Below, in pieces: positions 1 through 64,000 of a stretch of DNA of 64,000 nt. The position numbers and the translations under genes are program-made. Source of the DNA: Afipia sp. (GTDB taxonomy: Bacteria; Pseudomonadota; Alphaproteobacteria; Rhizobiales; Xanthobacteraceae); assembly GCA_024707075.1 (NCBI GenBank), contig JANQAK010000006.1, positions 310,001-374,000 on the forward strand, in the 5' to 3' direction. The number at the start of each line of letters is the position of its first letter. Position 1 is the stretch's first letter. Under the pieces are notes generated by a model, which worked only from the letters and a program-made list of their open reading frames with translations, searched no databases and had not been told where the DNA came from.

Positions 1-897
1 CGGATCGATCGGGTTGGGCGGATCGCCTGTAATGGGCGGCGTTTCAGTGCGCCTGTCGGGATCGGAGGAAGGCATCGCCGCCAGCAGCGCACGCGTGTAG
101 GGATGCGCGGGCGCATCCCACACCTCGTCAACCGGTCCAAGTTCGACGACCTCGCCGAGATACATCACCAGCACGCGGTCGGAGATATAGCGCACCACAT
201 TCAGGTCGTGACTGATGAACAGGTATGTTAGTCCAAATTCGCGCTTGAGATCGACCAGCAGATTGAGCACCTGCGCTTCGACTGATTTGTCGAGCGCGGA
301 AACGGCCTCGTCGAGGATGACGAGGCGCGGCGAGAGCGCCAGGGCGCGTGCGATATTGACCCGCTGGCGCTGGCCGCCGGATATTTCATGAGGATAGCGA
401 TTGGCGAAGATCTCCGGACGCAATCCGACCTTGCCGAGCAATTCCTGCGCGAGCGCACGCGCGGCGGCATCGTCCATCCCGTGAACTTTGGGGCCGAACG
501 CAATCGATTCCTCGATGGTCAACCGGGGATTGAGCGAAGCGTAGCTGTCCTGAAAAACCATCTGTATGGCGCGGCGCAACTCGCGCAGCGACAATGCGCG
601 TCCCACCAGCATGCCGTCGTAGACAAACTCGCCCGCATCGCGTGGCATCAGGTGCATCAGCAGCCGCGCGGTCGTGGACTTGCCGCAACCGGATTCACCG
701 ACGATTCCCACCGTTTCGCCCTTGGCGATAGAGAACGTCACGTTGTCGACGGCGCGCACTGTCTTGCTCTTGCTGAACAGGCCGCCACGTACCGGGAAAT
801 GCTTGGTCAGGTCCGTGACCTGCAACAACGGCTGGGCCGCTCCGCCAAGGTCTTCGATTGGCTCAAGCCTGTCGATGGGCTGTGCTATGTCGGTCAT
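1..897 (-). CDS. Oligopeptide/dipeptide ABC transporter ATP-binding protein, OppF/DppF type (partial, runs off left edge)
   Basis: This is the cytoplasmic ATPase of a peptide/nickel-family importer. About 299 codons are present and the frame is still open at base 1, so the C-terminus is missing. Visible motifs are Walker A GESGCGKST (about residue 61), Q-loop MVFQDSYASLNPR, signature ISGGQRQRVNIARAL, and Walker B LVILDEAVSALD. The C-terminal HPYTRALLAAMP stretch is typical of OppD/OppF proteins. The start ATG lies 4 bases after the upstream permease stop, so the genes are co-transcribed in the order binding protein, permease, permease, ATPase. The KHFPVRGG N-terminal motif and LDKSVEAQVLNLL point to the OppF/DppF rather than the OppD/DppD branch. 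The OppD partner is probably beyond the edge. Substrate unknown. Confidence 0.9.
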   Translation of the reverse strand, partial: MTDIAQPIDRLEPIEDLGGAAQPLLQVTDLTKHFPVRGGLFSKSKTVRAVDNVTFSIAKGETVGIVGESGCGKSTTARLLMHLMPRDAGEFVYDGMLVGRALSLRELRRAIQMVFQDSYASLNPRLTIEESIAFGPKVHGMDDAAARALAQELLGKVGLRPEIFANRYPHEISGGQRQRVNIARALALSPRLVILDEAVSALDKSVEAQVLNLLVDLKREFGLTYLFISHDLNVVRYISDRVLVMYLGEVVELGPVDEVWDAPAHPYTRALLAAMPSSDPDRRTETPPITGDPPNPIDP

Positions 898-901
898 GGC
901 A

Positions 902-1789
902 TCAGTTCCGGATGTCCATTGCGCTGCGCATCCCGTCGCTCAGCAGATTGAAGCAGATCGAAACCGCGAAGATCATGACGCCTGGAAGCGCTGCCACCCA
1001 CGGGTTGACATAGATCGCGGTGCGCAACGTGTTGAGCATCAATCCCCATTCCGGCTCGGGTGGTTTGGTGCCGAGGCCGAGAAACGACAGGCCGGCCGCG
1101 AGGATCATCGAGACCGAAATGAGTCCGGTGGCGTAGACGAAGATCGATCCCAGCACATTGCCGAGCATATGGACCCGCATGATCGTGAGGGCGTCGGCGC
1201 CGGACGCCCTTGCCGCTTCCACGAAGTCCATGTTGCGCACACCGGTGGTCACGCTCTCTGCGACGCGTGTAATCTGGGGGACGAAGACGATGGTCAGCGA
1301 GACGATGGAGTTGACGATGCCTGCGCCCAGCGCGCCGGAGATGGCAATGGCCAGCAGCACCGAAGGAAATGCGTAGAACACGTCGACAGTGCGCATGATC
1401 GCGGTGTTGATCTTGCCTCCGACGTATCCGGCGACGAGGCCGAGCGATGTCCCTATGATGAAGGCCAGGACCACCGGCAGGATGCCGATCAGCAGCGACA
1501 GACGGCCGCCATAGATCAGGCGCGCCAGCATGTCGCGGCCCAGTTCGTCGGTTCCGAGCGGATAGCCGGGCGTTCCGATCACGCGGAGGCGGCGTATCAT
1601 CGACCCCTGATAGGGATCGGCGAGGCCGAGCCACGGCGCGGCGATGGCCGACATGAATATCGCGATGAGGACAAAGGCACATATCATGCTGACCTTGTCG
1701 CGCACGATGCGCCGGCCAACCGTCGCCCAATAGCCGCGCGCCTTGGTAGCCGGCGCGGCCTGAAGGGCGGTGTCTGTGAGCGTGCTCAT
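902..1789 (-). CDS. Peptide/nickel ABC transporter permease, DppC/OppC type
   Basis: Second membrane subunit of the importer, about 295 residues. I chose the start giving MSTLTDTALQAAP because the 16 codons before it would overlap the upstream gene and add an Arg-rich tail unlike the family. The N-terminal OppC-like segment has a first membrane helix (VSMICAFVLIAIFMSAIAAP). The binding-protein-dependent transport domain follows, with the EAA-type loop EAARASGADALTIMRVH contacting the ATPase. The C-terminus MRSAMDIRN resembles the family's LRDxLDPR ending. It starts just past the stop of the DppB-like gene. Confidence 0.92.
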   Translation of the reverse strand: MSTLTDTALQAAPATKARGYWATVGRRIVRDKVSMICAFVLIAIFMSAIAAPWLGLADPYQGSMIRRLRVIGTPGYPLGTDELGRDMLARLIYGGRLSLLIGILPVVLAFIIGTSLGLVAGYVGGKINTAIMRTVDVFYAFPSVLLAIAISGALGAGIVNSIVSLTIVFVPQITRVAESVTTGVRNMDFVEAARASGADALTIMRVHMLGNVLGSIFVYATGLISVSMILAAGLSFLGLGTKPPEPEWGLMLNTLRTAIYVNPWVAALPGVMIFAVSICFNLLSDGMRSAMDIRN

Positions 1790-1793
1790 CAGC

Positions 1794-2747
1794 TCAGCTC
1801 CGCTTGATGCGCGGATCGATCGACGCCTGTGCGACATCGACCATCAGATTGAGGAACACGAAGAACAGCGCGAGCACGAGGATCGTGCCTTGCAGTAGCG
1901 GCAGGTCACGCTGAAAGATGGCAGAGTTGAGCAGCAGGCCGGAGCCGGGCCACGAGAACACCGTTTCGATTAGGATCGATCCGCCGAGCATGTAGCCGAG
2001 TTGCAGGCCCATGACGGCCAGCGCGGTCGGAGCCGCGTTCTTGATGACATGACGGAAGACGCGCGTCTCGCGCAGACCCTTGGCGCGCAGTGCCTCGACG
2101 AAATCCTGCGAGAGAATATCGCCGGTCAAGGCGCGCACGGTGCGTGTGACGATCCCCATCGGAATGACGGACGTGGTGATCGCCGGCAGGATGAGATAGC
2201 GGACGTGTTCCCAGTCCCAGCTCCATGCGCCCGAACCGCCCGGCCCGGCGCCGACGGCGGGCAGCCAGTTCAACTGCACCGAGAAGATGATGACCAGCAC
2301 CATGCCGAGCCAATAATGCGGCACGGAAACACCAGCGATGGCGATCGACGTCGCCACCTTGTCGATCCATGTGTTGCGGAAGTAGCCGGCGATCAGGCCG
2401 AAGAACAATCCGAGGGTGAATCCGATCGCCGCCGCGGCGATGGCAAGGGTCACGGTGTTGCCGACGGCGCGCAGGACTTCAGACAGAACGGGCCGTCCTG
2501 TCGCGATCGACGTTCCGAGATCGCCATGGACCGCTTTCCACAGCCACAATCCGAACTGGACGGGCAGGGGGCGGTCGAAGCCATAGGCGATGCGTAGCTG
2601 GTTTGCGAGTTCCTGCGACGCATCGGCGGGCAGGATCGCGACCAGCGGATCGCCGGGGGTGATGTGAACCAGCAGGAAGCAGACCAGCGCGACGCTGATC
2701 ACAACAGGAACGACATAGACGATGCGTCGGGCAACGTAAGCAAACAC
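1794..2747 (-). CDS. Peptide/nickel ABC transporter permease, DppB/OppB type
   Basis: First membrane subunit of the importer, 317 residues, the usual DppB length. It begins at a GTG preceded by an AAGGTGA ribosome site. The N-terminus FAYVARRIVYVVPVVISVAL is the classic DppB opening with the first membrane helix, followed by the HITPGDP motif. The EAA loop is EALRAKGLRETRVFRHVIKN and the protein ends ASIDPRIK, also typical. It lies 120 bases downstream of the binding-protein gene and 4 bases upstream of the DppC-like gene, so it sits in one leftward operon. Confidence 0.92.
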   Translation of the reverse strand: MFAYVARRIVYVVPVVISVALVCFLLVHITPGDPLVAILPADASQELANQLRIAYGFDRPLPVQFGLWLWKAVHGDLGTSIATGRPVLSEVLRAVGNTVTLAIAAAAIGFTLGLFFGLIAGYFRNTWIDKVATSIAIAGVSVPHYWLGMVLVIIFSVQLNWLPAVGAGPGGSGAWSWDWEHVRYLILPAITTSVIPMGIVTRTVRALTGDILSQDFVEALRAKGLRETRVFRHVIKNAAPTALAVMGLQLGYMLGGSILIETVFSWPGSGLLLNSAIFQRDLPLLQGTILVLALFFVFLNLMVDVAQASIDPRIKRS

Positions 2748-2866
2748 AGATCACCTTCGGTCGTCGAACAATTCCGCCATCGCCGCCTCCTGAATCAGCA
2801 GGGCGGCGATACCGTTGTTGTGGATGGCCAGAGTGCGCCGGGATGGACGCAATCGTGCCGCTGCTG

Positions 2867-4532
2867 TTACTGCATCGACACCGGCGAGAAATCCACGAAC
2901 CAGCTTTTCGGCTGCACGAGACCTTTCACCTTCGGGCTCAGGGCGCGAGGCCCCACGTCGTGCGCGACATACAGAAATGCCGCGTCATCGACCGATGCTG
3001 CGTGCAGTTCAGCGAGCGCAGCATCCCGTTCTGCCGGGTCGAAGGTCTGGCGCGCCTTCTTCACCAGTTCATCGAACTTCGGGTTGTTGATGAAGCCCCA
3101 GTTGTTCGAGACCGGCGGCGCCATCGACGATTGCAGGAATCGCACCATCGCGAAGAACGGGTCCATCGCGGCGTAGGTCACGTTGGTCGCGTTGGCGCCG
3201 TTGGCGCTCGGATCCTTGGCCCCGCGGCGCCAATTGGTGAACAGTGTGTTCCATTCGATGACGTCGAGCTGAACGTCGAAATAACATTCAGCCAGCGCCT
3301 GCTGGAGATACTCGTTCATCGGCAGCGGCAGCATCTGGCCAGAGCCGGAGGCGGAAGTCTGCGTCTTGACCGTGAGCTTCTTGTTCGGTCCGTAGCCGGC
3401 CTCCTGCATCAGCTTCTGGGCAGCAGTCTTGTCGTACTTGATTTCGAACGTCGGCTTGCCGCGCCAGGGATGACCGGGCTCGAACGTACCGCTCGCAGGA
3501 ACCATCAGGCCGGCCAGCAGGCCGTCTTTCAGTCCTTCGCGATCGACGCAGAGATTGGCGGCCTTGCGGACGCGGATGTCGTTCCATGGCGAACCTTCGA
3601 TGCGGGAGAATTGCCACGGCCAGACATGAGGCTGTTCGTTCTGGCTGATGGTGAAGCCGCGCTGGGTCAATTCCTTGACGGCGTCCGGTGCGGGCGCCTC
3701 GATCCAGTCCACCTGTCCCGACAGCAGTGCCGCGGTGCGTGCGTTCGCCTCGGGCATCGGCAGCAGAACCATCTTATCGGTCTTGGGAACACGCGCCTTG
3801 TCCCAGTAGTTTTCGTTCTTGGCAAGTTCAAGCCGTTCGCGCGGCGTGAATTTCGTCATCTTCCATGGGCCGGTCCCCGACGCATCGCGTGCGAATGCAG
3901 CCCATGCAGCCTGCGACTTCGCCTTGGCATCCGCGCCTTCAGCAGCATCGTAGAATTTCTGCCATTTCACGGGGCTCGCCATGAACAGATTGGTGAGATT
4001 GATCGGCAGGAAACTGTCCGGCTCTTTCGTGGTCAGTTCGACGGTCATGTCGTCGATCTTGCGCGCCGAAGCCAGCGTCGGCATGCGCGATGCGGTGACG
4101 CCGACCTGACTGGCGTCATACTGCGGCGCATCGGTCTTCAAAACTTTCTCGACATTCCAGACAACTGCATCGGCGTTGAACGGCGAGCCGTCATGGAATG
4201 TGACGCCGGGACGAAGTTTGAATGTCCATTTGGTCTTGTCGTTTGCGTCCACCGCCCATTCTGTCGAAAGGCCTGGAATCACGACGCTTGCCTTGGTCGC
4301 CGACGAAAGGTCCCACATCGTCAGCGCGTCATACATCGTCAGGCCCGTGAAACGGTTGCCTTCAAATCCCTGATCGGGTTGTCCGAGTGTGCGAGGAATA
4401 TCGGCGGCAGTCATGCCGATGCGCAGAACGGTTTCGGCGCTCGCGGAGTGCGGTAGCGCCGCCGCCGATGCCATGGTGAGCAACAATATCGCTGCGGTTG
4501 TGCGGCTTTTTTACATGTCTGTCGTTACGCAT
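2867..4532 (-). pseudogene. Family-5 extracellular solute-binding protein with an apparent frameshift in its signal peptide
   Basis: Periplasmic ligand-binding subunit (SBP_bac_5, DppA/OppA family) for the adjacent permeases; about 555 residues if repaired. The mature part is complete: ETVLRIGMTAADIPRTLGQ, then TEWAVDANDKTKWTFKLRPG and FHDGSPFNADAVVWN, which are hallmarks of the family. The best start is ATG at 4532, which has an AAAGGAA ribosome site and codes MRNDRHVKK. This frame leaves the mature protein at a run of six T (4507-4512, A6 in the gene). Removing one A restores MRNDRHVKSRTTAAILLLT followed by ASAAALPHSASAET, a textbook Sec signal. The only in-frame starts left (TTG 4486, ATG 4474) have no ribosome site and lack the basic n-region. 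Either a sequence error or a disabled signal peptide. Confidence 0.8.
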
Positions 4533-4753
4533 AATGATGAATTCCTTTCGACGGCGATGGCTAAATCTTATGCAACGCCTATGCCAAGGGGACTTCAGCC
4601 CCATGTATGCCTTGGCCGGATTGCCGGATGTGGGGAGGTTAGTCTGATGATGCTTGGCGATCGCCGTTGGAATTGGAAAACACTGACAGGACGGGCGATA
4701 CAGCAACATCCGGTCGCTTTATTGCGATCCGCGGCAGAGGCTTGGCACTCGTA

Positions 4754-4767
4754 TCTTGTATACAAGA
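4754..4767. promoter_or_regulatory. 14-bp perfect palindrome, candidate GntR-family operator
   Basis: The sequence TCTTGTATACAAGA equals its own reverse complement. The core TTGTATACAA has the TnGT-ACnA layout common to operators of GntR regulators with FCD domains. It lies about 220 bases upstream of the leftward start at 4532 and 300 bases upstream of the rightward start at 5067. No regulator gene is adjacent, so the cognate protein is unknown. Confidence 0.5.
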
Positions 4768-4906
4768 GAGGCAGATTTTGAGCTGGATGGTCAGGCTCTG
4801 CACTCTTTTAGGGCAAACGCGCTGTGACTCTCGTTCGGCGGCGTGATCCCGTAACGGCGGAAGATGTGCGCGGCAGGATGTCTCGCCCATCGTCGGGTGT
4901 ATTGCT

Positions 4907-4916
4907 TTGTACACAA
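4907..4916. promoter_or_regulatory. Second TTGTnnACAA element
   Basis: TTGTACACAA repeats the half-sites of the palindrome centred at 4760, with two different central bases. Centre-to-centre spacing is about 151 bases, so the pair could support looping or separate control of the two divergent genes. This is inference from the repeated motif only. Confidence 0.4.
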
Positions 4917-5066
4917 ACGATTGCTGTGAAGACCAAAGTCGCTCCAGATCCCTTGAGCAGCTTCGTTGCGTGGCGCCAGGCGCTGCATTCTCGGGGGAAA
5001 ACGAACGTCTGGCATCAGCCTTGCAAGCCCAATTCCAATTCGTCTTCCTCATATGGAGTTGCGTTC

Positions 5067-6667
5067 ATGCACTTTCGGAACTCGATCGTCTTTGCGGCAC
5101 TCGCCGTTGCCATCGGCATCGCCGCACCAGCGAGAGCGGAAACCGTCGTGCGATATGGCATCTCGATGGCGGACATTCCGCTCACGACGGGTCAGCCGGA
5201 CCGCGGGGCGGGAGCTTATCAATTTACCGGCTACACGATCTACGATCCGCTTGTCGCGTGGGAGATGGATGTCGCCGACCGGCCTGGCAAGCTGGTGCCG
5301 GGACTTGCAACCGAATGGAAAGTCGATCCCGCGGATAAGACGAAGTGGCGCTTTACCTTGCGTCAGGGCGTCAAGTTTCATGATGGCAGCGATTTCAACG
5401 CCGCCGCGGTGATCTGGAATCTCGATAAGGTTCTGAACGACAAGGCGCCGCAGTTCGACAAGCGGCAGAGCGCGCAGGTAAAGACTCGTCTTCCGTCGGT
5501 GGCGAGCTACGCCAAGATCGACGACTCCACCATCGAGATCACAACGAAAGCAGTCGACTCGTTTTTCCCCTATCAAATGTTGTGGTTTCTCGTTTCCAGT
5601 CCCGCGCAGTATGAAAAGCTCGGCAAGGACTGGGACAAGTTTGCAAGCGAGCCGTCGGGCACTGGTCCGTTCAAGCTGACCAAGCTGGTTCCGCGTGAAC
5701 TCGCTGAACTGTCGAAGAATGCCGACTATTGGGACAAGAAGCGGATTCCAAAAGTCGACAAGCTCGTCCTCGTGCCGATGCCGGAAGCCCTGACGCGCAC
5801 CAATGCGTTGCTGGCCGGACAGGTTGATCTGATCGAGACGCCTGCGCCGGATGCCGTGCCGCAGCTCAAATCGGCGGGCATGAAGATCGTCGATAACGTC
5901 ACGCCGCACGTCTGGAACTATCACCTCAGCGTGCTGCCGGGGTCGCCGTGGACCGACATCCGCCTGCGCAAGGCGCTCAATCTTGCCATCGACCGCGACG
6001 CCGTCGTCGGCCTGATGAATGGTCTGGCCAAGCCAGCCAAGGGACAGGTCGATCCGTCGAGTCCGTGGTTCGGAAAGCCGACGTTCGAACTCAAGTACGA
6101 TCTCGCCGAAGCCAAAAAAGGCTGGTGAAGGAAGCCGGCTATTCGCCCGAGAAACCCTTGAAAGCAAAGTTCATCATCGCCAACGGCGGCACCGGCCAGA
6201 TGCTGTCGCTGCCGATGAACGAATTCCTGCAACAGAGCTTCAAGGAGATCGGCGTCGATGTCGAGTTCAAGGTCGTTGAACTCGAGGTGCTGTACACCGC
6301 ATGGCGCAAGGGCGCGGCTGATGAAAGCATGGCCGGCATTACTGCCAACAACATCGCCTATGTGACCTCGGACCCGCTTTACGCCATCGTGCGCTTCTTC
6401 CATTCCGGACAGATCGCGCCGGTCGGTGTGAACTGGGGCGGATACAAGAATCCGAAGGTCGATGCGCTGATCGACGAGGCCAAGCAGAGTTTCGACACCG
6501 CCGAGCAGGACGAACTTCTGGCGCAGGCGCATGCGATGATCGTGGATGATGCCGTGCTGGTCTGGGTCGTGCACGACACCAACCCGCATGCGTTGTCGCC
6601 GAAGGTCAAGAAATTCGTGCAAGCGCAGCACTGGTTTCAGGATCTGACCACGATCGGTGTGGATTGA
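5067..6667 (+). pseudogene. Family-5 extracellular solute-binding protein, frameshifted at an A6 tract
   Basis: Second DppA/OppA-like periplasmic binding protein and a clear paralogue of the one across the intergenic region: both mature proteins open ETV-R-G-MADIP-T-GQPD. The start ATG at 5067 follows GGAG and gives a clean Sec signal (MHFRNSIVFAALAVAIGIA then APARAE). The frame runs to LAEAKKGW and a TGA at 6128. At AAAAAAGG (6114-6121) the homologous protein continues in another frame as LVKEAGYSPEKPLKAKF, ending at 6667. One missing base (or two extra) explains this, and the repaired length, about 533 residues, matches the family. No permease follows; a terminator lies just downstream, so it is an orphan binding protein that may share the neighbouring permeases. 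Confidence 0.8.
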
Positions 6668-6693
6668 TCGAGACACGGGCATTGCGAAAATGT

Positions 6694-6731
6694 CTTCGGG
6701 CGTGGCTCACACCGCGCCCGAAGTGCTTTTT
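6694..6731 (+). terminator. Rho-independent terminator after the orphan binding-protein gene
   Basis: CTTCGGGCG (6694-6702) pairs with CGCCCGAAG (6715-6723). Further pairs, including one G-T wobble, extend the stem and leave a 6-base loop. A T-rich tail (TGCTTTTT) follows. It stands between convergent genes. Confidence 0.8.
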
Positions 6732-6781
6732 GGCGGAAGAAGCCGCCAACGTGACGACGCGGTCGAAAAGCGCAGCCGTCC

Positions 6782-7990
6782 TCACTTCACGAGAGGGCAG
6801 CCGCCTTCGCTCATCGGGCGGAACGCCTTGTCGCCGGGAATGACCGCAACCTGCTTGTAGTAGTCATACGGCCTGGTCGATTCCGCTGGCTTCTTCACTT
6901 CGACAAGATACATGTCGTGGATGACGCGCCCGTCGATCCGAATGGTTGTCTTGCCGAACAACGGATCGTCGAATGTGCCAGCCGCGCGCATGGCGGAGAC
7001 GACAGCGGCTCCGTCCCTTGCGCTTCCGGCTTTGGCGACGGCGTTCAGATAGGCAAGTGTCGCCGAATAGCTGCCGGCCTGGCTCATCGATGGCATCTTG
7101 CCGCCGGTGCGCTTGGCGAAACGCTCGCCGAAGGCACGGGTCTTGTCGGTGAAGTCCCAGTAGAACGCGGTGGTGAGTTGGAGTCCGTTGGAAGCCTTCA
7201 ATCCCAGCGCATGAATATCGGTGATGAACACGATCAGGCCCGCGAGCTTCTGGCCCCCGGCGACGATGCCGAATTCTCCGGCGGTCCGGATGGCGTTGAT
7301 GGTGTCGGTGCCGCCGTTGGCCAGCCCGATGATCTGCGCCCTGGAGTTTTGCGCCTGCAAAAGGAATGACGAGAAGTCGACAGCGCCGAGCGGGTGCCGG
7401 ACCGATCCGACAACTGTCCCGCCGTTTGCCTTGACGACTTCCGATGCCTCACGCTCCATCGTCGTGCCGAAGGTGTAGTCGGCGGTCAGGAAGAACCAGC
7501 TCTTGCCGCCGCTTTTCACGACGGCTTCAGCGGTGCCGTGAGAACTGGACCATGTATCCCAGACCCAGTGCAGCGTATTTGGCGTGCAGGCCTTGCCCGT
7601 GAGATCGGATGTCCCGGCGGTGGTCGCGATCATCACCTTGTTCTTCTCTTTGGTGATTCCGGCGACAGCGAGGGCGACGCCGCTGGTCGGAATATCGATG
7701 ATGAGATCGACGTTCTCGGTGTCGTACCAGCGCCGGGCAATGGCCGCGGCGTTGTCCGGCTTGTTCTGCGGGTCGCCGGAGACGACCTCGATGGAGATGT
7801 TCTTGTTCGCCGCGAGGAAATCCTCGACGGCCAGTTTGACGGCTTCCACCGACCCCGGACCGGAAAAGTCGGCGTAGGGTCCGGTCATGTCGCTCATGAC
7901 ACCGATCTTGACCGAGGTTTGCGCGGTGACTGTGCCTGCTCCCAAAACCAGAGCAACGGCGATCGAACTCAGCGAAAGAGTCTTGCTCAT
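6782..7990 (-). CDS. Branched-chain amino acid/aromatic acid type ABC substrate-binding protein (Peripla_BP_6)
   Basis: Periplasmic binding protein of the LivJ/UrtA superfamily, about 402 residues. I prefer the second of two close ATGs (7990) because GGGGGGA is then 7 bases upstream. The Sec signal is MSKTLSLSSIAVALVLGAG with cleavage near VTAQ. The mature start VKIGVMSDMTGPYADFSGPG is typical. The ending VIPGDKAFRPMSEGGCPLVK is shared with the paralogue at 20320-21531, and such proteins are common beside aromatic and alicyclic acid pathways. It is divergent from the badH operon with a shared control region, so cyclohexanecarboxylate or a related acid is the likely ligand (inference). No permease adjoins it; the Liv-type permeases at 23-25 kb are the nearest candidates. 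Confidence 0.88.
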   Translation of the reverse strand: MSKTLSLSSIAVALVLGAGTVTAQTSVKIGVMSDMTGPYADFSGPGSVEAVKLAVEDFLAANKNISIEVVSGDPQNKPDNAAAIARRWYDTENVDLIIDIPTSGVALAVAGITKEKNKVMIATTAGTSDLTGKACTPNTLHWVWDTWSSSHGTAEAVVKSGGKSWFFLTADYTFGTTMEREASEVVKANGGTVVGSVRHPLGAVDFSSFLLQAQNSRAQIIGLANGGTDTINAIRTAGEFGIVAGGQKLAGLIVFITDIHALGLKASNGLQLTTAFYWDFTDKTRAFGERFAKRTGGKMPSMSQAGSYSATLAYLNAVAKAGSARDGAAVVSAMRAAGTFDDPLFGKTTIRIDGRVIHDMYLVEVKKPAESTRPYDYYKQVAVIPGDKAFRPMSEGGCPLVK

Positions 7991-8133
7991 TATCATTCCC
8001 CCCTGTTCTGCGATTGAAGGCTCGCATTATAATAAGACAATACACTGTCATATATTATGCATCAAGTAATTGCTATAAATACGGCAACGCGCCGCAAGTC
8101 GGCCAACCGATGTCACGGAGGTCGGATAATTAG

Positions 8134-8148
8134 ATCAATGTATTGACA
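8134..8148. promoter_or_regulatory. Candidate BadR operator overlapping a -35 box upstream of badH
   Basis: ATCAATGTATTGAC (8134-8147) carries inverted arms TCAAT and ATTGA. The same 14 bases recur exactly at 13204-13217 in front of badR. Its right side merges with TTGACA (8143-8148), a consensus -35 hexamer, which would let a bound repressor block transcription of badH. Confidence 0.65.
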
Positions 8149-8201
8149 TATAGAGGGGGCGGAGCCATACGGGAGTTGCATTCGAAGCGCGGGAGTGAGG
8201 C

Positions 8202-8969
8202 ATGCGAGGGCTCAAGTCGAAAATCGTTGTGGTGACCGGCGGGGGCGGGGGCATCGGCGGCGCGACATGCCGCAGGTTCGCGGCGGAGGGCGCGAGCGTT
8301 GCCGTGTTCGATATCGACGCCGCCGCGGCCGAGCGGACGGTCGCGGCCATTGCATCGGACGGTGGAAAGGCTGCGGCCTTCGCGTGCGACATCACCGATT
8401 ACGACGGCGTGCGATCCTCGGTTGGGCGCGTCAACGCGGCGCTCGGCCCCATCGACGTGCTCGTCAACAATGCCGGGTGGGATGTCTTCAAACCGTTTCT
8501 CAAAACCTCGCCGGCCGATTGGCAGAAGCTGATTGCCATCAACCTGACCGGTGCGCTGAACATGCATCACACAATCTTGCCGCAGATGGCCGAGCGCCGC
8601 AGTGGCCGTGTGGTGAATGTCGCGTCCGACGCTGCCCGCGTCGGCTCGTCGGGCGAGGCCGTCTATGCCGCCTGCAAGGCCGGGCTTCTGGCGCTTTCCA
8701 AGACGCTGGCGCGCGAGCATGCGCGCGACGGCGTCACTTTCAATGTCGTGTGTCCCGGCCCGACCGATACCAAGCTGCTGGGCGACGTGCTCAAAACATC
8801 GAGCAATCCGGAGAAACTCCAGGAAGCGTTTCGCCGGGCGATTCCGCTCGGGCGGATCGGCGCGCCAGAAGATCTGCCCGGTGCGATCTGCTTCTTCGCC
8901 AGCGATGACGCGGCCTTCATCACCGGTCAGGTGCTGAGCGTGTCGGGCGGCCTGACGATGGCAGGCTGA
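8202..8969 (+). CDS. badH: 2-hydroxycyclohexanecarboxyl-CoA dehydrogenase (SDR)
   Basis: Oxidises 2-hydroxycyclohexane-1-carboxyl-CoA to the 2-keto thioester with NAD, the third step after activation of cyclohexanecarboxylate. It has 255 residues. It shows the Rossmann motif TGGGGGIGGATCRRFA, NNAG (about 90), catalytic Ser in ASDAARVG, and YAACK (about 152-156). The stretch NNAGWDVFKPFLKT and the block SDAARVGSSGEAVYAACKAG match my memory of R. palustris BadH closely, which is why I use the symbol. First gene of a four-gene rightward operon. The ligase, dehydrogenase and hydrolase of the same route follow directly. Confidence 0.9.
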   Translation: MRGLKSKIVVVTGGGGGIGGATCRRFAAEGASVAVFDIDAAAAERTVAAIASDGGKAAAFACDITDYDGVRSSVGRVNAALGPIDVLVNNAGWDVFKPFLKTSPADWQKLIAINLTGALNMHHTILPQMAERRSGRVVNVASDAARVGSSGEAVYAACKAGLLALSKTLAREHARDGVTFNVVCPGPTDTKLLGDVLKTSSNPEKLQEAFRRAIPLGRIGAPEDLPGAICFFASDDAAFITGQVLSVSGGLTMAG

Positions 8970-8982
8970 CGGGAGCCGCCAT

Positions 8983-10131
8983 ATGAGTTTCGACCTGAAC
9001 GACGAGCAGCGGGCTTTTCAGGAGACGGCGCGGCGTTTCGGACGCGAGCAGCTTGCACCGGGTTACCAGCGCCGCGAATCCGAAGGGCGGATTGATCGCG
9101 CGCTGGTGCGCGACATGGGCGCCCTCGGACTGATCGCGCCTGAACTGCCGGAAGAGTTCGGTGGTCTCGGCACGCCGAGCCTCACCAGCGGCCTGATCGC
9201 CGAAGCCATCGGCTATGCCGATATCAACGCCGCCTATATCCAGATTCTCGGCTCGCTGAACGGCAAGATCATCGCCGGTCATGCGTCGCCCGAACTCGCG
9301 CGGCGCTGGCTGCCGCGTCTCATCGCCGGCGAGGTTATTGTCGCTCTGGGTTTGACCGAACCGCGCGGCGGATCGGATGCCGCGCATCTTGCATTGAGTG
9401 CACGCCGCGATGGCGACCAGTACATCCTGAATGGCGAGAAGTCCTCCATCAGCATGGCCGATCAGGCCGACGCCGTCGTTCTGTTTGCGCGGACCGGACC
9501 TGCGGACAGCGGCGCGCGCGGCGTCAGCGCCTTTCTTGTGCCAATGGATACCCACGGCATCACCACGCAGCGCTACAACGATCTCGGCAGCAAGGCGATC
9601 GGGCGAAGCTCGATCTTCTTCGACAACGTCACTGTTCCTGCCGGAAACAGGCTGGCGGCGGAAGGCGCGGGCTTTGTTCAGGTCATGCAGGGTTTCGACT
9701 TCAGCCGCGCGCTGATCGGATTGCAGGTGCTGGGGTCGGCGCAGGCTTCGCTCGACGAAAGCTGGGCCTATGTGCAGGAGCGCAAGGCGTTCGGTGCGCC
9801 GCTGTCGAAAAACCAGGGTGTGATCTTTCCGCTCGCGGAAGCGGAGACGCACGTCGCTGCGGCACGCCAGCTTTGCTATCATACACTCGCGCTCCGGGAC
9901 GCAGGCAAGCCCCACACCGCCGAGGCCGCCATGTGCAAATGGCTCGCGCCGAAGACCGCCGTAGATGTCATCCATCAATGCCTGCTGACTCACGGTCACT
10001 ATGGATGGTCGCTCGACCTGCCGCATCAGCAGCGGCTGCGCGACGTCATGGGTCTGGAGATCGGCGATGGCACGGCGCAGATCATGAAGCTCATTATCTC
10101 GCGTGAAAAACTCAAGGACGCCGCGATCTGA
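8983..10131 (+). CDS. aliB: Acyl-CoA dehydrogenase, probable cyclohexanecarboxyl-CoA dehydrogenase
   Basis: FAD-dependent acyl-CoA dehydrogenase of 382 residues, the usual length. It would introduce the C1-C2 double bond into cyclohexanecarboxyl-CoA. The N-terminal helical domain begins MSFDLNDEQRAFQETARRFG. The middle beta domain has GLTEPRGGSDAAHLALSARR. The C-terminal domain contains YVQERKAFGAPLSKNQGV and HGHYGWSLDLPHQQRLRDVMGLEIGDGT, where family members bind FAD. Reading order and operon content point to AliB; the related BadJ cannot be excluded without alignment. It begins 13 bases after badH. Confidence 0.82.
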   Translation: MSFDLNDEQRAFQETARRFGREQLAPGYQRRESEGRIDRALVRDMGALGLIAPELPEEFGGLGTPSLTSGLIAEAIGYADINAAYIQILGSLNGKIIAGHASPELARRWLPRLIAGEVIVALGLTEPRGGSDAAHLALSARRDGDQYILNGEKSSISMADQADAVVLFARTGPADSGARGVSAFLVPMDTHGITTQRYNDLGSKAIGRSSIFFDNVTVPAGNRLAAEGAGFVQVMQGFDFSRALIGLQVLGSAQASLDESWAYVQERKAFGAPLSKNQGVIFPLAEAETHVAAARQLCYHTLALRDAGKPHTAEAAMCKWLAPKTAVDVIHQCLLTHGHYGWSLDLPHQQRLRDVMGLEIGDGTAQIMKLIISREKLKDAAI

Positions 10132-10163
10132 ACGACGGCGCCTGAATCGGGGAGGGAAAAGCC

Positions 10164-11807
10164 ATGGAATTCGATGCCATACTGATACCGCCGCGCCGCC
10201 AGAGCATGATCGATCAGGGCCTTTGGCACGACCGGACGATCAACGACGATCTGGATACTTGCCTGGCGACGTGTCCCGACAAGCTCGCGCTGACGGCGGT
10301 GTCGCTGGACAACGGCTCGGTCACTCGTTTCACCTATCGGGAAATGGCGACGATGGCGGACCGCATCGCTGTCGGCCTCTCAAGGCTGGGCATCGGCCGC
10401 AACGATGTCGTCTCCATGCAACTGCCGAACTGGTGGCAATTCACGTTGACATATCTGGCGTGCTCGCGCATCGGCGCGGTGCTCAACCCGCTGATGCATA
10501 TTTTCCGCGAGCGTGAACTGTCCTTCATGCTCAAGCACGGCGCCAGCAAGATCGTGATCGTGCCGAAGACATTTCGCGGCTTCGATTACGAGCAGATGAT
10601 TGCCGGCCTCAAGCCGAGCCTGCCGGATCTCCAGCATGTGGTTGTCGTAGGTGGAGCGGGCGACAACAGCTTCGAGAAATGGCTGAGTGAGCCGAAATGG
10701 GAGGAGGTGCCGGACGCGAAGGACATCCTGACGCGTCACCGTCCCGGTCCGGATGATGTGATGCAGCTTATCTACACATCGGGAACCACGGGCGAACCGA
10801 AAGGCGTGATGCATTCGGCCAATACGCTGATGTCCAACATCATTCCCTACGCCGCGAGCATGCGTCTTGGCCCTAACGACGTCATCCTGATGGCGTCGCC
10901 GATGGCGCACCAGACCGGATTCATGTACGGGCTGATGATGCCGATCATGCTGCGCGCGAGTGCCGTGCTTCAGGATATCTGGGAGCCGAAGAAGGCCATC
11001 GAACTGATCCGCGCCGAGAAAGTCACCTTCACCATGGCGTCGACGCCGTTCCTGACCGATCTCGCGAAGGGCGTTGCGGAGAGCGGCGAGGGCGTTCCGA
11101 CGCTGCGCACGTTCCTGTGCGCGGGCGCGCCGATCCCCGGCCCTTTGGTCGAGAATGCGCGCAAGGCGTTGGGCGCGAAGATCGTATCGGCGTGGGGCAT
11201 GACCGAGAACGGCGCGGTAACGCTGATCAAGCTCGATGACGATGACGAGCGCGCATTCAACACCTCAGGCTGTCCTTTGCCGGGCACCGAGATCCGTGTG
11301 GTCGATGCGGACGGCAAGCCGTTGCCTCACGGTGAAGAAGGCCGTCTCCTCGTCAGAACATGTTCGAATTTCGGCGGCTACCTGCGCCGTCCGCACCTCA
11401 ATGCAACTGATGACGATGGATGGTTCGATACCGGCGATCTTGCCCAGATCGATGATCGCGGCTACGTCCGTATCACTGGCCGCTCGAAGGATGTGATCAT
11501 CCGTGGTGGCGAGAACATTCCGGTCGTCGAGATCGAGACACTTCTCTACAAGCACCCGGCGGTCAATCAGGTCGCCATCGTCGCCTATCCGGACGAACGG
11601 CTGGGTGAGCGAGGATGCGCGGTGGTGGTTCCGAAGCAGGGTGCGTCGATCGATTTGACGGCGCTGACCGATTTCCTCAAGGCGCAGAAGGTTGCACTCC
11701 AGTACATCCCCGAGCGCCTTCTGGTTCTCGAAGCGATGCCGGCAACGCCGTCCGGGAAGATCCAGAAATTCAAGCTGCGGGACATCGTCAAGCAGCAGGC
11801 GATGTAA
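10164..11807 (+). CDS. aliA: Cyclohexanecarboxylate-CoA ligase (AMP-forming)
   Basis: Adenylate-forming ligase, 547 residues, that would activate cyclohexanecarboxylate with ATP and CoA, committing it to the pathway. Motifs: P-loop YTSGTTGEPKGVM (about 206), AWGMTENGAV (A5-type), GWFDTGDLAQIDDRGYVRITGRSKDVIIRGG (A7/A8, given here as recognised blocks around 410-450), and the C-terminal TPSGKIQKFKLR with the catalytic Lys. The length and the N-terminal MEFDAILIPPRR agree with AliA-type ligases. Preceded by a GGGGAGGGAAAAGCC ribosome region. Confidence 0.88.
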   Translation: MEFDAILIPPRRQSMIDQGLWHDRTINDDLDTCLATCPDKLALTAVSLDNGSVTRFTYREMATMADRIAVGLSRLGIGRNDVVSMQLPNWWQFTLTYLACSRIGAVLNPLMHIFRERELSFMLKHGASKIVIVPKTFRGFDYEQMIAGLKPSLPDLQHVVVVGGAGDNSFEKWLSEPKWEEVPDAKDILTRHRPGPDDVMQLIYTSGTTGEPKGVMHSANTLMSNIIPYAASMRLGPNDVILMASPMAHQTGFMYGLMMPIMLRASAVLQDIWEPKKAIELIRAEKVTFTMASTPFLTDLAKGVAESGEGVPTLRTFLCAGAPIPGPLVENARKALGAKIVSAWGMTENGAVTLIKLDDDDERAFNTSGCPLPGTEIRVVDADGKPLPHGEEGRLLVRTCSNFGGYLRRPHLNATDDDGWFDTGDLAQIDDRGYVRITGRSKDVIIRGGENIPVVEIETLLYKHPAVNQVAIVAYPDERLGERGCAVVVPKQGASIDLTALTDFLKAQKVALQYIPERLLVLEAMPATPSGKIQKFKLRDIVKQQAM

Positions 11808-11844
11808 TCCGCGACCTGCTTTCTAACAAGAAAAGGAAAAAGAC

Positions 11845-12633
11845 ATGACGACTTATGAGGACATCATTTACGAGGAGCGCCCGAAAGGCGTCGCCCGGAT
11901 CACGATCAACCGGCCGGCAAGCTACAATGCGTTTCGCGGTCAGACTGTCGAAGAATTGATCCATGCCTTCCAGCGCGCGGGCTGGGATAAATCGATCGGC
12001 GTGATCGTCCTCACCGGCATTGGCGACAAGGCATTCTGCACCGGCGGCGATCAGGGCGCGCACGACGGACAGTATGACGGTCGCGGCACCATCGGTCTTC
12101 CCATCGAGGAGTTCCAGAGCGTCATTCGTGACATGCCGAAGCCGGTGATCGCCCGCGTCAATGGTTTCGCCATCGGCGGTGGCAATGTGCTGGCCACGAT
12201 CTGCGATCTGACGATTGCGTCCGACAAGGCGCAGTTCGGGCAGGTTGGTCCCAAGGTCGGTTCGGTCGATCCGGGGTTTGGCACGGCCTATCTCGCCCGC
12301 GTGGTCGGGGAGAAGAAGGCACGCGAGATATGGTATCTCAACCGGCGCTATACCGCGGCGCAGGCGGTCGAAATGGGCCTTGCCAACATCGCTGTGCCGC
12401 ATGACCAGCTCGACGCCGAGGTGGATCGCTGGTGCGAGGAACTGCTGGAACGCAGTCCGACTGCGCTGGCGCTGGCCAAGCGCTCGTTCAACGCCGATAC
12501 CGAATCCATCCGCGGCATTGCCAGCATGGGCATGGCGGCGCTCAGTCTCTACTACGACACCGAGGAGTCGAAGGAAGGTGGCCGTGCCTACCGCGAGAAG
12601 CGCAAGCCGGAATTCCGGAAGTTCGTTCGGTGA
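11845..12633 (+). CDS. badI: 2-ketocyclohexanecarboxyl-CoA hydrolase (ring-opening crotonase)
   Basis: Crotonase-fold hydrolase, 262 residues, that opens the ring of 2-ketocyclohexane-1-carboxyl-CoA to give pimelyl-CoA. The family blocks are very clear: DKAFCTGGDQGAHDGQYDGR, VNGFAIGGGNVLATICDLT, GQVGPKVGSVDPGFGTAYLA and VVGEKKAREIWYLNRRY. Both oxyanion-hole regions are intact. The C-terminus AYREKRKPEFRKFVR is also typical. These blocks separate BadI from ordinary enoyl-CoA hydratases and resemble naphthoate synthase (MenB) relatives. Last gene of the operon; badR converges on it 43 bases downstream. Confidence 0.92.
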   Translation: MTTYEDIIYEERPKGVARITINRPASYNAFRGQTVEELIHAFQRAGWDKSIGVIVLTGIGDKAFCTGGDQGAHDGQYDGRGTIGLPIEEFQSVIRDMPKPVIARVNGFAIGGGNVLATICDLTIASDKAQFGQVGPKVGSVDPGFGTAYLARVVGEKKAREIWYLNRRYTAAQAVEMGLANIAVPHDQLDAEVDRWCEELLERSPTALALAKRSFNADTESIRGIASMGMAALSLYYDTEESKEGGRAYREKRKPEFRKFVR

Positions 12634-12676
12634 CCGATGCCTAGAAAGACGCGGCGCTGCCTGCTCCGCAATGCAG

Positions 12677-13153
12677 CTAGACGTTTGTCAGAGATGTCTT
12701 GAGGCGATCGAGCAACCGATAGAGCATAACCTGTTCGTCGTGGCTGAATCCGGTCAGCGATGCAGTATAGAAAGCCTCGATCGGCTCGAGCATACCCGTC
12801 CACGCTGCCGTGCCCTTGCGGGTCAGGCGAATGCGGCGGCTGCGGCCGTCGTCCTTGTCCTTGACGCGCGCGATCCAGTCGCGCGCTTCGAGCCTGTCGA
12901 GGACGGCTGTGAGGTTCTGCCGGCTGACGTCGAGAAACTCGATCAGGTCCTTGACGGTCATTCCCTTCTCGCGCACCAGCGGCCGGGCGAGTGCGCCGAG
13001 CACGGCCCATTGCTGCGTTGTGGCGCCGAACTCGCCGACATAGCGGGTGCCTTGCTTGTGCATCAGGTTCGACGCCTGATAGAGGCGGAAGAACACCCTG
13101 TTGGCGACTTCGAACTCGACGTCGGACTTTGCTTGCTTCTCAGCCAATGTCAT
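12677..13153 (-). CDS. badR: MarR-family regulator of cyclohexanecarboxylate genes
   Basis: Winged-helix MarR protein of 158 residues. The recognition region is VKDLIEFLDVSRQNLTAVLDRLEARDWIARVKDKDDGRSRRIRLT, with the wing carrying DDGRSRR. In R. palustris, BadR is a MarR repressor of the bad/ali genes released by a pathway CoA thioester; that is established for the homologue. Here the assignment rests on location beside badHI-aliAB and on a sequence element shared between its own promoter and that of badH. Start ATG follows a GATGAG ribosome site. Confidence 0.8.
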   Translation of the reverse strand: MTLAEKQAKSDVEFEVANRVFFRLYQASNLMHKQGTRYVGEFGATTQQWAVLGALARPLVREKGMTVKDLIEFLDVSRQNLTAVLDRLEARDWIARVKDKDDGRSRRIRLTRKGTAAWTGMLEPIEAFYTASLTGFSHDEQVMLYRLLDRLKTSLTNV

Positions 13154-13192
13154 GTCTCATCGCCACGTCGCTACGATTCCGTAGCTTCCCAC

Positions 13193-13217
13193 CAATACAT
13201 AGTATCAATGTATTGAC
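13193..13217. promoter_or_regulatory. Inverted repeat at the badR promoter, candidate autoregulatory operator
   Basis: CAATACAT (13193-13200) and ATGTATTG (13208-13215) are perfect inverted arms seven bases apart. On the minus strand they lie between TTGAAC and TATGTA, plausible -35 and -10 boxes 18 bases apart for badR. The right part contains the 14 bases also found at 8134-8147. Confidence 0.65.
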
Positions 13218-13248
13218 GGGTTCAACATAGACATTATGACCCGCGGTC

Positions 13249-14220
13249 TCAGGCCGGGCCCGTTTGATCGTCATCGGCGGCAAGCAGCGCGGGCGGATGG
13301 TCCTCCCGCAGTTTGCTGTAGGTGAGATGGTAGCGCATATCGTGCGGGTCCAAGGCCTGGCGGCAGTGATCGCACGCGACGATCGGTTCGAAATCGTGGC
13401 CGCAGTCGAGGTGTTTAAGGATGAGAGGCTTTTCGTAGCCGAGCCATTTGTCGCCCCAGCGCAGCATCTGGATCAGCGGCAAATATAGATCCCGTCCAGC
13501 CGTTGTGAGCTTGTATTCGTAGCGTTCCGGCACATCGAGATATTTCACCCGTCTCAGAATGCCCTGACTCACGAGGCGGTTGAGCCTGTCGGTCAGAATG
13601 TTTGTCGCGATGCCGAGCCGCTCCTGCAACACATCGAACCGCCGGACACCGAAACACATTTCGCGCACCACCAGAAAGGTCCAGCGATCTGCCAGGATGC
13701 CGAGCGTGCGCGAGACCGATGAGGGGCGTCCGCGCTCGAACGTTTCGACGCCGCCGCTGCGCCTGCGTTGCGGCATGGCGGTTGCGTGCGAAACGCCTGC
13801 ACCCGGGCCATCCCGATAGACCACCCGAAGCGCGTTGACCGGTTCGCGGCAGGCCGAGCAGATCGTTTCGGGATGGCATTCGTGCCCGCAGGTTGTGTGG
13901 ACAAGCCTGAGCGGCGGCGGCTTGTCACCCGCCAGCCAGTCATCGCCGAATCGCAGCATCGCAAGCATGACGAGATAGAGATCGAAGCCTCGCTCGGTCA
14001 GGCGATATTCGAAGCGTGCGCTTCCGGCGAGCGGGACGCGAGAGAGGACTTTGGCCTTGACCAGTTGCGCAAGCCGGGCGCTGAGCGTGCTGCGCGGCAT
14101 GTGAAGCACGGCTTGCACCTGATCGAAACGGCGCGCGCCGAGATAGACTTCTCTCAGGACGAGGAAGGACCAGGCGTCTGACAGGATCGTCAGCGTGCGA
14201 TCGACGGAGCAGTTGCGCAC
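13249..14220 (-). CDS. Tandem-duplicated HxlR-type regulator (two wHTH plus two zinc-ribbon-like modules)
   Basis: A 323-residue protein, about twice or more the size of an ordinary HxlR regulator. Module one (about 1-130) has a winged helix (ILSDAWSFLVLREVYLGARRFDQ) followed by TCGHECHPETICSACRE. Module two (about 165-305) repeats this: ILADRWTFLVVREMCFGVRRF, then DCGHDFEPIVACDHCRQ. The paired CxxC-like motifs suggest metal-binding ribbons after each helix-turn-helix. The start is GTG; a TAA lies 20 codons upstream in frame. A homologue lies at 19242-20301 on the other side of the molybdenum hydroxylase genes, so the pair probably controls that island. Ligand unknown. Confidence 0.85.
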   Translation of the reverse strand: MRNCSVDRTLTILSDAWSFLVLREVYLGARRFDQVQAVLHMPRSTLSARLAQLVKAKVLSRVPLAGSARFEYRLTERGFDLYLVMLAMLRFGDDWLAGDKPPPLRLVHTTCGHECHPETICSACREPVNALRVVYRDGPGAGVSHATAMPQRRRSGGVETFERGRPSSVSRTLGILADRWTFLVVREMCFGVRRFDVLQERLGIATNILTDRLNRLVSQGILRRVKYLDVPERYEYKLTTAGRDLYLPLIQMLRWGDKWLGYEKPLILKHLDCGHDFEPIVACDHCRQALDPHDMRYHLTYSKLREDHPPALLAADDDQTGPA

Positions 14221-14324
14221 CAGCGGGCGCTCCGCGGTCCTGGATGACTGCCGAAGCGTGCGGGAGGTGGGTTTTTAGACGAGGTGCGCGCCATGCATCT
14301 GCTCTTGACCAGCGATGGCTGGTG

Positions 14325-15170
14325 TTAGTCGCGCCGTTCAGTCCATGCTTGCGCGAGTTGATCGATCACGTCGCGATCGACATGAACGGTTCCGGTCTGT
14401 TGCCGGCCGAACAGGTAACCGATCGCCGCGACAATAACGAGCAGAACACCGCCCGTGAAATCGGGTGAGACATGCGCCCCGCCGCTTGGGGTGAGGCTCG
14501 GCAATGCGCCGCCGAACAGATACCAGCACGCGCCGATTGCTGCGAGTAACAGCACGAAACCGGCGGATTTTACATGCTTTAAAAGTCCCGGCGTGATGTC
14601 CATCGGCGCTGGAGCAGGGCGGGGGCGGCGAGGTGTTTGATGGTGCGGGGCGTTTTGTGCGGCCGGTGTGCTTATCGCCGCCGCGCCCGTCGGACCCGTG
14701 CTCTGCTGCGCCTGCGTGCTGTCGCCGTATTGCGCCTCGATCTCCTCGGCGAAGCGTTTAAAGAAGAGGCCGGACATTTGTTTGGCAGTAGCATCAATCA
14801 ACCTGCCGCCGAGTTGCGCCAGCTTGCCGCCCACGTCGGCGTTCACGGTGTAGTGCAGGATGGTGTCGTCGCCGTCCTGTTCGAGGCGTACGACGGCGCT
14901 GCCCTTGGCGAAGCCTGCCACACCGCCCTGGCCTTCGCCCGCGATGCGATATCCGTTTGGCGGATCGAGGTCCGATAATGTGACCGCGCCCTGGAATTTG
15001 GCGGTGACGGGGCCGACCTTGATCAGCGCGGTGGCTGTCATCTGGGTGTCGGAGGTTTTGACCAGTTCCTGGCAGCCGGGAATGCAGGCTTGCAGAACCG
15101 CCGGATCGTTGAGAGCCTTCCACACGGTCTCGCGGGTTGCGGGAATGCGCTGCTGGCCTGTCATGTCCAT
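14325..15170 (-). CDS. CoxG-like SRPBCC protein with C-terminal membrane anchor
   Basis: 281 residues. The first about 150 form a CO dehydrogenase subunit G (SRPBCC) domain: MDMTGQQRIPATRETVWKALNDPAVLQACIPGC and GGKLAQLGGRLIDATAKQMS are family hallmarks. A proline-rich linker (TPRRPRPAPAPMD) follows. Then come two hydrophobic segments (about 203-222 and 236-258) that would anchor the domain to the inner membrane. CoxG of Oligotropha recruits CO dehydrogenase to the membrane, so this protein probably tethers the molybdenum hydroxylase encoded divergently at 15343-19123 to a membrane electron acceptor (inference). Confidence 0.85.
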   Translation of the reverse strand: MDMTGQQRIPATRETVWKALNDPAVLQACIPGCQELVKTSDTQMTATALIKVGPVTAKFQGAVTLSDLDPPNGYRIAGEGQGGVAGFAKGSAVVRLEQDGDDTILHYTVNADVGGKLAQLGGRLIDATAKQMSGLFFKRFAEEIEAQYGDSTQAQQSTGPTGAAAISTPAAQNAPHHQTPRRPRPAPAPMDITPGLLKHVKSAGFVLLLAAIGACWYLFGGALPSLTPSGGAHVSPDFTGGVLLVIVAAIGYLFGRQQTGTVHVDRDVIDQLAQAWTERRD

Positions 15171-15245
15171 AATGTCGTCTCCTTAACCCCGACGCGTTGC
15201 CGTGGCTCGCGCTGGTTCGGTCATCCAACTTGCGCCCCGGTCATC

Positions 15246-15278
15246 TTGACATGTCCTAACATAGTCTAATAATGCAAG
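15246..15278 (+). promoter_or_regulatory. coxMSL promoter with the shared 17-bp element (copy 1)
   Basis: TTGACA (15246-15251) and AATAAT (15268-15273), 16 bases apart, read as a sigma-70-type promoter. The element TAGTCTAATAATGCAAG (15262-15278) overlaps the -10 and recurs at 21585-21601 (minus strand, 15 of 17 identical) and 25116-25132 (14 of 17). It is 65 bases upstream of the coxM-like start. Confidence 0.6.
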
Positions 15279-15342
15279 TCACTATGGAAGCCGAAAGAAT
15301 CTTGGGATCGCGGCATAAACCGGACGGATCGGGAACCGCTAT

Positions 15343-16221
15343 ATGAAGCCAGCGTCGTTCGACTATGTCCGGGCCGAAAGTGCTGAACATGCCGTGCAGG
15401 CGCTTGCTGCGGCGGGTGGTGACGGCAAGGTGATCGCGGGCGGCCAAAGCCTGATGCCGATGATGAACTTCCGGCTGGTGAAGCCGTCGGTGCTGGTGGA
15501 TATCAATCGCATTCCCGGTCTCGATGCCGTGCAGATGCGCGGTGACAGGATTGTGCTGGGCGCGCTCGTCCGTCATCGCATGACGGCGACAGATATGCTG
15601 ATCCAGAAACATATTCCGGTGCTGCATCATGCGATGAAGCATGTGGCGCATCTGACGGTTCGCAATCGGGGTACATTTTGCGGCAGCGTCTGCCACGCCG
15701 ATCCGGCGGCCGAGATGCCAATGATGTCGCTGCTGCTCAATGGTGCCGTTCACATCGTCTCTCCCCGCGGCGAACGCACGCTTGCCGCACAGGATTTCTT
15801 TGTCGGCTCGCTGGTCACGGCGCTGGAGCCCGACGAACTCGTCACCGAAATCGAGATCGATACGTTGCCCGCCGGGACCGGCTGGGGATTCGAGGAATTT
15901 GCCCGGCGTCACGGCGATTATGCACTGGCTGCGGTGGCCGTCACGATGCAGCGACGGGATGGTGTAGCTTCGGACGTGCGCATCGGCCTCATGGGCGTCG
16001 GAGAAATGCCGATGCGCGCACCGCAAATCGAGGCCATGCTGGAAGTCCGCGAGATTGATGCCGCACTGCTCGACGAGGCCATCGATGCGCTGCGGGCCAG
16101 CCTCGAACCGAATTCCGACCTGAACGCATCGGCGGACTATCGCCGTCATCTGGCGGGCGTGCTTGCACGGCGTGCCATATCGGATGCCTGGGCGCGGGCG
16201 GAGAAAGGTGCCGCGGCATGA
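15343..16221 (+). CDS. Molybdenum hydroxylase FAD-binding subunit (CoxM/XDH medium subunit type)
   Basis: 292 residues, medium subunit of a xanthine dehydrogenase/CO dehydrogenase-family enzyme that passes electrons from Fe-S clusters to FAD. The first FAD motif is AGGQSLMPMMNFRL (about 32-46) and the second TVRNRGTFCGSVCHADPAAE (about 105-125). The C-terminal CO_deh_flav_C domain follows (about 175-280). The gene overlaps the next by ATGA. As in other cox-like operons the order is M-S-L. The substrate cannot be deduced from this subunit. Confidence 0.88.
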   Translation: MKPASFDYVRAESAEHAVQALAAAGGDGKVIAGGQSLMPMMNFRLVKPSVLVDINRIPGLDAVQMRGDRIVLGALVRHRMTATDMLIQKHIPVLHHAMKHVAHLTVRNRGTFCGSVCHADPAAEMPMMSLLLNGAVHIVSPRGERTLAAQDFFVGSLVTALEPDELVTEIEIDTLPAGTGWGFEEFARRHGDYALAAVAVTMQRRDGVASDVRIGLMGVGEMPMRAPQIEAMLEVREIDAALLDEAIDALRASLEPNSDLNASADYRRHLAGVLARRAISDAWARAEKGAAA

Positions 16222-16700
16222 GCGAGCGCACCGAGATCGCTGTTTCCGTCAACGGCCTGTCCTATACGCGAACCGTCGAACCGCGCATGCTGCTGGCGGA
16301 TTTCCTGCGCCATGAACTCGGACTGACCGGCACGCACGTCGGCTGCGAGCATGGTGTCTGTGGCGCATGCACAGTCCTGCTCGATGGACGCAGCGCGCGC
16401 TCCTGTTTGACGCTGGCGGTGCAGGCGGATGGCGCCGACATCGAGACTGTCGAAGGACAGGGGACGGTTGAGAAGCTCGGAAGAATTCAGCAGGCGTTCC
16501 GGGATCACCATGGGCTTCAGTGCGGTTTTTGTACGCCGGGCTTTATCATGACCATCGCTGACATGCTGCGGCATCATAGCCTCGATAGCGACGAGGAAAT
16601 CCGCGAGGCATTGTCGGGCAATATCTGCCGCTGCACCGGCTATGAGCATATCGTCAATGCGGTGCGCGAACTGGCAAAGGAAAGAGGAGCGCTCAAGTGA
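16218..16700 (+). CDS. Molybdenum hydroxylase [2Fe-2S] subunit (CoxS type)
   Basis: Small subunit, 160 residues, with both expected Fe-S clusters. Cys43, Cys48, Cys51 and Cys63 form the plant-ferredoxin-type site (VGCEHGVCGACTVLLDG). Cys102, Cys105, Cys137 and Cys139 form the proximal site (LQCGFCTPG and ICRCTGY). All eight ligands are present, so this subunit is intact and would carry electrons from the molybdenum centre to FAD. Confidence 0.93.
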   Translation: MSERTEIAVSVNGLSYTRTVEPRMLLADFLRHELGLTGTHVGCEHGVCGACTVLLDGRSARSCLTLAVQADGADIETVEGQGTVEKLGRIQQAFRDHHGLQCGFCTPGFIMTIADMLRHHSLDSDEEIREALSGNICRCTGYEHIVNAVRELAKERGALK

Positions 16701-16731
16701 GAACGCTTTCCATTGTCATGGCGGTCCTGAT

Positions 16732-19123
16732 ATGAGCGCATTCGACTCATCATCGGTCGAGATGCGGCCCAAGATGGTGGGCCAGCGCATCAAGCGCACC
16801 GAGGACCCGCGTTTGCTTGCGGGTGTCGGGCGCTATGTCGACGACATCACGCCACAGGGCACGCTTCATATCGCGATCAGGCGCAGCGACCAGCCGCATG
16901 CGCGTATTCGCAGCATCGATGTGGGCGAAGCCTTTGCGGTGCCGGGCGTGGTGGCGATCTTCGATGCCGCCGACCTCGACGGCGACCTCAAGCCGGCCGT
17001 TCCGACGTCGAAGATGAAAAACTACTATGCCACGCCGATCTGGCCGCTGGCGCGCGGCAAGGTGCGCTATGTGGGTGAGCCGGTCGTTGCTGTCGTTGCC
17101 GAGAGCCGCTACGCGGCCGAGGATGCGCTGGAGCATATCTCGATCGACTACGAGCCATTGCCGTTCGCGATCCGCCAGACCGATGCGGTGGCCGACGATG
17201 CGCCGCTGCTTCATGAGGAAGCCGGAACCAATGTCATCATCTCCCGCGAATTCGCGCGCGGCGATGTCGACAAGGCGATTCAGGACGCACCGGTGACGCT
17301 GAAAGGTATTTTCCGCATGACGCGGAAAACGGCGGTGGCGATGGAGAATCGCTCCTATCTGGCTGAGTGGGACAAGCGCCGTCTCGCTTTGACGCTGCAT
17401 TCGTCAACCAATATTCCCGGCGTGATCCGCGATGTGCTCGCAAGTTGCTTCGACCTTCCCGGCAACCGGATGCGTGTGGTCGCTCCTGATGTCGGCGGCA
17501 GCTTCGGCGGCAAGGGATCATTGTATCACGAAGAGATGCTGGTCTGTGCGCTCGCGCGCAAACTCGGGCGGCCGATCAAGTATACGAGCGACCGGCTGGA
17601 AGATTTGTCATCCACCAGTCAGGCCTTCGACGAGTTGATGGACGTCGAACTTGCCGTCGATCGCGATGGCAAACTGCTTGGCCTGCGCGCCGACGTGATC
17701 GGCGACATCGGTGCCTATTCGATCTATCCGTGGACCGGCGCGCTGGAGCCTGTGCAGGTGGTGAGCTTCCTGCCGGGACCGTATCGTCTCGAGCATTATC
17801 GTGGCCGTATCCGGGGCGTGCTCACACCGAAGCCGCCGACCGGTCCTTATCGCGGCGTTGGCCGTCCATCCTCGACGTTTGCGATGGAACGGCTCATCGA
17901 TATGGCCGCGCGCAAGATCGGCTTGGATCCCGCCGAGATGCGCCGCCGCAATCTGGTGACAGCCGAAGAGTTCCCCTATCGGACCGGCTCGGGCATCATC
18001 TGGGACAAATCGGCGTTTCAGGAATGCTTGCAGGCGGCATGCGATTATCTGGATTACCCCTCGCTGGTGCGCGAGCGCGACAAGGCGCGCGCCGAGGGAC
18101 GCTGGGTCGGCATCGGTCTGGCCAGCTACGCCGAATTGACCGGCATTGGCTCGCGCATCTCGGCTGCGCCCGGTATGCCGATCAATACGGGCACCGAGAC
18201 GTCGGCGATCCGCATTGATGCGACCGGCGCGATTACCGCGGCCTTCGGCATTTCCTCGCATGGGCAGGGCCTGGAGACGACGCTGGCGCAGATCATCGCT
18301 GATGAACTCGGCTGCACGATGGAAGACGTGGAGGTTCAGCACGGCGACAGCGCTTTGGTGCCCATGAGTACCGGAACCTTTGCCAGCCGTTCCGCGGTGA
18401 TTGGTGGAGGTGCTGCGATCGTGGCGTCGCGTACGCTCAAGGCAAAGGTTCTGGAGGGCAGCGGCGCATCTGATGAATCAGCCGGTGGAGGAACTGGACG
18501 CATCTGGCGGGATCATCCGTTCGCGTGCGTCCAATATCTCGATGACGTTCAAGGACGTCGCCAATGCGGTCTATTCGCAGATGGGTGCCATCCCGCGTGA
18601 GCAACGCGAGGATCTGGCGGTGTCCGAGACCTACGATCCCTATCTCGGTACGGCCTGCTCCTCCACGCATCTGGCGATGGTGGAGATTGATCCGGAAACC
18701 TATGGCGTCACCATCAAGCGTTATGTCGTGGCTGAGGATTGCGGACGGATCATCAATCCAATGATCGTCGATGGCCAGGTGCAGGGCGCGGTCGTACAGG
18801 GGATCGGAGCCGCGCTGCTGGAGGAGATCGTTTATGATGATCAGGGCCAGTTCGTCACGGCCAGCCTTGCGGATTATCTTGTCCCGGTCGCCACCAACGT
18901 TCCTCCCATCGGCATCGTTCATATCGAAGCGGATTTGCCGAATAACATCGGCGGATTCCGTGGCATGGGAGAGGGTGGTACGATCGGCGCGCCGGCCGCC
19001 ATTGCGAATGCGGTATCCGATGCGCTGTCGCCGCTCAGCATCGAGGTCGACACGCTTCCGGTCACGCCCGAACGGATCTTCCGCATGGTCGAAGCAGCGC
19101 GCGCACGGAACAAGGTTGTATAA
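16732..19123 (+). pseudogene. Molybdenum hydroxylase large subunit (CoxL/XDH type), single-base frameshift
   Basis: Catalytic subunit of the xanthine oxidase family, about 797 residues when repaired. The N-terminus VGQRIKRTEDPRLLAGVGRYVDD, the loop GGSFGGKGSLYHEE and PYRGVGRP are visible. The last stands where true CO dehydrogenases carry AYRCSFR, so this is not a form I CO dehydrogenase. The C-terminal GMGEGGTIGAPAAIANAV holds the conserved active-site Glu. The frame breaks near 18456-18458 (GGG): before it LKAKVLE, after it AAAHLMNQPVEELDASGG in another frame; dropping one G joins them. Without repair the C-terminal quarter, including the Glu, is lost. The SL spacing and intact coxS/coxM suggest a sequence error. 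Confidence 0.82.
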
Positions 19124-19241
19124 CGCGCCGGGCATGTGGTCTTGACGCGACCGGCATATCCCTTCAAGATTCGCAGCAAGGATTCAGCTCTCGGAAATCC
19201 ACGTTATAATCATGCGCTAGAAAGCGATCGGTCTGGGCGAG

Positions 19242-20301
19242 ATGGCACGGCTAGGGCTTGCAACAAAAGAAAAACGGCCGGCCAAGCCCTTGAATCCAGT
19301 TTCTCCAGTCCGTACAGGCAAGAAGTCGTCCAGGCTCACCGAACGCCGCTGCTCCATTGCGAGCACGGTGGGCATTCTCTCCGATGCATGGGCCTTTCTG
19401 GTCATCCGGGAGGCGTTTTTCGGCGCCAAACGTTTCGAGGAGTTTCGCTCGGGCCTTGAAATTTCACGGGCGACGCTGACAGACCGGCTGCGACGCCTGA
19501 CGCGCGAAGGCATCCTCCGCGAGGTGAGCTATTCCGATACGTCGAGCCGGGTTGAATACAAGCTGACAAAATCCGGCATCGATCTTTATCCGGCGTTCAT
19601 GGCGCTGATGCAGTTTGGTGACCGCTGGCTGACCAGCGCGAACGAAGTCCCGTTACAACTGATCCACGAGGGCTGCAATTGTGTCAGCAAGCCGATTGTC
19701 GCCTGCTCCTGTTGCGAGCGGCGCATCGTGGCCCGAGACGTCAGCTATCACGATGGACCGGGCGCGGGCAGGGTCCGCATCGAGACCTCCAGACGCAGCC
19801 GCCGCACCGCCGACGATTTCATGCGTGGCCGCCCCAGCTCGGTGTCGCGCGCCCTTGAGGTGATCGGTGATCGCTGGAGCTTTCTGGTCATTCGCGAAGC
19901 CTTCTATGGCGCCGCGCGATCTCGACCAGCTTCAGGCCGAACTGAACATCGCGTCGAATATTCTGACGGATCGTCTTGCGCGTCTCGTCGAGCGCGGGGT
20001 TTTCAGGAAACGGAAGTATCAATCCGCGCCGGAACGTTTCGAGTATCTGCTGACGCCGATGGGAACCGATTTGCACGGGCCGCTGATCATGATGATGGCG
20101 TGGGGCGATCGCTGGCGGGCGAACGGCGAGCCGCCGATGCTTCTCAAGCACGAGACCTGCGGCAAGGTTTTCACGCCGGTCGTCGTCTGCAACCGCTGCG
20201 GCGAGCCGATCCATGCCTACACGATGAAGTATCGGATGCGGTATAACCCCGACAAGTTTGGCGGGCCGAAGAGCGGCCGGGCAGTGCCCGGCCGCGTTTG
20301 A
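19242..20301 (+). pseudogene. Tandem-duplicated HxlR-type regulator, frameshifted in second module
   Basis: Paralogue of the 323-residue regulator at 13249-14220, with the same plan: wHTH (ILSDAWAFLVIREAFFGAKRFEEF), ribbon-like GCNCVSKPIVACSCCERR, linker, RGRPSSVSRALEVIGDRWSFLVIREAFYGA, then TCGKVFTPVVVCNRCGEP. The frame changes at GGCGCCGCGCGAT (about 19908-19920): the expected ARDLDQLQAELNIASNIL continues one frame over to 20301. One extra base in the GC-dinucleotide stretch explains it; repaired length is about 352 residues. The first module alone, if translated, would still be a complete HxlR domain. Confidence 0.78.
20273..20295. repeat. 11-bp inverted repeat at a convergent gene junction, weak terminator candidate
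   Basis: GCGGCCGGGCA (20273-20283) and TGCCCGGCCGC (20285-20295) are perfect inverted arms around one base. It overlaps the last codons of the HxlR gene and is followed by only a short GTTT. It may stop transcription between two convergent genes, but the missing U-tract keeps confidence low. Confidence 0.45.
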
Positions 20302-20319
20302 TAAGCTGCGTTCGTCGGC

Positions 20320-21531
20320 TTATTTCTTGATGAGCGGGCACTTGCTTTCCGACAGCGGCCGGAAGGCTTCGTCGCCGGGAATGACAGCGTGGAGCTTGTA
20401 GTAGTCCCAGGCGTACTTGGATTCCGAAGGCTTCTTCACCTCATACACATACATGTCGTGAATGAAACGGCCGTCCTCGCGAACGCGACCATTCTTGGCG
20501 AAGAAATCGTTCACCGGCATCTCGCGCATCTTTGCCATCACGACCTTGGCGTCGTCGGTGCCGGCCGCCTTGATCGCATTGAGATAGTGCATGGTCGAGG
20601 AATAGTCACCGGCATCGCCCATGTGCGGCATGCGCTTCATCTTTGCGAAAAACTTCTTCGAGAACGCCCGCGTATCCTCGTCACGATCCCAGTAGAAACC
20701 GTTGGTCAGAACGAGTCCCTGAGCTGCGGTCAAACCCATCGAGTCGATATCTGTGATCCAGACCAGCAGGCCAGCGATGGTCTGCTTGCCGCCGTCAGTC
20801 AGGCCGAAGTCCTTCGCGGACTTGACGGCATTGATGAAGGTCGTGCCGGAGCCTGCAATGGCGACGACCTTTGCTTTCGAGGCCTGGGCCTGCAACAGGA
20901 AGGAAGAGTGATCGGCAGTATCGATAGGATAGCGGATCGCGCCAACAACGGTGCCCCCGTTTGCCTTTACCACACCGGCTGTATCTGCTTCGAGAGCGTG
21001 TCCGAACGCGTAGTCGGCTGTGAGAAAGTACCAGGAATTCAGACCTTCCTTGATCAGCGCTTTGCCGGTGCCCTGTCCCAGAGCGTAAGTGTCATACGCG
21101 TAGTGGATGCTGTTCGGCGTGCACGAATCGCCCGTCAGACGCGAAGATCCGGATCCGTTGACGATGGCGATGCGGCTCTTCTCCTGCGCGACATTGGTGA
21201 CAGCCAGCGCGATCGATGAGTTGATCAGGTTCGCGATCATGTCGACCTTGCCGACATCGTACCACTCGCGTGCCTTGGCGATCGCTACTTCATTGCGGTT
21301 CTGGTGATCGGCGACGATCACTTCGATCGGCTTGCCGAGCACTGTGCCGCCGAAATCCTCGACGGCCATTTTGACCGCGGTCACCGAACCTTCGCCCGCC
21401 TCGTGGGAGAACTGTCCGGACATGTCGGTCAAAACACCGATTTTCACCACATCGTCCGAGATTTTCGTCTGGGCGTAAGCCGGGCCCGCCAATGCGAGTC
21501 CTGCGGCAAGCGCCAATGTCATCTTCTTCAT
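20320..21531 (-). CDS. Branched-chain/aromatic acid type ABC substrate-binding protein (Peripla_BP_6)
   Basis: 403-residue periplasmic binding protein with Sec signal MKKMTLALAAGLALAGPAYAQ and a strong AGAGGAAG ribosome site. Mature start VVKIGVLTDMSGQFSHEAGEG. The C-terminal VIPGDEAFRPLSESKCPLIKK parallels the binding protein at 6782-7990, so the two are paralogues. It is divergent from the livGF, livH, livM genes, which encode the matching importer. A shared promoter element links it to the other catabolic units of this island, suggesting the ligand is the substrate of that pathway. Confidence 0.9.
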   Translation of the reverse strand: MKKMTLALAAGLALAGPAYAQTKISDDVVKIGVLTDMSGQFSHEAGEGSVTAVKMAVEDFGGTVLGKPIEVIVADHQNRNEVAIAKAREWYDVGKVDMIANLINSSIALAVTNVAQEKSRIAIVNGSGSSRLTGDSCTPNSIHYAYDTYALGQGTGKALIKEGLNSWYFLTADYAFGHALEADTAGVVKANGGTVVGAIRYPIDTADHSSFLLQAQASKAKVVAIAGSGTTFINAVKSAKDFGLTDGGKQTIAGLLVWITDIDSMGLTAAQGLVLTNGFYWDRDEDTRAFSKKFFAKMKRMPHMGDAGDYSSTMHYLNAIKAAGTDDAKVVMAKMREMPVNDFFAKNGRVREDGRFIHDMYVYEVKKPSESKYAWDYYKLHAVIPGDEAFRPLSESKCPLIKK

Positions 21532-21584
21532 TGCTTCCTCTCCTCTTGTTTAAAATGGTCCGGTACCGCGGCCCAACAGATAGG

Positions 21585-21621
21585 CTTGCATAACTAGACT
21601 AATTTGGTATGACGCTGTCAA
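21585..21621 (-). promoter_or_regulatory. Binding-protein promoter with the shared 17-bp element (copy 2)
   Basis: Read on the minus strand, TTGACA (21621-21616) is followed after 17 bases by TCTAGT, inside TAGTCTAGTTATGCAAG (21601-21585). The same TTGACA-N17-TCTAnTTATGCAAG layout occurs at 25096-25132. The gene start is 54 bases further on. Confidence 0.6.
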
Positions 21622-21678
21622 CAGGCGCGATGAACTTGCTTGCATTGCGCTGCACAACTGGTCGGAGGAGACAGCCGG

Positions 21679-23199
21679 ATGGATGCGACGCATGGTCATG
21701 CCGTGCCGGATGCCGACATCGTGTTGCAGGCACGAGGTTTGCGGAAGGTATTCCGCGGCTTCGTCGCTGTCAGCGGTGTGGACCTCGACATCCGCCGTGG
21801 CGCTATCCATGCGCTGATCGGGCCGAATGGCGCGGGAAAGACGACGGTCTTCAACCTTCTGACGAAATTCCTGAGCCCGACATCGGGGCGCATTCTGCTC
21901 GAAGGCGTGGAAGTCACGGCGGAGCGCCCTGCGGCGCTTGCGCGGCTTGGGCTGGTGCGGTCGTTTCAGATTTCGGCGGTGTTTCCGCACCTTACGGTGA
22001 GCGAGAACGTCGCCATCGCGCTCCAGCGCAGTTCTGTGTCGCCCGTAAAGTTCTGGCAGGGCCGCTCGCGGTTCGGGGATATGCCGGCGCGCATCGAGGC
22101 GCTGCTGGATCAGGTCGATCTCGGCGCGTTCGCGCATCAGCGCGCCGGCGATCTTGCTTACGGCCGTAAGCGTGCGCTTGAACTGGCGACGACACTCGCC
22201 GCCAATCCGAAGGTCATGTTGCTCGACGAGCCGACGCAGGGCCTCGGCCATGAAGACGTCGACCGTGTAACGGCGCTGATCAAGCAGGTGGCAATTGGCC
22301 GCACCGTCGTGATGGTGGAGCACAATATGAAAATGGTGGCGCGCATTGCCGACCGGATCAGCGTGCTGCGCCGTGGCGAGATCATCGCCGAGGGGGCGTA
22401 TGACGAAGTGTCACGCGATCCCCAGGTGATCGAGATCCTATCTTGGCTCCCGGTCGCGCGCAGCGGAGCGCAAGCAATGACGACAGCAGCAAGTGGCGGA
22501 ACAGACGCGCTCTCGGTGCAGAATCTCCACGCCTGGTACGGGGAGTCCCATATCCTGCACGGAATGTCATTCTCCCTGCAACGTGGGGAAGTGGTTGCAT
22601 TGCTCGGCCGCAACGGCAGCGGCCGGACCACAACCCTGCGTGCCATCATGGGATTGATCGATCGGCGCGAGGGGATCATCCGCATCGGCGGCAAGGATGC
22701 GATCCATCTGGCGCCGCATCTGGTTGCGCGCCTCGGTGTCGGATACTGCCCGGAAGAGCGCGGTATTTTCGCGTCGCTCTCATGCGAGGAAAATCTCCTG
22801 CTGCCGCCACAGCAATCCAGCGGCGGCATGCAGCTCGACGAGATCTACACGCTGCTGCCCAATCTGGCCGAGCGGCGTCATACGCCGGGCACGCGGCTGT
22901 CGGGTGGCGAACAGCAGATGCTGGCGATCGCGCGCATCCTGCGGACCGGCGCACGTCTGCTGTTGCTCGACGAGATTTCCGAGGGGCTTGCCCCGGTGAT
23001 CGTCGATCGGTTGTTCGATCTCATCACCGAACTGAAGTCCCGCGGGTACACCATCCTGCTTGTCGAGCAGAATAAATACTTCGCCGAACCGCTGGCTGAT
23101 CGTTTTCTCGTGGTCGAGCATGGCGACGTCGCGATGCGCCTGTCCGCATCGGAGTTTGCCGCGCGGGCCGAACTCGTTGACCGCACGCTGGGCGTTTGA
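21679..23199 (+). CDS. LivG-LivF ATP-binding proteins reading as one fused ORF
   Basis: Two complete ABC ATPases of a branched-chain-type importer. The first (about 1-250) has Walker A GPNGAGKTTVFN and Walker B KVMLLDEPTQGL. The second (about 275-506) has GRNGSGRTTTLRAIM, signature LSGGEQQMLAIARIL and LLLLDEISEGLAP. In the second Walker A the usual Lys is replaced by Arg (GSGRTT), which is unusual. The fusion is probably artificial: removing one base at 22435-22438 gives the normal LivG ending YLGSRSRAAERKQ and a TGA at 22478-22480 overlapping an ATG at 22477 as ATGA, the standard LivG/LivF junction. I take the real genes as 21679-22480 and 22477-23199. Confidence 0.82.
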   Translation: MDATHGHAVPDADIVLQARGLRKVFRGFVAVSGVDLDIRRGAIHALIGPNGAGKTTVFNLLTKFLSPTSGRILLEGVEVTAERPAALARLGLVRSFQISAVFPHLTVSENVAIALQRSSVSPVKFWQGRSRFGDMPARIEALLDQVDLGAFAHQRAGDLAYGRKRALELATTLAANPKVMLLDEPTQGLGHEDVDRVTALIKQVAIGRTVVMVEHNMKMVARIADRISVLRRGEIIAEGAYDEVSRDPQVIEILSWLPVARSGAQAMTTAASGGTDALSVQNLHAWYGESHILHGMSFSLQRGEVVALLGRNGSGRTTTLRAIMGLIDRREGIIRIGGKDAIHLAPHLVARLGVGYCPEERGIFASLSCEENLLLPPQQSSGGMQLDEIYTLLPNLAERRHTPGTRLSGGEQQMLAIARILRTGARLLLLDEISEGLAPVIVDRLFDLITELKSRGYTILLVEQNKYFAEPLADRFLVVEHGDVAMRLSASEFAARAELVDRTLGV

Positions 23200-23207
23200 G
23201 GATCGTT

Positions 23208-24086
23208 ATGTTCGATATTCCGTTACAGGTGCTGCTCGGGCAAATCACCATCGGTCTGGTGAACGGTTGCTTTTACGCGATCCTGAGCCTTGGCCTGGCG
23301 CTGATCTTCGGCCTTCTCAACGTCATCAACTTCGCTCACGGCGCGCTCTATATGCTTGGCGCCTTCGGCGTCTACCTCGCCATGCAGAAGCTCGGGGTGA
23401 ACTACTGGTGGTCGCTGCTGCTGGTGCCTGTCGTCGTCGGGGCGTTCGGCGCATTGGTCGAACGGCTATTGCTACGCCGCCTCGTCGGCCTCGATCATCT
23501 CTATGGCCTGTTGTTCACCTTCGGTCTGGCGCTGGTTCTTGAGGGAATCTTCCGCGACATCTATGGCTCCGCGGGCTTGCCGTATCCGACGCCACCGGCC
23601 CTGCGTGGCCTGATCGATCTTGGCTTCATGCGGCTACCGATCTACCGGGTCTGGATCGTCGCCGCGTCGCTGGTAGTCTGTTTTGCGACCTGGTTCCTGA
23701 TCGAGCGCACGCGGCTGGGGTCCTATCTGCGTGCGGGCACCGAGAATTCGAAGATGGTGCAGGCGCTCGGCATCAACGTCCCGCTCATGGTGACGTTCGT
23801 CTACGCGCTGGGCGCGGCGCTTGCGGCCTTCGCCGGCGTGCTGGCCGCGCCGATCTATCAGGTTCAGCCGCTGATGGGATCGAACATCCTGATTGTGACC
23901 TTCGCCGTCGTCGTGATCGGCGGGCTGGGATCGACGGCGGGTGCCATCGCCACCGGACTGGCGCTCGGCGTCATCGAAGGGCTTTCCAAGGTGTTCTATC
24001 CCGAAGTGTCCTCGACCATCGTTTTCATTGTCATGGCAATCGTTCTTCTGGTGCGCCCGGCCGGTTTGTTTGGACGTGAAGCATGA
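23208..24086 (+). CDS. livH: Branched-chain type ABC transporter permease LivH
   Basis: 292-residue inner-membrane permease. I use the ATG at 23208, with GAGGA five bases upstream, not the TTG at 23196. Family hallmarks: GLVNGCFYAILSLGLALIFGLLNVINFAHGA at the N-terminus (block around 10-40) and the C-terminal region VVVIGGLGSTAGAIATGLALG with VLLVRPAGLFGR at the end. It overlaps livM by ATGA. Substrate is probably an organic acid rather than leucine, judging from the catabolic surroundings. Confidence 0.9.
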   Translation: MFDIPLQVLLGQITIGLVNGCFYAILSLGLALIFGLLNVINFAHGALYMLGAFGVYLAMQKLGVNYWWSLLLVPVVVGAFGALVERLLLRRLVGLDHLYGLLFTFGLALVLEGIFRDIYGSAGLPYPTPPALRGLIDLGFMRLPIYRVWIVAASLVVCFATWFLIERTRLGSYLRAGTENSKMVQALGINVPLMVTFVYALGAALAAFAGVLAAPIYQVQPLMGSNILIVTFAVVVIGGLGSTAGAIATGLALGVIEGLSKVFYPEVSSTIVFIVMAIVLLVRPAGLFGREA

Positions 24087-25099
24087 GCGCCATGAAAACA
24101 TCCACCGTTCTTCTCATTACGCTTGCCGTTGTCGGTATTCTCGCGCCGCTGACCGGGCTTTATCCGCAGTTCCTGATGAAGTGCGTTGCGCTGGCGCTGT
24201 TCGCCGTCGCATTCAACTTCTTCACCGGCAATGTTGGATTGCTCTCGATCGGTCACGCCGCGTTCTTCGGCATGGGCGCCTATGCGGCTGGTTACGCTAC
24301 GAAGGCGTGGGGCTTTACGCCGGAGCTCGCCCTCATCCTCAGCGTCCTGGTCGGCATTGTGCTGGGAATCGTGATGGGCGGAATGGCCATCCGCCGCCAG
24401 GGAATCTATTTCGCGATGATCACGCTGGCGCTGGCACAGATGGTTTATTTCGTCTGTGTGCAGGCGCCTTTCACCGGCGCGGAAGACGGCTTGCAGCGGA
24501 TTCCGCGGCACGCGCTGTTTGGCTTGATCGATCTATCCAACGACCTCACGATGTATGCATTTGTTCTCGCCGTCATGATCGCGGCAGTCTGGGGCTTCCA
24601 GCGGATCATGGAATCGCCGTTCGGCCAGGTGCTGCTTGCCATTCGTGACAACGAGCCGCGCGCGATTTCGCTGGGATACGATGTCCAGAAGTACAAGCTG
24701 TCGGCGTTTGCGATGTCGGCGGCGATTGCCGGTCTGGCAGGCGGGGTGAAGGCGCTGACGCTCGGATTCGCCGGTCTGCCTGATGCGCACTGGACGCAAT
24801 CCGGCAATGTCATTTTGATGTGTCTGCTCGGTGGTCTCGGCACGCCGCTCGGTCCGGTGATCGGCGCGATTCTGGTGGTGGCTCTTGAGAGCCGGCTGTC
24901 CGGCCTTGGCGTGGTTCAGATCGGACCGATCGCGCTCGATTTGTCCAGCAAAGTGCCGATCATTATCGGCTTCATCTTCATGATTTGCGTGCTCTTGTTC
25001 CGCCGTGGCATCGTCGGCGAGATCAGCGCGGCTTTTGCATCCGCGAAAGCGCGCCGGTCATCCGCTGCCGATACCGAAAAGAAATCCACAGCAAGTTGA
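24083..25099 (+). CDS. livM: Branched-chain type ABC transporter permease LivM
   Basis: 338-residue partner permease. Hallmarks are FNFFTGNVGLLSIGHAAFFGMGAY (about 45-70), RRQGIYFAMITLALAQMVYF, and the EAA-like loop IRDNEPRAISLGYDVQKYKL. About ten hydrophobic segments are visible. It closes the transporter unit; 110 bases of promoter region follow before the alcohol dehydrogenase gene. Confidence 0.9.
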   Translation: MSAMKTSTVLLITLAVVGILAPLTGLYPQFLMKCVALALFAVAFNFFTGNVGLLSIGHAAFFGMGAYAAGYATKAWGFTPELALILSVLVGIVLGIVMGGMAIRRQGIYFAMITLALAQMVYFVCVQAPFTGAEDGLQRIPRHALFGLIDLSNDLTMYAFVLAVMIAAVWGFQRIMESPFGQVLLAIRDNEPRAISLGYDVQKYKLSAFAMSAAIAGLAGGVKALTLGFAGLPDAHWTQSGNVILMCLLGGLGTPLGPVIGAILVVALESRLSGLGVVQIGPIALDLSSKVPIIIGFIFMICVLLFRRGIVGEISAAFASAKARRSSAADTEKKSTAS

Positions 25100-25132
25100 C
25101 ATCGGTCGCCTAAATAAGTCTACTTATGCAAG
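25096..25132 (+). promoter_or_regulatory. Catabolic operon promoter with the shared 17-bp element (copy 3)
   Basis: TTGACA (25096-25101) overlaps the livM stop. After 17 bases comes TCTACT within AAGTCTACTTATGCAAG (25116-25132). The arrangement equals that on the minus strand at 21621-21585. The first gene of the operon starts 78 bases downstream. Confidence 0.6.
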
Positions 25133-25209
25133 CGACTTGTTTCGCGAAACGATTGGCCTATGGCGGATCTCGCGAGGCCTGGTTGGCCCAAGGTTGAACG
25201 GAGTTCGGA

Positions 25210-26361
25210 GTGCAGGGTTTCGTCTTTCAATCCACAAAATCGATTCTGGTTGAGCCTGCCAGTTCGTCGCGCATCGGCGAGTTGGTAAAATCGCTTGGCT
25301 GTACGTCTGTTCTGCTGGTGAGCGATCCCGGCGTGAAAGGTGCGGGGCTGTTGCAGGCGGGATTGCAGGGGCTGGAGCAGCGGGGGATCGCGGTCACGCT
25401 GTTCACCGATGTTCAGGCCGATCCGCCGGTTCATGTGATCGAGGCTGCGGTCAAGCTGGCCGTCGATGCGAAGGTCGATGGCGTTGTCTCCATCGGCGGC
25501 GGCAGTTCGATGGATGTGGCCAAGCTCGTGGCACTGCTCGCAGTCGGTCAGGAAAAGCTCGACGACATCTATGGCGTCGGCATGGTCAAGGGACGCCGCC
25601 TGCCGCTGGTGCTCGCGCCGACGACAGCGGGGACCGGATCAGAGGTCACGCCGATCTCGATCGTCACGACCGGCGAGGGTGAGAAGAAGGGCGTCGTTTC
25701 TCCGGTATTGCTGCCGGACTGGGCTGTGCTGGACGCGGAGTTGACGCTCGGATTGCCGCCCGCAGTGACGGCGGCTACCGGCATCGATGCGATGGTTCAC
25801 GCCATTGAGGCCTATACCAGCAAGCGCCTGAAGAATCCGCTGTCGGACGCGCTCGCGCGCGATGCGCTGCGGCTGCTCGGCGGCAACATTCACGAAGCCT
25901 GCCGCAACGGTACCAACCGCGAGGCCCGCCACAACATGCTGCTCGGCTCCATGCTGGCCGGCATGGCGTTCGCCAACGCGCCGGTCGCAGCCGTGCATGC
26001 GCTGGCTTATCCGGTCGGTGCGCGTTTTCACGTTCCGCACGGGTTGTCGAATTCGCTGGTGCTGCCGCAGGTGATCCGCTTCAACGCCAGCTCCGCCGAA
26101 CAGCACTACGGTGAACTCGCCACGATCCTGACGCCGAACGCCAAGGGAAACTCGGCCGATCGCACCAAGGCGTTGGTCGAAATGCTCTCGGCGCTCCCCG
26201 TAGATCTCGGGTTGCCCACGCGGCTGCGCGACGTTGGCATTGGGCACAATGATCTCGGCATGCTGGCCGACGATGCGATGAAGCAAACGCGGCTTCTCAT
26301 TAATAACCCGCGCGAGGTCGTGCATGCCGACGCGCTGGCGATTTACGAGGCGTCGCTATGA
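25210..26361 (+). CDS. Iron-containing alcohol dehydrogenase
   Basis: Group III (Fe-ADH) dehydrogenase, 383 residues, starting at GTG after ACGGAG. The NAD-binding region holds GGGSSMDVAKLVALLA (about 97-112) and PTTAGTGSEVTP. Metal ligands are visible as Asp and His in GIDAMVHAIEAY and two His in HALAYPVGARFHVPHG. Close relatives include gamma-hydroxybutyrate dehydrogenase and maleylacetate reductase types. With the downstream lactonase-like hydrolase and semialdehyde dehydrogenase it makes a set equivalent to blcB, blcC and blcA of Agrobacterium (inference). First gene of a seven-gene operon; ATGA overlap with the next. Confidence 0.88.
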   Translation: MQGFVFQSTKSILVEPASSSRIGELVKSLGCTSVLLVSDPGVKGAGLLQAGLQGLEQRGIAVTLFTDVQADPPVHVIEAAVKLAVDAKVDGVVSIGGGSSMDVAKLVALLAVGQEKLDDIYGVGMVKGRRLPLVLAPTTAGTGSEVTPISIVTTGEGEKKGVVSPVLLPDWAVLDAELTLGLPPAVTAATGIDAMVHAIEAYTSKRLKNPLSDALARDALRLLGGNIHEACRNGTNREARHNMLLGSMLAGMAFANAPVAAVHALAYPVGARFHVPHGLSNSLVLPQVIRFNASSAEQHYGELATILTPNAKGNSADRTKALVEMLSALPVDLGLPTRLRDVGIGHNDLGMLADDAMKQTRLLINNPREVVHADALAIYEASL

Positions 26362-26804
26362 CGGAGCGGCCAAAACCCGATCATCGAAGTGCCTATGTAT
26401 ATTTCCAGACGATGACAACACGCTGGATGGACAATGACTCCTACCGGCACATGAACAACACGACGTACTATTCCTTTTTCGATACGATCGTGAACATGTA
26501 CCTGATCGAAAATGCCGTTCTCGATGTCGAGAAGAGCGAGGTGATCGGTCTGGTGGCGGAAACCATGTGTCGTTACTTCAGGTCGATCGGTTTCCCCTCG
26601 AAGATCGATGTTGGACTTCGGGTCGGTCATCTCGGCAACAGCAGCATTCGCTACGAAATTGCGCTGTTCAACGGCGATGAGGACGTCGCATCCGCGCAGG
26701 GGCATTTCGTTCACGTCTATGTCGACCGCGAGAGCGGACGCCCGACACCGCTTCCGGAAAAGCTGAAATCGATCGCTGCGCCGTTACAGCGTGCCGTGAC
26801 TTGA
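26358..26804 (+). CDS. Acyl-CoA thioesterase, 4-hydroxybenzoyl-CoA thioesterase/YbgC type (hotdog fold)
   Basis: 148 residues. The motif TRWMDNDSYRHMNNTTYYSFFD is the hallmark of this hotdog family, with the Asp and the HxNN region at the active site. The enzyme would hydrolyse an intermediate CoA thioester or recycle CoA. Its place between an alcohol dehydrogenase and an enoyl-CoA hydratase supports a role in a CoA-dependent catabolic route, but the specific thioester is unknown. Confidence 0.85.
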   Translation: MTERPKPDHRSAYVYFQTMTTRWMDNDSYRHMNNTTYYSFFDTIVNMYLIENAVLDVEKSEVIGLVAETMCRYFRSIGFPSKIDVGLRVGHLGNSSIRYEIALFNGDEDVASAQGHFVHVYVDRESGRPTPLPEKLKSIAAPLQRAVT

Positions 26805-26851
26805 TAACGTCGGATGGCTGCCGTTCGGGCGGTCTCGCAGGAGTAGAGAAC

Positions 26852-27625
26852 TTGGCCGATATTGACGTTGCCATTCAGGACCAGATCGCAGTGGTGACGC
26901 TCAACCGGCCTGCGGTGCGCAACGCCATGATGCTTGCCATGTGGCAGGGTATTGCCGAGATTTTTGCACGGCTGGGTCGCGACCCTGACGTGCGTGCGAT
27001 CATCCTGACCGGTGCCGGTGGAAATTTCAGCGTCGGCGCCGATGTCTCGGAATTCGCGAAGGTCCGGTCGAACGTCGCGGAGAGCAAGGCCTATGAGGTC
27101 GCGGTGGATGCATCATCTGATGCCATCGCGAATGCGCCGAAACCGGTCATCGCCGTTCTTGGGGGATATTGCCTCGGCGGCGGCTGTCATCTCTCGATGG
27201 CCTGTGACTTCCGCTATGCGCACACCGATACGGCGATCGGCATTCCGGCGGCGAAGCTGTCGATCGTGTATGGTGTCCGCAGCACGCAACGCCTGCTGGG
27301 GTTGGTCGGATTGACCCACGCCAAGCGCATTCTGTACTCCGCAGATCGTTTCAGCGCGGCGGATGCCAAGAGCATGGGACTTGTCGACCGGGTGTCGAAC
27401 GATCCGATGGCTGACGCGAAGGCCTTCGCCGCTGAGATCGCCAAGCTCGCGCCGTTGTCGGTTGAAGGTGCCAAGCGAATTCTGACCGGCTTGTCGATGG
27501 GGCCGGGCGCGCTGGATGTGGAGGCCGCCGAGGCTTTCATCGATCGCGCATCGGCCAGCGAGGATTACGAGGAAGGTCGCCGGGCATTTGCCGAGAAGCG
27601 TTCGCCAATGTTCCGCGGGAGATAG
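26852..27625 (+). CDS. Enoyl-CoA hydratase/isomerase family protein
   Basis: Crotonase family, about 257 residues. I chose TTG at 26852 because CAGGAG lies 8 bases upstream, giving the family-like start MADIDVAIQDQIAVVTLNRP. Oxyanion-hole regions are ILTGAGGNFSVGADVSEFA (about 52-70) and GGYCLGGGCHLSMACDFRYA (about 102-121). Later parts (LLGLVGLTHAKRILYSADRF) are conserved. It could hydrate an unsaturated acyl-CoA made by the pathway. The badK hydratase step missing from the bad operon could in principle be served by this gene, but no specific sign of that is seen. Confidence 0.87.
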   Translation: MADIDVAIQDQIAVVTLNRPAVRNAMMLAMWQGIAEIFARLGRDPDVRAIILTGAGGNFSVGADVSEFAKVRSNVAESKAYEVAVDASSDAIANAPKPVIAVLGGYCLGGGCHLSMACDFRYAHTDTAIGIPAAKLSIVYGVRSTQRLLGLVGLTHAKRILYSADRFSAADAKSMGLVDRVSNDPMADAKAFAAEIAKLAPLSVEGAKRILTGLSMGPGALDVEAAEAFIDRASASEDYEEGRRAFAEKRSPMFRGR

Positions 27626-27633
27626 GTATCGTC

Positions 27634-28396
27634 ATGAAAATGCATGTTCTGTCGGGCGGCCGTCTTCGCATGAAGAAGAGCATCTATTTCCCGGATGCCG
27701 ACCGCAGCGAGATGATCGAGCTTCCGGTGTCGTGCATGCTGATGCGGCATGCGCAGGGTAATGTGCTGTTCGACACCGGCTGCCATCCCACCATTGCGGA
27801 AAATCCTGAAGGGCGCTGGGGCGGCCTTGCGAAGTACATGACACCGATCATGCCGCCCGGCGAAAACGTCCTGACCGGCCTCAAGGCCGTCGGCCTCGGC
27901 CCGGACGATATCGATGTGGTGGTCTGCTCGCATCTCCACACCGATCATTGCGGCTGCAACGAGTTCTTCAGGAAATCGACCATCGTCGTGCATGCGCGCG
28001 AGCTGGAAGCGGCGAAAGCGCCGGATGCCTTGGCGAGCGGCTATTTTTTCGGCCGACTGGGATCATCCGATCCCGATGAAGGTGATCGAGCAGCAGACCG
28101 ACCTGTTCGACGACGGCAAGATCACGCTCATTCCGCTGCCCGGCCATACACCGGGCACCCTCGGCGCGCTGGTGAAACTCGATCGCAGCGGCGAGTTTCT
28201 GCTGACGTCAGACGCTCTCAGCATTCGCACCAATCTCGATCAGGAGATTGTGCCGAAGAACACAAAGAACACCGAGCAGTTCCTGCAATCGTTTGCCGAA
28301 ATCCGGCGGATCGAGAAGGCAGGCGCGACAATTATTTGCAGCCATGACAGCGCGCAGTGGGAGTCCCTGCGCAAGGGCATGGATGCCTACGACTGA
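27634..28396 (+). pseudogene. Metallo-beta-lactamase fold hydrolase, AHL/gamma-lactone lactonase-like, frameshifted at T6
   Basis: About 253 residues when repaired. The zinc motif SHLHTDHCGCNEFF (HxHxDH) and later LPGHTPGTLGALV with a C-terminal CSHD are complete. Closest family in my judgement is the AttM/BlcC lactonase group (HxHxDH with the MLMRHAQGNVLFDTGCHP N-terminal strand). The frame leaves the family at a run of six T (28044-28049): with one T removed it continues as GYFSADWDHPIPMKVIEQQ to 28396. As written the protein loses half its metal ligands. Eight bases after the hydratase gene and co-directional with the rest of the operon. Confidence 0.8.
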
Positions 28397-28447
28397 CGGC
28401 CGCAGCTCGGACTGAAATCGCACAAAAACAACCGTTGAGGACAAAAA

Positions 28448-29200
28448 ATGGATATGCATCTGAAGGGCAAGGTTGCTCTCGTCACTGGCGCCGGCCGCGA
28501 TGTCGGCCGCGAAATCGCGCTCAGCCTGGCGGCGGAAGGCGCGGCCGTTGCCGTCAATTATAATGGCTCGCGTGAGCGCGCCGCCGCCGTGGTGGCCGAG
28601 ATCGAGAAGGCCGGCGGCAAGGCCATCGCCTACAAGGCCGACGTCGCCAACTTCGATGAAGTGCAGGCAATGGTCGCCAAGATTGTCTCCGATTTCGGCG
28701 GACTGAATATCGTCGTCAACAATGCCGGCGTGGCACTGCGCAACCGTTTCGTCGAGACGACGCCGGAGGAATGGAAGAAGCAGATCGACATCTGTCTCTA
28801 TGGTGCGATTCATATTTCCAAGGCAGCGGCGCCGCATCTCGAGAAGGCAGGCGACGGACGGATCATCGCTCTGGTGGGCGATTCCTCGCGCGTCGGTGAA
28901 TCGGGGCTCGCCATCGTGGCGGCGGCGCGCGCCGGCGTCATCGCGCTGATGAAATCTCTGGCGCGCGAAATGGGCCGCTTCGGCGTGACCGCGAACACGA
29001 TCTCGCTGGGTCTGGTCGAAACGCCGCATGATCTCGACTGGGTCAATGCCAACCGCGACAAGCTGACCAAGCTCTACCCGCTGCGCCGCCTTGGATTCCC
29101 GTCCGACATCGCGCCGATGGTGACGCTGCTGGCCTCGAAGCACGGCGGATGGATCACCGGGCAGACCATCAGCATCAGTGGCGGATTCAGCATGGTCTGA
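28448..29200 (+). CDS. SDR-family protein lacking the catalytic Ser-Tyr-Lys
   Basis: 250 residues with a normal Rossmann region (VTGAGRDVGREIALSLA) and NNAG. At the active site it reads VGDSSRVGESGLAIVAAARAG. Aligned by eye to the BadH of this window (ASDAARVGSSGEAVYAACKAG), Ser becomes Gly, Tyr becomes Val and Lys becomes Arg. Ordinary dehydrogenase chemistry therefore seems impossible, although cofactor binding may persist. The C-terminal GWITGQTISISGGFSMV is ordinary. The gene is intact and keeps its place in the operon, so it probably has a function, for example as a regulatory or structural partner, or with a different chemistry. Confidence 0.85.
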   Translation: MDMHLKGKVALVTGAGRDVGREIALSLAAEGAAVAVNYNGSRERAAAVVAEIEKAGGKAIAYKADVANFDEVQAMVAKIVSDFGGLNIVVNNAGVALRNRFVETTPEEWKKQIDICLYGAIHISKAAAPHLEKAGDGRIIALVGDSSRVGESGLAIVAAARAGVIALMKSLAREMGRFGVTANTISLGLVETPHDLDWVNANRDKLTKLYPLRRLGFPSDIAPMVTLLASKHGGWITGQTISISGGFSMV

Positions 29201-29225
29201 TGACCTGCAAGGAGGGGAGGAGACT

Positions 29226-30791
29226 ATGCTCCAGACAGACCTGATTGCTTCGATCCCGGCGCTGCTCCGTCGTCACGCGGATGCGCGCGGATCGAAACCC
29301 GCATATCGCGATGCGACAACTACCGTCACGTATGGCGAGCTTGCAGTGCGCACCGCCAACCTCGCGGGGCATCTGGCCGATAACGGCGTCCAGCCGGGCG
29401 ACAAGGTCGCGATCTTTCTGCCGAACTCGGTGGCGTGGGTCGAAAGCTGCTTCGCGATCAACCGTGCCGCCGGCATCGGTGTGCCGATCAGCTATGAAGC
29501 CACGGAATCCGAGGTGCTGTACCGGCTTCAGGATGCCGGCTGCACGGCCATCATTGCGACCGATGAGCGTGCGCCGCTGATCGCGAAGCTGACGAACGAT
29601 GCGCCGGACCTGAAGCTGACCATTTTGTCTGGGCAGGGACCAGCGCCCGCCGGGGCTTTGCGCTACGAACCACTGGCCACGTCGGCGCCGAAATCCTCGC
29701 CGCGTGACCCGTCGGAGATTTTCGAGCCAGCCTTTATTATCTACACATCAGGCACCACCGGCCGCGCCAAGGGTGTGTTGCTGTCGGTTCACAGCATGTT
29801 GTGGGTCACGGCCGCATGCTGGGCGCCGATCGCCGGATTGTCGGAGAGCGATGTCGTTCTCTCGCCGCTGCCGCTGTTTCATTCTTATGCGCTCAACCTG
29901 TCGGTGCTGAGCATTCTGTCGGTCGGTGCGACCGAGTACATCATGGAGAAATACTCCACGACCGACGCCGTGCGCCTGCTGAAGAGCGGCGAGTTTACGG
30001 TGTTTCCGGGCGTGCCGACGATGTTCCACTATTTCCTTGAAGCGACCAAGGCCGAGCCCGGCCTGAAACTGCCGAACCTGCGGCTGAGCATGTCGGCGGG
30101 TGCGATCATGCCGGCGACGCTGAACCGCGAATTCGAATCCCGTTTCGGCATCAAGCTGCTCGACGGCTATGGAATTACCGAAACCTCGACCATGGTGACG
30201 ATGAACTGGCCGGTCGGTGAACGCGTCATGGGATCGTGCGGATTGCCGCTGCCGGGGCTTGCCGTCCGGATCGTTTCACCGGCGAACGGTGAAGATGTTG
30301 CCATTGGCGAGGAAGGCGAGTTGATCGTCCGCGGACCCAACCTCATGAGCGGGTATCACAACAAGCCCGAGGAAACCGCGTCCGCGCTGCGCAAGGGCTG
30401 GTATCACACCGGCGATCTGGCCCGGAGCGACGCTAACGGCTTTTTGACCATCACGGGCCGGCTCAAGGAGCTCATCATTCGCGGCGGCCAGAATATCGCC
30501 CCGGCAGAGATTGAAGAGGTCGTCAATGCCATTGCCGACGTGATCGACAGCGCTGTGGTGGGCATTCCGCACGAGCATCTGGGGGAGGTTCCGGCTTTGT
30601 TCGTTGTCGCGCGCGAAGGAACTGGAATCGAAACAAAAGACATTCTGGAACACTGCCGCGGGCGTCTGTCTTCCTATAAGGTGCCGTTCTCGGTGCATTT
30701 CGTAAGGGAAATCCCGCGCACCGGGTCTGGAAAGATCATTCGCTTCAAACTGCGCGAAACGCTGGTCGCGCCAATCAACAAGGCTTCTTAA
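29226..30791 (+). CDS. AMP-forming acyl-CoA synthetase
   Basis: 521-residue adenylate-forming ligase. The start ATG at 29226 follows an extended AAGGAGGGGAGGAG ribosome site. Motifs: IIYTSGTTGRAKGVLLS (about 180), DGYGITETSTMVT, GWYHTGDLARSD, ITGRLKELIIRGGQNIAPAEIE, and the catalytic Lys in RTGSGKIIRFKLRE. It would activate the carboxylic acid handled by this operon. Distinct from the AliA ligase at 10164; substrate unknown. Confidence 0.88.
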   Translation: MLQTDLIASIPALLRRHADARGSKPAYRDATTTVTYGELAVRTANLAGHLADNGVQPGDKVAIFLPNSVAWVESCFAINRAAGIGVPISYEATESEVLYRLQDAGCTAIIATDERAPLIAKLTNDAPDLKLTILSGQGPAPAGALRYEPLATSAPKSSPRDPSEIFEPAFIIYTSGTTGRAKGVLLSVHSMLWVTAACWAPIAGLSESDVVLSPLPLFHSYALNLSVLSILSVGATEYIMEKYSTTDAVRLLKSGEFTVFPGVPTMFHYFLEATKAEPGLKLPNLRLSMSAGAIMPATLNREFESRFGIKLLDGYGITETSTMVTMNWPVGERVMGSCGLPLPGLAVRIVSPANGEDVAIGEEGELIVRGPNLMSGYHNKPEETASALRKGWYHTGDLARSDANGFLTITGRLKELIIRGGQNIAPAEIEEVVNAIADVIDSAVVGIPHEHLGEVPALFVVAREGTGIETKDILEHCRGRLSSYKVPFSVHFVREIPRTGSGKIIRFKLRETLVAPINKAS

Positions 30792-30792
30792 C

Positions 30793-32265
30793 ATGCTGGA
30801 CAAGGTCTCGAAACTCACCCTGAAAGACCCTTCGTTGCTCCGCGACGCCTGTTATATCGATGGCGCATGGGTTGCCGCCGACGGCGGCGGCACGATCAAG
30901 GTCGATAATCCGGCAACGGGTGCGATTATCGGCAGCGTGCCGAACATGGGCGCGGCGGAAACGAAGCGCGCCATCGAGCAGGCCAATGCGGCGCTGCCGG
31001 CCTGGCGCGCTAGGACCGCAAAGGAACGCGCGAGCATCCTGCGCAAGTGGTTCGACCTGATGATGGCCAATCAGGAAGACCTCGCCATGATCATGACGGC
31101 GGAACAGGGCAAGCCGATGGCGGAGAGCCGCGGCGAGATCGCCTATGCGGCGAGCTTCATCGAGTGGTTTGCCGAGGAAGGCAAGCGCATCTACGGTGAC
31201 ACCATCCCGCCGTTCAGCGCGGATCGCCGCATCGTGGTGCTGAAGCAGCCGATCGGTGTCTGTGCTGCGATCACGCCATGGAATTTCCCGGCGGCGATGA
31301 TCACCCGCAAGGCAGGCCCGGCGCTGGCCGCCGGCTGCACCATGGTGGTCAAGCCCGCGAGCCAGACGCCACTGTCGGCGCTGGCGCTGGCGTTGCTGGC
31401 CGAACGTGCAGGTGTGCCGAAGGGTGTGTTTTCCGTGGTGACGGGATCCGCGACGGCCATCGGCGGCGAAATGACCTCGAATCCGATCATCCGTAAGGTG
31501 ACGTTCACCGGCTCGACCGAGATCGGCAAGAAGCTGATGGAGCAGAGCGCGTCGACAGTGAAGCGCACCTCGATGGAGCTGGGCGGCAACGCGCCATTCA
31601 TCGTGTTCGACGACGCCGACATCGACGCGGCGGTCAAGGGCGCGATGGCCTCGAAGTATCGCAATGCCGGACAGACCTGCGTCTGCGTCAATCGCATTTT
31701 CGCGCAGGACAAGATCTACGACAAATTTGTCGAGAAGCTCTCGCAGGCGGTACGCGATCTGAAAGTCGGCGATGGCTTCGGCGAGGGGGTCACCATCGGG
31801 CCGCTGATCAACATGGCCGCGGTGGAGAAGGTCGAGGAGCATATCAAGGACGCCACCTCCAAGGGCGCCAAGGTCGCCGTTGGCGGCCATCGCCATGCGC
31901 TGGGCCGCACCTTCTACGAGCCGACGGTGCTGACCGGCACCACGCCGGACATGCTGATTTTCCGCGAGGAAACCTTCGGCCCCGTCGCGCCGGTGTTTCG
32001 TTTCAAAACCGAGGAAGAAGCCATCCAGCTCGCCAACGACACGGAGTTCGGCCTCGCGGCCTATTTCTATGGCCGCGACATCGGGCGGGTCTGGCGCGTC
32101 GCCGAGGCGCTGGAATACGGCATGGTCGGCATCAACGAGGGCATCATCTCCACCGAGATCGCGCCGTTCGGTGGCGTGAAGGAGAGTGGCAACGGCCGCG
32201 AAGGCTCCAAGTACGGCATCGAGGATTATCTCGAGATCAAGTATCTCTGCATGGGCGGAATCTGA
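30793..32265 (+). CDS. gabD: NAD(P)-dependent aldehyde dehydrogenase, succinate-semialdehyde dehydrogenase type
   Basis: 490 residues, the usual length of GabD-class enzymes. Motifs: PWNFPAAMITRKAGPALAAG, FTGSTEIGKKLM, ELGGNAPFIVFDDADID (general base Glu), and NAGQTCVCVNR with the catalytic Cys. C-terminal FGGVKESGNGREGSKYGIEDY is typical. Oxidises a semialdehyde, plausibly succinate semialdehyde formed from gamma-hydroxybutyrate by the iron alcohol dehydrogenase at the head of the operon. The symbol reflects subfamily only. Last gene before a strong terminator. Confidence 0.85.
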   Translation: MLDKVSKLTLKDPSLLRDACYIDGAWVAADGGGTIKVDNPATGAIIGSVPNMGAAETKRAIEQANAALPAWRARTAKERASILRKWFDLMMANQEDLAMIMTAEQGKPMAESRGEIAYAASFIEWFAEEGKRIYGDTIPPFSADRRIVVLKQPIGVCAAITPWNFPAAMITRKAGPALAAGCTMVVKPASQTPLSALALALLAERAGVPKGVFSVVTGSATAIGGEMTSNPIIRKVTFTGSTEIGKKLMEQSASTVKRTSMELGGNAPFIVFDDADIDAAVKGAMASKYRNAGQTCVCVNRIFAQDKIYDKFVEKLSQAVRDLKVGDGFGEGVTIGPLINMAAVEKVEEHIKDATSKGAKVAVGGHRHALGRTFYEPTVLTGTTPDMLIFREETFGPVAPVFRFKTEEEAIQLANDTEFGLAAYFYGRDIGRVWRVAEALEYGMVGINEGIISTEIAPFGGVKESGNGREGSKYGIEDYLEIKYLCMGGI

Positions 32266-32275
32266 TCACAAACGC

Positions 32276-32310
32276 AAGCGGCGGGCGAACCAGTTTCGCC
32301 CGCCGCTTTT
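32276..32310. terminator. Strong terminator between convergent operons
   Basis: AAGCGGCGGGCGAA (32276-32289) pairs perfectly with TTCGCCCGCCGCTT (32295-32308) around a 5-base loop. Flanking A and T bases allow it to work for both directions. It ends the rightward catabolic operon and the leftward transporter operon. Confidence 0.85.
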
Positions 32311-32325
32311 CTCAAGTCCTGAGTC

Positions 32326-33381
32326 TCATGGCTTGAACGTGTAGCCCGGCCCGATCGCCACGTTCGCTGGAATTGGCGGCAGATCGGCGAACAGCTCCGG
32401 ATTGTCCTTCATCACCTTCAGGATGTGCTTCGGTTCGATGTGCTTGTTGACGTCGAATGTCGACTTCAGGATGCCCAGCCGGGCGAGGCGATCCTCCGCA
32501 CTCCAGAGAGCGCGGTAGTTGTTGGCCGACAAGCGCCGATCCGCCTGCTGGATGTTGAACTGCATCGCAGCCTCGGCGACCTCCGGTTTAAGGCCGGGAA
32601 TCCAGCGGGTCGCGATGCCGGCTGCCAGCTTCGGATTCTTGCGCATCCACTGGTCGGCTTCGGACACTGCGGCGAGGAATTTCTCGATGGTCTCGCCGTT
32701 TTTCTCGACCCACGGACGCAGGGCGACGTTGAAGCCGAGATAGGAGATCACGTCGCCACCGCGGATGACCTCGATCGAACCCGGAATATCCTTGCCGGCG
32801 ACGATGGGCCACGGATCCCACGCCGAGAACGCGTCGATGCCCTTGGCGAGCAGCGCCACGGTCATATCCGGCGGCGGCGTGTTCACCAGAGTCACGTCTT
32901 CGGGCTTGAGGCCGGCCTTCTCAAGGATCGCCAGAATATAGAGATGATTGATCGTGCCGAACGAGGCCGCGATCTTCTTGCCCTTCAGGCTGGCGAGATC
33001 ACCCTTGGCGATGCCCGCGCCTTCGCGGGCGACGACGGCCATCGTAGCGTCCGAGCCGGCCTTGGTCGCGTTGCCGCTATAGTTGCCGAGCGCGACGAGG
33101 TCCATGCCGCGCAGCACGGCACCGATCATCGGCACGCCGACCTGCACGATTTCGCTTTCCCCGGCCTGAAGCGCATTCAGCGCATCGACGCCGGTGGCGT
33201 AGGGCCGGGCGATGGTGACGTCGAGGCCGTTCTTTTCAAAGAAGCCGCGTTCCAGCGCGATCGGCAATCCGATCTGGTCGATTCCGGTGACCATGCCGGC
33301 CTTCACCTTGACCATCGTCTGCGCCTGCGCCGGCATGCATGCCAGCATCAGCGCAGCTCCCAATATCGATAATCGTTTCAT
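32326..33381 (-). CDS. ABC transporter substrate-binding protein, NitT/TauT/SsuA type
   Basis: 351-residue periplasmic protein (NMT1/SsuA-like) with Sec signal MKRLSILGAALMLACMPAQAQ. Mature part: GIDQIGLPIALERGFFEKNGLDV, LQAGESEIVQVGVP and LKGKKIAASFGT are family features. Last gene of a leftward operon with two permeases, an ATPase and a small membrane protein. Ligand unknown: members import nitrate, taurine, alkanesulfonates, phthalate or pyrimidine precursors. The operon's cupin and SDR suggest an aromatic or ketone-type organic ligand (inference). Confidence 0.88.
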   Translation of the reverse strand: MKRLSILGAALMLACMPAQAQTMVKVKAGMVTGIDQIGLPIALERGFFEKNGLDVTIARPYATGVDALNALQAGESEIVQVGVPMIGAVLRGMDLVALGNYSGNATKAGSDATMAVVAREGAGIAKGDLASLKGKKIAASFGTINHLYILAILEKAGLKPEDVTLVNTPPPDMTVALLAKGIDAFSAWDPWPIVAGKDIPGSIEVIRGGDVISYLGFNVALRPWVEKNGETIEKFLAAVSEADQWMRKNPKLAAGIATRWIPGLKPEVAEAAMQFNIQQADRRLSANNYRALWSAEDRLARLGILKSTFDVNKHIEPKHILKVMKDNPELFADLPPIPANVAIGPGYTFKP

Positions 33382-33383
33382 TG

Positions 33384-33716
33384 TTATCCTCCCTCTTTTA
33401 TCGGCCCGACGCTCGTCACCCAGTAAGGCCGGGCAACCGCGTTGAGATCCGTTCGTTTGACGCCACGGAGTGCTATCGAATGGTCGTCCGCACCGGCGAC
33501 CCTTCCATATTGCTGGAATGACTGAACGTGAAAGCGCTCAGGCGTGAAAGGCAGTTCAATCTGGATATTGACCTTCTCGGATGTGCCTGCGAGTTCCGGC
33601 GAAATCTTCATCGGCGCGGCCAAGGTCAGCCAAATCTGGAAACCCAGCCACGCGGCCAACACGCTGAGAACGACGCGGCCCTTGGTCGAGCGCAGGGCTT
33701 CGGATGCGAGGTTCAT
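33384..33716 (-). CDS. Small membrane-anchored protein of unknown function in a NitT/TauT-type transporter operon
   Basis: 110 residues, not recognised. A single hydrophobic segment (about 15-34, VVLSVLAAWLGFQIWLTLAA) is followed by a polar domain of about 75 residues. The arrangement suggests a signal anchor with the C-terminal domain in the periplasm. Its start overlaps the ATPase stop by 4 bases and its stop is 2 bases from the binding-protein gene, so it is translationally coupled inside the operon. The coding potential is supported by tight packing and a sensible membrane segment. It could be an accessory docking factor for the binding protein. No catalytic motif seen. Confidence 0.7.
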   Translation of the reverse strand: MNLASEALRSTKGRVVLSVLAAWLGFQIWLTLAAPMKISPELAGTSEKVNIQIELPFTPERFHVQSFQQYGRVAGADDHSIALRGVKRTDLNAVARPYWVTSVGPIKEGG

Positions 33717-34471
33717 GCGGAACGCACCATATGCAGCACCTGCGCGGACAGCTTCTTGAAGGTGTCGTCCTCGATCAGGTCATCCCAGACGCGCGGGCGC
33801 GGCAGGTCGACCTTGATCTGGTCGAGCACGCGGCCTTTCGACAGCACGACGACGCGGTTGGCGAGAAACACCGCTTCGGGAACGTCATGGGTGATGAAGA
33901 TCACCGTCGGACGGCGCTCCTGCCAGATGCGCGTGAGTTCTTCCTGCAACGTCATGCGGGTCTGCGCATCGACGGCGGCGAAAGGTTCGTCCATTAAGAG
34001 AACAGCAGGATTGTTGGCGAGCGCACGCACCACGCCGACGCGCTGCTGCATCCCGCCGGACAACTCGTTGGGGTAACGGTTTGCCGCATGAGTCAGGCCC
34101 GCGAGCGCCAGATATTCATGCGCGATCTTGTCCCGCTCGGCTTTCGGGATGCCGCGCATCTTCGGACCGAAGCCGACATTGTCGAGCACGGTCTTCCACG
34201 GAAACAGCGCGAAGGACTGGAACACCACGCCGCGGTCCGGGCCGGGACCGTCGATAGCCTTGCCGTTCAGCAGGATCTCTCCGCCGGAATGAGGAATGAA
34301 TCCTGCGATCATGTTGAGGATCGTGGTCTTGCCGCAGCCGGACGGCCCGACGACGGACACGAATTCCCCTTGTTCGACCTCCAGCGAGACATCGTGTACG
34401 GCGGTGACGTGCGCGCCAGCGTAGGGATCGAAATAGGTCTTCTCGAGATTGCGGATTGAAAGCGTGCTCAT
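33713..34471 (-). CDS. ABC transporter ATP-binding protein, TauB/SsuB/NrtD type
   Basis: 252 residues. Walker A GPSGCGKTT (about 43), GVVFQSFALFPWKTVLDNVGFG (the FPW motif typical of SsuB/TauB), signature LSGGMQQRVGVVRAL, Walker B VLLMDEPFAAVDAQTR and the H-loop THDVPEAVFLANRV. ATGA overlap with the preceding permease gene. Energises the importer of this operon. Confidence 0.92.
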   Translation of the reverse strand: MSTLSIRNLEKTYFDPYAGAHVTAVHDVSLEVEQGEFVSVVGPSGCGKTTILNMIAGFIPHSGGEILLNGKAIDGPGPDRGVVFQSFALFPWKTVLDNVGFGPKMRGIPKAERDKIAHEYLALAGLTHAANRYPNELSGGMQQRVGVVRALANNPAVLLMDEPFAAVDAQTRMTLQEELTRIWQERRPTVIFITHDVPEAVFLANRVVVLSKGRVLDQIKVDLPRPRVWDDLIEDDTFKKLSAQVLHMVRSA

Positions 34472-35274
34472 GATGTCACCAGTCCCCAGCGTTTGCCGGT
34501 CGCACGCTCGATCGGCGCAAGTATCCAGGCATCCACGATGTACCAAAGCAGTCCGAGAATGATCATGCCGAGAATGATCTCGACAGTTGAGCCGGCACGG
34601 CGGGCATCGAACATCATAAAGCCGATGCCGCTGGTGCCGACAATGATTTCCACGGCGATCAGCGCGCGCCAGCCATAGCCGAGGCCATTGCGCAGGCCCG
34701 TGATGATGTTGGGCAGCGCGCCCGGCAGTGTGACTTCCCACAAAACGCGCACAGGGGATGCACCGAGGCTGCGTGCGGCGCGCGCGAGATCGCGCGGCAC
34801 GGATTCCACGCCGAGCACGGTGTTGAGCACCACCGGAAACAGAACCGTGTAGACGATGACGAAGGTCATGGTGGTGAGGCCGAAGCCGAACCAGATCAGC
34901 AAGATCGGCAGCCATGCGATGTCGCCGATGGCCTGGAAGAACAGCAGCACCGGCCAGCAGATGCGATGTGCCCAGCGGCTGGTGCCGATCAGGATGCCGA
35001 GCGGAATGCCGAGCACCATGCCGACAGAAGCGCCGGTGATCAATCGTATCAGGCTGTCCTGAAGGTAGTCCGGCAGGATGCCCTTGTATGTGAGCGAGAC
35101 AAACGAGCGCGCGACATCGCCGGGGCCGGGAAAGAACGCGCGGGGAAACACACCGGCCTCGGAGACTACGGTCCACAGCAGCACCACCGGAATAAATGGG
35201 ATGATGGCGGCGATGCCCGGCCAGCGGGCGATCATTCGCGTGTAGGCGCTCCAGCCTTTCAGGATCAGGTTCAT
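34468..35274 (-). CDS. ABC transporter permease, TauC/SsuC type (second permease)
   Basis: 268 residues. SsuC-type blocks: VLLWTVVSEAGVFPRAFFPGPGDV, then FQAIGDIAWLPILLIWFGFGL and the EAA loop RAARSLGASPVRVLWEVTLPGALPNIITGLR. The start ATG overlaps the previous stop as ATGA. Together with the next permease it would form a heterodimeric channel; two different permeases in a TauABC-like system are less common than a homodimer. Confidence 0.9.
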   Translation of the reverse strand: MNLILKGWSAYTRMIARWPGIAAIIPFIPVVLLWTVVSEAGVFPRAFFPGPGDVARSFVSLTYKGILPDYLQDSLIRLITGASVGMVLGIPLGILIGTSRWAHRICWPVLLFFQAIGDIAWLPILLIWFGFGLTTMTFVIVYTVLFPVVLNTVLGVESVPRDLARAARSLGASPVRVLWEVTLPGALPNIITGLRNGLGYGWRALIAVEIIVGTSGIGFMMFDARRAGSTVEIILGMIILGLLWYIVDAWILAPIERATGKRWGLVTS

Positions 35275-36093
35275 GCGCGCCTCACCATGCCCCAGCGTTC
35301 GATGGTCGAGCGCTCCAGCGGAACAAGCAGCAGACGGTCGATCAGCAGCCACAGCACGCCGATGACGATCATGCCGAGCACGATCACTTCGGTGCGATAG
35401 AAATCGCGGGCTACGAACAGCATGTAGCCGAGGCCAACGTTGGTGGCGATCATCTCCGCCGCGATCAACCCGCGCCAAGCGAAGCCGAGGCCGGTACGGA
35501 TTCCGGTGACGATGTTCGGCAAAGCGCCGGGTAGCAAAACTTGTGTCAGTAGCGCCCAGCGGCCAGCGCCGAGCGAGGCGGCCGCGTTGCGTAAGGCATA
35601 AGGAATGGTCGAGACGCCGAGCAGCGTATTGTAGGCGACCACGAAGAACACGGCATTGAAGATCACGAAGATGATCGCGCCGAAGCCGTAGCCGAACCAC
35701 AGTGTCGCGATCGGAATCCATGCGATTCCGGCCAGCACCGAGAAGAAGCGAAACAGCGGCGTAAGGAATGTCGAGATCGCGGGGCTGACTCCCATGGCGA
35801 TGCCGAGCGGCACCGCGGTGACGACGCCGATCAGCGTGCCTAATCCAACGCGCAGCAGGCTTGCGCCGACATGCTGGATCAGCGTGCCGTCTTGGATCGA
35901 CTCCATTGCAGCAGCGCCTACAGCGCCCACGGAGGGAAAGACGCGCGGATTGATCTGGAACAGCGGCACGACGATCGCCCAGATGAGTACAAGGACGAGC
36001 AGGGGGGGCGACGAACATCGCTGCGCCCGCGACGGAACTGAATCCTCGCGTGACCCATCTCGGTTGAGTCTTCTGACTGGGCCTGACCAGCAC
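35271..36093 (-). pseudogene. ABC transporter permease, TauC/SsuC type (first permease), frameshifted at G7
   Basis: About 273 residues when repaired. Start is GTG at 36093 behind GGAGG. The first 30 residues (VRPSQKTQPRWVTRGFSSVA, then GAAMFVAP) run into a tract of seven G on the plus strand (36002-36008). With six, the protein continues as LLVLVLIWAIVVPLFQINPRVFPS, the expected first membrane helix, and then normally to 35271 with FFSVLAGIAWIPIATLWFGYG and an EAA loop (NAAASLGAGRWALLTQVLLPGALP). Everything after the indel is well conserved, and an internal start is not supported by a ribosome site, so I regard it as a homopolymer artefact or phase-variable tract. Confidence 0.82.
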
Positions 36094-36219
36094 GTGACCT
36101 CCCTGCGACCGGTGTTTCCGGCCGATATTGTTGTTTCTTGCAGGCGCCTTGTTTTTCAGCGCCTTGAGATTAGCCGCGATCGAGCGTGCCGCTGCGCGTC
36201 ACGTCGCCACATATCGCCA

Positions 36220-36993
36220 TCACGCGATGGCATATCCTCCATCGATAACGAGAATCGTTCCGGTGACGAAGGATGCGGTCGGCGAACACAGATAGAGGAC
36301 TCCGCCCAGGAGATCGGCGGGCTTGCCCCAGCGGCCCAGCGGCGTGCGGTCGAGAATAACCTGGCTCCGTGCCGGGTCAGCTTGCAACGCCGTGGTGAGA
36401 GGCGTGGCGATCCAGCCCGGAGCAATCGCGTTGACGCGGATGCCGTCGCCAGCATAGGCGATGGCGAGCGATTTGGTCAGTTGCGCGATGCCACCCTTGC
36501 TCGCGGCATAACCGGGAACAAGGCCGCCGCCGAAGAACGACAGCATGGAGGCAAGGTTGACGATCGTGCCCCTGGAGTGCGCGAGCAACGGCCGTGCGGC
36601 GGCGCACACGCGCATGGTGCCGTTGAGATTGATATCGACGACCGACTGAAAAATTTCGGGATCGAGTTCTTCGCCGCGGCGGATGACACCGGCGCAATTC
36701 ACGACCACATCGAGACCGTCGAGCGAGCCGATCAAGGACTTGATGGCGTCGCCGTCGCGTACATCGAGCCGGTGCGCGCGCGTCTTGTTCAAAACGGGAT
36801 CGGAAGCAGCCGCCGCGATCTCGGCGTCACCGACGCCAACCACCGTGACCTCCGCGCCCGCCTCGATGAAGCCGCGTGCGATGCCCGCGCCGATGCCTGA
36901 TGTACCACCAGTCACGAGCACGCGCTTTCCGGCATACCAGATCGACGCCCAGGCTGCGGACGCGGTCTCGCGGGATATGGTCGCGGCGTCCAT
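36220..36993 (-). CDS. SDR-family NAD(P)-dependent oxidoreductase
   Basis: 257 residues. About 20 extra N-terminal residues precede the Rossmann motif VTGGTSGIGAGIARGF. Catalytic elements are complete: NCAG, Ser in NLASMLSF, and YAASK. C-terminus TGTILVIDGGYAIA. Two bases downstream of the cupin gene. Likely oxidises or reduces a ketone or alcohol related to the cupin's substrate; which one is not evident. Confidence 0.85.
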   Translation of the reverse strand: MDAATISRETASAAWASIWYAGKRVLVTGGTSGIGAGIARGFIEAGAEVTVVGVGDAEIAAAASDPVLNKTRAHRLDVRDGDAIKSLIGSLDGLDVVVNCAGVIRRGEELDPEIFQSVVDINLNGTMRVCAAARPLLAHSRGTIVNLASMLSFFGGGLVPGYAASKGGIAQLTKSLAIAYAGDGIRVNAIAPGWIATPLTTALQADPARSQVILDRTPLGRWGKPADLLGGVLYLCSPTASFVTGTILVIDGGYAIA

Positions 36994-36995
36994 TG

Positions 36996-37493
36996 TCAGC
37001 GCACGAACTGGTCGACGTAATCGGCGCCGAGGCCGCTGGCCTCATAATGCGCGCGGCACATGTCGATCTTGGTGAACACGTCCTCGTAGCCGACGTGCTT
37101 GTTCTGCTCGTCGAGATAGACCATCGATCCCTGAATGTTGAAGAAGGTGATCATCTCGGGTGTGTCTTCCGGGACCACGAGCGTGTGGATTTCACCCGGC
37201 GGTTCGAACACATAGGAGCTCTCGGTGGCGACCCAGTCATGCTCGCGATAGAACCATTTTCCCTTCAGGACGAAGCCATGAACCGGATTCGGATGCAGAT
37301 GTCGCGACAGCACGCCGGAGCGGCGGACGCGCAGCAGGTTGCACCACTGGCCCTGACGGGTGTTGAGCATCAAAGGCCTGAACCAGACGTCGGGTGCCTG
37401 TGGCACCCAGACCCGCTCGTCCTGTGGGATCGCAACCACCGTGATCTCCGGCGACGCGAGCACATGGGTCGAGCCTTTCATATCACGATACAT
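36996..37493 (-). CDS. Cupin, 2,4'-dihydroxyacetophenone dioxygenase family
   Basis: 165 residues; start ATG at 37493 with AGAGGA upstream, overlapping the regulator stop by 11 bases. The metal-binding cupin motif is LSRHLHPNPVHGFVLKGKW followed by FEPPGEIHTLVVPED, giving three or four His and a Glu. The stretch QGQWCNLLRVRRSGVLSRHLH and the ending resemble 2,4'-dihydroxyacetophenone dioxygenases, which cleave the C-C bond beside an aromatic ketone. The assignment is from memory of family blocks and moderate. Confidence 0.7.
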   Translation of the reverse strand: MYRDMKGSTHVLASPEITVVAIPQDERVWVPQAPDVWFRPLMLNTRQGQWCNLLRVRRSGVLSRHLHPNPVHGFVLKGKWFYREHDWVATESSYVFEPPGEIHTLVVPEDTPEMITFFNIQGSMVYLDEQNKHVGYEDVFTKIDMCRAHYEASGLGADYVDQFVR

Positions 37494-38277
37494 CTTGCTT
37501 CCTCTTGATCTTCGGCCTGGATGCGCGCGGGTTTGGTGACACCCGGGCGCTGCCGGATTTTCTCTTCGACAGCTTGGATCGGGTGAAGCCAAGCACCTGA
37601 TCCATCGCGATCCGCGCCTTGCGTGAATTACCTTCATCGATGGCGCGCGCCACGGCGGCGTGATTGGGCAGATTGTCATCGAACCAGCCCGAACTGCCGA
37701 CGGCAACCAGAAATACCGTACTCAGGATCGTATCGATCGCGCCTCTGAAGCCTTGAAACACCCGGTTGTGGGTGGCGTCGAGGATCGCGAGATGGAACGC
37801 TTTGTCCGCGGCAATCGCGCTGATCTGGTCGTGCGAGGTTTCCATCGCGGTCAGTGCGGCATTGATGCGCTCGCGGTCCGACTTCGTCGCACGGTCAGCA
37901 GCGAGAGCCGCTGCCGCCGGCTCGATGATCGAACGCACTTCCTGGATTTCCAGCAGCAGTTCGCGATCCGGATCGCCTTTTCCCACCAGCCAGCTCAGAA
38001 CATCGCGGTCGAGCAGGCTCCAGTCGTGGCGCGGCAACACGCGCGTGCCATGGCGTGGGCCGACGCTCACGAGACCCTTGGCCGCCAATGTTTTGATCGC
38101 CTCGCGAACGACACCACGCCCGACGCCAAAACGCGCCTCAAGTTCGGGCTCCGGCGGCAGCGCCGCGCCGACAGGAATCAGATCGCGCGCGATTTCGCTG
38201 CCGAGCGTGGACAGCACTGCATGAATGCGGCCCGGCTTGGCGCGTTTGACGATGAACTGGGCGGCGGCCTTGGCCAA
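37483..38277 (-). CDS. GntR-family regulator with FCD domain
   Basis: 264 residues beginning at TTG (38277) behind GGGAG; no ATG or GTG is available before an in-frame stop. N-terminal winged helix: LPPEPELEARFGVGRGVVREAIKTLAAKGLVSVGPRHGTRV. The FCD ligand domain carries EVRSIIEPAAAALAADRA, DKAFHLAILDATHN and NHAAVARAIDEG, with the Asp/His metal ligands of this class. The C-terminal tail is very basic (KRKSGSARVSPNPRASRPKI). First gene of the leftward cupin-SDR-transporter operon and probably autoregulated through the palindrome at 38348-38376. Confidence 0.87.
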   Translation of the reverse strand: MAKAAAQFIVKRAKPGRIHAVLSTLGSEIARDLIPVGAALPPEPELEARFGVGRGVVREAIKTLAAKGLVSVGPRHGTRVLPRHDWSLLDRDVLSWLVGKGDPDRELLLEIQEVRSIIEPAAAALAADRATKSDRERINAALTAMETSHDQISAIAADKAFHLAILDATHNRVFQGFRGAIDTILSTVFLVAVGSSGWFDDNLPNHAAVARAIDEGNSRKARIAMDQVLGFTRSKLSKRKSGSARVSPNPRASRPKIKRKQDVS

Positions 38278-38347
38278 CGTTTCAGTCTCCCGGTCGCCGT
38301 CTTTGAGCGGCGTGGCGAAACGCTAGCACGCGGTGATCGGAGCTTGC

Positions 38348-38376
38348 AATCATCCGATGTTAAACATCGGATGATT
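38348..38376. promoter_or_regulatory. Perfect 14-bp inverted repeat, candidate GntR operator
   Basis: AATCATCCGATGTT (38348-38361) and AACATCGGATGATT (38363-38376) are exact reverse complements around a single A. It lies 71 bases upstream of the GntR start. There is no U-tract on either strand, so a terminator is unlikely. The core GATGTTaAACATC is a plausible FCD-type GntR site. Confidence 0.75.
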
Positions 38377-38532
38377 ACGAATTTTATTGCATTGCGAAGC
38401 CGGGGGCGTCATGCGGCACTATCCGCAGAAAATGACGGTATTCAGGTCATTGGCGTGTTTGCCGGAGCGCGGGGTTTAGCAGCGGGAAGATTTGTTCGCC
38501 TGGCAACCGCGCGGCGGTGCCCACGGTCGGCG

Positions 38533-39237
38533 TTAGATGGCGGCGCGCAACGGCTCATGCGAAATGATCGTGAAAGCCGAACTCGCGTCGTTCTGGCGAA
38601 ACAGCGCCAGCCGGTCGATCGATATCGAGTTCAATTTCAGCGTGGCAAAGCGCGTTCGCAAAATCTCCGTGACCGCCGCGCGCCCCTCGGCGGGGAGAGA
38701 TCCCGCCAGCGTCATGTGAAAACGGAATTCCTCGAACACATAAGGATAGCCCCAGCGATCCAGATGCGCGACCTGCCGGTCGGTGAGCGCCGACACGTTG
38801 CGCCGCTCGCGATCCGCGGCTAGCAGCGGCGCCCGGAAATCGTCGAAGACCGTGACGCAATCGTCGGCCAGCTTCTGTAACGCGGGAGAAGGGCTTTCCG
38901 GCACAATGGCGATGAAGCTGCCGATGTTGCGAATCGTCGGAACGATCACGGGGATGGCGCGCGGCATCCGCGCGAAGTCGCTCAGCGCGGCCACGAGTTC
39001 GCCTTCGGTCTTGCCGGGGACGAGCGAGATGGGGGCTTTCAGCGTGGCGTGAAAGCCATATTTTCGCGGATCGGCGGTGAAATGTTTCCAGCCGTTAACG
39101 TCACTTTCGATGCCTTTGGGGAAGGGCAGGGATTGCCCCGAATACGCATCGTACCCGATCAGCTCCGCGCCGAAGCGATAGAGCGCGCTGTCAGCCGGAG
39201 GCGCGAAGTAGATGGCGTAGCGAGGGTGTTGCGACAT
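38533..39237 (-). CDS. DUF1045 phosphonate-metabolism protein (2H phosphoesterase fold)
   Basis: 234 residues from the ATG at 39237. Two HxT motifs, in GFHATLKAP (about 64) and FRFHMTLAG (about 172), define the 2H phosphoesterase active site. DUF1045 proteins occur almost only in alphaproteobacterial phosphonate clusters. Here it follows a phnM-like gene, which agrees. Probably acts on a cyclic or phosphodiester ribose intermediate of C-P lyase, in the role PhnP has elsewhere (inference). A TTG at 39273 would overlap phnM but has no better support. Confidence 0.8.
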   Translation of the reverse strand: MSQHPRYAIYFAPPADSALYRFGAELIGYDAYSGQSLPFPKGIESDVNGWKHFTADPRKYGFHATLKAPISLVPGKTEGELVAALSDFARMPRAIPVIVPTIRNIGSFIAIVPESPSPALQKLADDCVTVFDDFRAPLLAADRERRNVSALTDRQVAHLDRWGYPYVFEEFRFHMTLAGSLPAEGRAAVTEILRTRFATLKLNSISIDRLALFRQNDASSAFTIISHEPLRAAI

Positions 39238-39259
39238 GCGAACCTGAGTAGCCGCCTGT

Positions 39260-40450
39260 TCAGGCGGGTTCAACCCTGCGTTCGGCGGTGACCGCCGATA
39301 AGATGCGCTGCGGCTCTGTGAGGTGGATCATGCGGCCGCCGGCGATCACCGCGACGACGCGGGGCCTGAGAGGCTCGCGCGCGTCGACTAATATAATGTC
39401 CGCGCGTTTTCCGGTGGCGATCTGGCCGCGGTCGTGCAATCCGGTCGCCGCAGCGGGGGCGGCGGATACCAATGACCAGGCCTGCGGCAGTGGCAGGATG
39501 TTGTCGGTGGCGAGCAAAAACGCTGCGAGCAGCGGCGCGGGATAGTAATAGTCCGAGGCCAGAATCGAGCACAGGCCCTTGCTCACCATCTCGGCGGCGC
39601 TAATCCACCCGGTATGGCTGCCGCCGCGCACGACGTTTGGCGCGCCGAACACGGTAAAGTCGCCGCCCTCGATTGCCGCGCGCGCGGTTTCCTCGTTGAT
39701 CGGAAATTCCGCGACGGCGATACCGAGCGACCGGAAGTGAGCGCGCTGGTCTGGCGATTCATCGTCGTGGGACAGCAGCGGCACGCCGCTGTCACGGCCG
39801 ATGGAAGCAAGCCGCGCGATGGATGCAGGAACCTTGTCGGCGCCGGTCATCACTCGTTCGACCAGCCCATCGAATTCGCTCTCGCTGAGGCCGGAGCGCT
39901 CCACCATGCGGGCGCGCTTCTTCGGATTGTTCATCGACGCGGCGGTCATGTGCATGTGGTCGTTGAAGGCCAGCAGATCGACCCGTCCGGCGGCCAGCCA
40001 TTCGGCGATGGTCGGCTCGGCCTCGAGATTGAAGGTCTCCTGCCGCAGATGAAAGCGCGTGTCGGCGGCGAGATGTGGCCGCATGTTTTCAATGGCATTG
40101 AGCAGGCGGTGCGCGTTTTCCGTGCCGCGCAGGCCGGGCTCCCATGACCATGTCGTGGCGTGAAAGACCGTCGTGATGCCGTTGGCGATGGCCTGGCGAT
40201 CGCTGTCGACAAGAGCGACATCGACCGGGAAGTCGACGCCGGGGCGCGGCATCATCTGGCGCTCGAAGGCATCGCCGTGCATGTCGACGATGCCGGGCAG
40301 GGCGATCAGGCCATGGCTGTCGAGGCGCAACGAGGCCGCGCCACTGCGCGATGACGCTTCCGCGATCTTTCCATCGGCGATGTGAATGGAGGCGTCCACA
40401 ACGGCGTTGCCAATCAGCGCATGGCCGCCTTCGATCAAGATGTCTGTCAT
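39260..40450 (-). CDS. PhnM-like amidohydrolase (divergent second copy)
   Basis: 396 residues, related to alpha-D-ribose 1-methylphosphonate 5-triphosphate diphosphatase. It shares the PhnM blocks FHLRQETF, SHDDESPDQ, VFGAPNVVRGGSHTGW, SILASDYYYPAPLL and TGLHDRGQIATGKRADIILV. It differs at the metal site region: GIVDMHGDAFERQMMPRPGV replaces the canonical GLIELHTDHLEAHYVPRPKV seen in the PhnM at 50371-51528. It has co-directional DUF1045 and hexapeptide transferase neighbours in the same small operon. May accept a different triphosphate or serve another phosphonate branch. Confidence 0.82.
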   Translation of the reverse strand: MTDILIEGGHALIGNAVVDASIHIADGKIAEASSRSGAASLRLDSHGLIALPGIVDMHGDAFERQMMPRPGVDFPVDVALVDSDRQAIANGITTVFHATTWSWEPGLRGTENAHRLLNAIENMRPHLAADTRFHLRQETFNLEAEPTIAEWLAAGRVDLLAFNDHMHMTAASMNNPKKRARMVERSGLSESEFDGLVERVMTGADKVPASIARLASIGRDSGVPLLSHDDESPDQRAHFRSLGIAVAEFPINEETARAAIEGGDFTVFGAPNVVRGGSHTGWISAAEMVSKGLCSILASDYYYPAPLLAAFLLATDNILPLPQAWSLVSAAPAAATGLHDRGQIATGKRADIILVDAREPLRPRVVAVIAGGRMIHLTEPQRILSAVTAERRVEPA

Positions 40451-40476
40451 GCTCTGTATCCTTCGCCCGGCGCGGA

Positions 40477-41109
40477 TCATTCGGCTGTTACGCCGTTGTA
40501 TTTCTCGATAAAGGCTTCGACCGGCAGGTTCCTGAAATCCGACAGCGCAGTGCGGAGCCTGTCATGGCTCCAGTCCCACCACGCCAGCGCGATCAATTGC
40601 CCGGAAATCTGTTCCGGAAACCGCCGCCGGATCGGCCGCGCGGGATTTCCGCCGACGATCGTATAATCCGGCACGTCCTTGGTCACGACGGCGCCGGCAG
40701 CGACCACCGCGCCGGTACCGATGTTGCGGCCCGGCAGCACAATGGCGCCGTGACCGATCCACACATCATGGCCGAATGTCACATGATGGCTGCGCCGCCA
40801 AGCGAAGAACTCCGCGTCGTCGGCTTCGCCGGGGAAATAGGCACTGGCACGATAAGTAAAATGTGCCTGCGCGGCGCGGTGCATCGGGTGATTGCCGGGA
40901 TTGATCCTGGTCATCGCGGCGATGGAGCAGAATTTTCCGATGGTGGCATAGGCGATCTGGCTGTCGTTCACGACGTAGGAGTAATCGCCCATCGTGACTT
41001 CGTGCAGAACGGTTCGCGCGCCGATTTCACAGTAGGCGCCTGCGTGACTGTCGCGCAGCGTCGCGGTCGGATCGATGAGCGGCTGAACGGACAGGGCTTT
41101 ACCGGCCAT
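40477..41109 (-). CDS. Hexapeptide-repeat acyltransferase of phosphonate clusters
   Basis: 210 residues from ATG 41109, the length of the phosphonate-associated hexapeptide transferase family (xenobiotic acetyltransferase-like). Left-handed beta-helix repeats are visible ([19 protein letters not shown], then [20 protein letters not shown] and [12 protein letters not shown]). Possible role: N-acetylation of aminophosphonates before C-P cleavage (inference). A longer frame extends upstream to 41202 or beyond, but has no family similarity. A Pho box lies upstream at 41212-41229. Confidence 0.8.
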
Positions 41110-41211
41110 GAGTGATTGAATCTCGCAAACAGAGTGAGCCTGCCCAAGGCGGGTCGATGGCGTGGTCGATGAGACGCGAACAGTCTCTTCAGGGCATTTC
41201 ATGACGGTATC

Positions 41212-41229
41212 ATGAAGTCTGAATGACAA
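41212..41229 (-). promoter_or_regulatory. Pho box for the leftward transferase-phnM operon
   Basis: On the minus strand TTGTCAT-TCAG-ACTTCAT, compared with the PhoB consensus CTGTCAT-N4-CTGTCAT: six of seven matches in the first half and four of seven in the second. It sits about 100 bases upstream of the transferase start. Confidence 0.5.
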
Positions 41230-41286
41230 TGGGCGTTTCGTCACAGCGCGCACAAATTCAGGGGAGATGTGGCGCTGCGATAGGCC

Positions 41287-41304
41287 CTGTCACACAACTG
41301 TAGG
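41287..41304 (+). promoter_or_regulatory. Pho box for phnCDE
   Basis: CTGTCAC-ACAA-CTGTAGG has the correct 7-4-7 geometry, with six of seven matches in the first half and four in the second. It ends 46 bases before the phnC start. This and the minus-strand box 58 bases away would give phosphate control of both divergent operons. Confidence 0.65.
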
Positions 41305-41350
41305 AAACCAGCGCTAGCGGTGAATGCAGATATTATGGCGGAGTCAGCGC

Positions 41351-42163
41351 ATGCTTGTGGTGGACGGATTGACGTGCCGGTTTGGTGCGAAGACGGCTGT
41401 CGACAATGCCTCCTTCTCGGTTGAGCCAGGACGTTTTGTCGGCGTGATCGGCCGCTCCGGCGCAGGAAAATCCACGCTGCTGCGCATGATCAACCGGCTG
41501 GAGAATCCGACCGGCGGGCGCGTCCTGTTTGAGGGCGTCGATGTCACCGCGTTGCAAGGCTACGATCTGCGCCGCTGGCGCGCGCGCTCTGCGATGATCT
41601 TCCAGCAGTTCAATCTGGTCGGGCGCCTCGATGTGTTGACCAACGTCCTGATGGGCCGTCTGGCCGGCGTGCCGCTGTGGCGCTCGCTGCTTCAGCTCTG
41701 GCCGCAGGACGACAAGGCGATTGCGATCTCCGCGCTGGAACAGTTCGACATGATGCCGATGGCGGCGCAGCGCGCCGACCAGTTGTCCGGCGGCCAGCAG
41801 CAGCGCGTGGCGATCGCGCGCGCGCTTGTTCAGCAGCCCGACATCATTCTGGCGGACGAGCCGATCGCATCGCTCGATCCGCGCAATACCCGCATCGTGA
41901 TGGACGCGCTGCTGCGCATCAACAAGCACTTCGGCATCACGGTGATCTGCAACCTGCATTCGCTCGATCTGGCGCGAACCTATTGCGACCGCCTGATCGG
42001 CATGTCGGCGGGCCGCATCGTGTTCGACGGTGCGCCGGCCGCGCTGACCGACGGCATCGCTCGCGAACTTTACGATCTTGAGGCTGGAGAAGTGATGGAC
42101 GAGGCCCCGGACTTCGTGCCCGGAGAACTGGCGCCCGCGCTCGGAAATGCTGCCGTCGCATAA
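41351..42163 (+). CDS. phnC: Phosphonate ABC transporter ATP-binding protein
   Basis: 270 residues. ATG 41351 is chosen because GGAG lies 9 bases upstream. Walker [19 protein letters not shown] is distinctive of PhnC, with [21 protein letters not shown], signature [15 protein letters not shown] and Walker [14 protein letters not shown]. Energises uptake of phosphonates or phosphite. First gene of the rightward phn unit under a Pho box. Confidence 0.95.
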
Positions 42164-42208
42164 TTCTGTTTCCATGAAGAAGCCACCCGACTCACCCGAG
42201 AGGACATC

Positions 42209-43147
42209 ATGATCAATCGTCGCACCGTCATTGCCGGCGTCGCCGCGCTTGCCTTCAGCGCCACCGCCGCTTCGGCCCAGGACTGGAAAGCAAAATATTC
42301 TGAACTCACCTTCGCGGTGGTTCCCGCCGAGAACGCTTCGGGCGTGACCGAGCGCTGGGCGCCGTTCATCTCCTACCTGAGCAAGGAGCTCGGCGTGAAG
42401 GTGAACCTGCGCATCGCCAACGATTATGCCGCGGTGATCGAAGGCCAGCGCACCGGCACCATCCATATCGCGAGCTACGGCTCCGCATCCTTCTCCCGGG
42501 CTCGCCTGACCGGCGTCAACACGGAGGCCTTCGCCAACGATCGCAATATCGACGGCACCACCGGCTACTATTCGATGTTCTTCGTACTGGCGAAAAGCCC
42601 GTACAAGACCATTGACGATCTGAAGGGCAAGAACCTCGGCCTGGTCGATCCGAACTCGACCTCGGGCAACAACGTGCCGCGCTTCGAGCTGAACAAGATG
42701 CAGATTTCCGACGCGGAATCCTATTTCGGCAAGGTGGTGTTCACCGGCAGCCACGAGAACGCGCTGCTTGCGCTCTCGCAGGGCACCGTCGACGTCGCGG
42801 CCAACCAGTGGACCGCGGAGAACGACTCGACGCTGGCACAGATGCTAACCAAGGGCATGCTGAAGAATGCCGACGGCTCGCCGATGAAGAAGGAAGATTT
42901 CCGCATCGTGCACAAGTCAGCGCCGATCCTGAACGGACCCTATGCTGTTCTCGGTGATATGCCAGCCGATCTGAAGACGGCTATTGAAAAGGCTTTCTTC
43001 GAAGCTCCCACCAAGGACAAGGCCGCATTCGACAAGCTGTCCGACGGACAGAAGAAGGATTTCAATCCGGCAACTACCAAGGACTGGGACGGCATGATCG
43101 AACTGATCAAGTTCGTCGACAATCTTCGCAAGAAGAAGGCCTCCTGA
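42209..43147 (+). CDS. phnD: Phosphonate-binding periplasmic protein
   Basis: 312 residues with signal MINRRTVIAGVAALAFSATAASAQ; the RR near the start is followed by only a moderate Tat-like pattern. Family blocks: SELTFAVVPAENASGVTERW, RTGTIHIASYGSASFS, and KGKNLGLVDPNSTSGNNVPR, where PhnD binds the phosphonate group through Ser/Thr residues. Downstream of phnC by 45 bases and followed by a terminator, which would raise binding-protein output relative to the permeases. Confidence 0.95.
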   Translation: MINRRTVIAGVAALAFSATAASAQDWKAKYSELTFAVVPAENASGVTERWAPFISYLSKELGVKVNLRIANDYAAVIEGQRTGTIHIASYGSASFSRARLTGVNTEAFANDRNIDGTTGYYSMFFVLAKSPYKTIDDLKGKNLGLVDPNSTSGNNVPRFELNKMQISDAESYFGKVVFTGSHENALLALSQGTVDVAANQWTAENDSTLAQMLTKGMLKNADGSPMKKEDFRIVHKSAPILNGPYAVLGDMPADLKTAIEKAFFEAPTKDKAAFDKLSDGQKKDFNPATTKDWDGMIELIKFVDNLRKKKAS

Positions 43148-43154
43148 TCATAAC

Positions 43155-43188
43155 AAAGGGCCGGACGGCTTTCCGTCCGGCCCTTTTT
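43155..43188 (+). terminator. Intra-operon terminator between phnD and phnE
   Basis: AAAGGGCCGGACGG (43155-43168) pairs perfectly with CCGTCCGGCCCTTT (43173-43186) around a CTTT loop, then more T. A stem this strong inside the operon should stop much of the transcription coming from phnCD. Confidence 0.85.
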
Positions 43189-43212
43189 CTTGGCTCATAA
43201 AGCAATGTTCAT

Positions 43213-44097
43213 TTGACGATCAGCCTTTCCAGCTACCCGCCCCAGCAGATCGCCGCGCTTGAAGCGGCGTATGATGCGATCGTCGCGCGCAAGCGGGTCC
43301 GATTCATCGCCGGGCTTGTTGTCTTCGTGGTGCTGCTGACTATCGCGGGACTCGGTGCTGAGGTTGCGCCAAAAACTTTCGTCGAGAAGATCGGCAATTT
43401 CGTCGGTTATTTCGACCGCATCCTCAATCTCGACACCGGCAAACGGGTTTGGACCGATCCCGCCGAATGGTTCTGGGGCTGGCAGAAATGGCTGAAGCTG
43501 CTCGCGGAAACACTGCTGTTAAGCTATGTCGGCACCGGCATTGGTGCGATCGGCGCGTTCTGTCTGAATTTTTTCGCTGCCGCCAATGTGTCGCCGCATC
43601 CCCTTGCGCGGTTCGTCGTGCGCCGGTTTCTGGAATTCTGCCGCACCGTTCCAGGTATCGTGTTTGCGTTGATCTTTGTGATCGCTTTCGGGCTGGGTCC
43701 GATGGCGGGCGTTCTCGCTATTGCGATCCATTCGGTCGGCGCGCTCGGCAAGCTCTATTCGGAGCAGGTCGAGAACATCGACATGAAGCCACTGGAAGGC
43801 GTTCGTTCCACCGGCGCGAGTTGGATGTCGAGCATGCGATTTGCGGTACTGCCGCAGGTGATGCCGGGATTCGTAAGCTACTCGCTGCTGCGGTTCGAGA
43901 TCAACGTGCGTGAGGCTTCGGTGATGGGTTTCGTCGGCGCGGGCGGCATCGGCCAGGAATTGGTGGTCGCGGTGCGCAAGTTCTTCTATTCCGATGTCAG
44001 CGCAATCTTGCTGATGATTATCATCACGATCTTTATCATTGACGTCTGCACCGGGTGGCTGCGCGGACATCTGTTCGGGGCGGGGAGGCGTTCGTGA
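43213..44097 (+). CDS. phnE: Phosphonate ABC transporter permease (first)
   Basis: 294 residues, starting at TTG 43213 because no ATG or GTG is in frame nearby. PhnE hallmarks: TLLLSYVGTGIGAIGAFCLNF, FCRTVPGIVFALIFVIAFGLGP, and the EAA-type loop EGVRSTGASWMSSMRFAVLPQVMP with MGFVGAGGIGQEL. Overlaps the second permease gene as GTGA. Forms the membrane channel with the second PhnE. Confidence 0.92.
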   Translation: MTISLSSYPPQQIAALEAAYDAIVARKRVRFIAGLVVFVVLLTIAGLGAEVAPKTFVEKIGNFVGYFDRILNLDTGKRVWTDPAEWFWGWQKWLKLLAETLLLSYVGTGIGAIGAFCLNFFAAANVSPHPLARFVVRRFLEFCRTVPGIVFALIFVIAFGLGPMAGVLAIAIHSVGALGKLYSEQVENIDMKPLEGVRSTGASWMSSMRFAVLPQVMPGFVSYSLLRFEINVREASVMGFVGAGGIGQELVVAVRKFFYSDVSAILLMIIITIFIIDVCTGWLRGHLFGAGRRS

Positions 44098-44944
44098 CCC
44101 CGGCGGTTCAGGACGCGGCACTCGTCGTTGCGAAATACCCGGCGCTGTTTCACGGCTCCCGTACGGCGCGCCGGAAGGTTCTCATCGCCGCCTTGGCAGC
44201 GTTCGCGCTGTTCGTGTTCGGTTGCTGGTATCTGGACTTCTCGCTTGAGCGCCTGATCGTCGGCACACGGCAACTCGGCTGGTTCATCCTGCTAATGATC
44301 CCGCCGGACCCAGGCTCATCGCTGCCAACCTATCTCCACGCGATGGGGGAGACGCTCTCGATCGCGTTTCTCGGCACACTGCTCGGTGCGGCGCTGGCGC
44401 TGCCGTTCAGCCTACTGGCGGCGAAAAACATCATTCCATCGATCTTTCTACGGTTTCCGGTGCGGCGGTTTCTCGACTCGATCCGCGGGATCGATACGCT
44501 GATCTGGGCGCTGGTCTGGATCAATGTGGTGGGCCTCGGACCCTTCGCGGGTGTGCTGGCCATCGCCACATCGGATTTCGGAGCCTTCGGCAAATTGTTT
44601 TCCGAAGCGATCGAGGGGGCGATCACAAGCAGGTCGAAGGCATTCGCGCCGCTGGGGGGAGCAAGCTGCACGAGATTCGCTTCGGTCTGATGCCGCAGGT
44701 TCTGCCGGTGCTGGCAGGACAGATTCTATATTACATCGAATCCAATACCCGCTCGGCCACCATTATCGGCATCGTTGGCGCGGGCGGCATCGGCCTGCAA
44801 CTGGCCGAGCAAATTCGGGTGCTGGAATGGCAGAAGGTCTCGACGCTGATCCTGATGATCCTTATTGCGGTCGCCGTAATCGATTTCATCTCTAGCCGGC
44901 TGCGCTTCGCCATCATTGGCCGCGCTGGCGAAGCGCGGCACTGA
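44094..44944 (+). pseudogene. phnE: Phosphonate ABC transporter permease (second), frameshifted at G5
   Basis: About 283 residues when repaired; GTG 44094 overlaps the first phnE stop and follows GGGAGG. The first part is good (FLDSIRGIDTLIWALVWINV, GDFGAFGKLFSEAIEG-like). At GAGGGGGC (44613-44620) one base seems missing. With it, the protein continues ADHKQVEGIRAAGGSKLHEI into the normal MPQVLPVLAGQILYYIESN and IIGIVGAGGIGLQLAEQI end. As written, the EAA loop is destroyed. Confidence 0.85.
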
Positions 44945-44950
44945 TTTTAG

Positions 44951-45682
44951 TTATTGATTCTCGATCACGAATTGCACCCGCTCGGCGGCGAAACGTGCGC
45001 GCGTGGTGAGCAGCGGCTTGCCGTCCGGCTCTGTATCGAGGCTGTCGACCACCAGCACCGGACGACCGAGAGCGAGATTGAGCCGGGCGGCATCGGCGGC
45101 GTCTGCGATGGCGGCGGTGATATTGGTCCATTCGCGGCGATAGTCGCGCACGCCGAAATGCGCCAGCAGTTTGGTTGTCGAGCGCTTCTTCTCATAGACA
45201 TGTCCGCCATCAGGGAAGCGGGCTGCATCCATCCATGTGGTGCCGACGCAAATCGGAATTTGGTCCGCCATGCGCAACGCGTCGATCCGCAGCAATAACG
45301 CGCCGGTCTTCAGGCCGAGCCGCTTCGCCAGATCCTGCGGCGCGGCCTCTATGGATGCATTGAGCAGCTTGCCGTGGGCTTCGTGGCCGCCGGCGCCGAC
45401 GATTTCGGAAAACCGCGTGCGCGAACGCAGCGGATAGGCGATGCGCGGTGCTTCCACATAGGTGCCGCTGCCGCGTTCGGCGCGCACCAGCCCGCGCTCG
45501 GCCAGGGCCGCCAGCGCGCGGCGCACCGTATGGCGGTTGACGCGATGAGTTTCTGCGATTTCCAGTTCGCCGGGGAGGCGCATATCGCGTGCATAAGTGC
45601 CGTCGGCGATGGACTGCTCGATGGAATCCGCCACGCGCCGCCATAGCGCGACGCCGGAGCCGCTGTCCTCCGATAGACTCAT
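44951..45682 (-). CDS. phnF: Phosphonate regulator PhnF (GntR/HutC, UTRA domain)
   Basis: 243 residues. N-terminal winged helix: LPGELEIAETHRVNRHTVRRALAALAERGLVRAERGSGTYV. C-terminal UTRA ligand domain contains RTRFSEIV, LLLRIDALRMADQIPICV and DYRREWTNITAAIADAADAARL. The position between phnE and the C-P lyase genes, divergent from phnG, is standard. Likely represses phnG-N through the inverted repeat at 45769-45794. Confidence 0.92.
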   Translation of the reverse strand: MSLSEDSGSGVALWRRVADSIEQSIADGTYARDMRLPGELEIAETHRVNRHTVRRALAALAERGLVRAERGSGTYVEAPRIAYPLRSRTRFSEIVGAGGHEAHGKLLNASIEAAPQDLAKRLGLKTGALLLRIDALRMADQIPICVGTTWMDAARFPDGGHVYEKKRSTTKLLAHFGVRDYRREWTNITAAIADAADAARLNLALGRPVLVVDSLDTEPDGKPLLTTRARFAAERVQFVIENQ

Positions 45683-45736
45683 GGCCGTAACCGCCTGCGA
45701 CGGGCGTCAATTTCGGTCGCTGTGAAAATCATGCCG

Positions 45737-45754
45737 ATGTCACCAGATTGTCAT
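45737..45754 (+). promoter_or_regulatory. Pho box upstream of the C-P lyase operon
   Basis: ATGTCAC-CAGA-TTGTCAT has the 7-4-7 PhoB layout with five and six of seven matches. It lies 59 bases before phnG and just upstream of the PhnF-type repeat, so phosphate starvation and PhnF could act on the same promoter. Confidence 0.65.
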
Positions 45755-45768
45755 GGCGATGCCTTACG

Positions 45769-45794
45769 AAGTTGTCTAATAACATAGACAACTT
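45769..45794. promoter_or_regulatory. PhnF-type operator, 10-bp inverted repeat
   Basis: AAGTTGTCTA (45769-45778) and TAGACAACTT (45785-45794) are perfect inverted arms with a 6-base spacer. The GTCTA/TAGAC half-sites are typical of HutC-branch GntR regulators. It sits between phnF and phnG, 18 bases from the phnG start, where repression would block initiation. Confidence 0.75.
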
Positions 45795-45812
45795 GGATTC
45801 GGCAAGGCGCAG

Positions 45813-46274
45813 ATGACCCGACCGCAAATTAGCCCTGAGCGCAGCCTGCGTCGCGACACGATGGCGGTGCTGGCCCATGCGCCGACGGACCGGATCGTGG
45901 CCTGCCTTGCCGCGCTCGATATTCCAGCACATGAGACAGCCCGGCCGCCGGAAAACGGGCTCGTCATGGTGCGCGGCCGGATCGGCGGCGACGGCGCGCC
46001 GTTCAACCTCGGTGAGGCCAGCGTTTCGCGCGCAGCAGTGCGGCTCGCATCCGGTGAGGTCGGTTTCGGCTATGTGCTGGGGCGTGATGGCGAGAAGGCG
46101 AGGCTGATCGCGCTGTGCGACGCGCTGATTCAGAATGCCCATTTCAGAGAAGAAATCGAGCGGGCCGTTATTGCGCCACTGCGGGAGGAACAGGCCGCGG
46201 CCCGCGCCAGGCAGGCGGCGGAGACCGCGGCCACGCGGGTCGATTTCTACACGCTGGTGAGAGGCGAGAACTGA
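45813..46274 (+). CDS. phnG: C-P lyase core subunit PhnG
   Basis: 153 residues. Part of the PhnGHIJ core complex, which transfers methylphosphonate to the ribose of ATP. The N-terminal RRDTMAVLAHAPTDRIVACL and ETARPPENGLVMVRGRIGGDGAPFNLGEASVSRAAVRLASGEVGFGYVLGRD (a long conserved block around 45-95) are family features. Followed by phnH after one base. Confidence 0.93.
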   Translation: MTRPQISPERSLRRDTMAVLAHAPTDRIVACLAALDIPAHETARPPENGLVMVRGRIGGDGAPFNLGEASVSRAAVRLASGEVGFGYVLGRDGEKARLIALCDALIQNAHFREEIERAVIAPLREEQAAARARQAAETAATRVDFYTLVRGEN

Positions 46275-46275
46275 C

Positions 46276-46890
46276 ATGACGCTTCAAGCCAACTTTGAAT
46301 TCAGTCCGGGATTTGCCAGTCCGGTGGCATCGTCGCAGTCTGTGTTCCGCTGCATCATGAACGCGCTGGCGCGTCCCGGTTCGGTGCAGACAATCGCCGA
46401 CGTGGTGAACGTGCCGTCACTATTGATGCCGGCTACGGCCGCCGTCGCGCTGACCCTGTTCGATCACGATACATCGATATGGTTTGACGAACGGCTCGGC
46501 GCTGAACCCGACATTGCATCATGGCTGCGATTCCAGACCGGTGCGCCGCTGACAGGTGACGCCTCGCTTGCAGCTTTTGCTCTTATTCACAGCGGGGCGG
46601 CGTTGCCTGACTTCGAGTCGTTCGCGCTGGGAACGCCGGAATATCCGGATCGCTCGACGACGCTGGTGATTCAGGTTGATACCCTCACCGAGGGGCCAGA
46701 ATTGATCATCAGCGGTCCCGGCATTCGCGGCACATCGTCGTTGCGCGTGGGGGCGCTGTCATCCGATCTCGTCGAACGCATGCAGGCCAATCGCACGCTG
46801 TTTCCGCGTGGGGTCGACCTGCTGCTGGTTTGTGGGCACGATCTCGTGGCGCTGCCGCGCAGCACGCATGTGTCCGCAGGGAAGGTCTGA
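46276..46890 (+). CDS. phnH: C-P lyase core subunit PhnH
   Basis: 204 residues. Recognised from FSPGFASPVASSQSVFRCIMNALARPG at the N-terminus (about 8-36) and from FALGTPEYPDRSTTLVIQV and LISGPGIRG. The C-terminal FPRGVDLLLVCGHDLVALPRSTHV is typical. Scaffold subunit of the core complex. Confidence 0.93.
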   Translation: MTLQANFEFSPGFASPVASSQSVFRCIMNALARPGSVQTIADVVNVPSLLMPATAAVALTLFDHDTSIWFDERLGAEPDIASWLRFQTGAPLTGDASLAAFALIHSGAALPDFESFALGTPEYPDRSTTLVIQVDTLTEGPELIISGPGIRGTSSLRVGALSSDLVERMQANRTLFPRGVDLLLVCGHDLVALPRSTHVSAGKV

Positions 46891-46893
46891 GCC

Positions 46894-48000
46894 ATGTATG
46901 TTGCGGTCAAGGGCGGCGAACGCGCCATCGAAAATGCTCATCAACTTCTGGCGCATGAACGCCGCGGCGATCCGGCGGTGCCAGACCTAACGCTCGCGCA
47001 AATTTCCGGACAGCTTACGCTGGCGGTCGATCGCGTCATGACCGAAGGTTCGCTCTATGACCGCGACTTGGCCGCGCTGGCGATCAAGCAGGCAAGGGGT
47101 GATCTGATCGAGGCGATCTTCCTGCTCCGTGCGTTTCGCGCTACGTTGCCAAGGTTCGGTGCAACCGAGCCGCTCGACACCGCCGACATGCAGGTTCGTC
47201 GCCGCATTTCGTCCACGTTTAAGGATGTGCCGGGCGGGCAGATCCTGGGGCCGACATTCGACTACACTCATCGGCTGCTCGATCCGTCGTTGACCGAAGG
47301 TGCGCTCGTGCCTGAGCCCGCACAAGGCGAGGTTCTTGATGCATCGATGCCGCGCGTCACGGATATTCTCGGCGCGGATGGTTTGATCGAGCCGTCGCCG
47401 GAGGAAAGTTCGGATCAGCCTGTCGGTGATCTCACCCGCGAGCCGCTGAGTTTCCCCGCGGATCGCGATCTGCGGCTGCAAAACCTTGCGCGCGGCGATG
47501 AGGGATTTCTGCTGGCGCTGGGTTATTCGACCCAGCGCGGCTTCGGCCGGACCCATCCGTTTGCCGGAGAGATTCGCTTCGGCGAGGTCGAGGTTGAATT
47601 TTTCGCCGAAGACGCAGGCTTTGCCGTCCCGCTCGGTTCGATCACGCTGACGGAATGCCAGATGGTCAATCAGTTCAAGGGTTCGGCGACCGAAGCGCCG
47701 TGCTTCACGCGCGGTTATGGCCTCGCGTTTGGCCAGAGCGAGCGGAAAACCATGTCAATGGCATTGGTGGATCGCTCGCTGCGCGCGCGCGAACTCGGCG
47801 AAGAGGCGCGCTCGCCAGCACAGGACGAGGAATTCGTGATGTCGCATTCCGACAATGTGCAGGCGACGGGCTTCGTCGAGCACCTGAAGCTGCCGCACTA
47901 TGTGGACTTCCAGTCCGAACTCGGACTGCTGAGGAAGCTACGCAGGGAATTCGAGGCCGCGAAGGACAGCGACGCAACGTTGGCGGAGGCCGCCGAATGA
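46894..48000 (+). CDS. phnI: C-P lyase core subunit PhnI
   Basis: 368 residues. N-terminus MYVAVKGGERAIENAHQLLA is strongly conserved in PhnI, as are ERKTMSMALVDRSLRAREL and HSDNVQATGFVEHLKLPHYVDFQSEL near the C-terminus. PhnI with GHL exchanges the adenine of ATP for the phosphonate and on its own has purine nucleosidase activity. Overlaps phnJ as ATGA. Confidence 0.94.
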   Translation: MYVAVKGGERAIENAHQLLAHERRGDPAVPDLTLAQISGQLTLAVDRVMTEGSLYDRDLAALAIKQARGDLIEAIFLLRAFRATLPRFGATEPLDTADMQVRRRISSTFKDVPGGQILGPTFDYTHRLLDPSLTEGALVPEPAQGEVLDASMPRVTDILGADGLIEPSPEESSDQPVGDLTREPLSFPADRDLRLQNLARGDEGFLLALGYSTQRGFGRTHPFAGEIRFGEVEVEFFAEDAGFAVPLGSITLTECQMVNQFKGSATEAPCFTRGYGLAFGQSERKTMSMALVDRSLRARELGEEARSPAQDEEFVMSHSDNVQATGFVEHLKLPHYVDFQSELGLLRKLRREFEAAKDSDATLAEAAE

Positions 48001-48872
48001 ACGCGCCCGTATATAACTTCGCCTATCTCGACGAGCAGACCAAGCGGATGATCCGCCGCGCCATCCTGAAGGCGATCGCGATTCCCGGTTATCAGGTGCC
48101 GTTCGCCAGCCGCGAGATGCCGATGCCTTATGGTTGGGGCACCGGGGGTGTGCAGGTGACGGCGGCGATTCTCGGTCAGGACGACACGCTGAAGGTGATC
48201 GACCAGGGTTCCGACGACACGACTAACGCGATCTCGATCCGCAAGTTCTTCGAGAAGACCGCAGGTGTGAAGACGACCACAGTGACGTCCGACGCTACGG
48301 TGATCCAGACCCGGCACCGCATTCCGGAGACCGCGCTGAACGGCAATCAGGTGCTGGTCTATCAGGTGCCGATCCCGGAGCCGCTGCGGTTTCTGGAGCC
48401 GCGCGAGACCGAGACGCGGCGCATGCATGCGCTCGGCGAATACGGTCTGATGCACGTCAAGCTCTACGAGGACATCGCGCGCCACGGCCATATCGCTACG
48501 ACTTATGCCTATCCGGTGAAGGTCAATGAGCGCTATGTAATGGACCCGTCGCCGACGCCGAAGTTCGACAATCCGAAGATGGACGATTGTGCGGCGCTGC
48601 AACTGTTTGGTGCAGGGCGCGAGAAGCGCATTTATGCGATCCCGCCCTATACAAAAGTGACGTCGCTCGATTTCGAGGATCATCCGTTCGAGATCTATCG
48701 CTTCGATGCACCTTGCGCATTGTGCGGATCGGATACGTCCTATCTCGATGAGGTCGTGGTCGACGACAAGGGCGGGCGAATGTTCGTGTGTTCCGACACG
48801 GATTATTGCGAAACGCGCCGTGCGGACGGCCATCAAGGCGCCGGCTTCGGCGCCGACCATCAGGTGACATGA
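47997..48872 (+). CDS. phnJ: C-P lyase radical SAM subunit PhnJ
   Basis: 291 residues. The catalytic subunit that breaks the carbon-phosphorus bond by radical chemistry. N-terminus MNAPVYNFAYLDEQTKRMIRRAILKAIAIPGYQVPF (about 1-36) is diagnostic. The cysteines CALCGSDTSYLDE and CSDTDYCETRR supply the [4Fe-4S] ligands and the conserved reactive Cys. All are present, so the enzyme should be functional. Confidence 0.95.
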   Translation: MNAPVYNFAYLDEQTKRMIRRAILKAIAIPGYQVPFASREMPMPYGWGTGGVQVTAAILGQDDTLKVIDQGSDDTTNAISIRKFFEKTAGVKTTTVTSDATVIQTRHRIPETALNGNQVLVYQVPIPEPLRFLEPRETETRRMHALGEYGLMHVKLYEDIARHGHIATTYAYPVKVNERYVMDPSPTPKFDNPKMDDCAALQLFGAGREKRIYAIPPYTKVTSLDFEDHPFEIYRFDAPCALCGSDTSYLDEVVVDDKGGRMFVCSDTDYCETRRADGHQGAGFGADHQVT

Positions 48873-49654
48873 TGCGCGACGACGATCAGCCACTGCTTGT
48901 CTGTGAGGGCCTGAGCAAGTCCTACGGCCGCCAGCTCGCCTGCAAGAACGTTTCGTTCGAACTTTATCCGGGCGAGGTGCTCGCCATTGTCGGCGAATCC
49001 GGTTCGGGCAAATCCACTCTTCTGCAAATGCTCTCGACGCAGTTGCAGCCGAGCCGAGGCCACGTGTCGTATCGCATGCGCGATGGCGTCACCCGCGATC
49101 TCGCCACGCTCGGCGAAGCGGAACGGCGCTTTCTGTTCCGCACCGACTGGGGCTACGTGCATCAGGATCCGGCGATGGGGCTGCGGATGGCGGTGTCGGC
49201 GGGGGCCAATGTCGGCGAGCGGCTGATGGCAGTCGGCTGGGGGCATTACGGCAAGATTCGCGAAACCTCGTCGTCGTGGCTGGAGCGCGTCGAGATTTCC
49301 ACCGACCGCATCGACGATGCGCCGAAGACCTATTCCGGCGGGATGCGGCAGCGGTTGCAGATCGCGCGCAACCTGGTCACCGAGCCGCGTCTGGTGTTCA
49401 TGGATGAGCCAACCGGCGGGCTTGATGTGTCCGTGCAGGCACGATTGCTCGATCTGGTGCGCGGACTGGTCAACGAACTCGGACTTGCGGTGATCATCGT
49501 CACCCACGATCTCGCGGTGGCGCGGCTGCTGTCGCATCGGGTGATGGTGATGAAGGGCGGTGAGGTGATCGAAACCGGCTTGACCGATCAGGTGCTCGAC
49601 GATCCCCACGAGCCCTATACCCAGCTACTCGTTTCCTCGATCCTGCCGGCGTGA
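48869..49654 (+). CDS. phnK: C-P lyase system ATP-binding protein PhnK
   Basis: 261 residues starting at the first of two adjacent ATGs, overlapping phnJ as ATGA. ABC-ATPase motifs: GESGSGKSTLLQML, HQDPAMGLRMAVSAGANVGE (PhnK-specific Q-loop region), SGGMRQRLQIARNL, VFMDEPTGGLDVSVQ. It binds the PhnGHIJ core through PhnJ and does not form a transporter. Confidence 0.94.
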   Translation: MMRDDDQPLLVCEGLSKSYGRQLACKNVSFELYPGEVLAIVGESGSGKSTLLQMLSTQLQPSRGHVSYRMRDGVTRDLATLGEAERRFLFRTDWGYVHQDPAMGLRMAVSAGANVGERLMAVGWGHYGKIRETSSSWLERVEISTDRIDDAPKTYSGGMRQRLQIARNLVTEPRLVFMDEPTGGLDVSVQARLLDLVRGLVNELGLAVIIVTHDLAVARLLSHRVMVMKGGEVIETGLTDQVLDDPHEPYTQLLVSSILPA

Positions 49655-49661
49655 GGACAAT

Positions 49662-50360
49662 ATGTCTCCGATGATCGAAATCTCCGATGCTGCGAAGACC
49701 TTCACCATGCATTTGCAGAACGGCGTGCGACTGCCGGTGGTGTCTAATGTATCGATGCAGGTCAATGCCGGCGAATGCGTCGTGCTGGCCGGTCCCTCGG
49801 GCGCGGGAAAGTCGTCGATCCTCAAGATGATATTCGGTAACTACCGCTGCGACCACGGCCGCATCGCTGTGCGCCATGACGGTGCCGTCGTGGATGTCGC
49901 CAGCGCACAGCCGCGCGACATTCTCCGTGTCCGCCGCCAGACCATCGGCTATGTGAGCCAGTTTCTGCGCGCGGTGCCGCGGGTGGCGACGCTCGATGTG
50001 GTTGCCGAGCCGTTGATTGCCAATGGCATTGCGCGGGACGAGGCACGCGTGCGCGCGGGATCGCTGCTGCGCCGTCTTAATATCGCGGAGCGGCTATGGA
50101 GCCTGCCGCCATCGACCTTCTCTGGCGGCGAACAACAGCGAGTCAACATCGCACGCGGCTTCATTTCGGATATGCCGATCCTGCTGCTGGATGAGCCGAC
50201 CGCTTCGCTGGATGGCGTCAATCGGAAAATCGTGGTTGATCTGATCGCCGAGAAAAAACAACGCGATGTTGCGATGGTTGCCATCGTTCATGACGACGAT
50301 GTCCGCAAACTGATCGCTGACCGGACCATCGATGTCACTTCGTTCGCGGCGGCAGCGTGA
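49662..50360 (+). CDS. phnL: C-P lyase system ATP-binding protein PhnL
   Basis: 232 residues. Walker A GPSGAGKSSILKMI, GYVSQFLRAVPRVATLDVVAEPL (a PhnL hallmark), signature FSGGEQQRVNIARGF and Walker B ILLLDEPTASLD. Begins 7 bases after phnK behind GAGGACA. Required for C-P lyase in vivo; it is thought to act with PhnK on the core complex. Confidence 0.93.
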   Translation: MSPMIEISDAAKTFTMHLQNGVRLPVVSNVSMQVNAGECVVLAGPSGAGKSSILKMIFGNYRCDHGRIAVRHDGAVVDVASAQPRDILRVRRQTIGYVSQFLRAVPRVATLDVVAEPLIANGIARDEARVRAGSLLRRLNIAERLWSLPPSTFSGGEQQRVNIARGFISDMPILLLDEPTASLDGVNRKIVVDLIAEKKQRDVAMVAIVHDDDVRKLIADRTIDVTSFAAAA

Positions 50361-50370
50361 AAGGACAAGC

Positions 50371-51528
50371 ATGACCTCTGAACGAACCGACATTTTTTTC
50401 AGCAATGCGCGCGTGGTGATGAAGGATCGCATCATCGATCGTGGCTGGGTCGCGGTTGTCGATGGCAAGATCGCGGAAATCGGCGAAGGGGATGCGCCGG
50501 AGCGCGGCGAAGATCTGCGCGGCGACCTCTTGATGCCTGGACTGATCGAACTGCATACCGATCATCTCGAAGCGCATTATGTACCGCGGCCAAAAGTGTT
50601 CTGGGACCCGGTGGCTGCGGTGGTGTCCTATGACGGACAGCTTGCGACCAGCGGCATTACCACGGTGCTGGATTCGCTGCGCGTCTGGCGCGAGGAAGGC
50701 GCCGAGGATGTTGACGGGCAGGCCGGTGTTCTCGCCGAGGCGATCTCCAGGGCGCGCGACGCGAATTTATTGCGGGCCGAGCATTTCCTGCATCTGCGTT
50801 GTGAAATCCCGATGCCGAGCGTCGTCGAGGAAGCCAAGGAGCTTGTCGGCCGGCCCGATATTCGCCTGATGTCGCTGATGGATCACACACCGGGTCAGCG
50901 ACAGTTTCGCGACGAGGGCAAGCTGCGCGATTACTATCGTGGCAAGAGCGGCGGTCTCACCGACGCGCAACTGGATGTCATGTTCGAGCGGCGCTTTTTC
51001 TATCAAAAGACATATGGGGAAGCCAATATGCGCGAGATCGTCGCGTTGGCCCACAGCTACGACATTCCGCTCGCCAGCCACGACGACACCACCGAGGAGA
51101 ACGTGACCGACGCGATACGCGACCGCGTGTCGGTGGCCGAATTCCCGACCACGATGGAAGCCGCGCGCGGGCTGCATCAGGCGGGCATCCATGTGCTGAT
51201 GGGCGCGCCGAATGTGGTGCGCGGCGGTTCTCACTCCGGCAATATCGCGGCCGTCGATCTTGCCCGCGAAGGGCTGCTCGACATCATGTCGTCGGATTAC
51301 ATTCCCTCGAGCCTGCTGATGGCGGCACTGCAACTGCCGAAGCATGTGCCGGCGATCGATCTGGCGGCAGCAGTGCGAACCGTGACCAAGACGGCGGCGG
51401 AAGCCGTCGGCCTCCACGACAGAGGCGAGATTGCTTCTGGCAAGCGCGCCGATCTGATCTGCGTGCATCTCGCGCAGGATCTGCCAGTGGTGCGCAGCGT
51501 CTGGCGTGAGGGGCATCGCGTCGCATGA
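50371..51528 (+). CDS. phnM: Alpha-D-ribose 1-methylphosphonate 5-triphosphate diphosphatase
   Basis: 385 residues from ATG 50371, with AAGGACA upstream. Canonical PhnM: GLIELHTDHLEAHYVPRPKV, HLRCEIPMP, MDHTPGQRQF, SHDDTTEENV, VLMGAPNVVRGGSHSGN and LDIMSSDYIPSSLL. Removes pyrophosphate from the ribose triphosphonate made by PhnGHIL, producing the PhnJ substrate. Overlaps phnN as ATGA. A more divergent paralogue lies at 39260-40450. Confidence 0.94.
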   Translation: MTSERTDIFFSNARVVMKDRIIDRGWVAVVDGKIAEIGEGDAPERGEDLRGDLLMPGLIELHTDHLEAHYVPRPKVFWDPVAAVVSYDGQLATSGITTVLDSLRVWREEGAEDVDGQAGVLAEAISRARDANLLRAEHFLHLRCEIPMPSVVEEAKELVGRPDIRLMSLMDHTPGQRQFRDEGKLRDYYRGKSGGLTDAQLDVMFERRFFYQKTYGEANMREIVALAHSYDIPLASHDDTTEENVTDAIRDRVSVAEFPTTMEAARGLHQAGIHVLMGAPNVVRGGSHSGNIAAVDLAREGLLDIMSSDYIPSSLLMAALQLPKHVPAIDLAAAVRTVTKTAAEAVGLHDRGEIASGKRADLICVHLAQDLPVVRSVWREGHRVA

Positions 51529-52103
51529 CGGACATGGCAACCCTGTCGACGCATCGCACGGACCTGATCGGACCGGGTCGCCTGATTCTCGTGGTCGGTC
51601 CGAGTGGCGCGGGAAAGGACACGCTGATCGGGTTAGTGCAGGCCGGATGCGCTGGCGATAGCAATGTTGTCTTTCCGCAGCGGGTGGTGACGCGGGAAGC
51701 ATCGGCTCACGAGAACAACGATGCGGTTAGTCAGACTCAATTCGGACAGATGCTGGCGCACGGCGATTTTGCCTTCCAGTGGGAGGCGCACGGCCTGCGC
51801 TACGGGCTGCTGAACTCCCTTGTCGACGACATCCGCGCCGGCCATGTTGTTGTTGTGAATGTGTCCCGCACCATCATCGAGTTCGCCCGCAGGTTATATG
51901 CCAATGTCACGGTGGTTTTGGTGACGGCTCCGGAGGAGGTCCTTGCGGAAAGACTTACTGCGCGGGCGCGTCCGAGCGATGGCCGGCTTGATGACAGGCT
52001 TCGCCGGGCGGTCGTGACCGCTGCGCCTGATATCGTCATCCAAAATATCGGGCCTGCGGAAGACCACGCAGCCGAATTGTTGAAAGCTGTTCAGGGCGTT
52101 TGA
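51525..52103 (+). CDS. phnN: Ribose 1,5-bisphosphokinase PhnN
   Basis: 192 residues. P-loop GPSGAGKDTLIGLVQ (about 26) and VTREASAHENNDAVSQTQFG are typical of this guanylate-kinase-like family. Phosphorylates ribose 1,5-bisphosphate to PRPP, joining C-P lyase products to nucleotide metabolism. Last gene of the phnG-N operon. Confidence 0.93.
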   Translation: MTDMATLSTHRTDLIGPGRLILVVGPSGAGKDTLIGLVQAGCAGDSNVVFPQRVVTREASAHENNDAVSQTQFGQMLAHGDFAFQWEAHGLRYGLLNSLVDDIRAGHVVVVNVSRTIIEFARRLYANVTVVLVTAPEEVLAERLTARARPSDGRLDDRLRRAVVTAAPDIVIQNIGPAEDHAAELLKAVQGV

Positions 52104-52127
52104 GAACGCGGCGTTACCTGACCAATC

Positions 52128-52400
52128 TCAAAAATCAATGCTTCTCAGAACGATCCCCGGGGGATTGCCTTCAAATTCGGTGGCAAGAAGTTTCGCCTCG
52201 GCACGGGCATCGATCCTGGCACGCAGCCTGAAGTACTGCGCTTCCCGGTGCTCAGGCTTGATCGATTTTGTGCCTTCAATGTGGTCCATGGCGGCCGTGC
52301 TAATTGCACAAGACACCTCCGTCTGCTCATTCATCATCGAGAAGAGAACAACCATCCGGTTGAAGTCGTAGGATCGGAATGATCCTTGCGTAACAGCCAT
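52128..52400 (-). CDS. Small conserved protein, DUF1488-like
   Basis: 90 residues from ATG 52400, which has GGGGAAG upstream. The sequence SYDFNRMVVLFSMMNEQTEVSCAISTAAMD and the ending EFEGNPPGIVLRSIDF look like the DUF1488 family common in Bradyrhizobium and relatives, usually annotated hypothetical. No membrane segment, no signal, no known catalytic motif. A longer frame to 52544 adds 48 residues without family resemblance. The 260 bases after its start hold no gene that I can see. Confidence 0.65.
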   Translation of the reverse strand: MAVTQGSFRSYDFNRMVVLFSMMNEQTEVSCAISTAAMDHIEGTKSIKPEHREAQYFRLRARIDARAEAKLLATEFEGNPPGIVLRSIDF

Positions 52401-52660
52401 TTCCGTCTTCCCCGGTTGTCCGCAACAGGACTTTATCTTTCGAATTGCCGTTGGAATTCGAAGTCGCAGACGTCCATGCATTGTCGTAAGGATGCTGGCC
52501 GAACAATGCGCTCTTCCGGGTGAGATAGCCACCAGCTTGTTCATGCATGTCGCTGCAAAAAGGGCGAAAAAGCGACAGCCGCGTTGTATTTGAGCAATTC
52601 GTTCCCATGTTCAGCAAACAGCGGATTTAGCCCCAAACACCCGAAAGAAAGAGCCATTCC

Positions 52661-52891
52661 TTGAAAAAGCCCGTACTTACCACCGTCGAAGAAGCACCGC
52701 CGAGCAAGCCATCGCGCGCGGACCTTCCGCCCACCGAGGGTTTCATTCTTGTGGTCGATGGGCATTTCAAGACGTGGTTTGCTTCGCTTGAGGCTGCCGA
52801 AGAGGCGGCGCGGAATCTCAAGGCGAAGTTCCAGATGCTGAAGGTGCAGACCTACGACGCAGCGGCGAAGGTCTGGTCGGCGCCGTTCTGA
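52661..52891 (+). CDS. Small hypothetical protein, 76 residues
   Basis: Begins at TTG 52661 behind AAAGAAAGAG. The N-terminal part is Pro- and Lys-rich and probably flexible (KPVLTTVEEAPPSKPSRADL). A compact domain follows: GFILVVDGHFKTWFASLEAA, EAARNLKAKFQMLKVQTYDA. Such short beta-alpha proteins are often found in Bradyrhizobium genomes without known function. I recognise no catalytic motif. Confidence 0.55.
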   Translation: MKKPVLTTVEEAPPSKPSRADLPPTEGFILVVDGHFKTWFASLEAAEEAARNLKAKFQMLKVQTYDAAAKVWSAPF

Positions 52892-52896
52892 GCGAG

Positions 52897-53673
52897 CTAG
52901 CCCAACATCTGCGTGTCGCCGCAGATGGAGATGGCCTGTCCGGAAATGGTCCTGCCGCGTGGGCTGCACATGAAGACGATCTGGTCCGCGAGTTGCTGCG
53001 GCGTCACGTAATCCTTGATCGATGTATAGGAAAACGCCGTCCGCTCCATCTCGGTGAACGAGATGCCGCGCTGCTGCGCCTTGGCCTCCAGCACGCGGCG
53101 CTGCCTGTCGCCGGCGACAAGGCCCGGCAGGATCGCGTTGACGCGGATATTGTCCGGTCCGAGCTCGATGGCCAGCGATTTCGTGAAGCCGATCACGCCC
53201 CATTTGGCCGCGGCATAGGGTGATCGCAGGGCGAAGCCGAGACGTCCGGCTGCCGATGAGATGTTGACGATCGAGGCGTTGGTGCTCTCGCGCAGCAGCG
53301 GCACCGCCAGCCGCGTGCAGTTGAATTGCCCCGTCAGGCAGATGTCGAGGCAGCGATCCCAGTCCTCGGGGTTCATCTCCTCGATCTTTGCCGTCGGCCC
53401 GGCAATGCCGGCATTGTTGACCAGCACATCGAGTCCGCCGAGCACGGTGGCAGCTTCCGTGAACAGGGCTTTCACCGCCGCGCGATCGGAAACGTCGCAG
53501 ACTGTCTGCGTCAGCATCGGATCGCTGGTTTTCAGCGCCGTGAGTGCCTCCGTATCCACATCGCAGACATGAACCTTGGCACCTTCGCCTGCGAAGGCCC
53601 GCGCGATGGCAAGCCCGATTCCGTTGGCGCCCGCCGTCACCAGCACACGCAGTCCCTTGATGTCGAGGTTCAT
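52897..53673 (-). CDS. SDR-family oxidoreductase
   Basis: 258 residues with Rossmann motif VTAGANGIGLAIARAFA (TAGANGIG instead of TGGxxGIG), NNAG, Ser in VNISSAAGRLG and YAAAK. The C-terminal SGQAISICGDTQMLG is distinctive of a subgroup that often accompanies binding-protein transporters. Co-directional with the GntR gene 21 bases upstream, with which it probably forms an operon. Substrate unknown, possibly the hydroxy acid imported by the divergent transporter. Confidence 0.85.
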   Translation of the reverse strand: MNLDIKGLRVLVTAGANGIGLAIARAFAGEGAKVHVCDVDTEALTALKTSDPMLTQTVCDVSDRAAVKALFTEAATVLGGLDVLVNNAGIAGPTAKIEEMNPEDWDRCLDICLTGQFNCTRLAVPLLRESTNASIVNISSAAGRLGFALRSPYAAAKWGVIGFTKSLAIELGPDNIRVNAILPGLVAGDRQRRVLEAKAQQRGISFTEMERTAFSYTSIKDYVTPQQLADQIVFMCSPRGRTISGQAISICGDTQMLG

Positions 53674-53694
53674 GCCATCTCCAGACGATGATCG

Positions 53695-54396
53695 TTATTG
53701 TTCGGCAAGACCGCCGCGCGACAGGATGACCTCTGCCGCGCTGCTGATGTCGGCCGCGATTCCCTCGCGCGCACCGGCCTCGTCGCCGGCCTTGATGGCG
53801 GCCAGCACGTTGGCATGGAAGCGTACGGCATCGCCCTTCGCCAGCCGCTCGGGGTTGGCGCGCAGGTCGAGGTTGATGACCGGACCTGCCTTGAGCCAGA
53901 GTGCGCGGATGATTTCCACCAGCGTCACCGAGTGCGCGGCCTCATAGACGGCGAAGTGGAATGATTTGTTGAGCTCGACCGCGCGGGGCAGGTTGGGTTT
54001 GGCCGCGCGGCTTTCGGCCCGCATGGCCGCCTCCGCCTCCACGATCGACTTGAGGTCGCCGTCATTGCGGGTTTTGGCTGCGAGAGCAGCGGCGTGGCCC
54101 TCGATGGCGATGCGCGCCTGTGTCAGGTCGCGAAACTGCGCTGCGGTCATCAGCCGCACGCGCACCGCGCGGTTCGGCGTGACTTCGAGGGCCCCGTCAG
54201 CAACGAGGCGCGACACGGCTTCGCGCACCGGCATGATGGAAACGCCGAGCACCTCCGCGGCCTGACGCAGCGAGATTTTCTCACCCGGCGCCATCCGGCC
54301 GGAAATCAGCAGATCGGAGAGCTGCGCATAGGCACGCCCGCCCAGTGTCTGCCGGTCGAGCGGCTCAACCAGATCAAGCGCGGCGGGGCGGTTCAT
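53695..54396 (-). CDS. GntR-family regulator with FCD domain
   Basis: 233 residues from ATG 54396 behind AGGA. Winged helix: GEKISLRQAAEVLGVSIMPVREAVSRLVADGALEVTPNRAVRV. FCD domain with ARIAIEGHAAALAAK, NKSFHFAVYEAA and FHANVLAAIKAGD. Probably controls the SDR gene and the divergent transporter-dehydrogenase-BKACE operon. The inducer may be the imported acid. Confidence 0.87.
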   Translation of the reverse strand: MNRPAALDLVEPLDRQTLGGRAYAQLSDLLISGRMAPGEKISLRQAAEVLGVSIMPVREAVSRLVADGALEVTPNRAVRVRLMTAAQFRDLTQARIAIEGHAAALAAKTRNDGDLKSIVEAEAAMRAESRAAKPNLPRAVELNKSFHFAVYEAAHSVTLVEIIRALWLKAGPVINLDLRANPERLAKGDAVRFHANVLAAIKAGDEAGAREGIAADISSAAEVILSRGGLAEQ

Positions 54397-54471
54397 GACC
54401 GTTGATCCTGAGGGACGTGCAAATAGCGAAACAAGGGACTCGACAAGCTGATATTCGTTTGTCAGTCTAAG

Positions 54472-54481
54472 TGTGATCACA
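54472..54481. promoter_or_regulatory. TGTGATCACA palindrome between GntR gene and transporter operon
   Basis: A perfect 10-bp palindrome, 76 bases upstream of the GntR start and 94 bases upstream of the binding-protein start. It fits a GntR/FCD operator, although it also resembles a CRP half-site arrangement (TGTGA repeated as ATCAC nearby). Confidence 0.45.
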
Positions 54482-54574
54482 GATCACGGCAAGCGATATA
54501 AGCGCCCAACAATCGCGCAACGCCCGGCCGGAAATAAGCGCCGCAAAACGCGGCCGTCACAGGGAGGATGGCTT

Positions 54575-55831
54575 ATGTCGATCAAGGATAAATTCACGCG
54601 ACGTCGTTTGCTGAAGACTGCCGGCGGTCTTGCGCTGGTGTCCGGACTCTCCGCACCGTCGATCCTGCGCGCCCAGTCGGCCGACGTCATCCGCTTCGGT
54701 CACCTGACGCCGCGCACCGGCTTTCTCGGGCCGCTCGGCGAATACGGCGTGATGGCGGCCGATCTTGCGGTGGAAGAGATCAATGCCGCGGGTGGCGTGA
54801 TGGGCCGCAAGGTCGAACTGCTGAAAGAGGATTCGGTCAATCCGCAGACCGCGTCCACCAAGGCGGAACGCATGATCGAGCGCGACAAGGTCGCCTGCAT
54901 CATCGGCGAAATCTCGTCGGCTTCCTGCCTCACCATCGCGCAGGTCGCTTCGCGCAACAAGACGCTGTTCATCAACACCGGCGGCAATTCCGACGCGCTG
55001 CGCGGCAAGGACTGCCAGCGCTACATGTTCCACGTCGAGTCGCAGAACTCGATGTATGTGAAGACGGTGGGCCGCTCTTTCCTTCAGGAAGGTCTGGTCA
55101 AGGGCAAGAAGTGGTACTCGCTGACGGCGGACTATGCGTTCGGCCACGACCTGCTGCGCGTCGCCAAGCGGTTTATGGAAGGCAATGGCGGCCAGTTCGC
55201 CGGCGACGATCTGGTGCCGACCGACGCGACGGACTTCTCGGCCTATCTGCTCAAGATCCGCGATTCGAAGCCGGATCTTGTTGTGATCAATCTCGCCGGC
55301 AACCAGATCACCAACTTCCTCAAACAATATGCCGAGTTCGGCCTGACTTATCCGGTCGGCGGCTTCGGTTTCGATACCGCGCTGGCCTGGGCGGCGGGCA
55401 AGGGCAACTTCGTCGGCACCTGGCCGGTGGTCTGGCATCACCTGCTCGACACGCCGGGCAGCAAGGCTTTCGTTGCAGCCTTCACCAAGAAATACAACAA
55501 GCCGCCGGAGAACCAGGCGTGGGGCGACTACATCGCCACCAAGATCGTGGCGCAGTCGATCAACGACCTGAAGTCGGCGGAATCGCCGAAGATCATCGAG
55601 CACTTCGAGAAGGGCGCGAAGTTCGATCTCCTGAAGACGCGGCCCGGCTATTTCCGCGCCTCCGATCATCAGTTGATGCACGAGATGTACGCCGTGAAGG
55701 CGCTGCCAGTGGCGCAGATCAAGAACCAGTGGGACATCTTCTCGTCGAGCGGTCCCGTGCCCGGCCCGAACGAAGACCTCGAAGTCATCGCGGCTACCAA
55801 AGAAGAGAACAGTTGCACGTTCCCGTCGTAA
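54575..55831 (+). CDS. Tat-exported branched-chain type ABC substrate-binding protein
   Basis: 418 residues. Start ATG 54575 with AGGGAGGA upstream. The N-terminus has FTRRRLLKTAGGLALVSGLS followed by APSILRAQ, a Tat signal with the twin arginine. Mature part: VIRFGHLTPRTGFLGPLGEYG, AVEEINAAGGVMGRKVELL and YSLTADYAFGHDLLRVAKRF are Peripla_BP_6 features. Its operon contains LivH and the LivMGF fusion. Ligand unknown; the downstream dehydrogenase and beta-keto acid cleavage enzyme suggest a beta-hydroxy acid. Confidence 0.9.
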   Translation: MSIKDKFTRRRLLKTAGGLALVSGLSAPSILRAQSADVIRFGHLTPRTGFLGPLGEYGVMAADLAVEEINAAGGVMGRKVELLKEDSVNPQTASTKAERMIERDKVACIIGEISSASCLTIAQVASRNKTLFINTGGNSDALRGKDCQRYMFHVESQNSMYVKTVGRSFLQEGLVKGKKWYSLTADYAFGHDLLRVAKRFMEGNGGQFAGDDLVPTDATDFSAYLLKIRDSKPDLVVINLAGNQITNFLKQYAEFGLTYPVGGFGFDTALAWAAGKGNFVGTWPVVWHHLLDTPGSKAFVAAFTKKYNKPPENQAWGDYIATKIVAQSINDLKSAESPKIIEHFEKGAKFDLLKTRPGYFRASDHQLMHEMYAVKALPVAQIKNQWDIFSSSGPVPGPNEDLEVIAATKEENSCTFPS

Positions 55832-55843
55832 CATCGACTTGAT

Positions 55844-55885
55844 GCGATCCTCCGGGGCATCGGAGGATCGCACTCTTCTTCTTTC
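55844..55885 (+). terminator. Hairpin after the binding-protein gene, partial terminator
   Basis: GCGATCCTCCG (55844-55854) pairs with CGGAGGATCGC (55861-55871) around a 6-base loop, followed by a pyrimidine- and T-rich tail (ACTCTTCTTCTTTCTG). It could dampen expression of the downstream permease genes, like the stem after phnD. Confidence 0.65.
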
Positions 55886-55936
55886 TGTTTTCGGCACACG
55901 TATGGCGCGTGGCTCATTGACCGCGGGGCGACGACT

Positions 55937-56815
55937 ATGTCCGGCATATTGCTTGCGCAGCAGGTTCTGAACGGACTGCTCGACGGCGTTTACTATCTGC
56001 TCATTGCGCTTGGCCTGTCGCTGATCTTTTCCCTCGGCGGCATCGTCAATCTGGCGCATGGCGCGTTCTTCGCGATCGGCGCCTATCTGACGCTGGTGAT
56101 CTCGCCCTATCTCGGCTTCAGCGGCGCGTTCGTGCTGTCGCCGGTGGCCGTGGCTGTGCTCGGTGTTGTGATCGAGCGGCTGCTGTTCCGGCGGTTCTAT
56201 CGCGCCGATCCCATTCTTTCGCTGCTGCTGACATTCGGACTGGCGATGGTGGCCGAGCAGGCGCTGCGCATGATCTTCGGCGCCCCGCCGCTGTCCTATT
56301 CGATTCCGCAGGACCTGCGAGGACAGGTGGCGATCGGCTCCTTCATCTATTCGTTCTATCGTGTTGTGCTGCTCGGCATCGCCATCGCATGCGTTGCCGG
56401 ACTCTGGTTCCTGCTGCGGATGACGGCGTTCGGCCGGGTGGTGCGCGCGGGCGTGCAAAATCCCGACATGGTCGGCGCGCTCGGGATTTCACTGCAACCC
56501 TATATGTCTGCTGTCGCGGCGCTCGGCATCGGACTTGCGGGGCTGGCGGGCGTGTTGCTTGCGCCAATCTATGCGATCCATCCGGCGATGGGTAACGAGA
56601 TCATCACGCCGGCCTTCGTGGTGGTGGTGATCGGCGGACTCGGCTCGTTCTGGGGCGTGGTCGTTGCCGCGTTGCTGGTCGGGCTTGTGAAGGGCGTGAT
56701 GGTTGGCATCGGCTATTCGGCAGCGTCCACCGCCGCGATCTACTTCCTCATGCTTCTGGTGCTTGTGTTCAGGCCGCGCGGCCTGTTCGGCGAGCGCATC
56801 ACCCGCTTCGAGTGA
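55937..56815 (+). CDS. livH: Branched-chain type ABC transporter permease LivH
   Basis: 292 residues. N-terminal GLLDGVYYLLIALGLSLIFSLGGIVNLAHGAFF (about 14-46) is diagnostic; the C-terminal VVVIGGLGSFWGVVVAALLVG and FRPRGLFGERI agree. Overlaps the first possible start of the next gene as GTGA. Partner of the fused LivMGF protein. Confidence 0.92.
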   Translation: MSGILLAQQVLNGLLDGVYYLLIALGLSLIFSLGGIVNLAHGAFFAIGAYLTLVISPYLGFSGAFVLSPVAVAVLGVVIERLLFRRFYRADPILSLLLTFGLAMVAEQALRMIFGAPPLSYSIPQDLRGQVAIGSFIYSFYRVVLLGIAIACVAGLWFLLRMTAFGRVVRAGVQNPDMVGALGISLQPYMSAVAALGIGLAGLAGVLLAPIYAIHPAMGNEIITPAFVVVVIGGLGSFWGVVVAALLVGLVKGVMVGIGYSAASTAAIYFLMLLVLVFRPRGLFGERITRFE

Positions 56816-56826
56816 GGCTATCCGCC

Positions 56827-59346
56827 ATGCTCAAGCGCATTCCCGTTCAACTGGTCATTGCCGCCATCGGCCTGCTCATCCTGCCGGCGGTGCTGGTCGC
56901 GCTCGGCCTGACGGTGACATCGGCCACCGAGGTCGTCGTGTTCGGCATCGCCTGCATGGCGCTCAATATTCTTGTCGGCCACACAGGGCTGGTGTCGTTC
57001 GGTCACGGTGCCTGGTTCGGGCTGGCCGCCTATGCTGCGGCGCTGCTTCAGCGCAACCTGATGCCGGGATCGTTCTTCGGTCCGGCGATCGGGGCCATCC
57101 TCATTATTATGCTGGTGGCGGTGCCGTTCGGCTTTCTCATTCTGCGGCGGCGCGGGGTCTATTTCTCGCTGCTGACTTTGGCGCTGGCGGCAATGCTTTA
57201 CACCGTGTCGTTCCGGTGGACCGATGTGACCGGCGGCGAGAACGGCATCGGCGGCATCGTCCGCTCGACGATCTTCGGATTTAATCTCGATTCGCAAACG
57301 ACTTATTACTGGTTCGTCGCGGCCATCGCCTTCGCGGTGCTGCTGCTGCTGTGGCGTTTCCACAATTCCACCGTCGGCACCGTGCTGGTGGCGATCCGCG
57401 AGAACGAGCAGCGCGCGCGGTTTCTCGGTTATCCGACCAATCGCTACAAGCTCGCGGCCTTTGTGTTGTCTGCGGCGCTCACCGGCTTGGCCGGCATCCT
57501 GCTGCTCTACAAGAACCGCATGACTTCGGCCGATCCGATTTCGGTGGCGTTCTCCGGCGAATTGCTGGCGATGGTCGTGATCGGCGGGATGCGCAGTTTT
57601 CTCGGTCCGGCGCTCGGCGCGCTGTTCTTTATCCTGTTTCGCGAGTTTCTCGGCATCTACACCGAGAACTGGCTTCTCTGGCTCGGCCTGGTGTTCGTCG
57701 GCTTCATCGTGTTCTCGCCTACGGGCCTGATCGGCGTTGGCGAGCGGCTTCTCGCGCCGTTCCGCAAGAAGGTGACTGAAGATGCCGCCATGTCGGCGCG
57801 CAAGATCGAGGCGCTGCCGCTGCCGGAATTCCTACGGCCGAAAGCCAAGATCGAAGGGCCGGTGCTTGCCGCCCGCGATATGGTCAAGAGTTTCGGCGGC
57901 ATCAAGGCGGTGCAGGGCATCAACATTTCCATCGCTGACCGCACGCTGCATGCCCTGATTGGTCCCAACGGCGCGGGCAAGACCACGGCGTTCAATCTTC
58001 TGTCCGGCATGTTCCCGCCGGACGAGGGCGAGGCAACATTGATGGGCAAGCCCATCGCCGGTCATTCTCCCGAAGAGATCGCCAAAGCGGGCATCGGCCG
58101 CTCGTTTCAGATTACCAATCTGTTTCCGGAACTAAGTGTCGGCGAGAACATCCGGCTTGCGGTGCAGGCGCGTCACCCGTGCCGCTTCGATCCTTTCACC
58201 AATGCGCTGTCGATCGAGGCGATCAACCGCGAGACCGACGAGATCATCCGCTATCTCGGCCTCGCTGGCATCGAGAAGGCCGAGGCGGGCGCGCTGTCCT
58301 ACGGCGGCCAGCGGCTGCTCGACATGGGTGTCGCGCTTGCTACCGCGCCGCGCGTGCTGCTGCTCGACGAGCCGCTCGCGGGATTGGCCGCCGCTGAGCG
58401 CGAGCGCATCGGCGCGATCATCAAGCGCATCTCGTCCGATCTGCCGGTGCTGCTGGTCGAACACGACATCGACCGGGTGTTTGCGTTGGCCGATCATGTG
58501 ACGGTGATGAACGAGGGCCGTGTGCTGCTGGACGGCACAGTCGAGGACGCGCGCAACAGCAGGAAGGTTCAGGAAATCTATATCGGCTCGGGTGCCGCTG
58601 CCGTCGCGGCGAAGCCGCGCGAGACCTCGGCGCAAACCAGCACGCTGCTGACAGTCAATGGCGTCGATACGTTCTATGGCAAGAGCCACATTCTCAACGA
58701 CGTCACCTTCACCCTGCACAACAACGAGATCATCGCGCTGCTCGGCCGCAACGGCGCGGGAAAATCGACGTTGCTGAAAACGCTGGTCGGTATCGCGCCG
58801 GCCTCGAATGGATCGATCAAACTTGCCGACGTCGAACTGGCCGGGCGCGCATCTGCCGAATGCGCGCGTCTCGGCATCGGCTACGTGCCGCAGGGGCGCG
58901 GTCTCTTTGCGGGTATGAGCGTCGAGCACAATCTCGAACTCGGCGGATTGAAGCGGCAGACCGGCAACGGCGTGCACTGGACCCGCGAGCGGGTCTACGA
59001 ATACTTTCCCCGTATTCGCGAGCGGCTGGACAGCCCGGCGGATTATCTTTCCGGCGGCGAGCAGCAGATGGTGGCCGTGGCGCGCGCGCTGTCGGGCGAC
59101 GTGCGGGTGTTGCTGCTGGATGAACCGTTTGAGGGGCTGGCGCCTGCGGTGGTCGAGCAATTGTTCGAGGCGTTCGACCGCCTGCGCAAGGAAGTCGCGA
59201 TCATCATAGTCGATCATCATCTTGATCTTGCGCTGGCCCTGTCGGATACAACGGTGGCGCTGGAGCGCGGGCGCATCATCCACGAGGGTCCGTCGAAGGC
59301 ATTGCGCGACGATCTCGATCTGCGCCGCAAGGTGTTATGGCTGTAA
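56827..59346 (+). CDS. LivM-LivG-LivF triple fusion: ABC permease with two ATPase domains
   Basis: 839 residues from ATG 56827 (GTG at 56812 is the alternative). Residues about 1-310 are a LivM permease (VGHTGLVSFGHGAWFGLAAY, RRRGVYFSLLTLALAAMLYT, IRENEQRARFLGYPTNRYKL). Residues about 340-585 are LivG (GPNGAGKTTAFNLLSGM, GRSFQITNLFPELSVGENI, VLLLDEPLAGL). Residues about 600-835 are LivF ([45 protein letters not shown]). There is no trace of frameshift, the linkers are of natural length, and the fold boundaries are clean. I therefore take this fusion as genuine, in contrast to the fused livGF at 21679. It ties both ATPases to one permease, fixing stoichiometry. Confidence 0.92.
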   Translation: MLKRIPVQLVIAAIGLLILPAVLVALGLTVTSATEVVVFGIACMALNILVGHTGLVSFGHGAWFGLAAYAAALLQRNLMPGSFFGPAIGAILIIMLVAVPFGFLILRRRGVYFSLLTLALAAMLYTVSFRWTDVTGGENGIGGIVRSTIFGFNLDSQTTYYWFVAAIAFAVLLLLWRFHNSTVGTVLVAIRENEQRARFLGYPTNRYKLAAFVLSAALTGLAGILLLYKNRMTSADPISVAFSGELLAMVVIGGMRSFLGPALGALFFILFREFLGIYTENWLLWLGLVFVGFIVFSPTGLIGVGERLLAPFRKKVTEDAAMSARKIEALPLPEFLRPKAKIEGPVLAARDMVKSFGGIKAVQGINISIADRTLHALIGPNGAGKTTAFNLLSGMFPPDEGEATLMGKPIAGHSPEEIAKAGIGRSFQITNLFPELSVGENIRLAVQARHPCRFDPFTNALSIEAINRETDEIIRYLGLAGIEKAEAGALSYGGQRLLDMGVALATAPRVLLLDEPLAGLAAAERERIGAIIKRISSDLPVLLVEHDIDRVFALADHVTVMNEGRVLLDGTVEDARNSRKVQEIYIGSGAAAVAAKPRETSAQTSTLLTVNGVDTFYGKSHILNDVTFTLHNNEIIALLGRNGAGKSTLLKTLVGIAPASNGSIKLADVELAGRASAECARLGIGYVPQGRGLFAGMSVEHNLELGGLKRQTGNGVHWTRERVYEYFPRIRERLDSPADYLSGGEQQMVAVARALSGDVRVLLLDEPFEGLAPAVVEQLFEAFDRLRKEVAIIIVDHHLDLALALSDTTVALERGRIIHEGPSKALRDDLDLRRKVLWL

Positions 59347-59364
59347 GGGCGAAAGACAAGAAAC

Positions 59365-60309
59365 ATGATCAATAAAGGAAACGTCGCCATTGTCGGAGTT
59401 GGTCTGATCGGTCGGGCCTGGGCCGCGATTTTCGCGCGCGCGGGCTGGAACGTGCGGCTCACCGATCCGCATGCCGCCACATTGAGCGCAGCTAAAAATT
59501 TGATCCATGACGAGTTGCGTGCGCTGAACCGTCATGGGCTTGCGGACGATCCCGATGGGGCGATGGCGCGGATTTCGGTGGCGTCGAGTCTGGCCGACGC
59601 TGTGAAGGACGTCGAGTTCGTTCAGGAGAATGGCCCCGAGAAGATCGAGGACAAGATCGCGCTTTTCGCCGAGCTTGATCGCCTCGCCGCGCCGGACACG
59701 CTGCTGGTGTCGTCGACATCGGCCATCGTCGCCTCACGCTTCACGGAAAACCTGAAAGGCCGCGCGCGCTGCCTTGTCGGTCATCCGGTCAATCCGCCGC
59801 ATCTGGTGCCGCTGGTCGAGCTGTGCGGCGCGCCGTGGACCTCGCCTGATGCGATCAGCCGCGCGCGGGAGATCTATCGCGCCATCGGGCAGGTGCCGGT
59901 CACGGTCAACAAGGAGATCAACGGCTTCGTGCTCAACCGCTTGCAGGGCGCGCTGTTGGCGGAAGCCTTCCGGCTGGTGGGCGAGGGCTACATGTCGGCC
60001 GAGGATCTCGACCACACCATCAAGGATGGCCTAGGGTTGCGATGGTCGTTCCTCGGGCCATTCGAGACTATCGAACTGAATGCGCCCGGCGGCATTCCGG
60101 ATTATTGCGCGCGCTACACCGGCTTTTATAAAGAGCTTGCAGCGGCGTCGGCCGGTCCCGAAGTCTATGAGAGTCCGAATATCGATCGCGTCATTGCGGC
60201 ATGGCCGCATCAGCCGACCCCGGCGCGGATCGCGGCGCTGACGAACCGCCGCAACGAGCGCCTTGCGGCGCTGGTCGCGCACAAGGCCAAGCAGGACACC
60301 AAGTTATAA
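59365..60309 (+). CDS. 3-hydroxyacyl-CoA dehydrogenase family, lambda-crystallin/carnitine dehydrogenase type
   Basis: 314 residues. NAD-binding GVGLIGRAWAAIFARAGWNV near the N-terminus (about 11-30), FVQENGPEKIEDK, SSTSAIVASRF, catalytic-His region GHPVNPPHLVPLVEL, and NGFVLNRLQGALLAEAFRL. The GHPVNPPHLVP block is typical of free 3-hydroxy acid dehydrogenases such as L-carnitine and L-gulonate dehydrogenases. Oxidation of a 3-hydroxy acid to a 3-keto acid fits the next gene, which cleaves beta-keto acids. Confidence 0.88.
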   Translation: MINKGNVAIVGVGLIGRAWAAIFARAGWNVRLTDPHAATLSAAKNLIHDELRALNRHGLADDPDGAMARISVASSLADAVKDVEFVQENGPEKIEDKIALFAELDRLAAPDTLLVSSTSAIVASRFTENLKGRARCLVGHPVNPPHLVPLVELCGAPWTSPDAISRAREIYRAIGQVPVTVNKEINGFVLNRLQGALLAEAFRLVGEGYMSAEDLDHTIKDGLGLRWSFLGPFETIELNAPGGIPDYCARYTGFYKELAAASAGPEVYESPNIDRVIAAWPHQPTPARIAALTNRRNERLAALVAHKAKQDTKL

Positions 60310-60341
60310 TTCAACCGACTGGCAAGAAGAGAGACAAGAAA

Positions 60342-61265
60342 ATGAGCCGTAAAGTCATCATCACCTGCGCCGTCACCGGCGCGATTCACACGCCGTCGAT
60401 GTCCAAGGCGCTGCCGGTGACGCCGCAGGAAATCGCTGATGCGGCGATCGGTGCAGCGGAAGCGGGCGCGGCCATCGTCCATCTTCACGCGCGCAACCCG
60501 AAGACCGGCCAGCCCGACCAGAGTCCGGAAGCATTCGCGCCGTTCCTCAAGATCATCAAGCAGCGCTCCAACGCGGTAGTGAACCTCACCACCGGCGGCG
60601 CGCCGACCATGAAGGTGGACGAGCGTGTCCGGCCGGCGGCGGTTTACAAGCCGGAAGTCGCCTCGCTCAACATGGGATCGATGAACTTCGCCTTCTTTGG
60701 CATGCTCAACCGCTTCAAGTCTTTCGAGCATGAGTGGGAGCGCAAGCATCTTGAGAACAAGGACATCGTTTTCCGCAACACCTTCGCGGACATTGAATAT
60801 GTGCTGACCACGCTGTCGGGCAGCGGCACGCGCTTCGAGTTCGAATGCTACGATACCGCGCATCTCTATAACCTCAAATACTTCCTCGATCAGGGTTTGG
60901 TGAAGGCCCCGTTGTTCGTGCAGACGGTGTTCGGATTGCAAGGCGGCACCGGCGCGCATCCGGAAGACGTGCTGCACATGAAACGCACGGCGGATCGGCT
61001 GTTCGGCGACCAGTATGTCTGGTCGGTGCTGGGCGCGGGGCGCAACCAGTTACCGATCGCGGCGATGGCGGCGGCAATGGGCGGCAACATCCGCGTCGGG
61101 CTTGAGGACTCGCTTTGGGCGGCTCCGGGCCGCATGGCGGAATCGAACGCCGAGCAGGTCCGTCTCGCGCGCAAGATCATCGAAGGCCTCGGCCTTGAGA
61201 TCGCGTCGCCGGACGAAGCCCGCGAAATTCTGCACCTCAAGGGTGGCGACACCTTGCAGGTGTGA
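60342..61265 (+). CDS. Beta-keto acid cleavage enzyme (BKACE, DUF849)
   Basis: 307 residues. N-terminus KVIITCAVTGAIHTPSMSKALPVTP and AGAAIVHLHARNPKTGQP (the HxH metal site, about 46-48) are diagnostic of BKACE. Later NLTTGGAP, SLNMGSMNFA and ECYDTAHLYNL agree. These enzymes combine a beta-keto acid with acetyl-CoA to give a new acyl-CoA and acetoacetate. With the preceding dehydrogenase it forms a two-step route like that for L-carnitine, but the betainyl-CoA thioesterase of that pathway is not seen here, so another beta-hydroxy acid is equally possible. Confidence 0.9.
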   Translation: MSRKVIITCAVTGAIHTPSMSKALPVTPQEIADAAIGAAEAGAAIVHLHARNPKTGQPDQSPEAFAPFLKIIKQRSNAVVNLTTGGAPTMKVDERVRPAAVYKPEVASLNMGSMNFAFFGMLNRFKSFEHEWERKHLENKDIVFRNTFADIEYVLTTLSGSGTRFEFECYDTAHLYNLKYFLDQGLVKAPLFVQTVFGLQGGTGAHPEDVLHMKRTADRLFGDQYVWSVLGAGRNQLPIAAMAAAMGGNIRVGLEDSLWAAPGRMAESNAEQVRLARKIIEGLGLEIASPDEAREILHLKGGDTLQV

Positions 61266-61302
61266 AGACGCAGGAATAGTGGGTCCTTCCACCAGCTTAG
61301 AT

Positions 61303-61764
61303 CTACACCGGCAGCGCGATGGTGTATTTCACCTGGCTGAGCGCGAAGCTCGACTCGATGGAGGCTATGCCGTCTAGTCGTGTCAGCTTGGTCTTGATGA
61401 AAGTCTCATAGGACGGCAAGTCGGCGGTGACGACGCGCAGCAGGTAATCGCGGTTGCCGGTCATGAGATAGCATTCCAGCACTTCCTTCCACTTCGAGAT
61501 CGCCTTGGCGAACCGATCGAGATCTTCTTCCTTCTGCCGCTCCAGCTTGATCGAAATGAACACGCTGACCGGAAGTCCGACCGACTTCTGGTCCACCATC
61601 GCGATATAGCGGGTGATCACGCCGCGCTCCTCCAGCAGCTTGACGCGGCGATGGCAGGGCGACACCGAAAGTCCGACCTGATCGGCCAGTTCCTGCATGG
61701 TCACGCGGCTGTCGGCTTGCAGGAGGGTCAGAATCTTGCGGTCGATGGCGTCCAGGGTTTCCAT
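61303..61764 (-). CDS. Lrp/AsnC-family transcriptional regulator
   Basis: 153 residues from ATG 61764. HTH: TLDAIDRKILTLLQADSRVTMQELADQVGLSVSPCHRRVKLLEERGVI (about 3-50). The RAM domain follows, with VFISIKLERQKEEDLDRFAKAI, ECYLMTGNRDYLLRVV and the C-terminal AIESSFALSQVKYTIALPV-like end. Divergent from an AceE-like gene, the layout of mdeR and mdeB in Pseudomonas. Expected to sense an amino acid or keto acid. Confidence 0.9.
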   Translation of the reverse strand: METLDAIDRKILTLLQADSRVTMQELADQVGLSVSPCHRRVKLLEERGVITRYIAMVDQKSVGLPVSVFISIKLERQKEEDLDRFAKAISKWKEVLECYLMTGNRDYLLRVVTADLPSYETFIKTKLTRLDGIASIESSFALSQVKYTIALPV

Positions 61765-61815
61765 TGGGATAAAATCTCTCAATAATGATAGTTATTGGGA
61801 TGATATCCCAATAAC
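61763..61815. promoter_or_regulatory. Lrp operator: 11-bp inverted repeat plus a phased half-site
   Basis: GTTATTGGGAT (61791-61801) and ATCCCAATAAC (61805-61815) are perfect inverted arms around GAT. The sequence ATTGGGAT appears again at 61763-61770, overlapping the lrp start codon, 31 bases (three helical turns) from the same motif in the left arm. This is the helical phasing expected for cooperative Lrp binding. Confidence 0.75.
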
Positions 61816-61899
61816 TGAGGCCGCGTCGATATGATTTGAGATTTTTCAAAGACCGCTGAGGATTAGCATGAGCGGAGCATCAGCCCTGCGGTGAGTCCC

Positions 61900-64000
61900 A
61901 TGCCTGCCAGCAAGTCCATCGAACCGTCCCGTCTCGAAGTTCTGAACGCACTGGCCCGCAAGGTCTTGTGGCTGTCCTCGTGGACTATCCACCACGCCAA
62001 CCATATCCGTCCGGATTCCGATGGCCTCAAGGTCGGCGGCCATCAGGCCTCGTCGGCATCGCTGGCGACGATCATGTCAGCGCTGTATTTCGGCGTGCTG
62101 AAGCCCGAGGATCGCGTGGCGGTGAAGCCGCACGCCAGCCCGGTGTTTCACGCGATCCAGTACTTGCTCGGGCAGCAGACCCGCGACAAGCTGGAGAACT
62201 TCCGCGGCTTCAAGGGCGCGCAGTCCTATCCCTCGCGCACCAAGGACATCGACGATGTGGATTTCTCCACCGGCTCGGTCGGCCTCGGCGTGGCGCAGAC
62301 GTTGTTCTCGTCGTTGGTGCAGGACTACGTCAAAGCACACGGCTGGATGAAGGACCGGCCGGAAGGCCGCATGATCGCGTTGGTCGGCGACGCCGAACTC
62401 GACGAAGGCAATATCTTCGAGGCCCTGCTGGAAGGCTGGAAGCAGGGCCTGCGCAACACCTGGTGGGTGATCGACTATAACCGCCAAAGCCTCGACGCCG
62501 TGATCCGCGAAGGCTTGTGGGAAAAGCTCGAGACCATGTTCCGCAATTTCGGCTGGGATGTGGTGATCGTGAAGTACGGCAAGCTGATGCAGGCGGCGTT
62601 CGCCGAGCCCGGTGGCGAGGCGTTGCGAAAGTGGATCGATAGCTGCCCGAACCAGATGTATGCGGCACTGTGTTTTCAGGGTGGTGCTGCGTTCCGCAGG
62701 CATCTGCTCGACGACATCGGCGATCAGGGCGCGGTGACGAAGCTGATCGAAAAGCGCAGCGACGATGAACTGCTGGCGCTGATGTCGAATCTCGGCGGCC
62801 ACGACATGGCGAGCATGCTGGAAGCGTTCGAGACGATCGACCACGATCGTCCGGTGTGCTTCATCGCCTACACCATCAAGGGCGTCGGCCTGCCGTTCCA
62901 GGGCCACAAGGACAATCATGCCGGCCTGATGACCGTGGCACAGATGGAAACCTTCCGCGCCGCGCAGAACATCCGTCCCGGCCATGAATGGGACCGGCTG
63001 GAAGGATTGCCGCTCGACCATGCGCGCATTGAGGCGTTTTTGAAGAATGTAATCTTCGCGCGCGATGGCGCGCGGCGGCTGGACGCGCCGAAGGTCGAGG
63101 TTCCCGCGCAGCTTGGCGTGACGCTGACACCGCGCATGGCGACGCAACAGGGCTTCGGCCTGATCCTCAATGAACTCGCGCGTGGCGACACCAGGCTTGC
63201 CGAGCGCATCGTCACCACGTCGCCGGATGTGACGGTGTCGACCAATCTCGGTGCGTGGGTCAATCGGCGCGGCCTGTTCGCACTGGCCGAGAACGCAGAT
63301 CTGTATCGCAAGGAGAAGATCCCATCGACTTTCGCGTGGGATTATTCGCCGAAGGGCCAGCACATGGAGCTCGGCATTGCGGAGATGAATCTGTTCATCA
63401 TGCTGTCGGCGCTCGGCCTGTCGCACTCGATCAACGGCGAACGGCTGCTGCCCGTGGGCACGCTGTATGATCCCTTCATCGAGCGTGGGCTCGATGCGTT
63501 GAATTATGCCTGCTATCAGGACGCGCGTTTCATGGTGGCGGCGACGCCGTCGGGCATCACGCTGGCGCCGGAGGGCGGCGCGCACCAGTCGATCGCCACG
63601 CCGCTGATCGGGATGGCGCAGGATGGATTGACGTCGTTCGAGCCCGCATTCGTGGACGAACTCGCGGTCATTATGCGCTGGGGCTTCGAGCACATGCAGC
63701 GCGACGAGGATGGCGGTTCGGTCTATTTGCGTCTGTCGACGCGGACACTCGATCAGCCGCAGCGTGTGATGACGCCCGAGCTTGCGAGCGACATCGCGGC
63801 GGGAGCCTATTGGCTGCGCAAGCCAGGGCCGAATGCGGAACTGGTGATCGCATACACCGGCGTGGTTGCGCCGGAAGCCATCGAGGCGACAGGCCTGCTG
63901 GGTGAAAGCCGCCGTGACATCGGTTTGCTTGCCATTACTTCGGCCGACCGGCTGCTCGCCGGCTGGACTGCGTCACGCAGACTTCGGCGCAACGGCGGTC
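61900..64000 (+). CDS. AceE-like homodimeric 2-oxo acid dehydrogenase E1 / transketolase-like protein (partial, runs off right edge)
   Basis: About 700 codons are present from ATG 61900, still open at 64000. TPP-enzyme blocks: GGHQASSASLATIMSALYF (about 47-65), KPHASPVFHAIQYLLG, STGSVGLGVAQTLF, and GDAELDEGNIFEALLEG with WWVIDYNRQSLD (ThDP-Mg motif). The pyrimidine domain has MATQQGFGLIL and LGIAEMNLFIMLSALGL with the catalytic Glu. Closest family is the homodimeric pyruvate dehydrogenase E1, including MdeB, the 2-ketobutyrate dehydrogenase E1 of Pseudomonas. It is divergent from an Lrp regulator. Substrate probably the keto acid of an amino acid (inference). Confidence 0.85.
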   Translation, partial: MPASKSIEPSRLEVLNALARKVLWLSSWTIHHANHIRPDSDGLKVGGHQASSASLATIMSALYFGVLKPEDRVAVKPHASPVFHAIQYLLGQQTRDKLENFRGFKGAQSYPSRTKDIDDVDFSTGSVGLGVAQTLFSSLVQDYVKAHGWMKDRPEGRMIALVGDAELDEGNIFEALLEGWKQGLRNTWWVIDYNRQSLDAVIREGLWEKLETMFRNFGWDVVIVKYGKLMQAAFAEPGGEALRKWIDSCPNQMYAALCFQGGAAFRRHLLDDIGDQGAVTKLIEKRSDDELLALMSNLGGHDMASMLEAFETIDHDRPVCFIAYTIKGVGLPFQGHKDNHAGLMTVAQMETFRAAQNIRPGHEWDRLEGLPLDHARIEAFLKNVIFARDGARRLDAPKVEVPAQLGVTLTPRMATQQGFGLILNELARGDTRLAERIVTTSPDVTVSTNLGAWVNRRGLFALAENADLYRKEKIPSTFAWDYSPKGQHMELGIAEMNLFIMLSALGLSHSINGERLLPVGTLYDPFIERGLDALNYACYQDARFMVAATPSGITLAPEGGAHQSIATPLIGMAQDGLTSFEPAFVDELAVIMRWGFEHMQRDEDGGSVYLRLSTRTLDQPQRVMTPELASDIAAGAYWLRKPGPNAELVIAYTGVVAPEAIEATGLLGESRRDIGLLAITSADRLLAGWTASRRLRRNGG

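Follow-up and report, generated by a model that had tools for sequence, protein, structure and literature searches.

Gene content of the locus

The window (64,000 nt of Afipia sp., Xanthobacteraceae; GCA_024707075.1, contig JANQAK010000006.1, positions 310,001 to 374,000), in whose positions all coordinates below are given, contains genes for a molybdenum hydroxylase, an ABC importer and a catabolic operon, together with two genes of HxlR-type regulators; the analysed piece is 15246..25132.

12677-13153, MarR-type regulator gene, adjoining HxlR1
13249..14220, minus strand, HxlR1, intact tandem HxlR-HxlR regulator of 323 aa, HxxC-x9-CxxC following each domain; proposed binder of the element described below
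14325..15170, minus strand, coxG-like gene (Pfam COXG), divergent from coxM
15343..16221, plus strand, coxM-like FAD subunit of Mo hydroxylase
16218..16700, plus strand, coxS-like 2Fe-2S subunit
16642..19123, plus strand, coxL-like Mo subunit, frameshift near 18453 (pieces 16642-18600 and 18401-19123)
19242..20301, plus strand, HxlR2, second tandem HxlR gene, frameshift near 19921, intact in relatives
20320..21531, minus strand, periplasmic binding protein (Peripla_BP_6) of Liv-type ABC importer
21682..23199, plus strand, LivG/LivF-like ATPases, one frame here (1-bp insertion near 22435), two genes in relatives
23196..24086, plus strand, LivH-like permease
24083..25099, plus strand, LivM-like permease
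25210..26361, plus strand, Fe-dependent alcohol dehydrogenase (Fe-ADH), first gene downstream of operator 3
26358..26804, plus strand, 4HBT thioesterase
26801..27625, plus strand, enoyl-CoA hydratase family protein (ECH2)
27634..28396, plus strand, metallo-beta-lactamase-fold lactonase-like gene, first piece AhlS/AttM-like, frameshift near 28044
28448..29200, plus strand, SDR oxidoreductase (FabG/PhaB-like)
29178..30791, plus strand, acyl-CoA ligase (AMP-binding)
30793..32265, plus strand, succinate-semialdehyde dehydrogenase (SSADH), above NCBIfam cut-offs

The HxlR2, coxL and lactonase genes are frameshifted in this assembly, each by a 1-bp insertion like that in the LivG/LivF frame, and the longer piece of the frameshifted coxL reaches 353 bits against the cut-off of 991 for TIGR02416, the CoxL equivalog of aerobic CO dehydrogenase; the nearest solved relative of CoxL is quinoline 2-oxidoreductase. 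The lactonase-like gene, Fe-ADH and SSADH lie in one gene run, where Fe-ADH scores 258 bits against the 500-bit cut-off for 4-hydroxybutyrate dehydrogenase and the first lactonase-like piece scores below family cut-offs. The neighbouring cluster at 8202-13153 encodes a cyclohexanecarboxylate-CoA ligase, above its NCBIfam cut-off, and the MarR-type regulator.

A 17-bp element at three promoters

The initial annotation described a 17-bp element in front of coxM, the binding-protein gene and the Fe-ADH operon; all three copies were recovered at the positions and on the strands that it gave, each with a −35 hexamer upstream.

15246..15251, plus strand, −35 hexamer TTGACA of the coxM promoter, 10 bp upstream of operator 1
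15262..15278, plus strand, candidate operator copy 1, TAGTCTAATAATGCAAG, covering the −10 (AATAAT)
21585..21601, minus strand, candidate operator copy 2, TAGTCTAGTTATGCAAG, covering the proposed −10 (TCTAGT)
21616..21621, minus strand, −35 hexamer TTGACA of the binding-protein promoter, 14 bp upstream of operator 2
25096..25101, plus strand, −35 hexamer TTGACA of the Fe-ADH operon promoter, 14 bp upstream of operator 3
25116..25132, plus strand, candidate operator copy 3, AAGTCTACTTATGCAAG, covering the proposed −10 (TCTACT)

Measured from the last base of the motif to the start codon (starts 15343, 21531 and 25210), the copies lie 65, 54 and 78 bases from their genes, in agreement with the 54-78 bases claimed, and the 17-base spacing from TTGACA to TCTAnTTATGCAAG holds for copies 2 and 3. 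A TTGACA hexamer precedes copy 1 too, 4 bp nearer than in the other two and absent from the initial annotation; the resulting TTGACA-N16-AATAAT agrees with the sigma-70 consensus at 11 of 12 positions. In each of the three copies the element overlaps the proposed −10 box, so part of the common sequence is core promoter.

No strong dyad or direct repeat was found among 84 aligned sites of the window and its relatives, a set cleared of sites that share the same 60 bases of context or lie too close to the end of a stretch; the best dyad reached 1.29 summed over 14 pairs (maximum 0.75 per pair). By eye, an outer AGT-N15-ACT dyad can be seen in copies 1 and 3 and none in copy 2. An RNA element was ruled out, the Rfam search of 13000-26000 giving two sub-threshold matches, neither of them at the element.

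Distribution of the element in the family

Scanning of the 5.3-Mb genome with WAGTCTANTWATGCAAG gave three exact matches and none at 1-2 mismatches, that is, not the many random genomic matches that the initial annotation had named as evidence against a regulon; there were 16 matches at 3 mismatches (87 for the reversed pattern at up to 3). Within the window, 3 matches were found when up to 3 mismatches were allowed, compared with 0.30 on average after shuffling (2 of 100 shuffles reached 3). All these figures are post hoc, because the pattern was taken from those three sites. The unbiased test was the fixed pattern run against the other genomes of the family (391 genomes, including the own one), where 50 exact matches were found in 28 genomes and the reversed control gave 1. 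Beyond the own genome there are 47 exact matches in 27 genomes, every one at the cognate gene cluster. A tandem HxlR-HxlR regulator is encoded in all 28 genomes with the exact motif, and the exact motif is found in 0 of the 344 genomes without it (Fisher 1.5e-30, with counts that span related genomes and are not independent events). On contigs with a listed HxlR, all 43 exact matches lie within 12 kb of it; the remaining 7 are on contigs bearing cluster genes.

At up to 1 mismatch to WAGTNNANTWATGCAAG, 87 sites were found against 1 for the reversed pattern (56 stretches, 937 kb), and the random-stretch control, with real sites left in, gave 49 of 3000. Chance matches are common once up to 2 mismatches are allowed, 92 of 200 relatives containing a match and the reversed control being equally or more frequent. 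The exact motif is absent from 19 of the 47 tandem-HxlR genomes; in 12 of these the relaxed pattern finds sites at 1-2 mismatches, and 7 have distant HxlR paralogues only (4 of the 7 outside the examined set). A class-level search gave a match at E ≤ 1e-70 in 2 of 385 genomes, own included, and the two short stretches of the other genome contain no site at up to 1 mismatch.

In clusters with an altered gene order, the element keeps to operon heads and promoters. A count that left out loci L116 and L117, matches of less than 44% identity and any start no more than 260 bp from the end of a stretch found a site at up to 1 mismatch in the 260 bp before 71 of the 139 called operon heads, against 13 of the 297 internal genes (11 Fe-ADH and 2 coxM genes). 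The site precedes 22 of 24 coxM, 10 of 10 ECH2 and 6 of 6 4HBT heads, as well as 11 of 12 Fe-ADH genes. Among the 68 called heads without it are 12 of 40 binding-protein and 2 of 24 coxM heads, and 6 of those 12 and 1 of those 2 have a site at exactly 2 mismatches; an upstream extension in the query makes the 18 coxL "heads" doubtful. Sites facing LivFG and coxG heads number 0 (15 heads) and 1 (16 heads), respectively; LivFG and coxG often lie divergent to a gene with a site. The element also stands upstream of 4-hydroxybutyryl-CoA-dehydratase-like genes in relatives and, in one genome, of a chemoreceptor gene. No site immediately upstream of HxlR genes was recognised in the gene maps, the sole exception being a 1-mismatch site upstream of a distant HxlR paralogue (L115). 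At a locus from another family (L105), the site points away from coxM.

The element is thus found at the promoters of several transcription units, is rare elsewhere and is conserved across species together with a linked tandem HxlR, and the comparative data strongly support the earlier proposal that hydroxylase, importer and catabolic operon form one regulon.

Register shift between promoter and element

Among the 84 aligned sites, TTGAC is located 8-15 bp upstream of the element in 69, at a varying distance whose main groups, 10 and 12-15 bp, form two registers. Base 10 of the element follows the register of TTGAC, being A in 28 of 29 sites versus T in 38 of 39. TTGAC and the −10 shift by 4 bp relative to the fixed 17-mer, and conservation extends beyond the −10 through ATGCAAG and often also TNAC; an operator that is fixed while the promoter moves favours a repressor. 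That the element is merely a strong, similar core promoter, shared through relatedness or promoter duplication and served by no dedicated regulator, would suit the overlapped −10 boxes and the frequent TTGAC, but is very improbable given this shift, the conservation downstream of the −10 and the restriction of exact copies, across 391 genomes, to the cluster and to genomes with a tandem HxlR.

The tandem HxlR protein as the candidate regulator

PF01638 matches HxlR1 in two stretches with 125.5 bits (gathering cut-off 20.8), so that this 323-aa chain, with two HxlR domains, departs from the single-domain homodimer plan. The tandem HxlR proteins proposed in the initial annotation exist as two genes, but each encodes a double-HxlR chain and the second is frameshifted here. 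Including HxlR1, 51 ORFs align over at least 250 residues and hence span both domains, the frameshifted HxlR2 being left out of the set as short. The recognition helices of the two domains are unlike, R.TL..RL versus NIL..RL, each conserved in 47 of the 51 proteins (the distant G042, G045, G139 and G241 were omitted from the consensus). AlphaFold modelling of the two-domain chain gave a pTM score of 0.86; the structure search matched single domains in turn, the arrangement of the domain pair being outside the comparison with known dimers. An HxlR1 search found 863 proteins at E ≤ 1e-60, a putative double-HxlR group, with generic names among the matches listed. Neither the element nor natural tandem HxlR regulators were found among the matches listed in a literature search.

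The HxlR winged helix of each half (PF01638, PDB relatives) is that of the HxlR/DUF24 family, to which B. subtilis HxlR, YodB and HypR and also QsrR belong. In PMC7835342, B. subtilis HxlR is described as having one domain and binding DNA in dimeric form; compared with this description, the regulator here has two unlike domains, each with an HxxC-x9-CxxC segment, in one chain, and an asymmetric operator. The Pseudomonas aeruginosa proteins PA1607 and PA1374 (2f2e, 4gcv), recorded as putative transcription factors, are single-unit proteins; in HxlR1 this unit is doubled.

With a tandem HxlR in 28 of 28 exact-motif genomes, the earlier suggestion of HxlR as the regulator has gained strong comparative support, and the single-chain double HxlR is the candidate regulator, its unlike helices matching the asymmetric site. 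Association cannot prove the identity of the binder, and the element may instead be the operator of another regulator, either unlinked or the neighbouring MarR protein, whose gene adjoins HxlR1 in the window and in one relative (G024); the mapping in relatives covered only regulators found in the window. We regard this as quite unlikely, since the MarR gene was found in no other mapped stretch and adjoins the cyclohexanecarboxylate cluster, itself without the element, and since the mapped genes of the compact clusters L134 and L136 leave no gap above 360 bp.

Proposed regulon and mechanism

In view of its confinement to the cluster in the searched genomes, its promoter position, the register shift and its co-occurrence with the tandem HxlR, we read the 17-bp element as the putative operator of this protein, defining one regulon that would comprise the Mo hydroxylase (coxMSL), the ABC importer and the CoA-linked catabolic operon; the probability of this reading, in which binding is deduced from association, is roughly 75%. 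As the element stands on three promoters and recurs beside the double regulator, the whole pathway is probably switched as a unit. Since the element lies on the −10 box of sigma-70-type promoters, HxlR bound there would most likely block RNA polymerase, and a compound of the pathway may release it. The two HxlR domains of one chain probably form a built-in pseudo-dimer reading a non-palindromic site, and the location of both regulator genes downstream of operator 1, one on each side, suggests feedback control.

The sign of control could differ, because B. subtilis HxlR is an activator: the formaldehyde-modified protein turns on an hxlAB reporter (PMC7835342). Activation by the tandem HxlR from the same element seems unlikely, as a site over the −10 and a variable distance to the −35 suit occlusion better than activation by contact. 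If the operator reading is right, the large double-HxlR group gains a predicted binding site and target genes, and also a natural test case of how a homodimer-type regulator can become one chain specific for an asymmetric site.

Predicted pathway

The cyclohexanecarboxylate cluster (8202-13153) contains no copy of the element and was rejected as a member of the regulon; alicyclic substrates are thus not implied. In Agrobacterium, AttL and AttK are alcohol and succinate-semialdehyde dehydrogenases, and BlcR belongs to another regulator family than HxlR. The AttKLM/BlcABC operon, with its metallo-lactonase and repressor BlcR, leads from gamma-butyrolactone via 4-hydroxybutyrate to succinic semialdehyde, as described in PMC5924552; a dedicated repressor over a metallo-lactonase operon is what is proposed here as well. 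The BlcABC-type set of lactonase, alcohol dehydrogenase and SSADH genes is present together in the window, with the lactonase frameshifted; by comparison with BlcABC, the cluster adds a Mo hydroxylase, a CoA ligase, a hydratase, an SDR, a thioesterase and a Liv importer.

Most likely an acid, in the form of a CoA ester or a lactone, is led by this pathway to a C4 4-hydroxyacyl intermediate, for which two exits can be suggested: one through the thioesterase, Fe-ADH and SSADH, the other through a 4-hydroxybutyryl-CoA-dehydratase-like enzyme. An operator-linked gene in one relative (G009) strongly matches 4-hydroxybutyryl-CoA dehydratase/vinylacetyl-CoA isomerase (E 1e-213 to 6vjr, 4e-155 to 1u8v); no such gene was found in the cluster of the window, where Fe-ADH and SSADH are present instead. 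The Fe-ADH/AbfD tally covers the fetched stretches, at ≥44% identity and ≥100 residues. The pathway probably ends in C4 4-hydroxyacyl/gamma-lactone metabolism.

A broader proposal, somewhat short of an even chance, can be put forward tentatively: a naturally occurring HxlR pseudo-dimer made of a single chain, each domain bearing one zinc-ribbon-like knuckle, would read an asymmetric operator of two unlike half-sites and control an undescribed catabolic pathway of Afipia-type bacteria and relatives, which would join Mo hydroxylation and CoA activation to gamma-lactone/4-hydroxyacyl metabolism, with the two exits exchangeable under the same operator and the chemoreceptor recruited in one genome. 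The Mo-hydroxylase cluster being tied together in this way, its substrate can be sought by reporter.

It is possible, though doubtful, that this substrate is a furan- or N-heteroaromatic acid, hydroxylated in the furoyl-CoA or quinoline manner, rather than a compound entering a C4-hydroxyacid route; this would fit the quinoline 2-oxidoreductase relative of CoxL, and a furan ring could be opened by the combination of ligase, Mo hydroxylase, hydratase and lactonase, but SSADH in the window and the AbfD-like dehydratase in relatives indicate C4 units. The heteroaromatic and C4 readings are compatible if a ring route feeds C4 units.

Distribution of the element

The three copies of WAGTCTANTWATGCAAG that the initial annotation described in the window (15262–15278, forward strand, before coxM; 21585–21601, reverse strand, before the binding protein gene; 25116–25132, forward strand, before the Fe-ADH gene) were confirmed in place, strand and distance. 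The whole-genome scan it proposed found only these three copies in the entire 5.3-Mb genome at up to two mismatches; 16 more matches appeared at three mismatches, and the reversed pattern gave 87 matches at up to three. Since the pattern was derived from the same copies, its rarity in its own genome is, by itself, a post hoc observation.

A fixed-pattern search of 391 genomes of the same family, taken from a larger group and including the genome under study, revealed 50 exact matches in 28 genomes, and the reversed control gave one. At E ≤ 1e-40, 47 of these 391 genomes yielded a tandem HxlR protein; this set contained all 28 motif-bearing genomes, and none of the 344 genomes without a tandem HxlR had an exact motif in this search (Fisher test, 1.5e-30; the genomes are related, and the counts are not independent events). 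This distribution strongly supports the initial suggestion that hydroxylase, importer and catabolic operon form one regulon. Forty-three of the exact matches share a contig with a listed HxlR match, the greatest distance being 11.9 kb, and the other seven are on contigs bearing cluster genes; therefore, all exact occurrences in the genomes searched are part of this gene cluster. Nineteen HxlR-containing genomes lack an exact match: 12 have sites at one or two mismatches to the relaxed pattern, and seven contain distant paralogues only. When two mismatches were allowed in 200 relatives, chance matches were equal to or fewer than those of the reversed control, so weight is placed only on exact and one-mismatch sites in the cluster.

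Position in rearranged clusters

The window, 54 fetched stretches and a Plastoroseomonas locus (L052) were mapped, the window genes and a 4-hydroxybutyryl-CoA-dehydratase-like (AbfD-like) gene serving as queries. The mapped stretches (937 kb) contain 87 sites matching WAGTNNANTWATGCAAG at up to one mismatch, 60 of them exact; the reversed control gave one site, none exact. Operon heads were called mechanically, and a site was counted if within 260 bp. Sites (up to one mismatch) were present at 71 of 139 heads and at 13 of 297 internal genes, the latter being 11 Fe-ADH and two coxM genes.

Sites by gene (up to one mismatch unless indicated)
coxM heads: 22/24
Binding protein heads: 28/40 (34/40 at up to two mismatches)
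Fe-ADH genes: 11/12
Enoyl-CoA hydratase family (ECH2) heads: 10/10
Thioesterase (4HBT) heads: 6/6
AbfD-like heads: 3/3
Divergent genes with their own facing site: LivFG 0/15, coxG 1/16

The 68 called heads without a site at up to one mismatch include divergent genes, 18 doubtful coxL starts, 12 binding protein genes and two coxM genes. LivFG and coxG, divergent from regulated genes, may share the site of the divergent gene. The site is retained in rearranged clusters; in genus g25, for instance, it precedes an ECH2-coxM-coxS-lactonase-coxL-SDR-ligase operon.

Several loci show variant arrangements. In a genome of another family (G139), the site before coxM (L105, 14463, reverse strand) is reversed, pointing away from the gene. 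Three binding protein promoters (L106, 10581; L107, 9868; L112, 9622) each contain two tandem operator-like copies 22–23 bp apart, ending in CATG or CTAG, not CAAG. Plastoroseomonas hellenica (L052) encodes an HxlR1 80% identical to that of the window, and two variants of the operator precede the binding protein gene and coxM there, which suggests transfer of the whole module. In genome G028, an sCache_2 chemoreceptor (MCP) gene with an uncertain start codon carries the operator variant TAGTTCATTAATGCAAG at its start (L101, 14584, reverse strand), which suggests that chemotaxis has become part of the regulon in that genome.

Promoter architecture

Among 84 de-duplicated sites, 69 have TTGAC 8–15 bp upstream. 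Base 10 of the site varies with this distance: 28 of 29 sites with TTGAC 10–11 bp upstream have A at this position, and 38 of 39 sites with it 12–15 bp upstream have T, as does the one further site, at 8 bp. With TTGAC at 10 bp, the −10 element is ANTAAT and the spacer is 16 bp, e.g., TTGACA-N16-AATAAT in window copy 1 (11/12 consensus); at 14 bp, it is TCTANT with a 17-bp spacer, as in window copies 2 and 3. Base 10 and the −10 element thus follow the register of TTGAC, so the operator appears fixed, with the promoter shifting beneath it. This register shift suggests that operator and promoter are distinct, and a repressor covering the −10 element would fit such an arrangement. The 84 aligned sites revealed neither a strong palindrome nor a strong direct repeat.

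The tandem HxlR proteins as candidate regulators

HxlR1 (13249–14220, reverse strand) contains two HxlR domains. In the window and fetched loci, 51 ORFs align to it over at least 250 residues; in 47 of them (four distant ones excluded), the two putative recognition helices, assigned from the HTH fold, are unlike each other and each conserved (R.TL..RL in domain 1, NIL..RL in domain 2). An HxxC-x9-CxxC segment follows each domain; across 34 aligned sequences, H108, C111, H270, C283 and C286 do not vary, and C121, C124 and C273 are nearly invariant. The AlphaFold2 scores (mean pLDDT 87.3, pTM 0.86) lend some confidence to the predicted arrangement of the two domains relative to each other; the best solved matches (PA1607, PA1374 and other HxlR proteins) cover one domain per match. 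Bacillus subtilis HxlR is described as a dimer, and two copies of the protein were artificially linked in a single chain for use as a sensor (PMC7835342), whereas here the linked form is natural.

In the window, as in many members of the genus, the second tandem gene, HxlR2 (19242–20301, forward strand), lies downstream of coxL. Since the element is also present in genomes where just one type, HxlR1 or HxlR2, was found, either one seems sufficient for the candidate regulation. In loci L134 and L136, the largest gap between mapped genes is at most 360 bp. Judging from sequence comparisons, the system is strongly supported as a regulon that would belong to HxlR regulation, with binding and the direction of control predicted.

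Pathway genes

Most of 42 genomes encode the binding protein, CoxMSL, lactonase, SDR, acyl-CoA ligase and ECH2, the fetched stretch often cutting the cluster. The nearest solved relative of CoxMSL is quinoline 2-oxidoreductase, the window ALDH scores above curated succinate-semialdehyde dehydrogenase cut-offs and the first piece of the lactonase is AhlS/AttM-like. In the AttKLM/BlcABC operon, AttL is an alcohol dehydrogenase and AttK a succinate-semialdehyde dehydrogenase. The gene set recalls BlcABC, described as degrading gamma-butyrolactone (PMC5924552).

Orphan sites in L092, L119 and L100 lie upstream of HpaB/AbfD-type genes; that of L119 is close to vinylacetyl-CoA isomerase/4-hydroxybutyryl-CoA dehydratase and has relatives in G011 (the genome of L092; 85% identical) and G028 (that of L100; 78%). 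Fe-ADH and the AbfD-like gene each occur in 12 of the 42 genomes, together only in G028, and the thioesterase accompanies Fe-ADH (11/12 genomes, versus 2/12 AbfD genomes). This pattern suggests that Fe-ADH/thioesterase and the AbfD-like gene product provide two alternative exits from 4-hydroxyacyl-CoA.

Frameshifts and the neighbouring cluster

Compared with the close relative G024, the window contains four 1-bp insertions (18453, 19921, 22435 and 28044), which break coxL, HxlR2 and the lactonase gene and merge LivG and LivF at their junction; in relatives the corresponding frames are uninterrupted, so sequencing errors or gene decay may account for the insertions. The motif scan of the window found no operator copy in a separate cyclohexanecarboxylate cluster (8202–13153), which comprises genes for an SDR, acyl-CoA dehydrogenase, AliA-type ligase, hydratase and MarR regulator; the ligase scores above its own curated cut-off.
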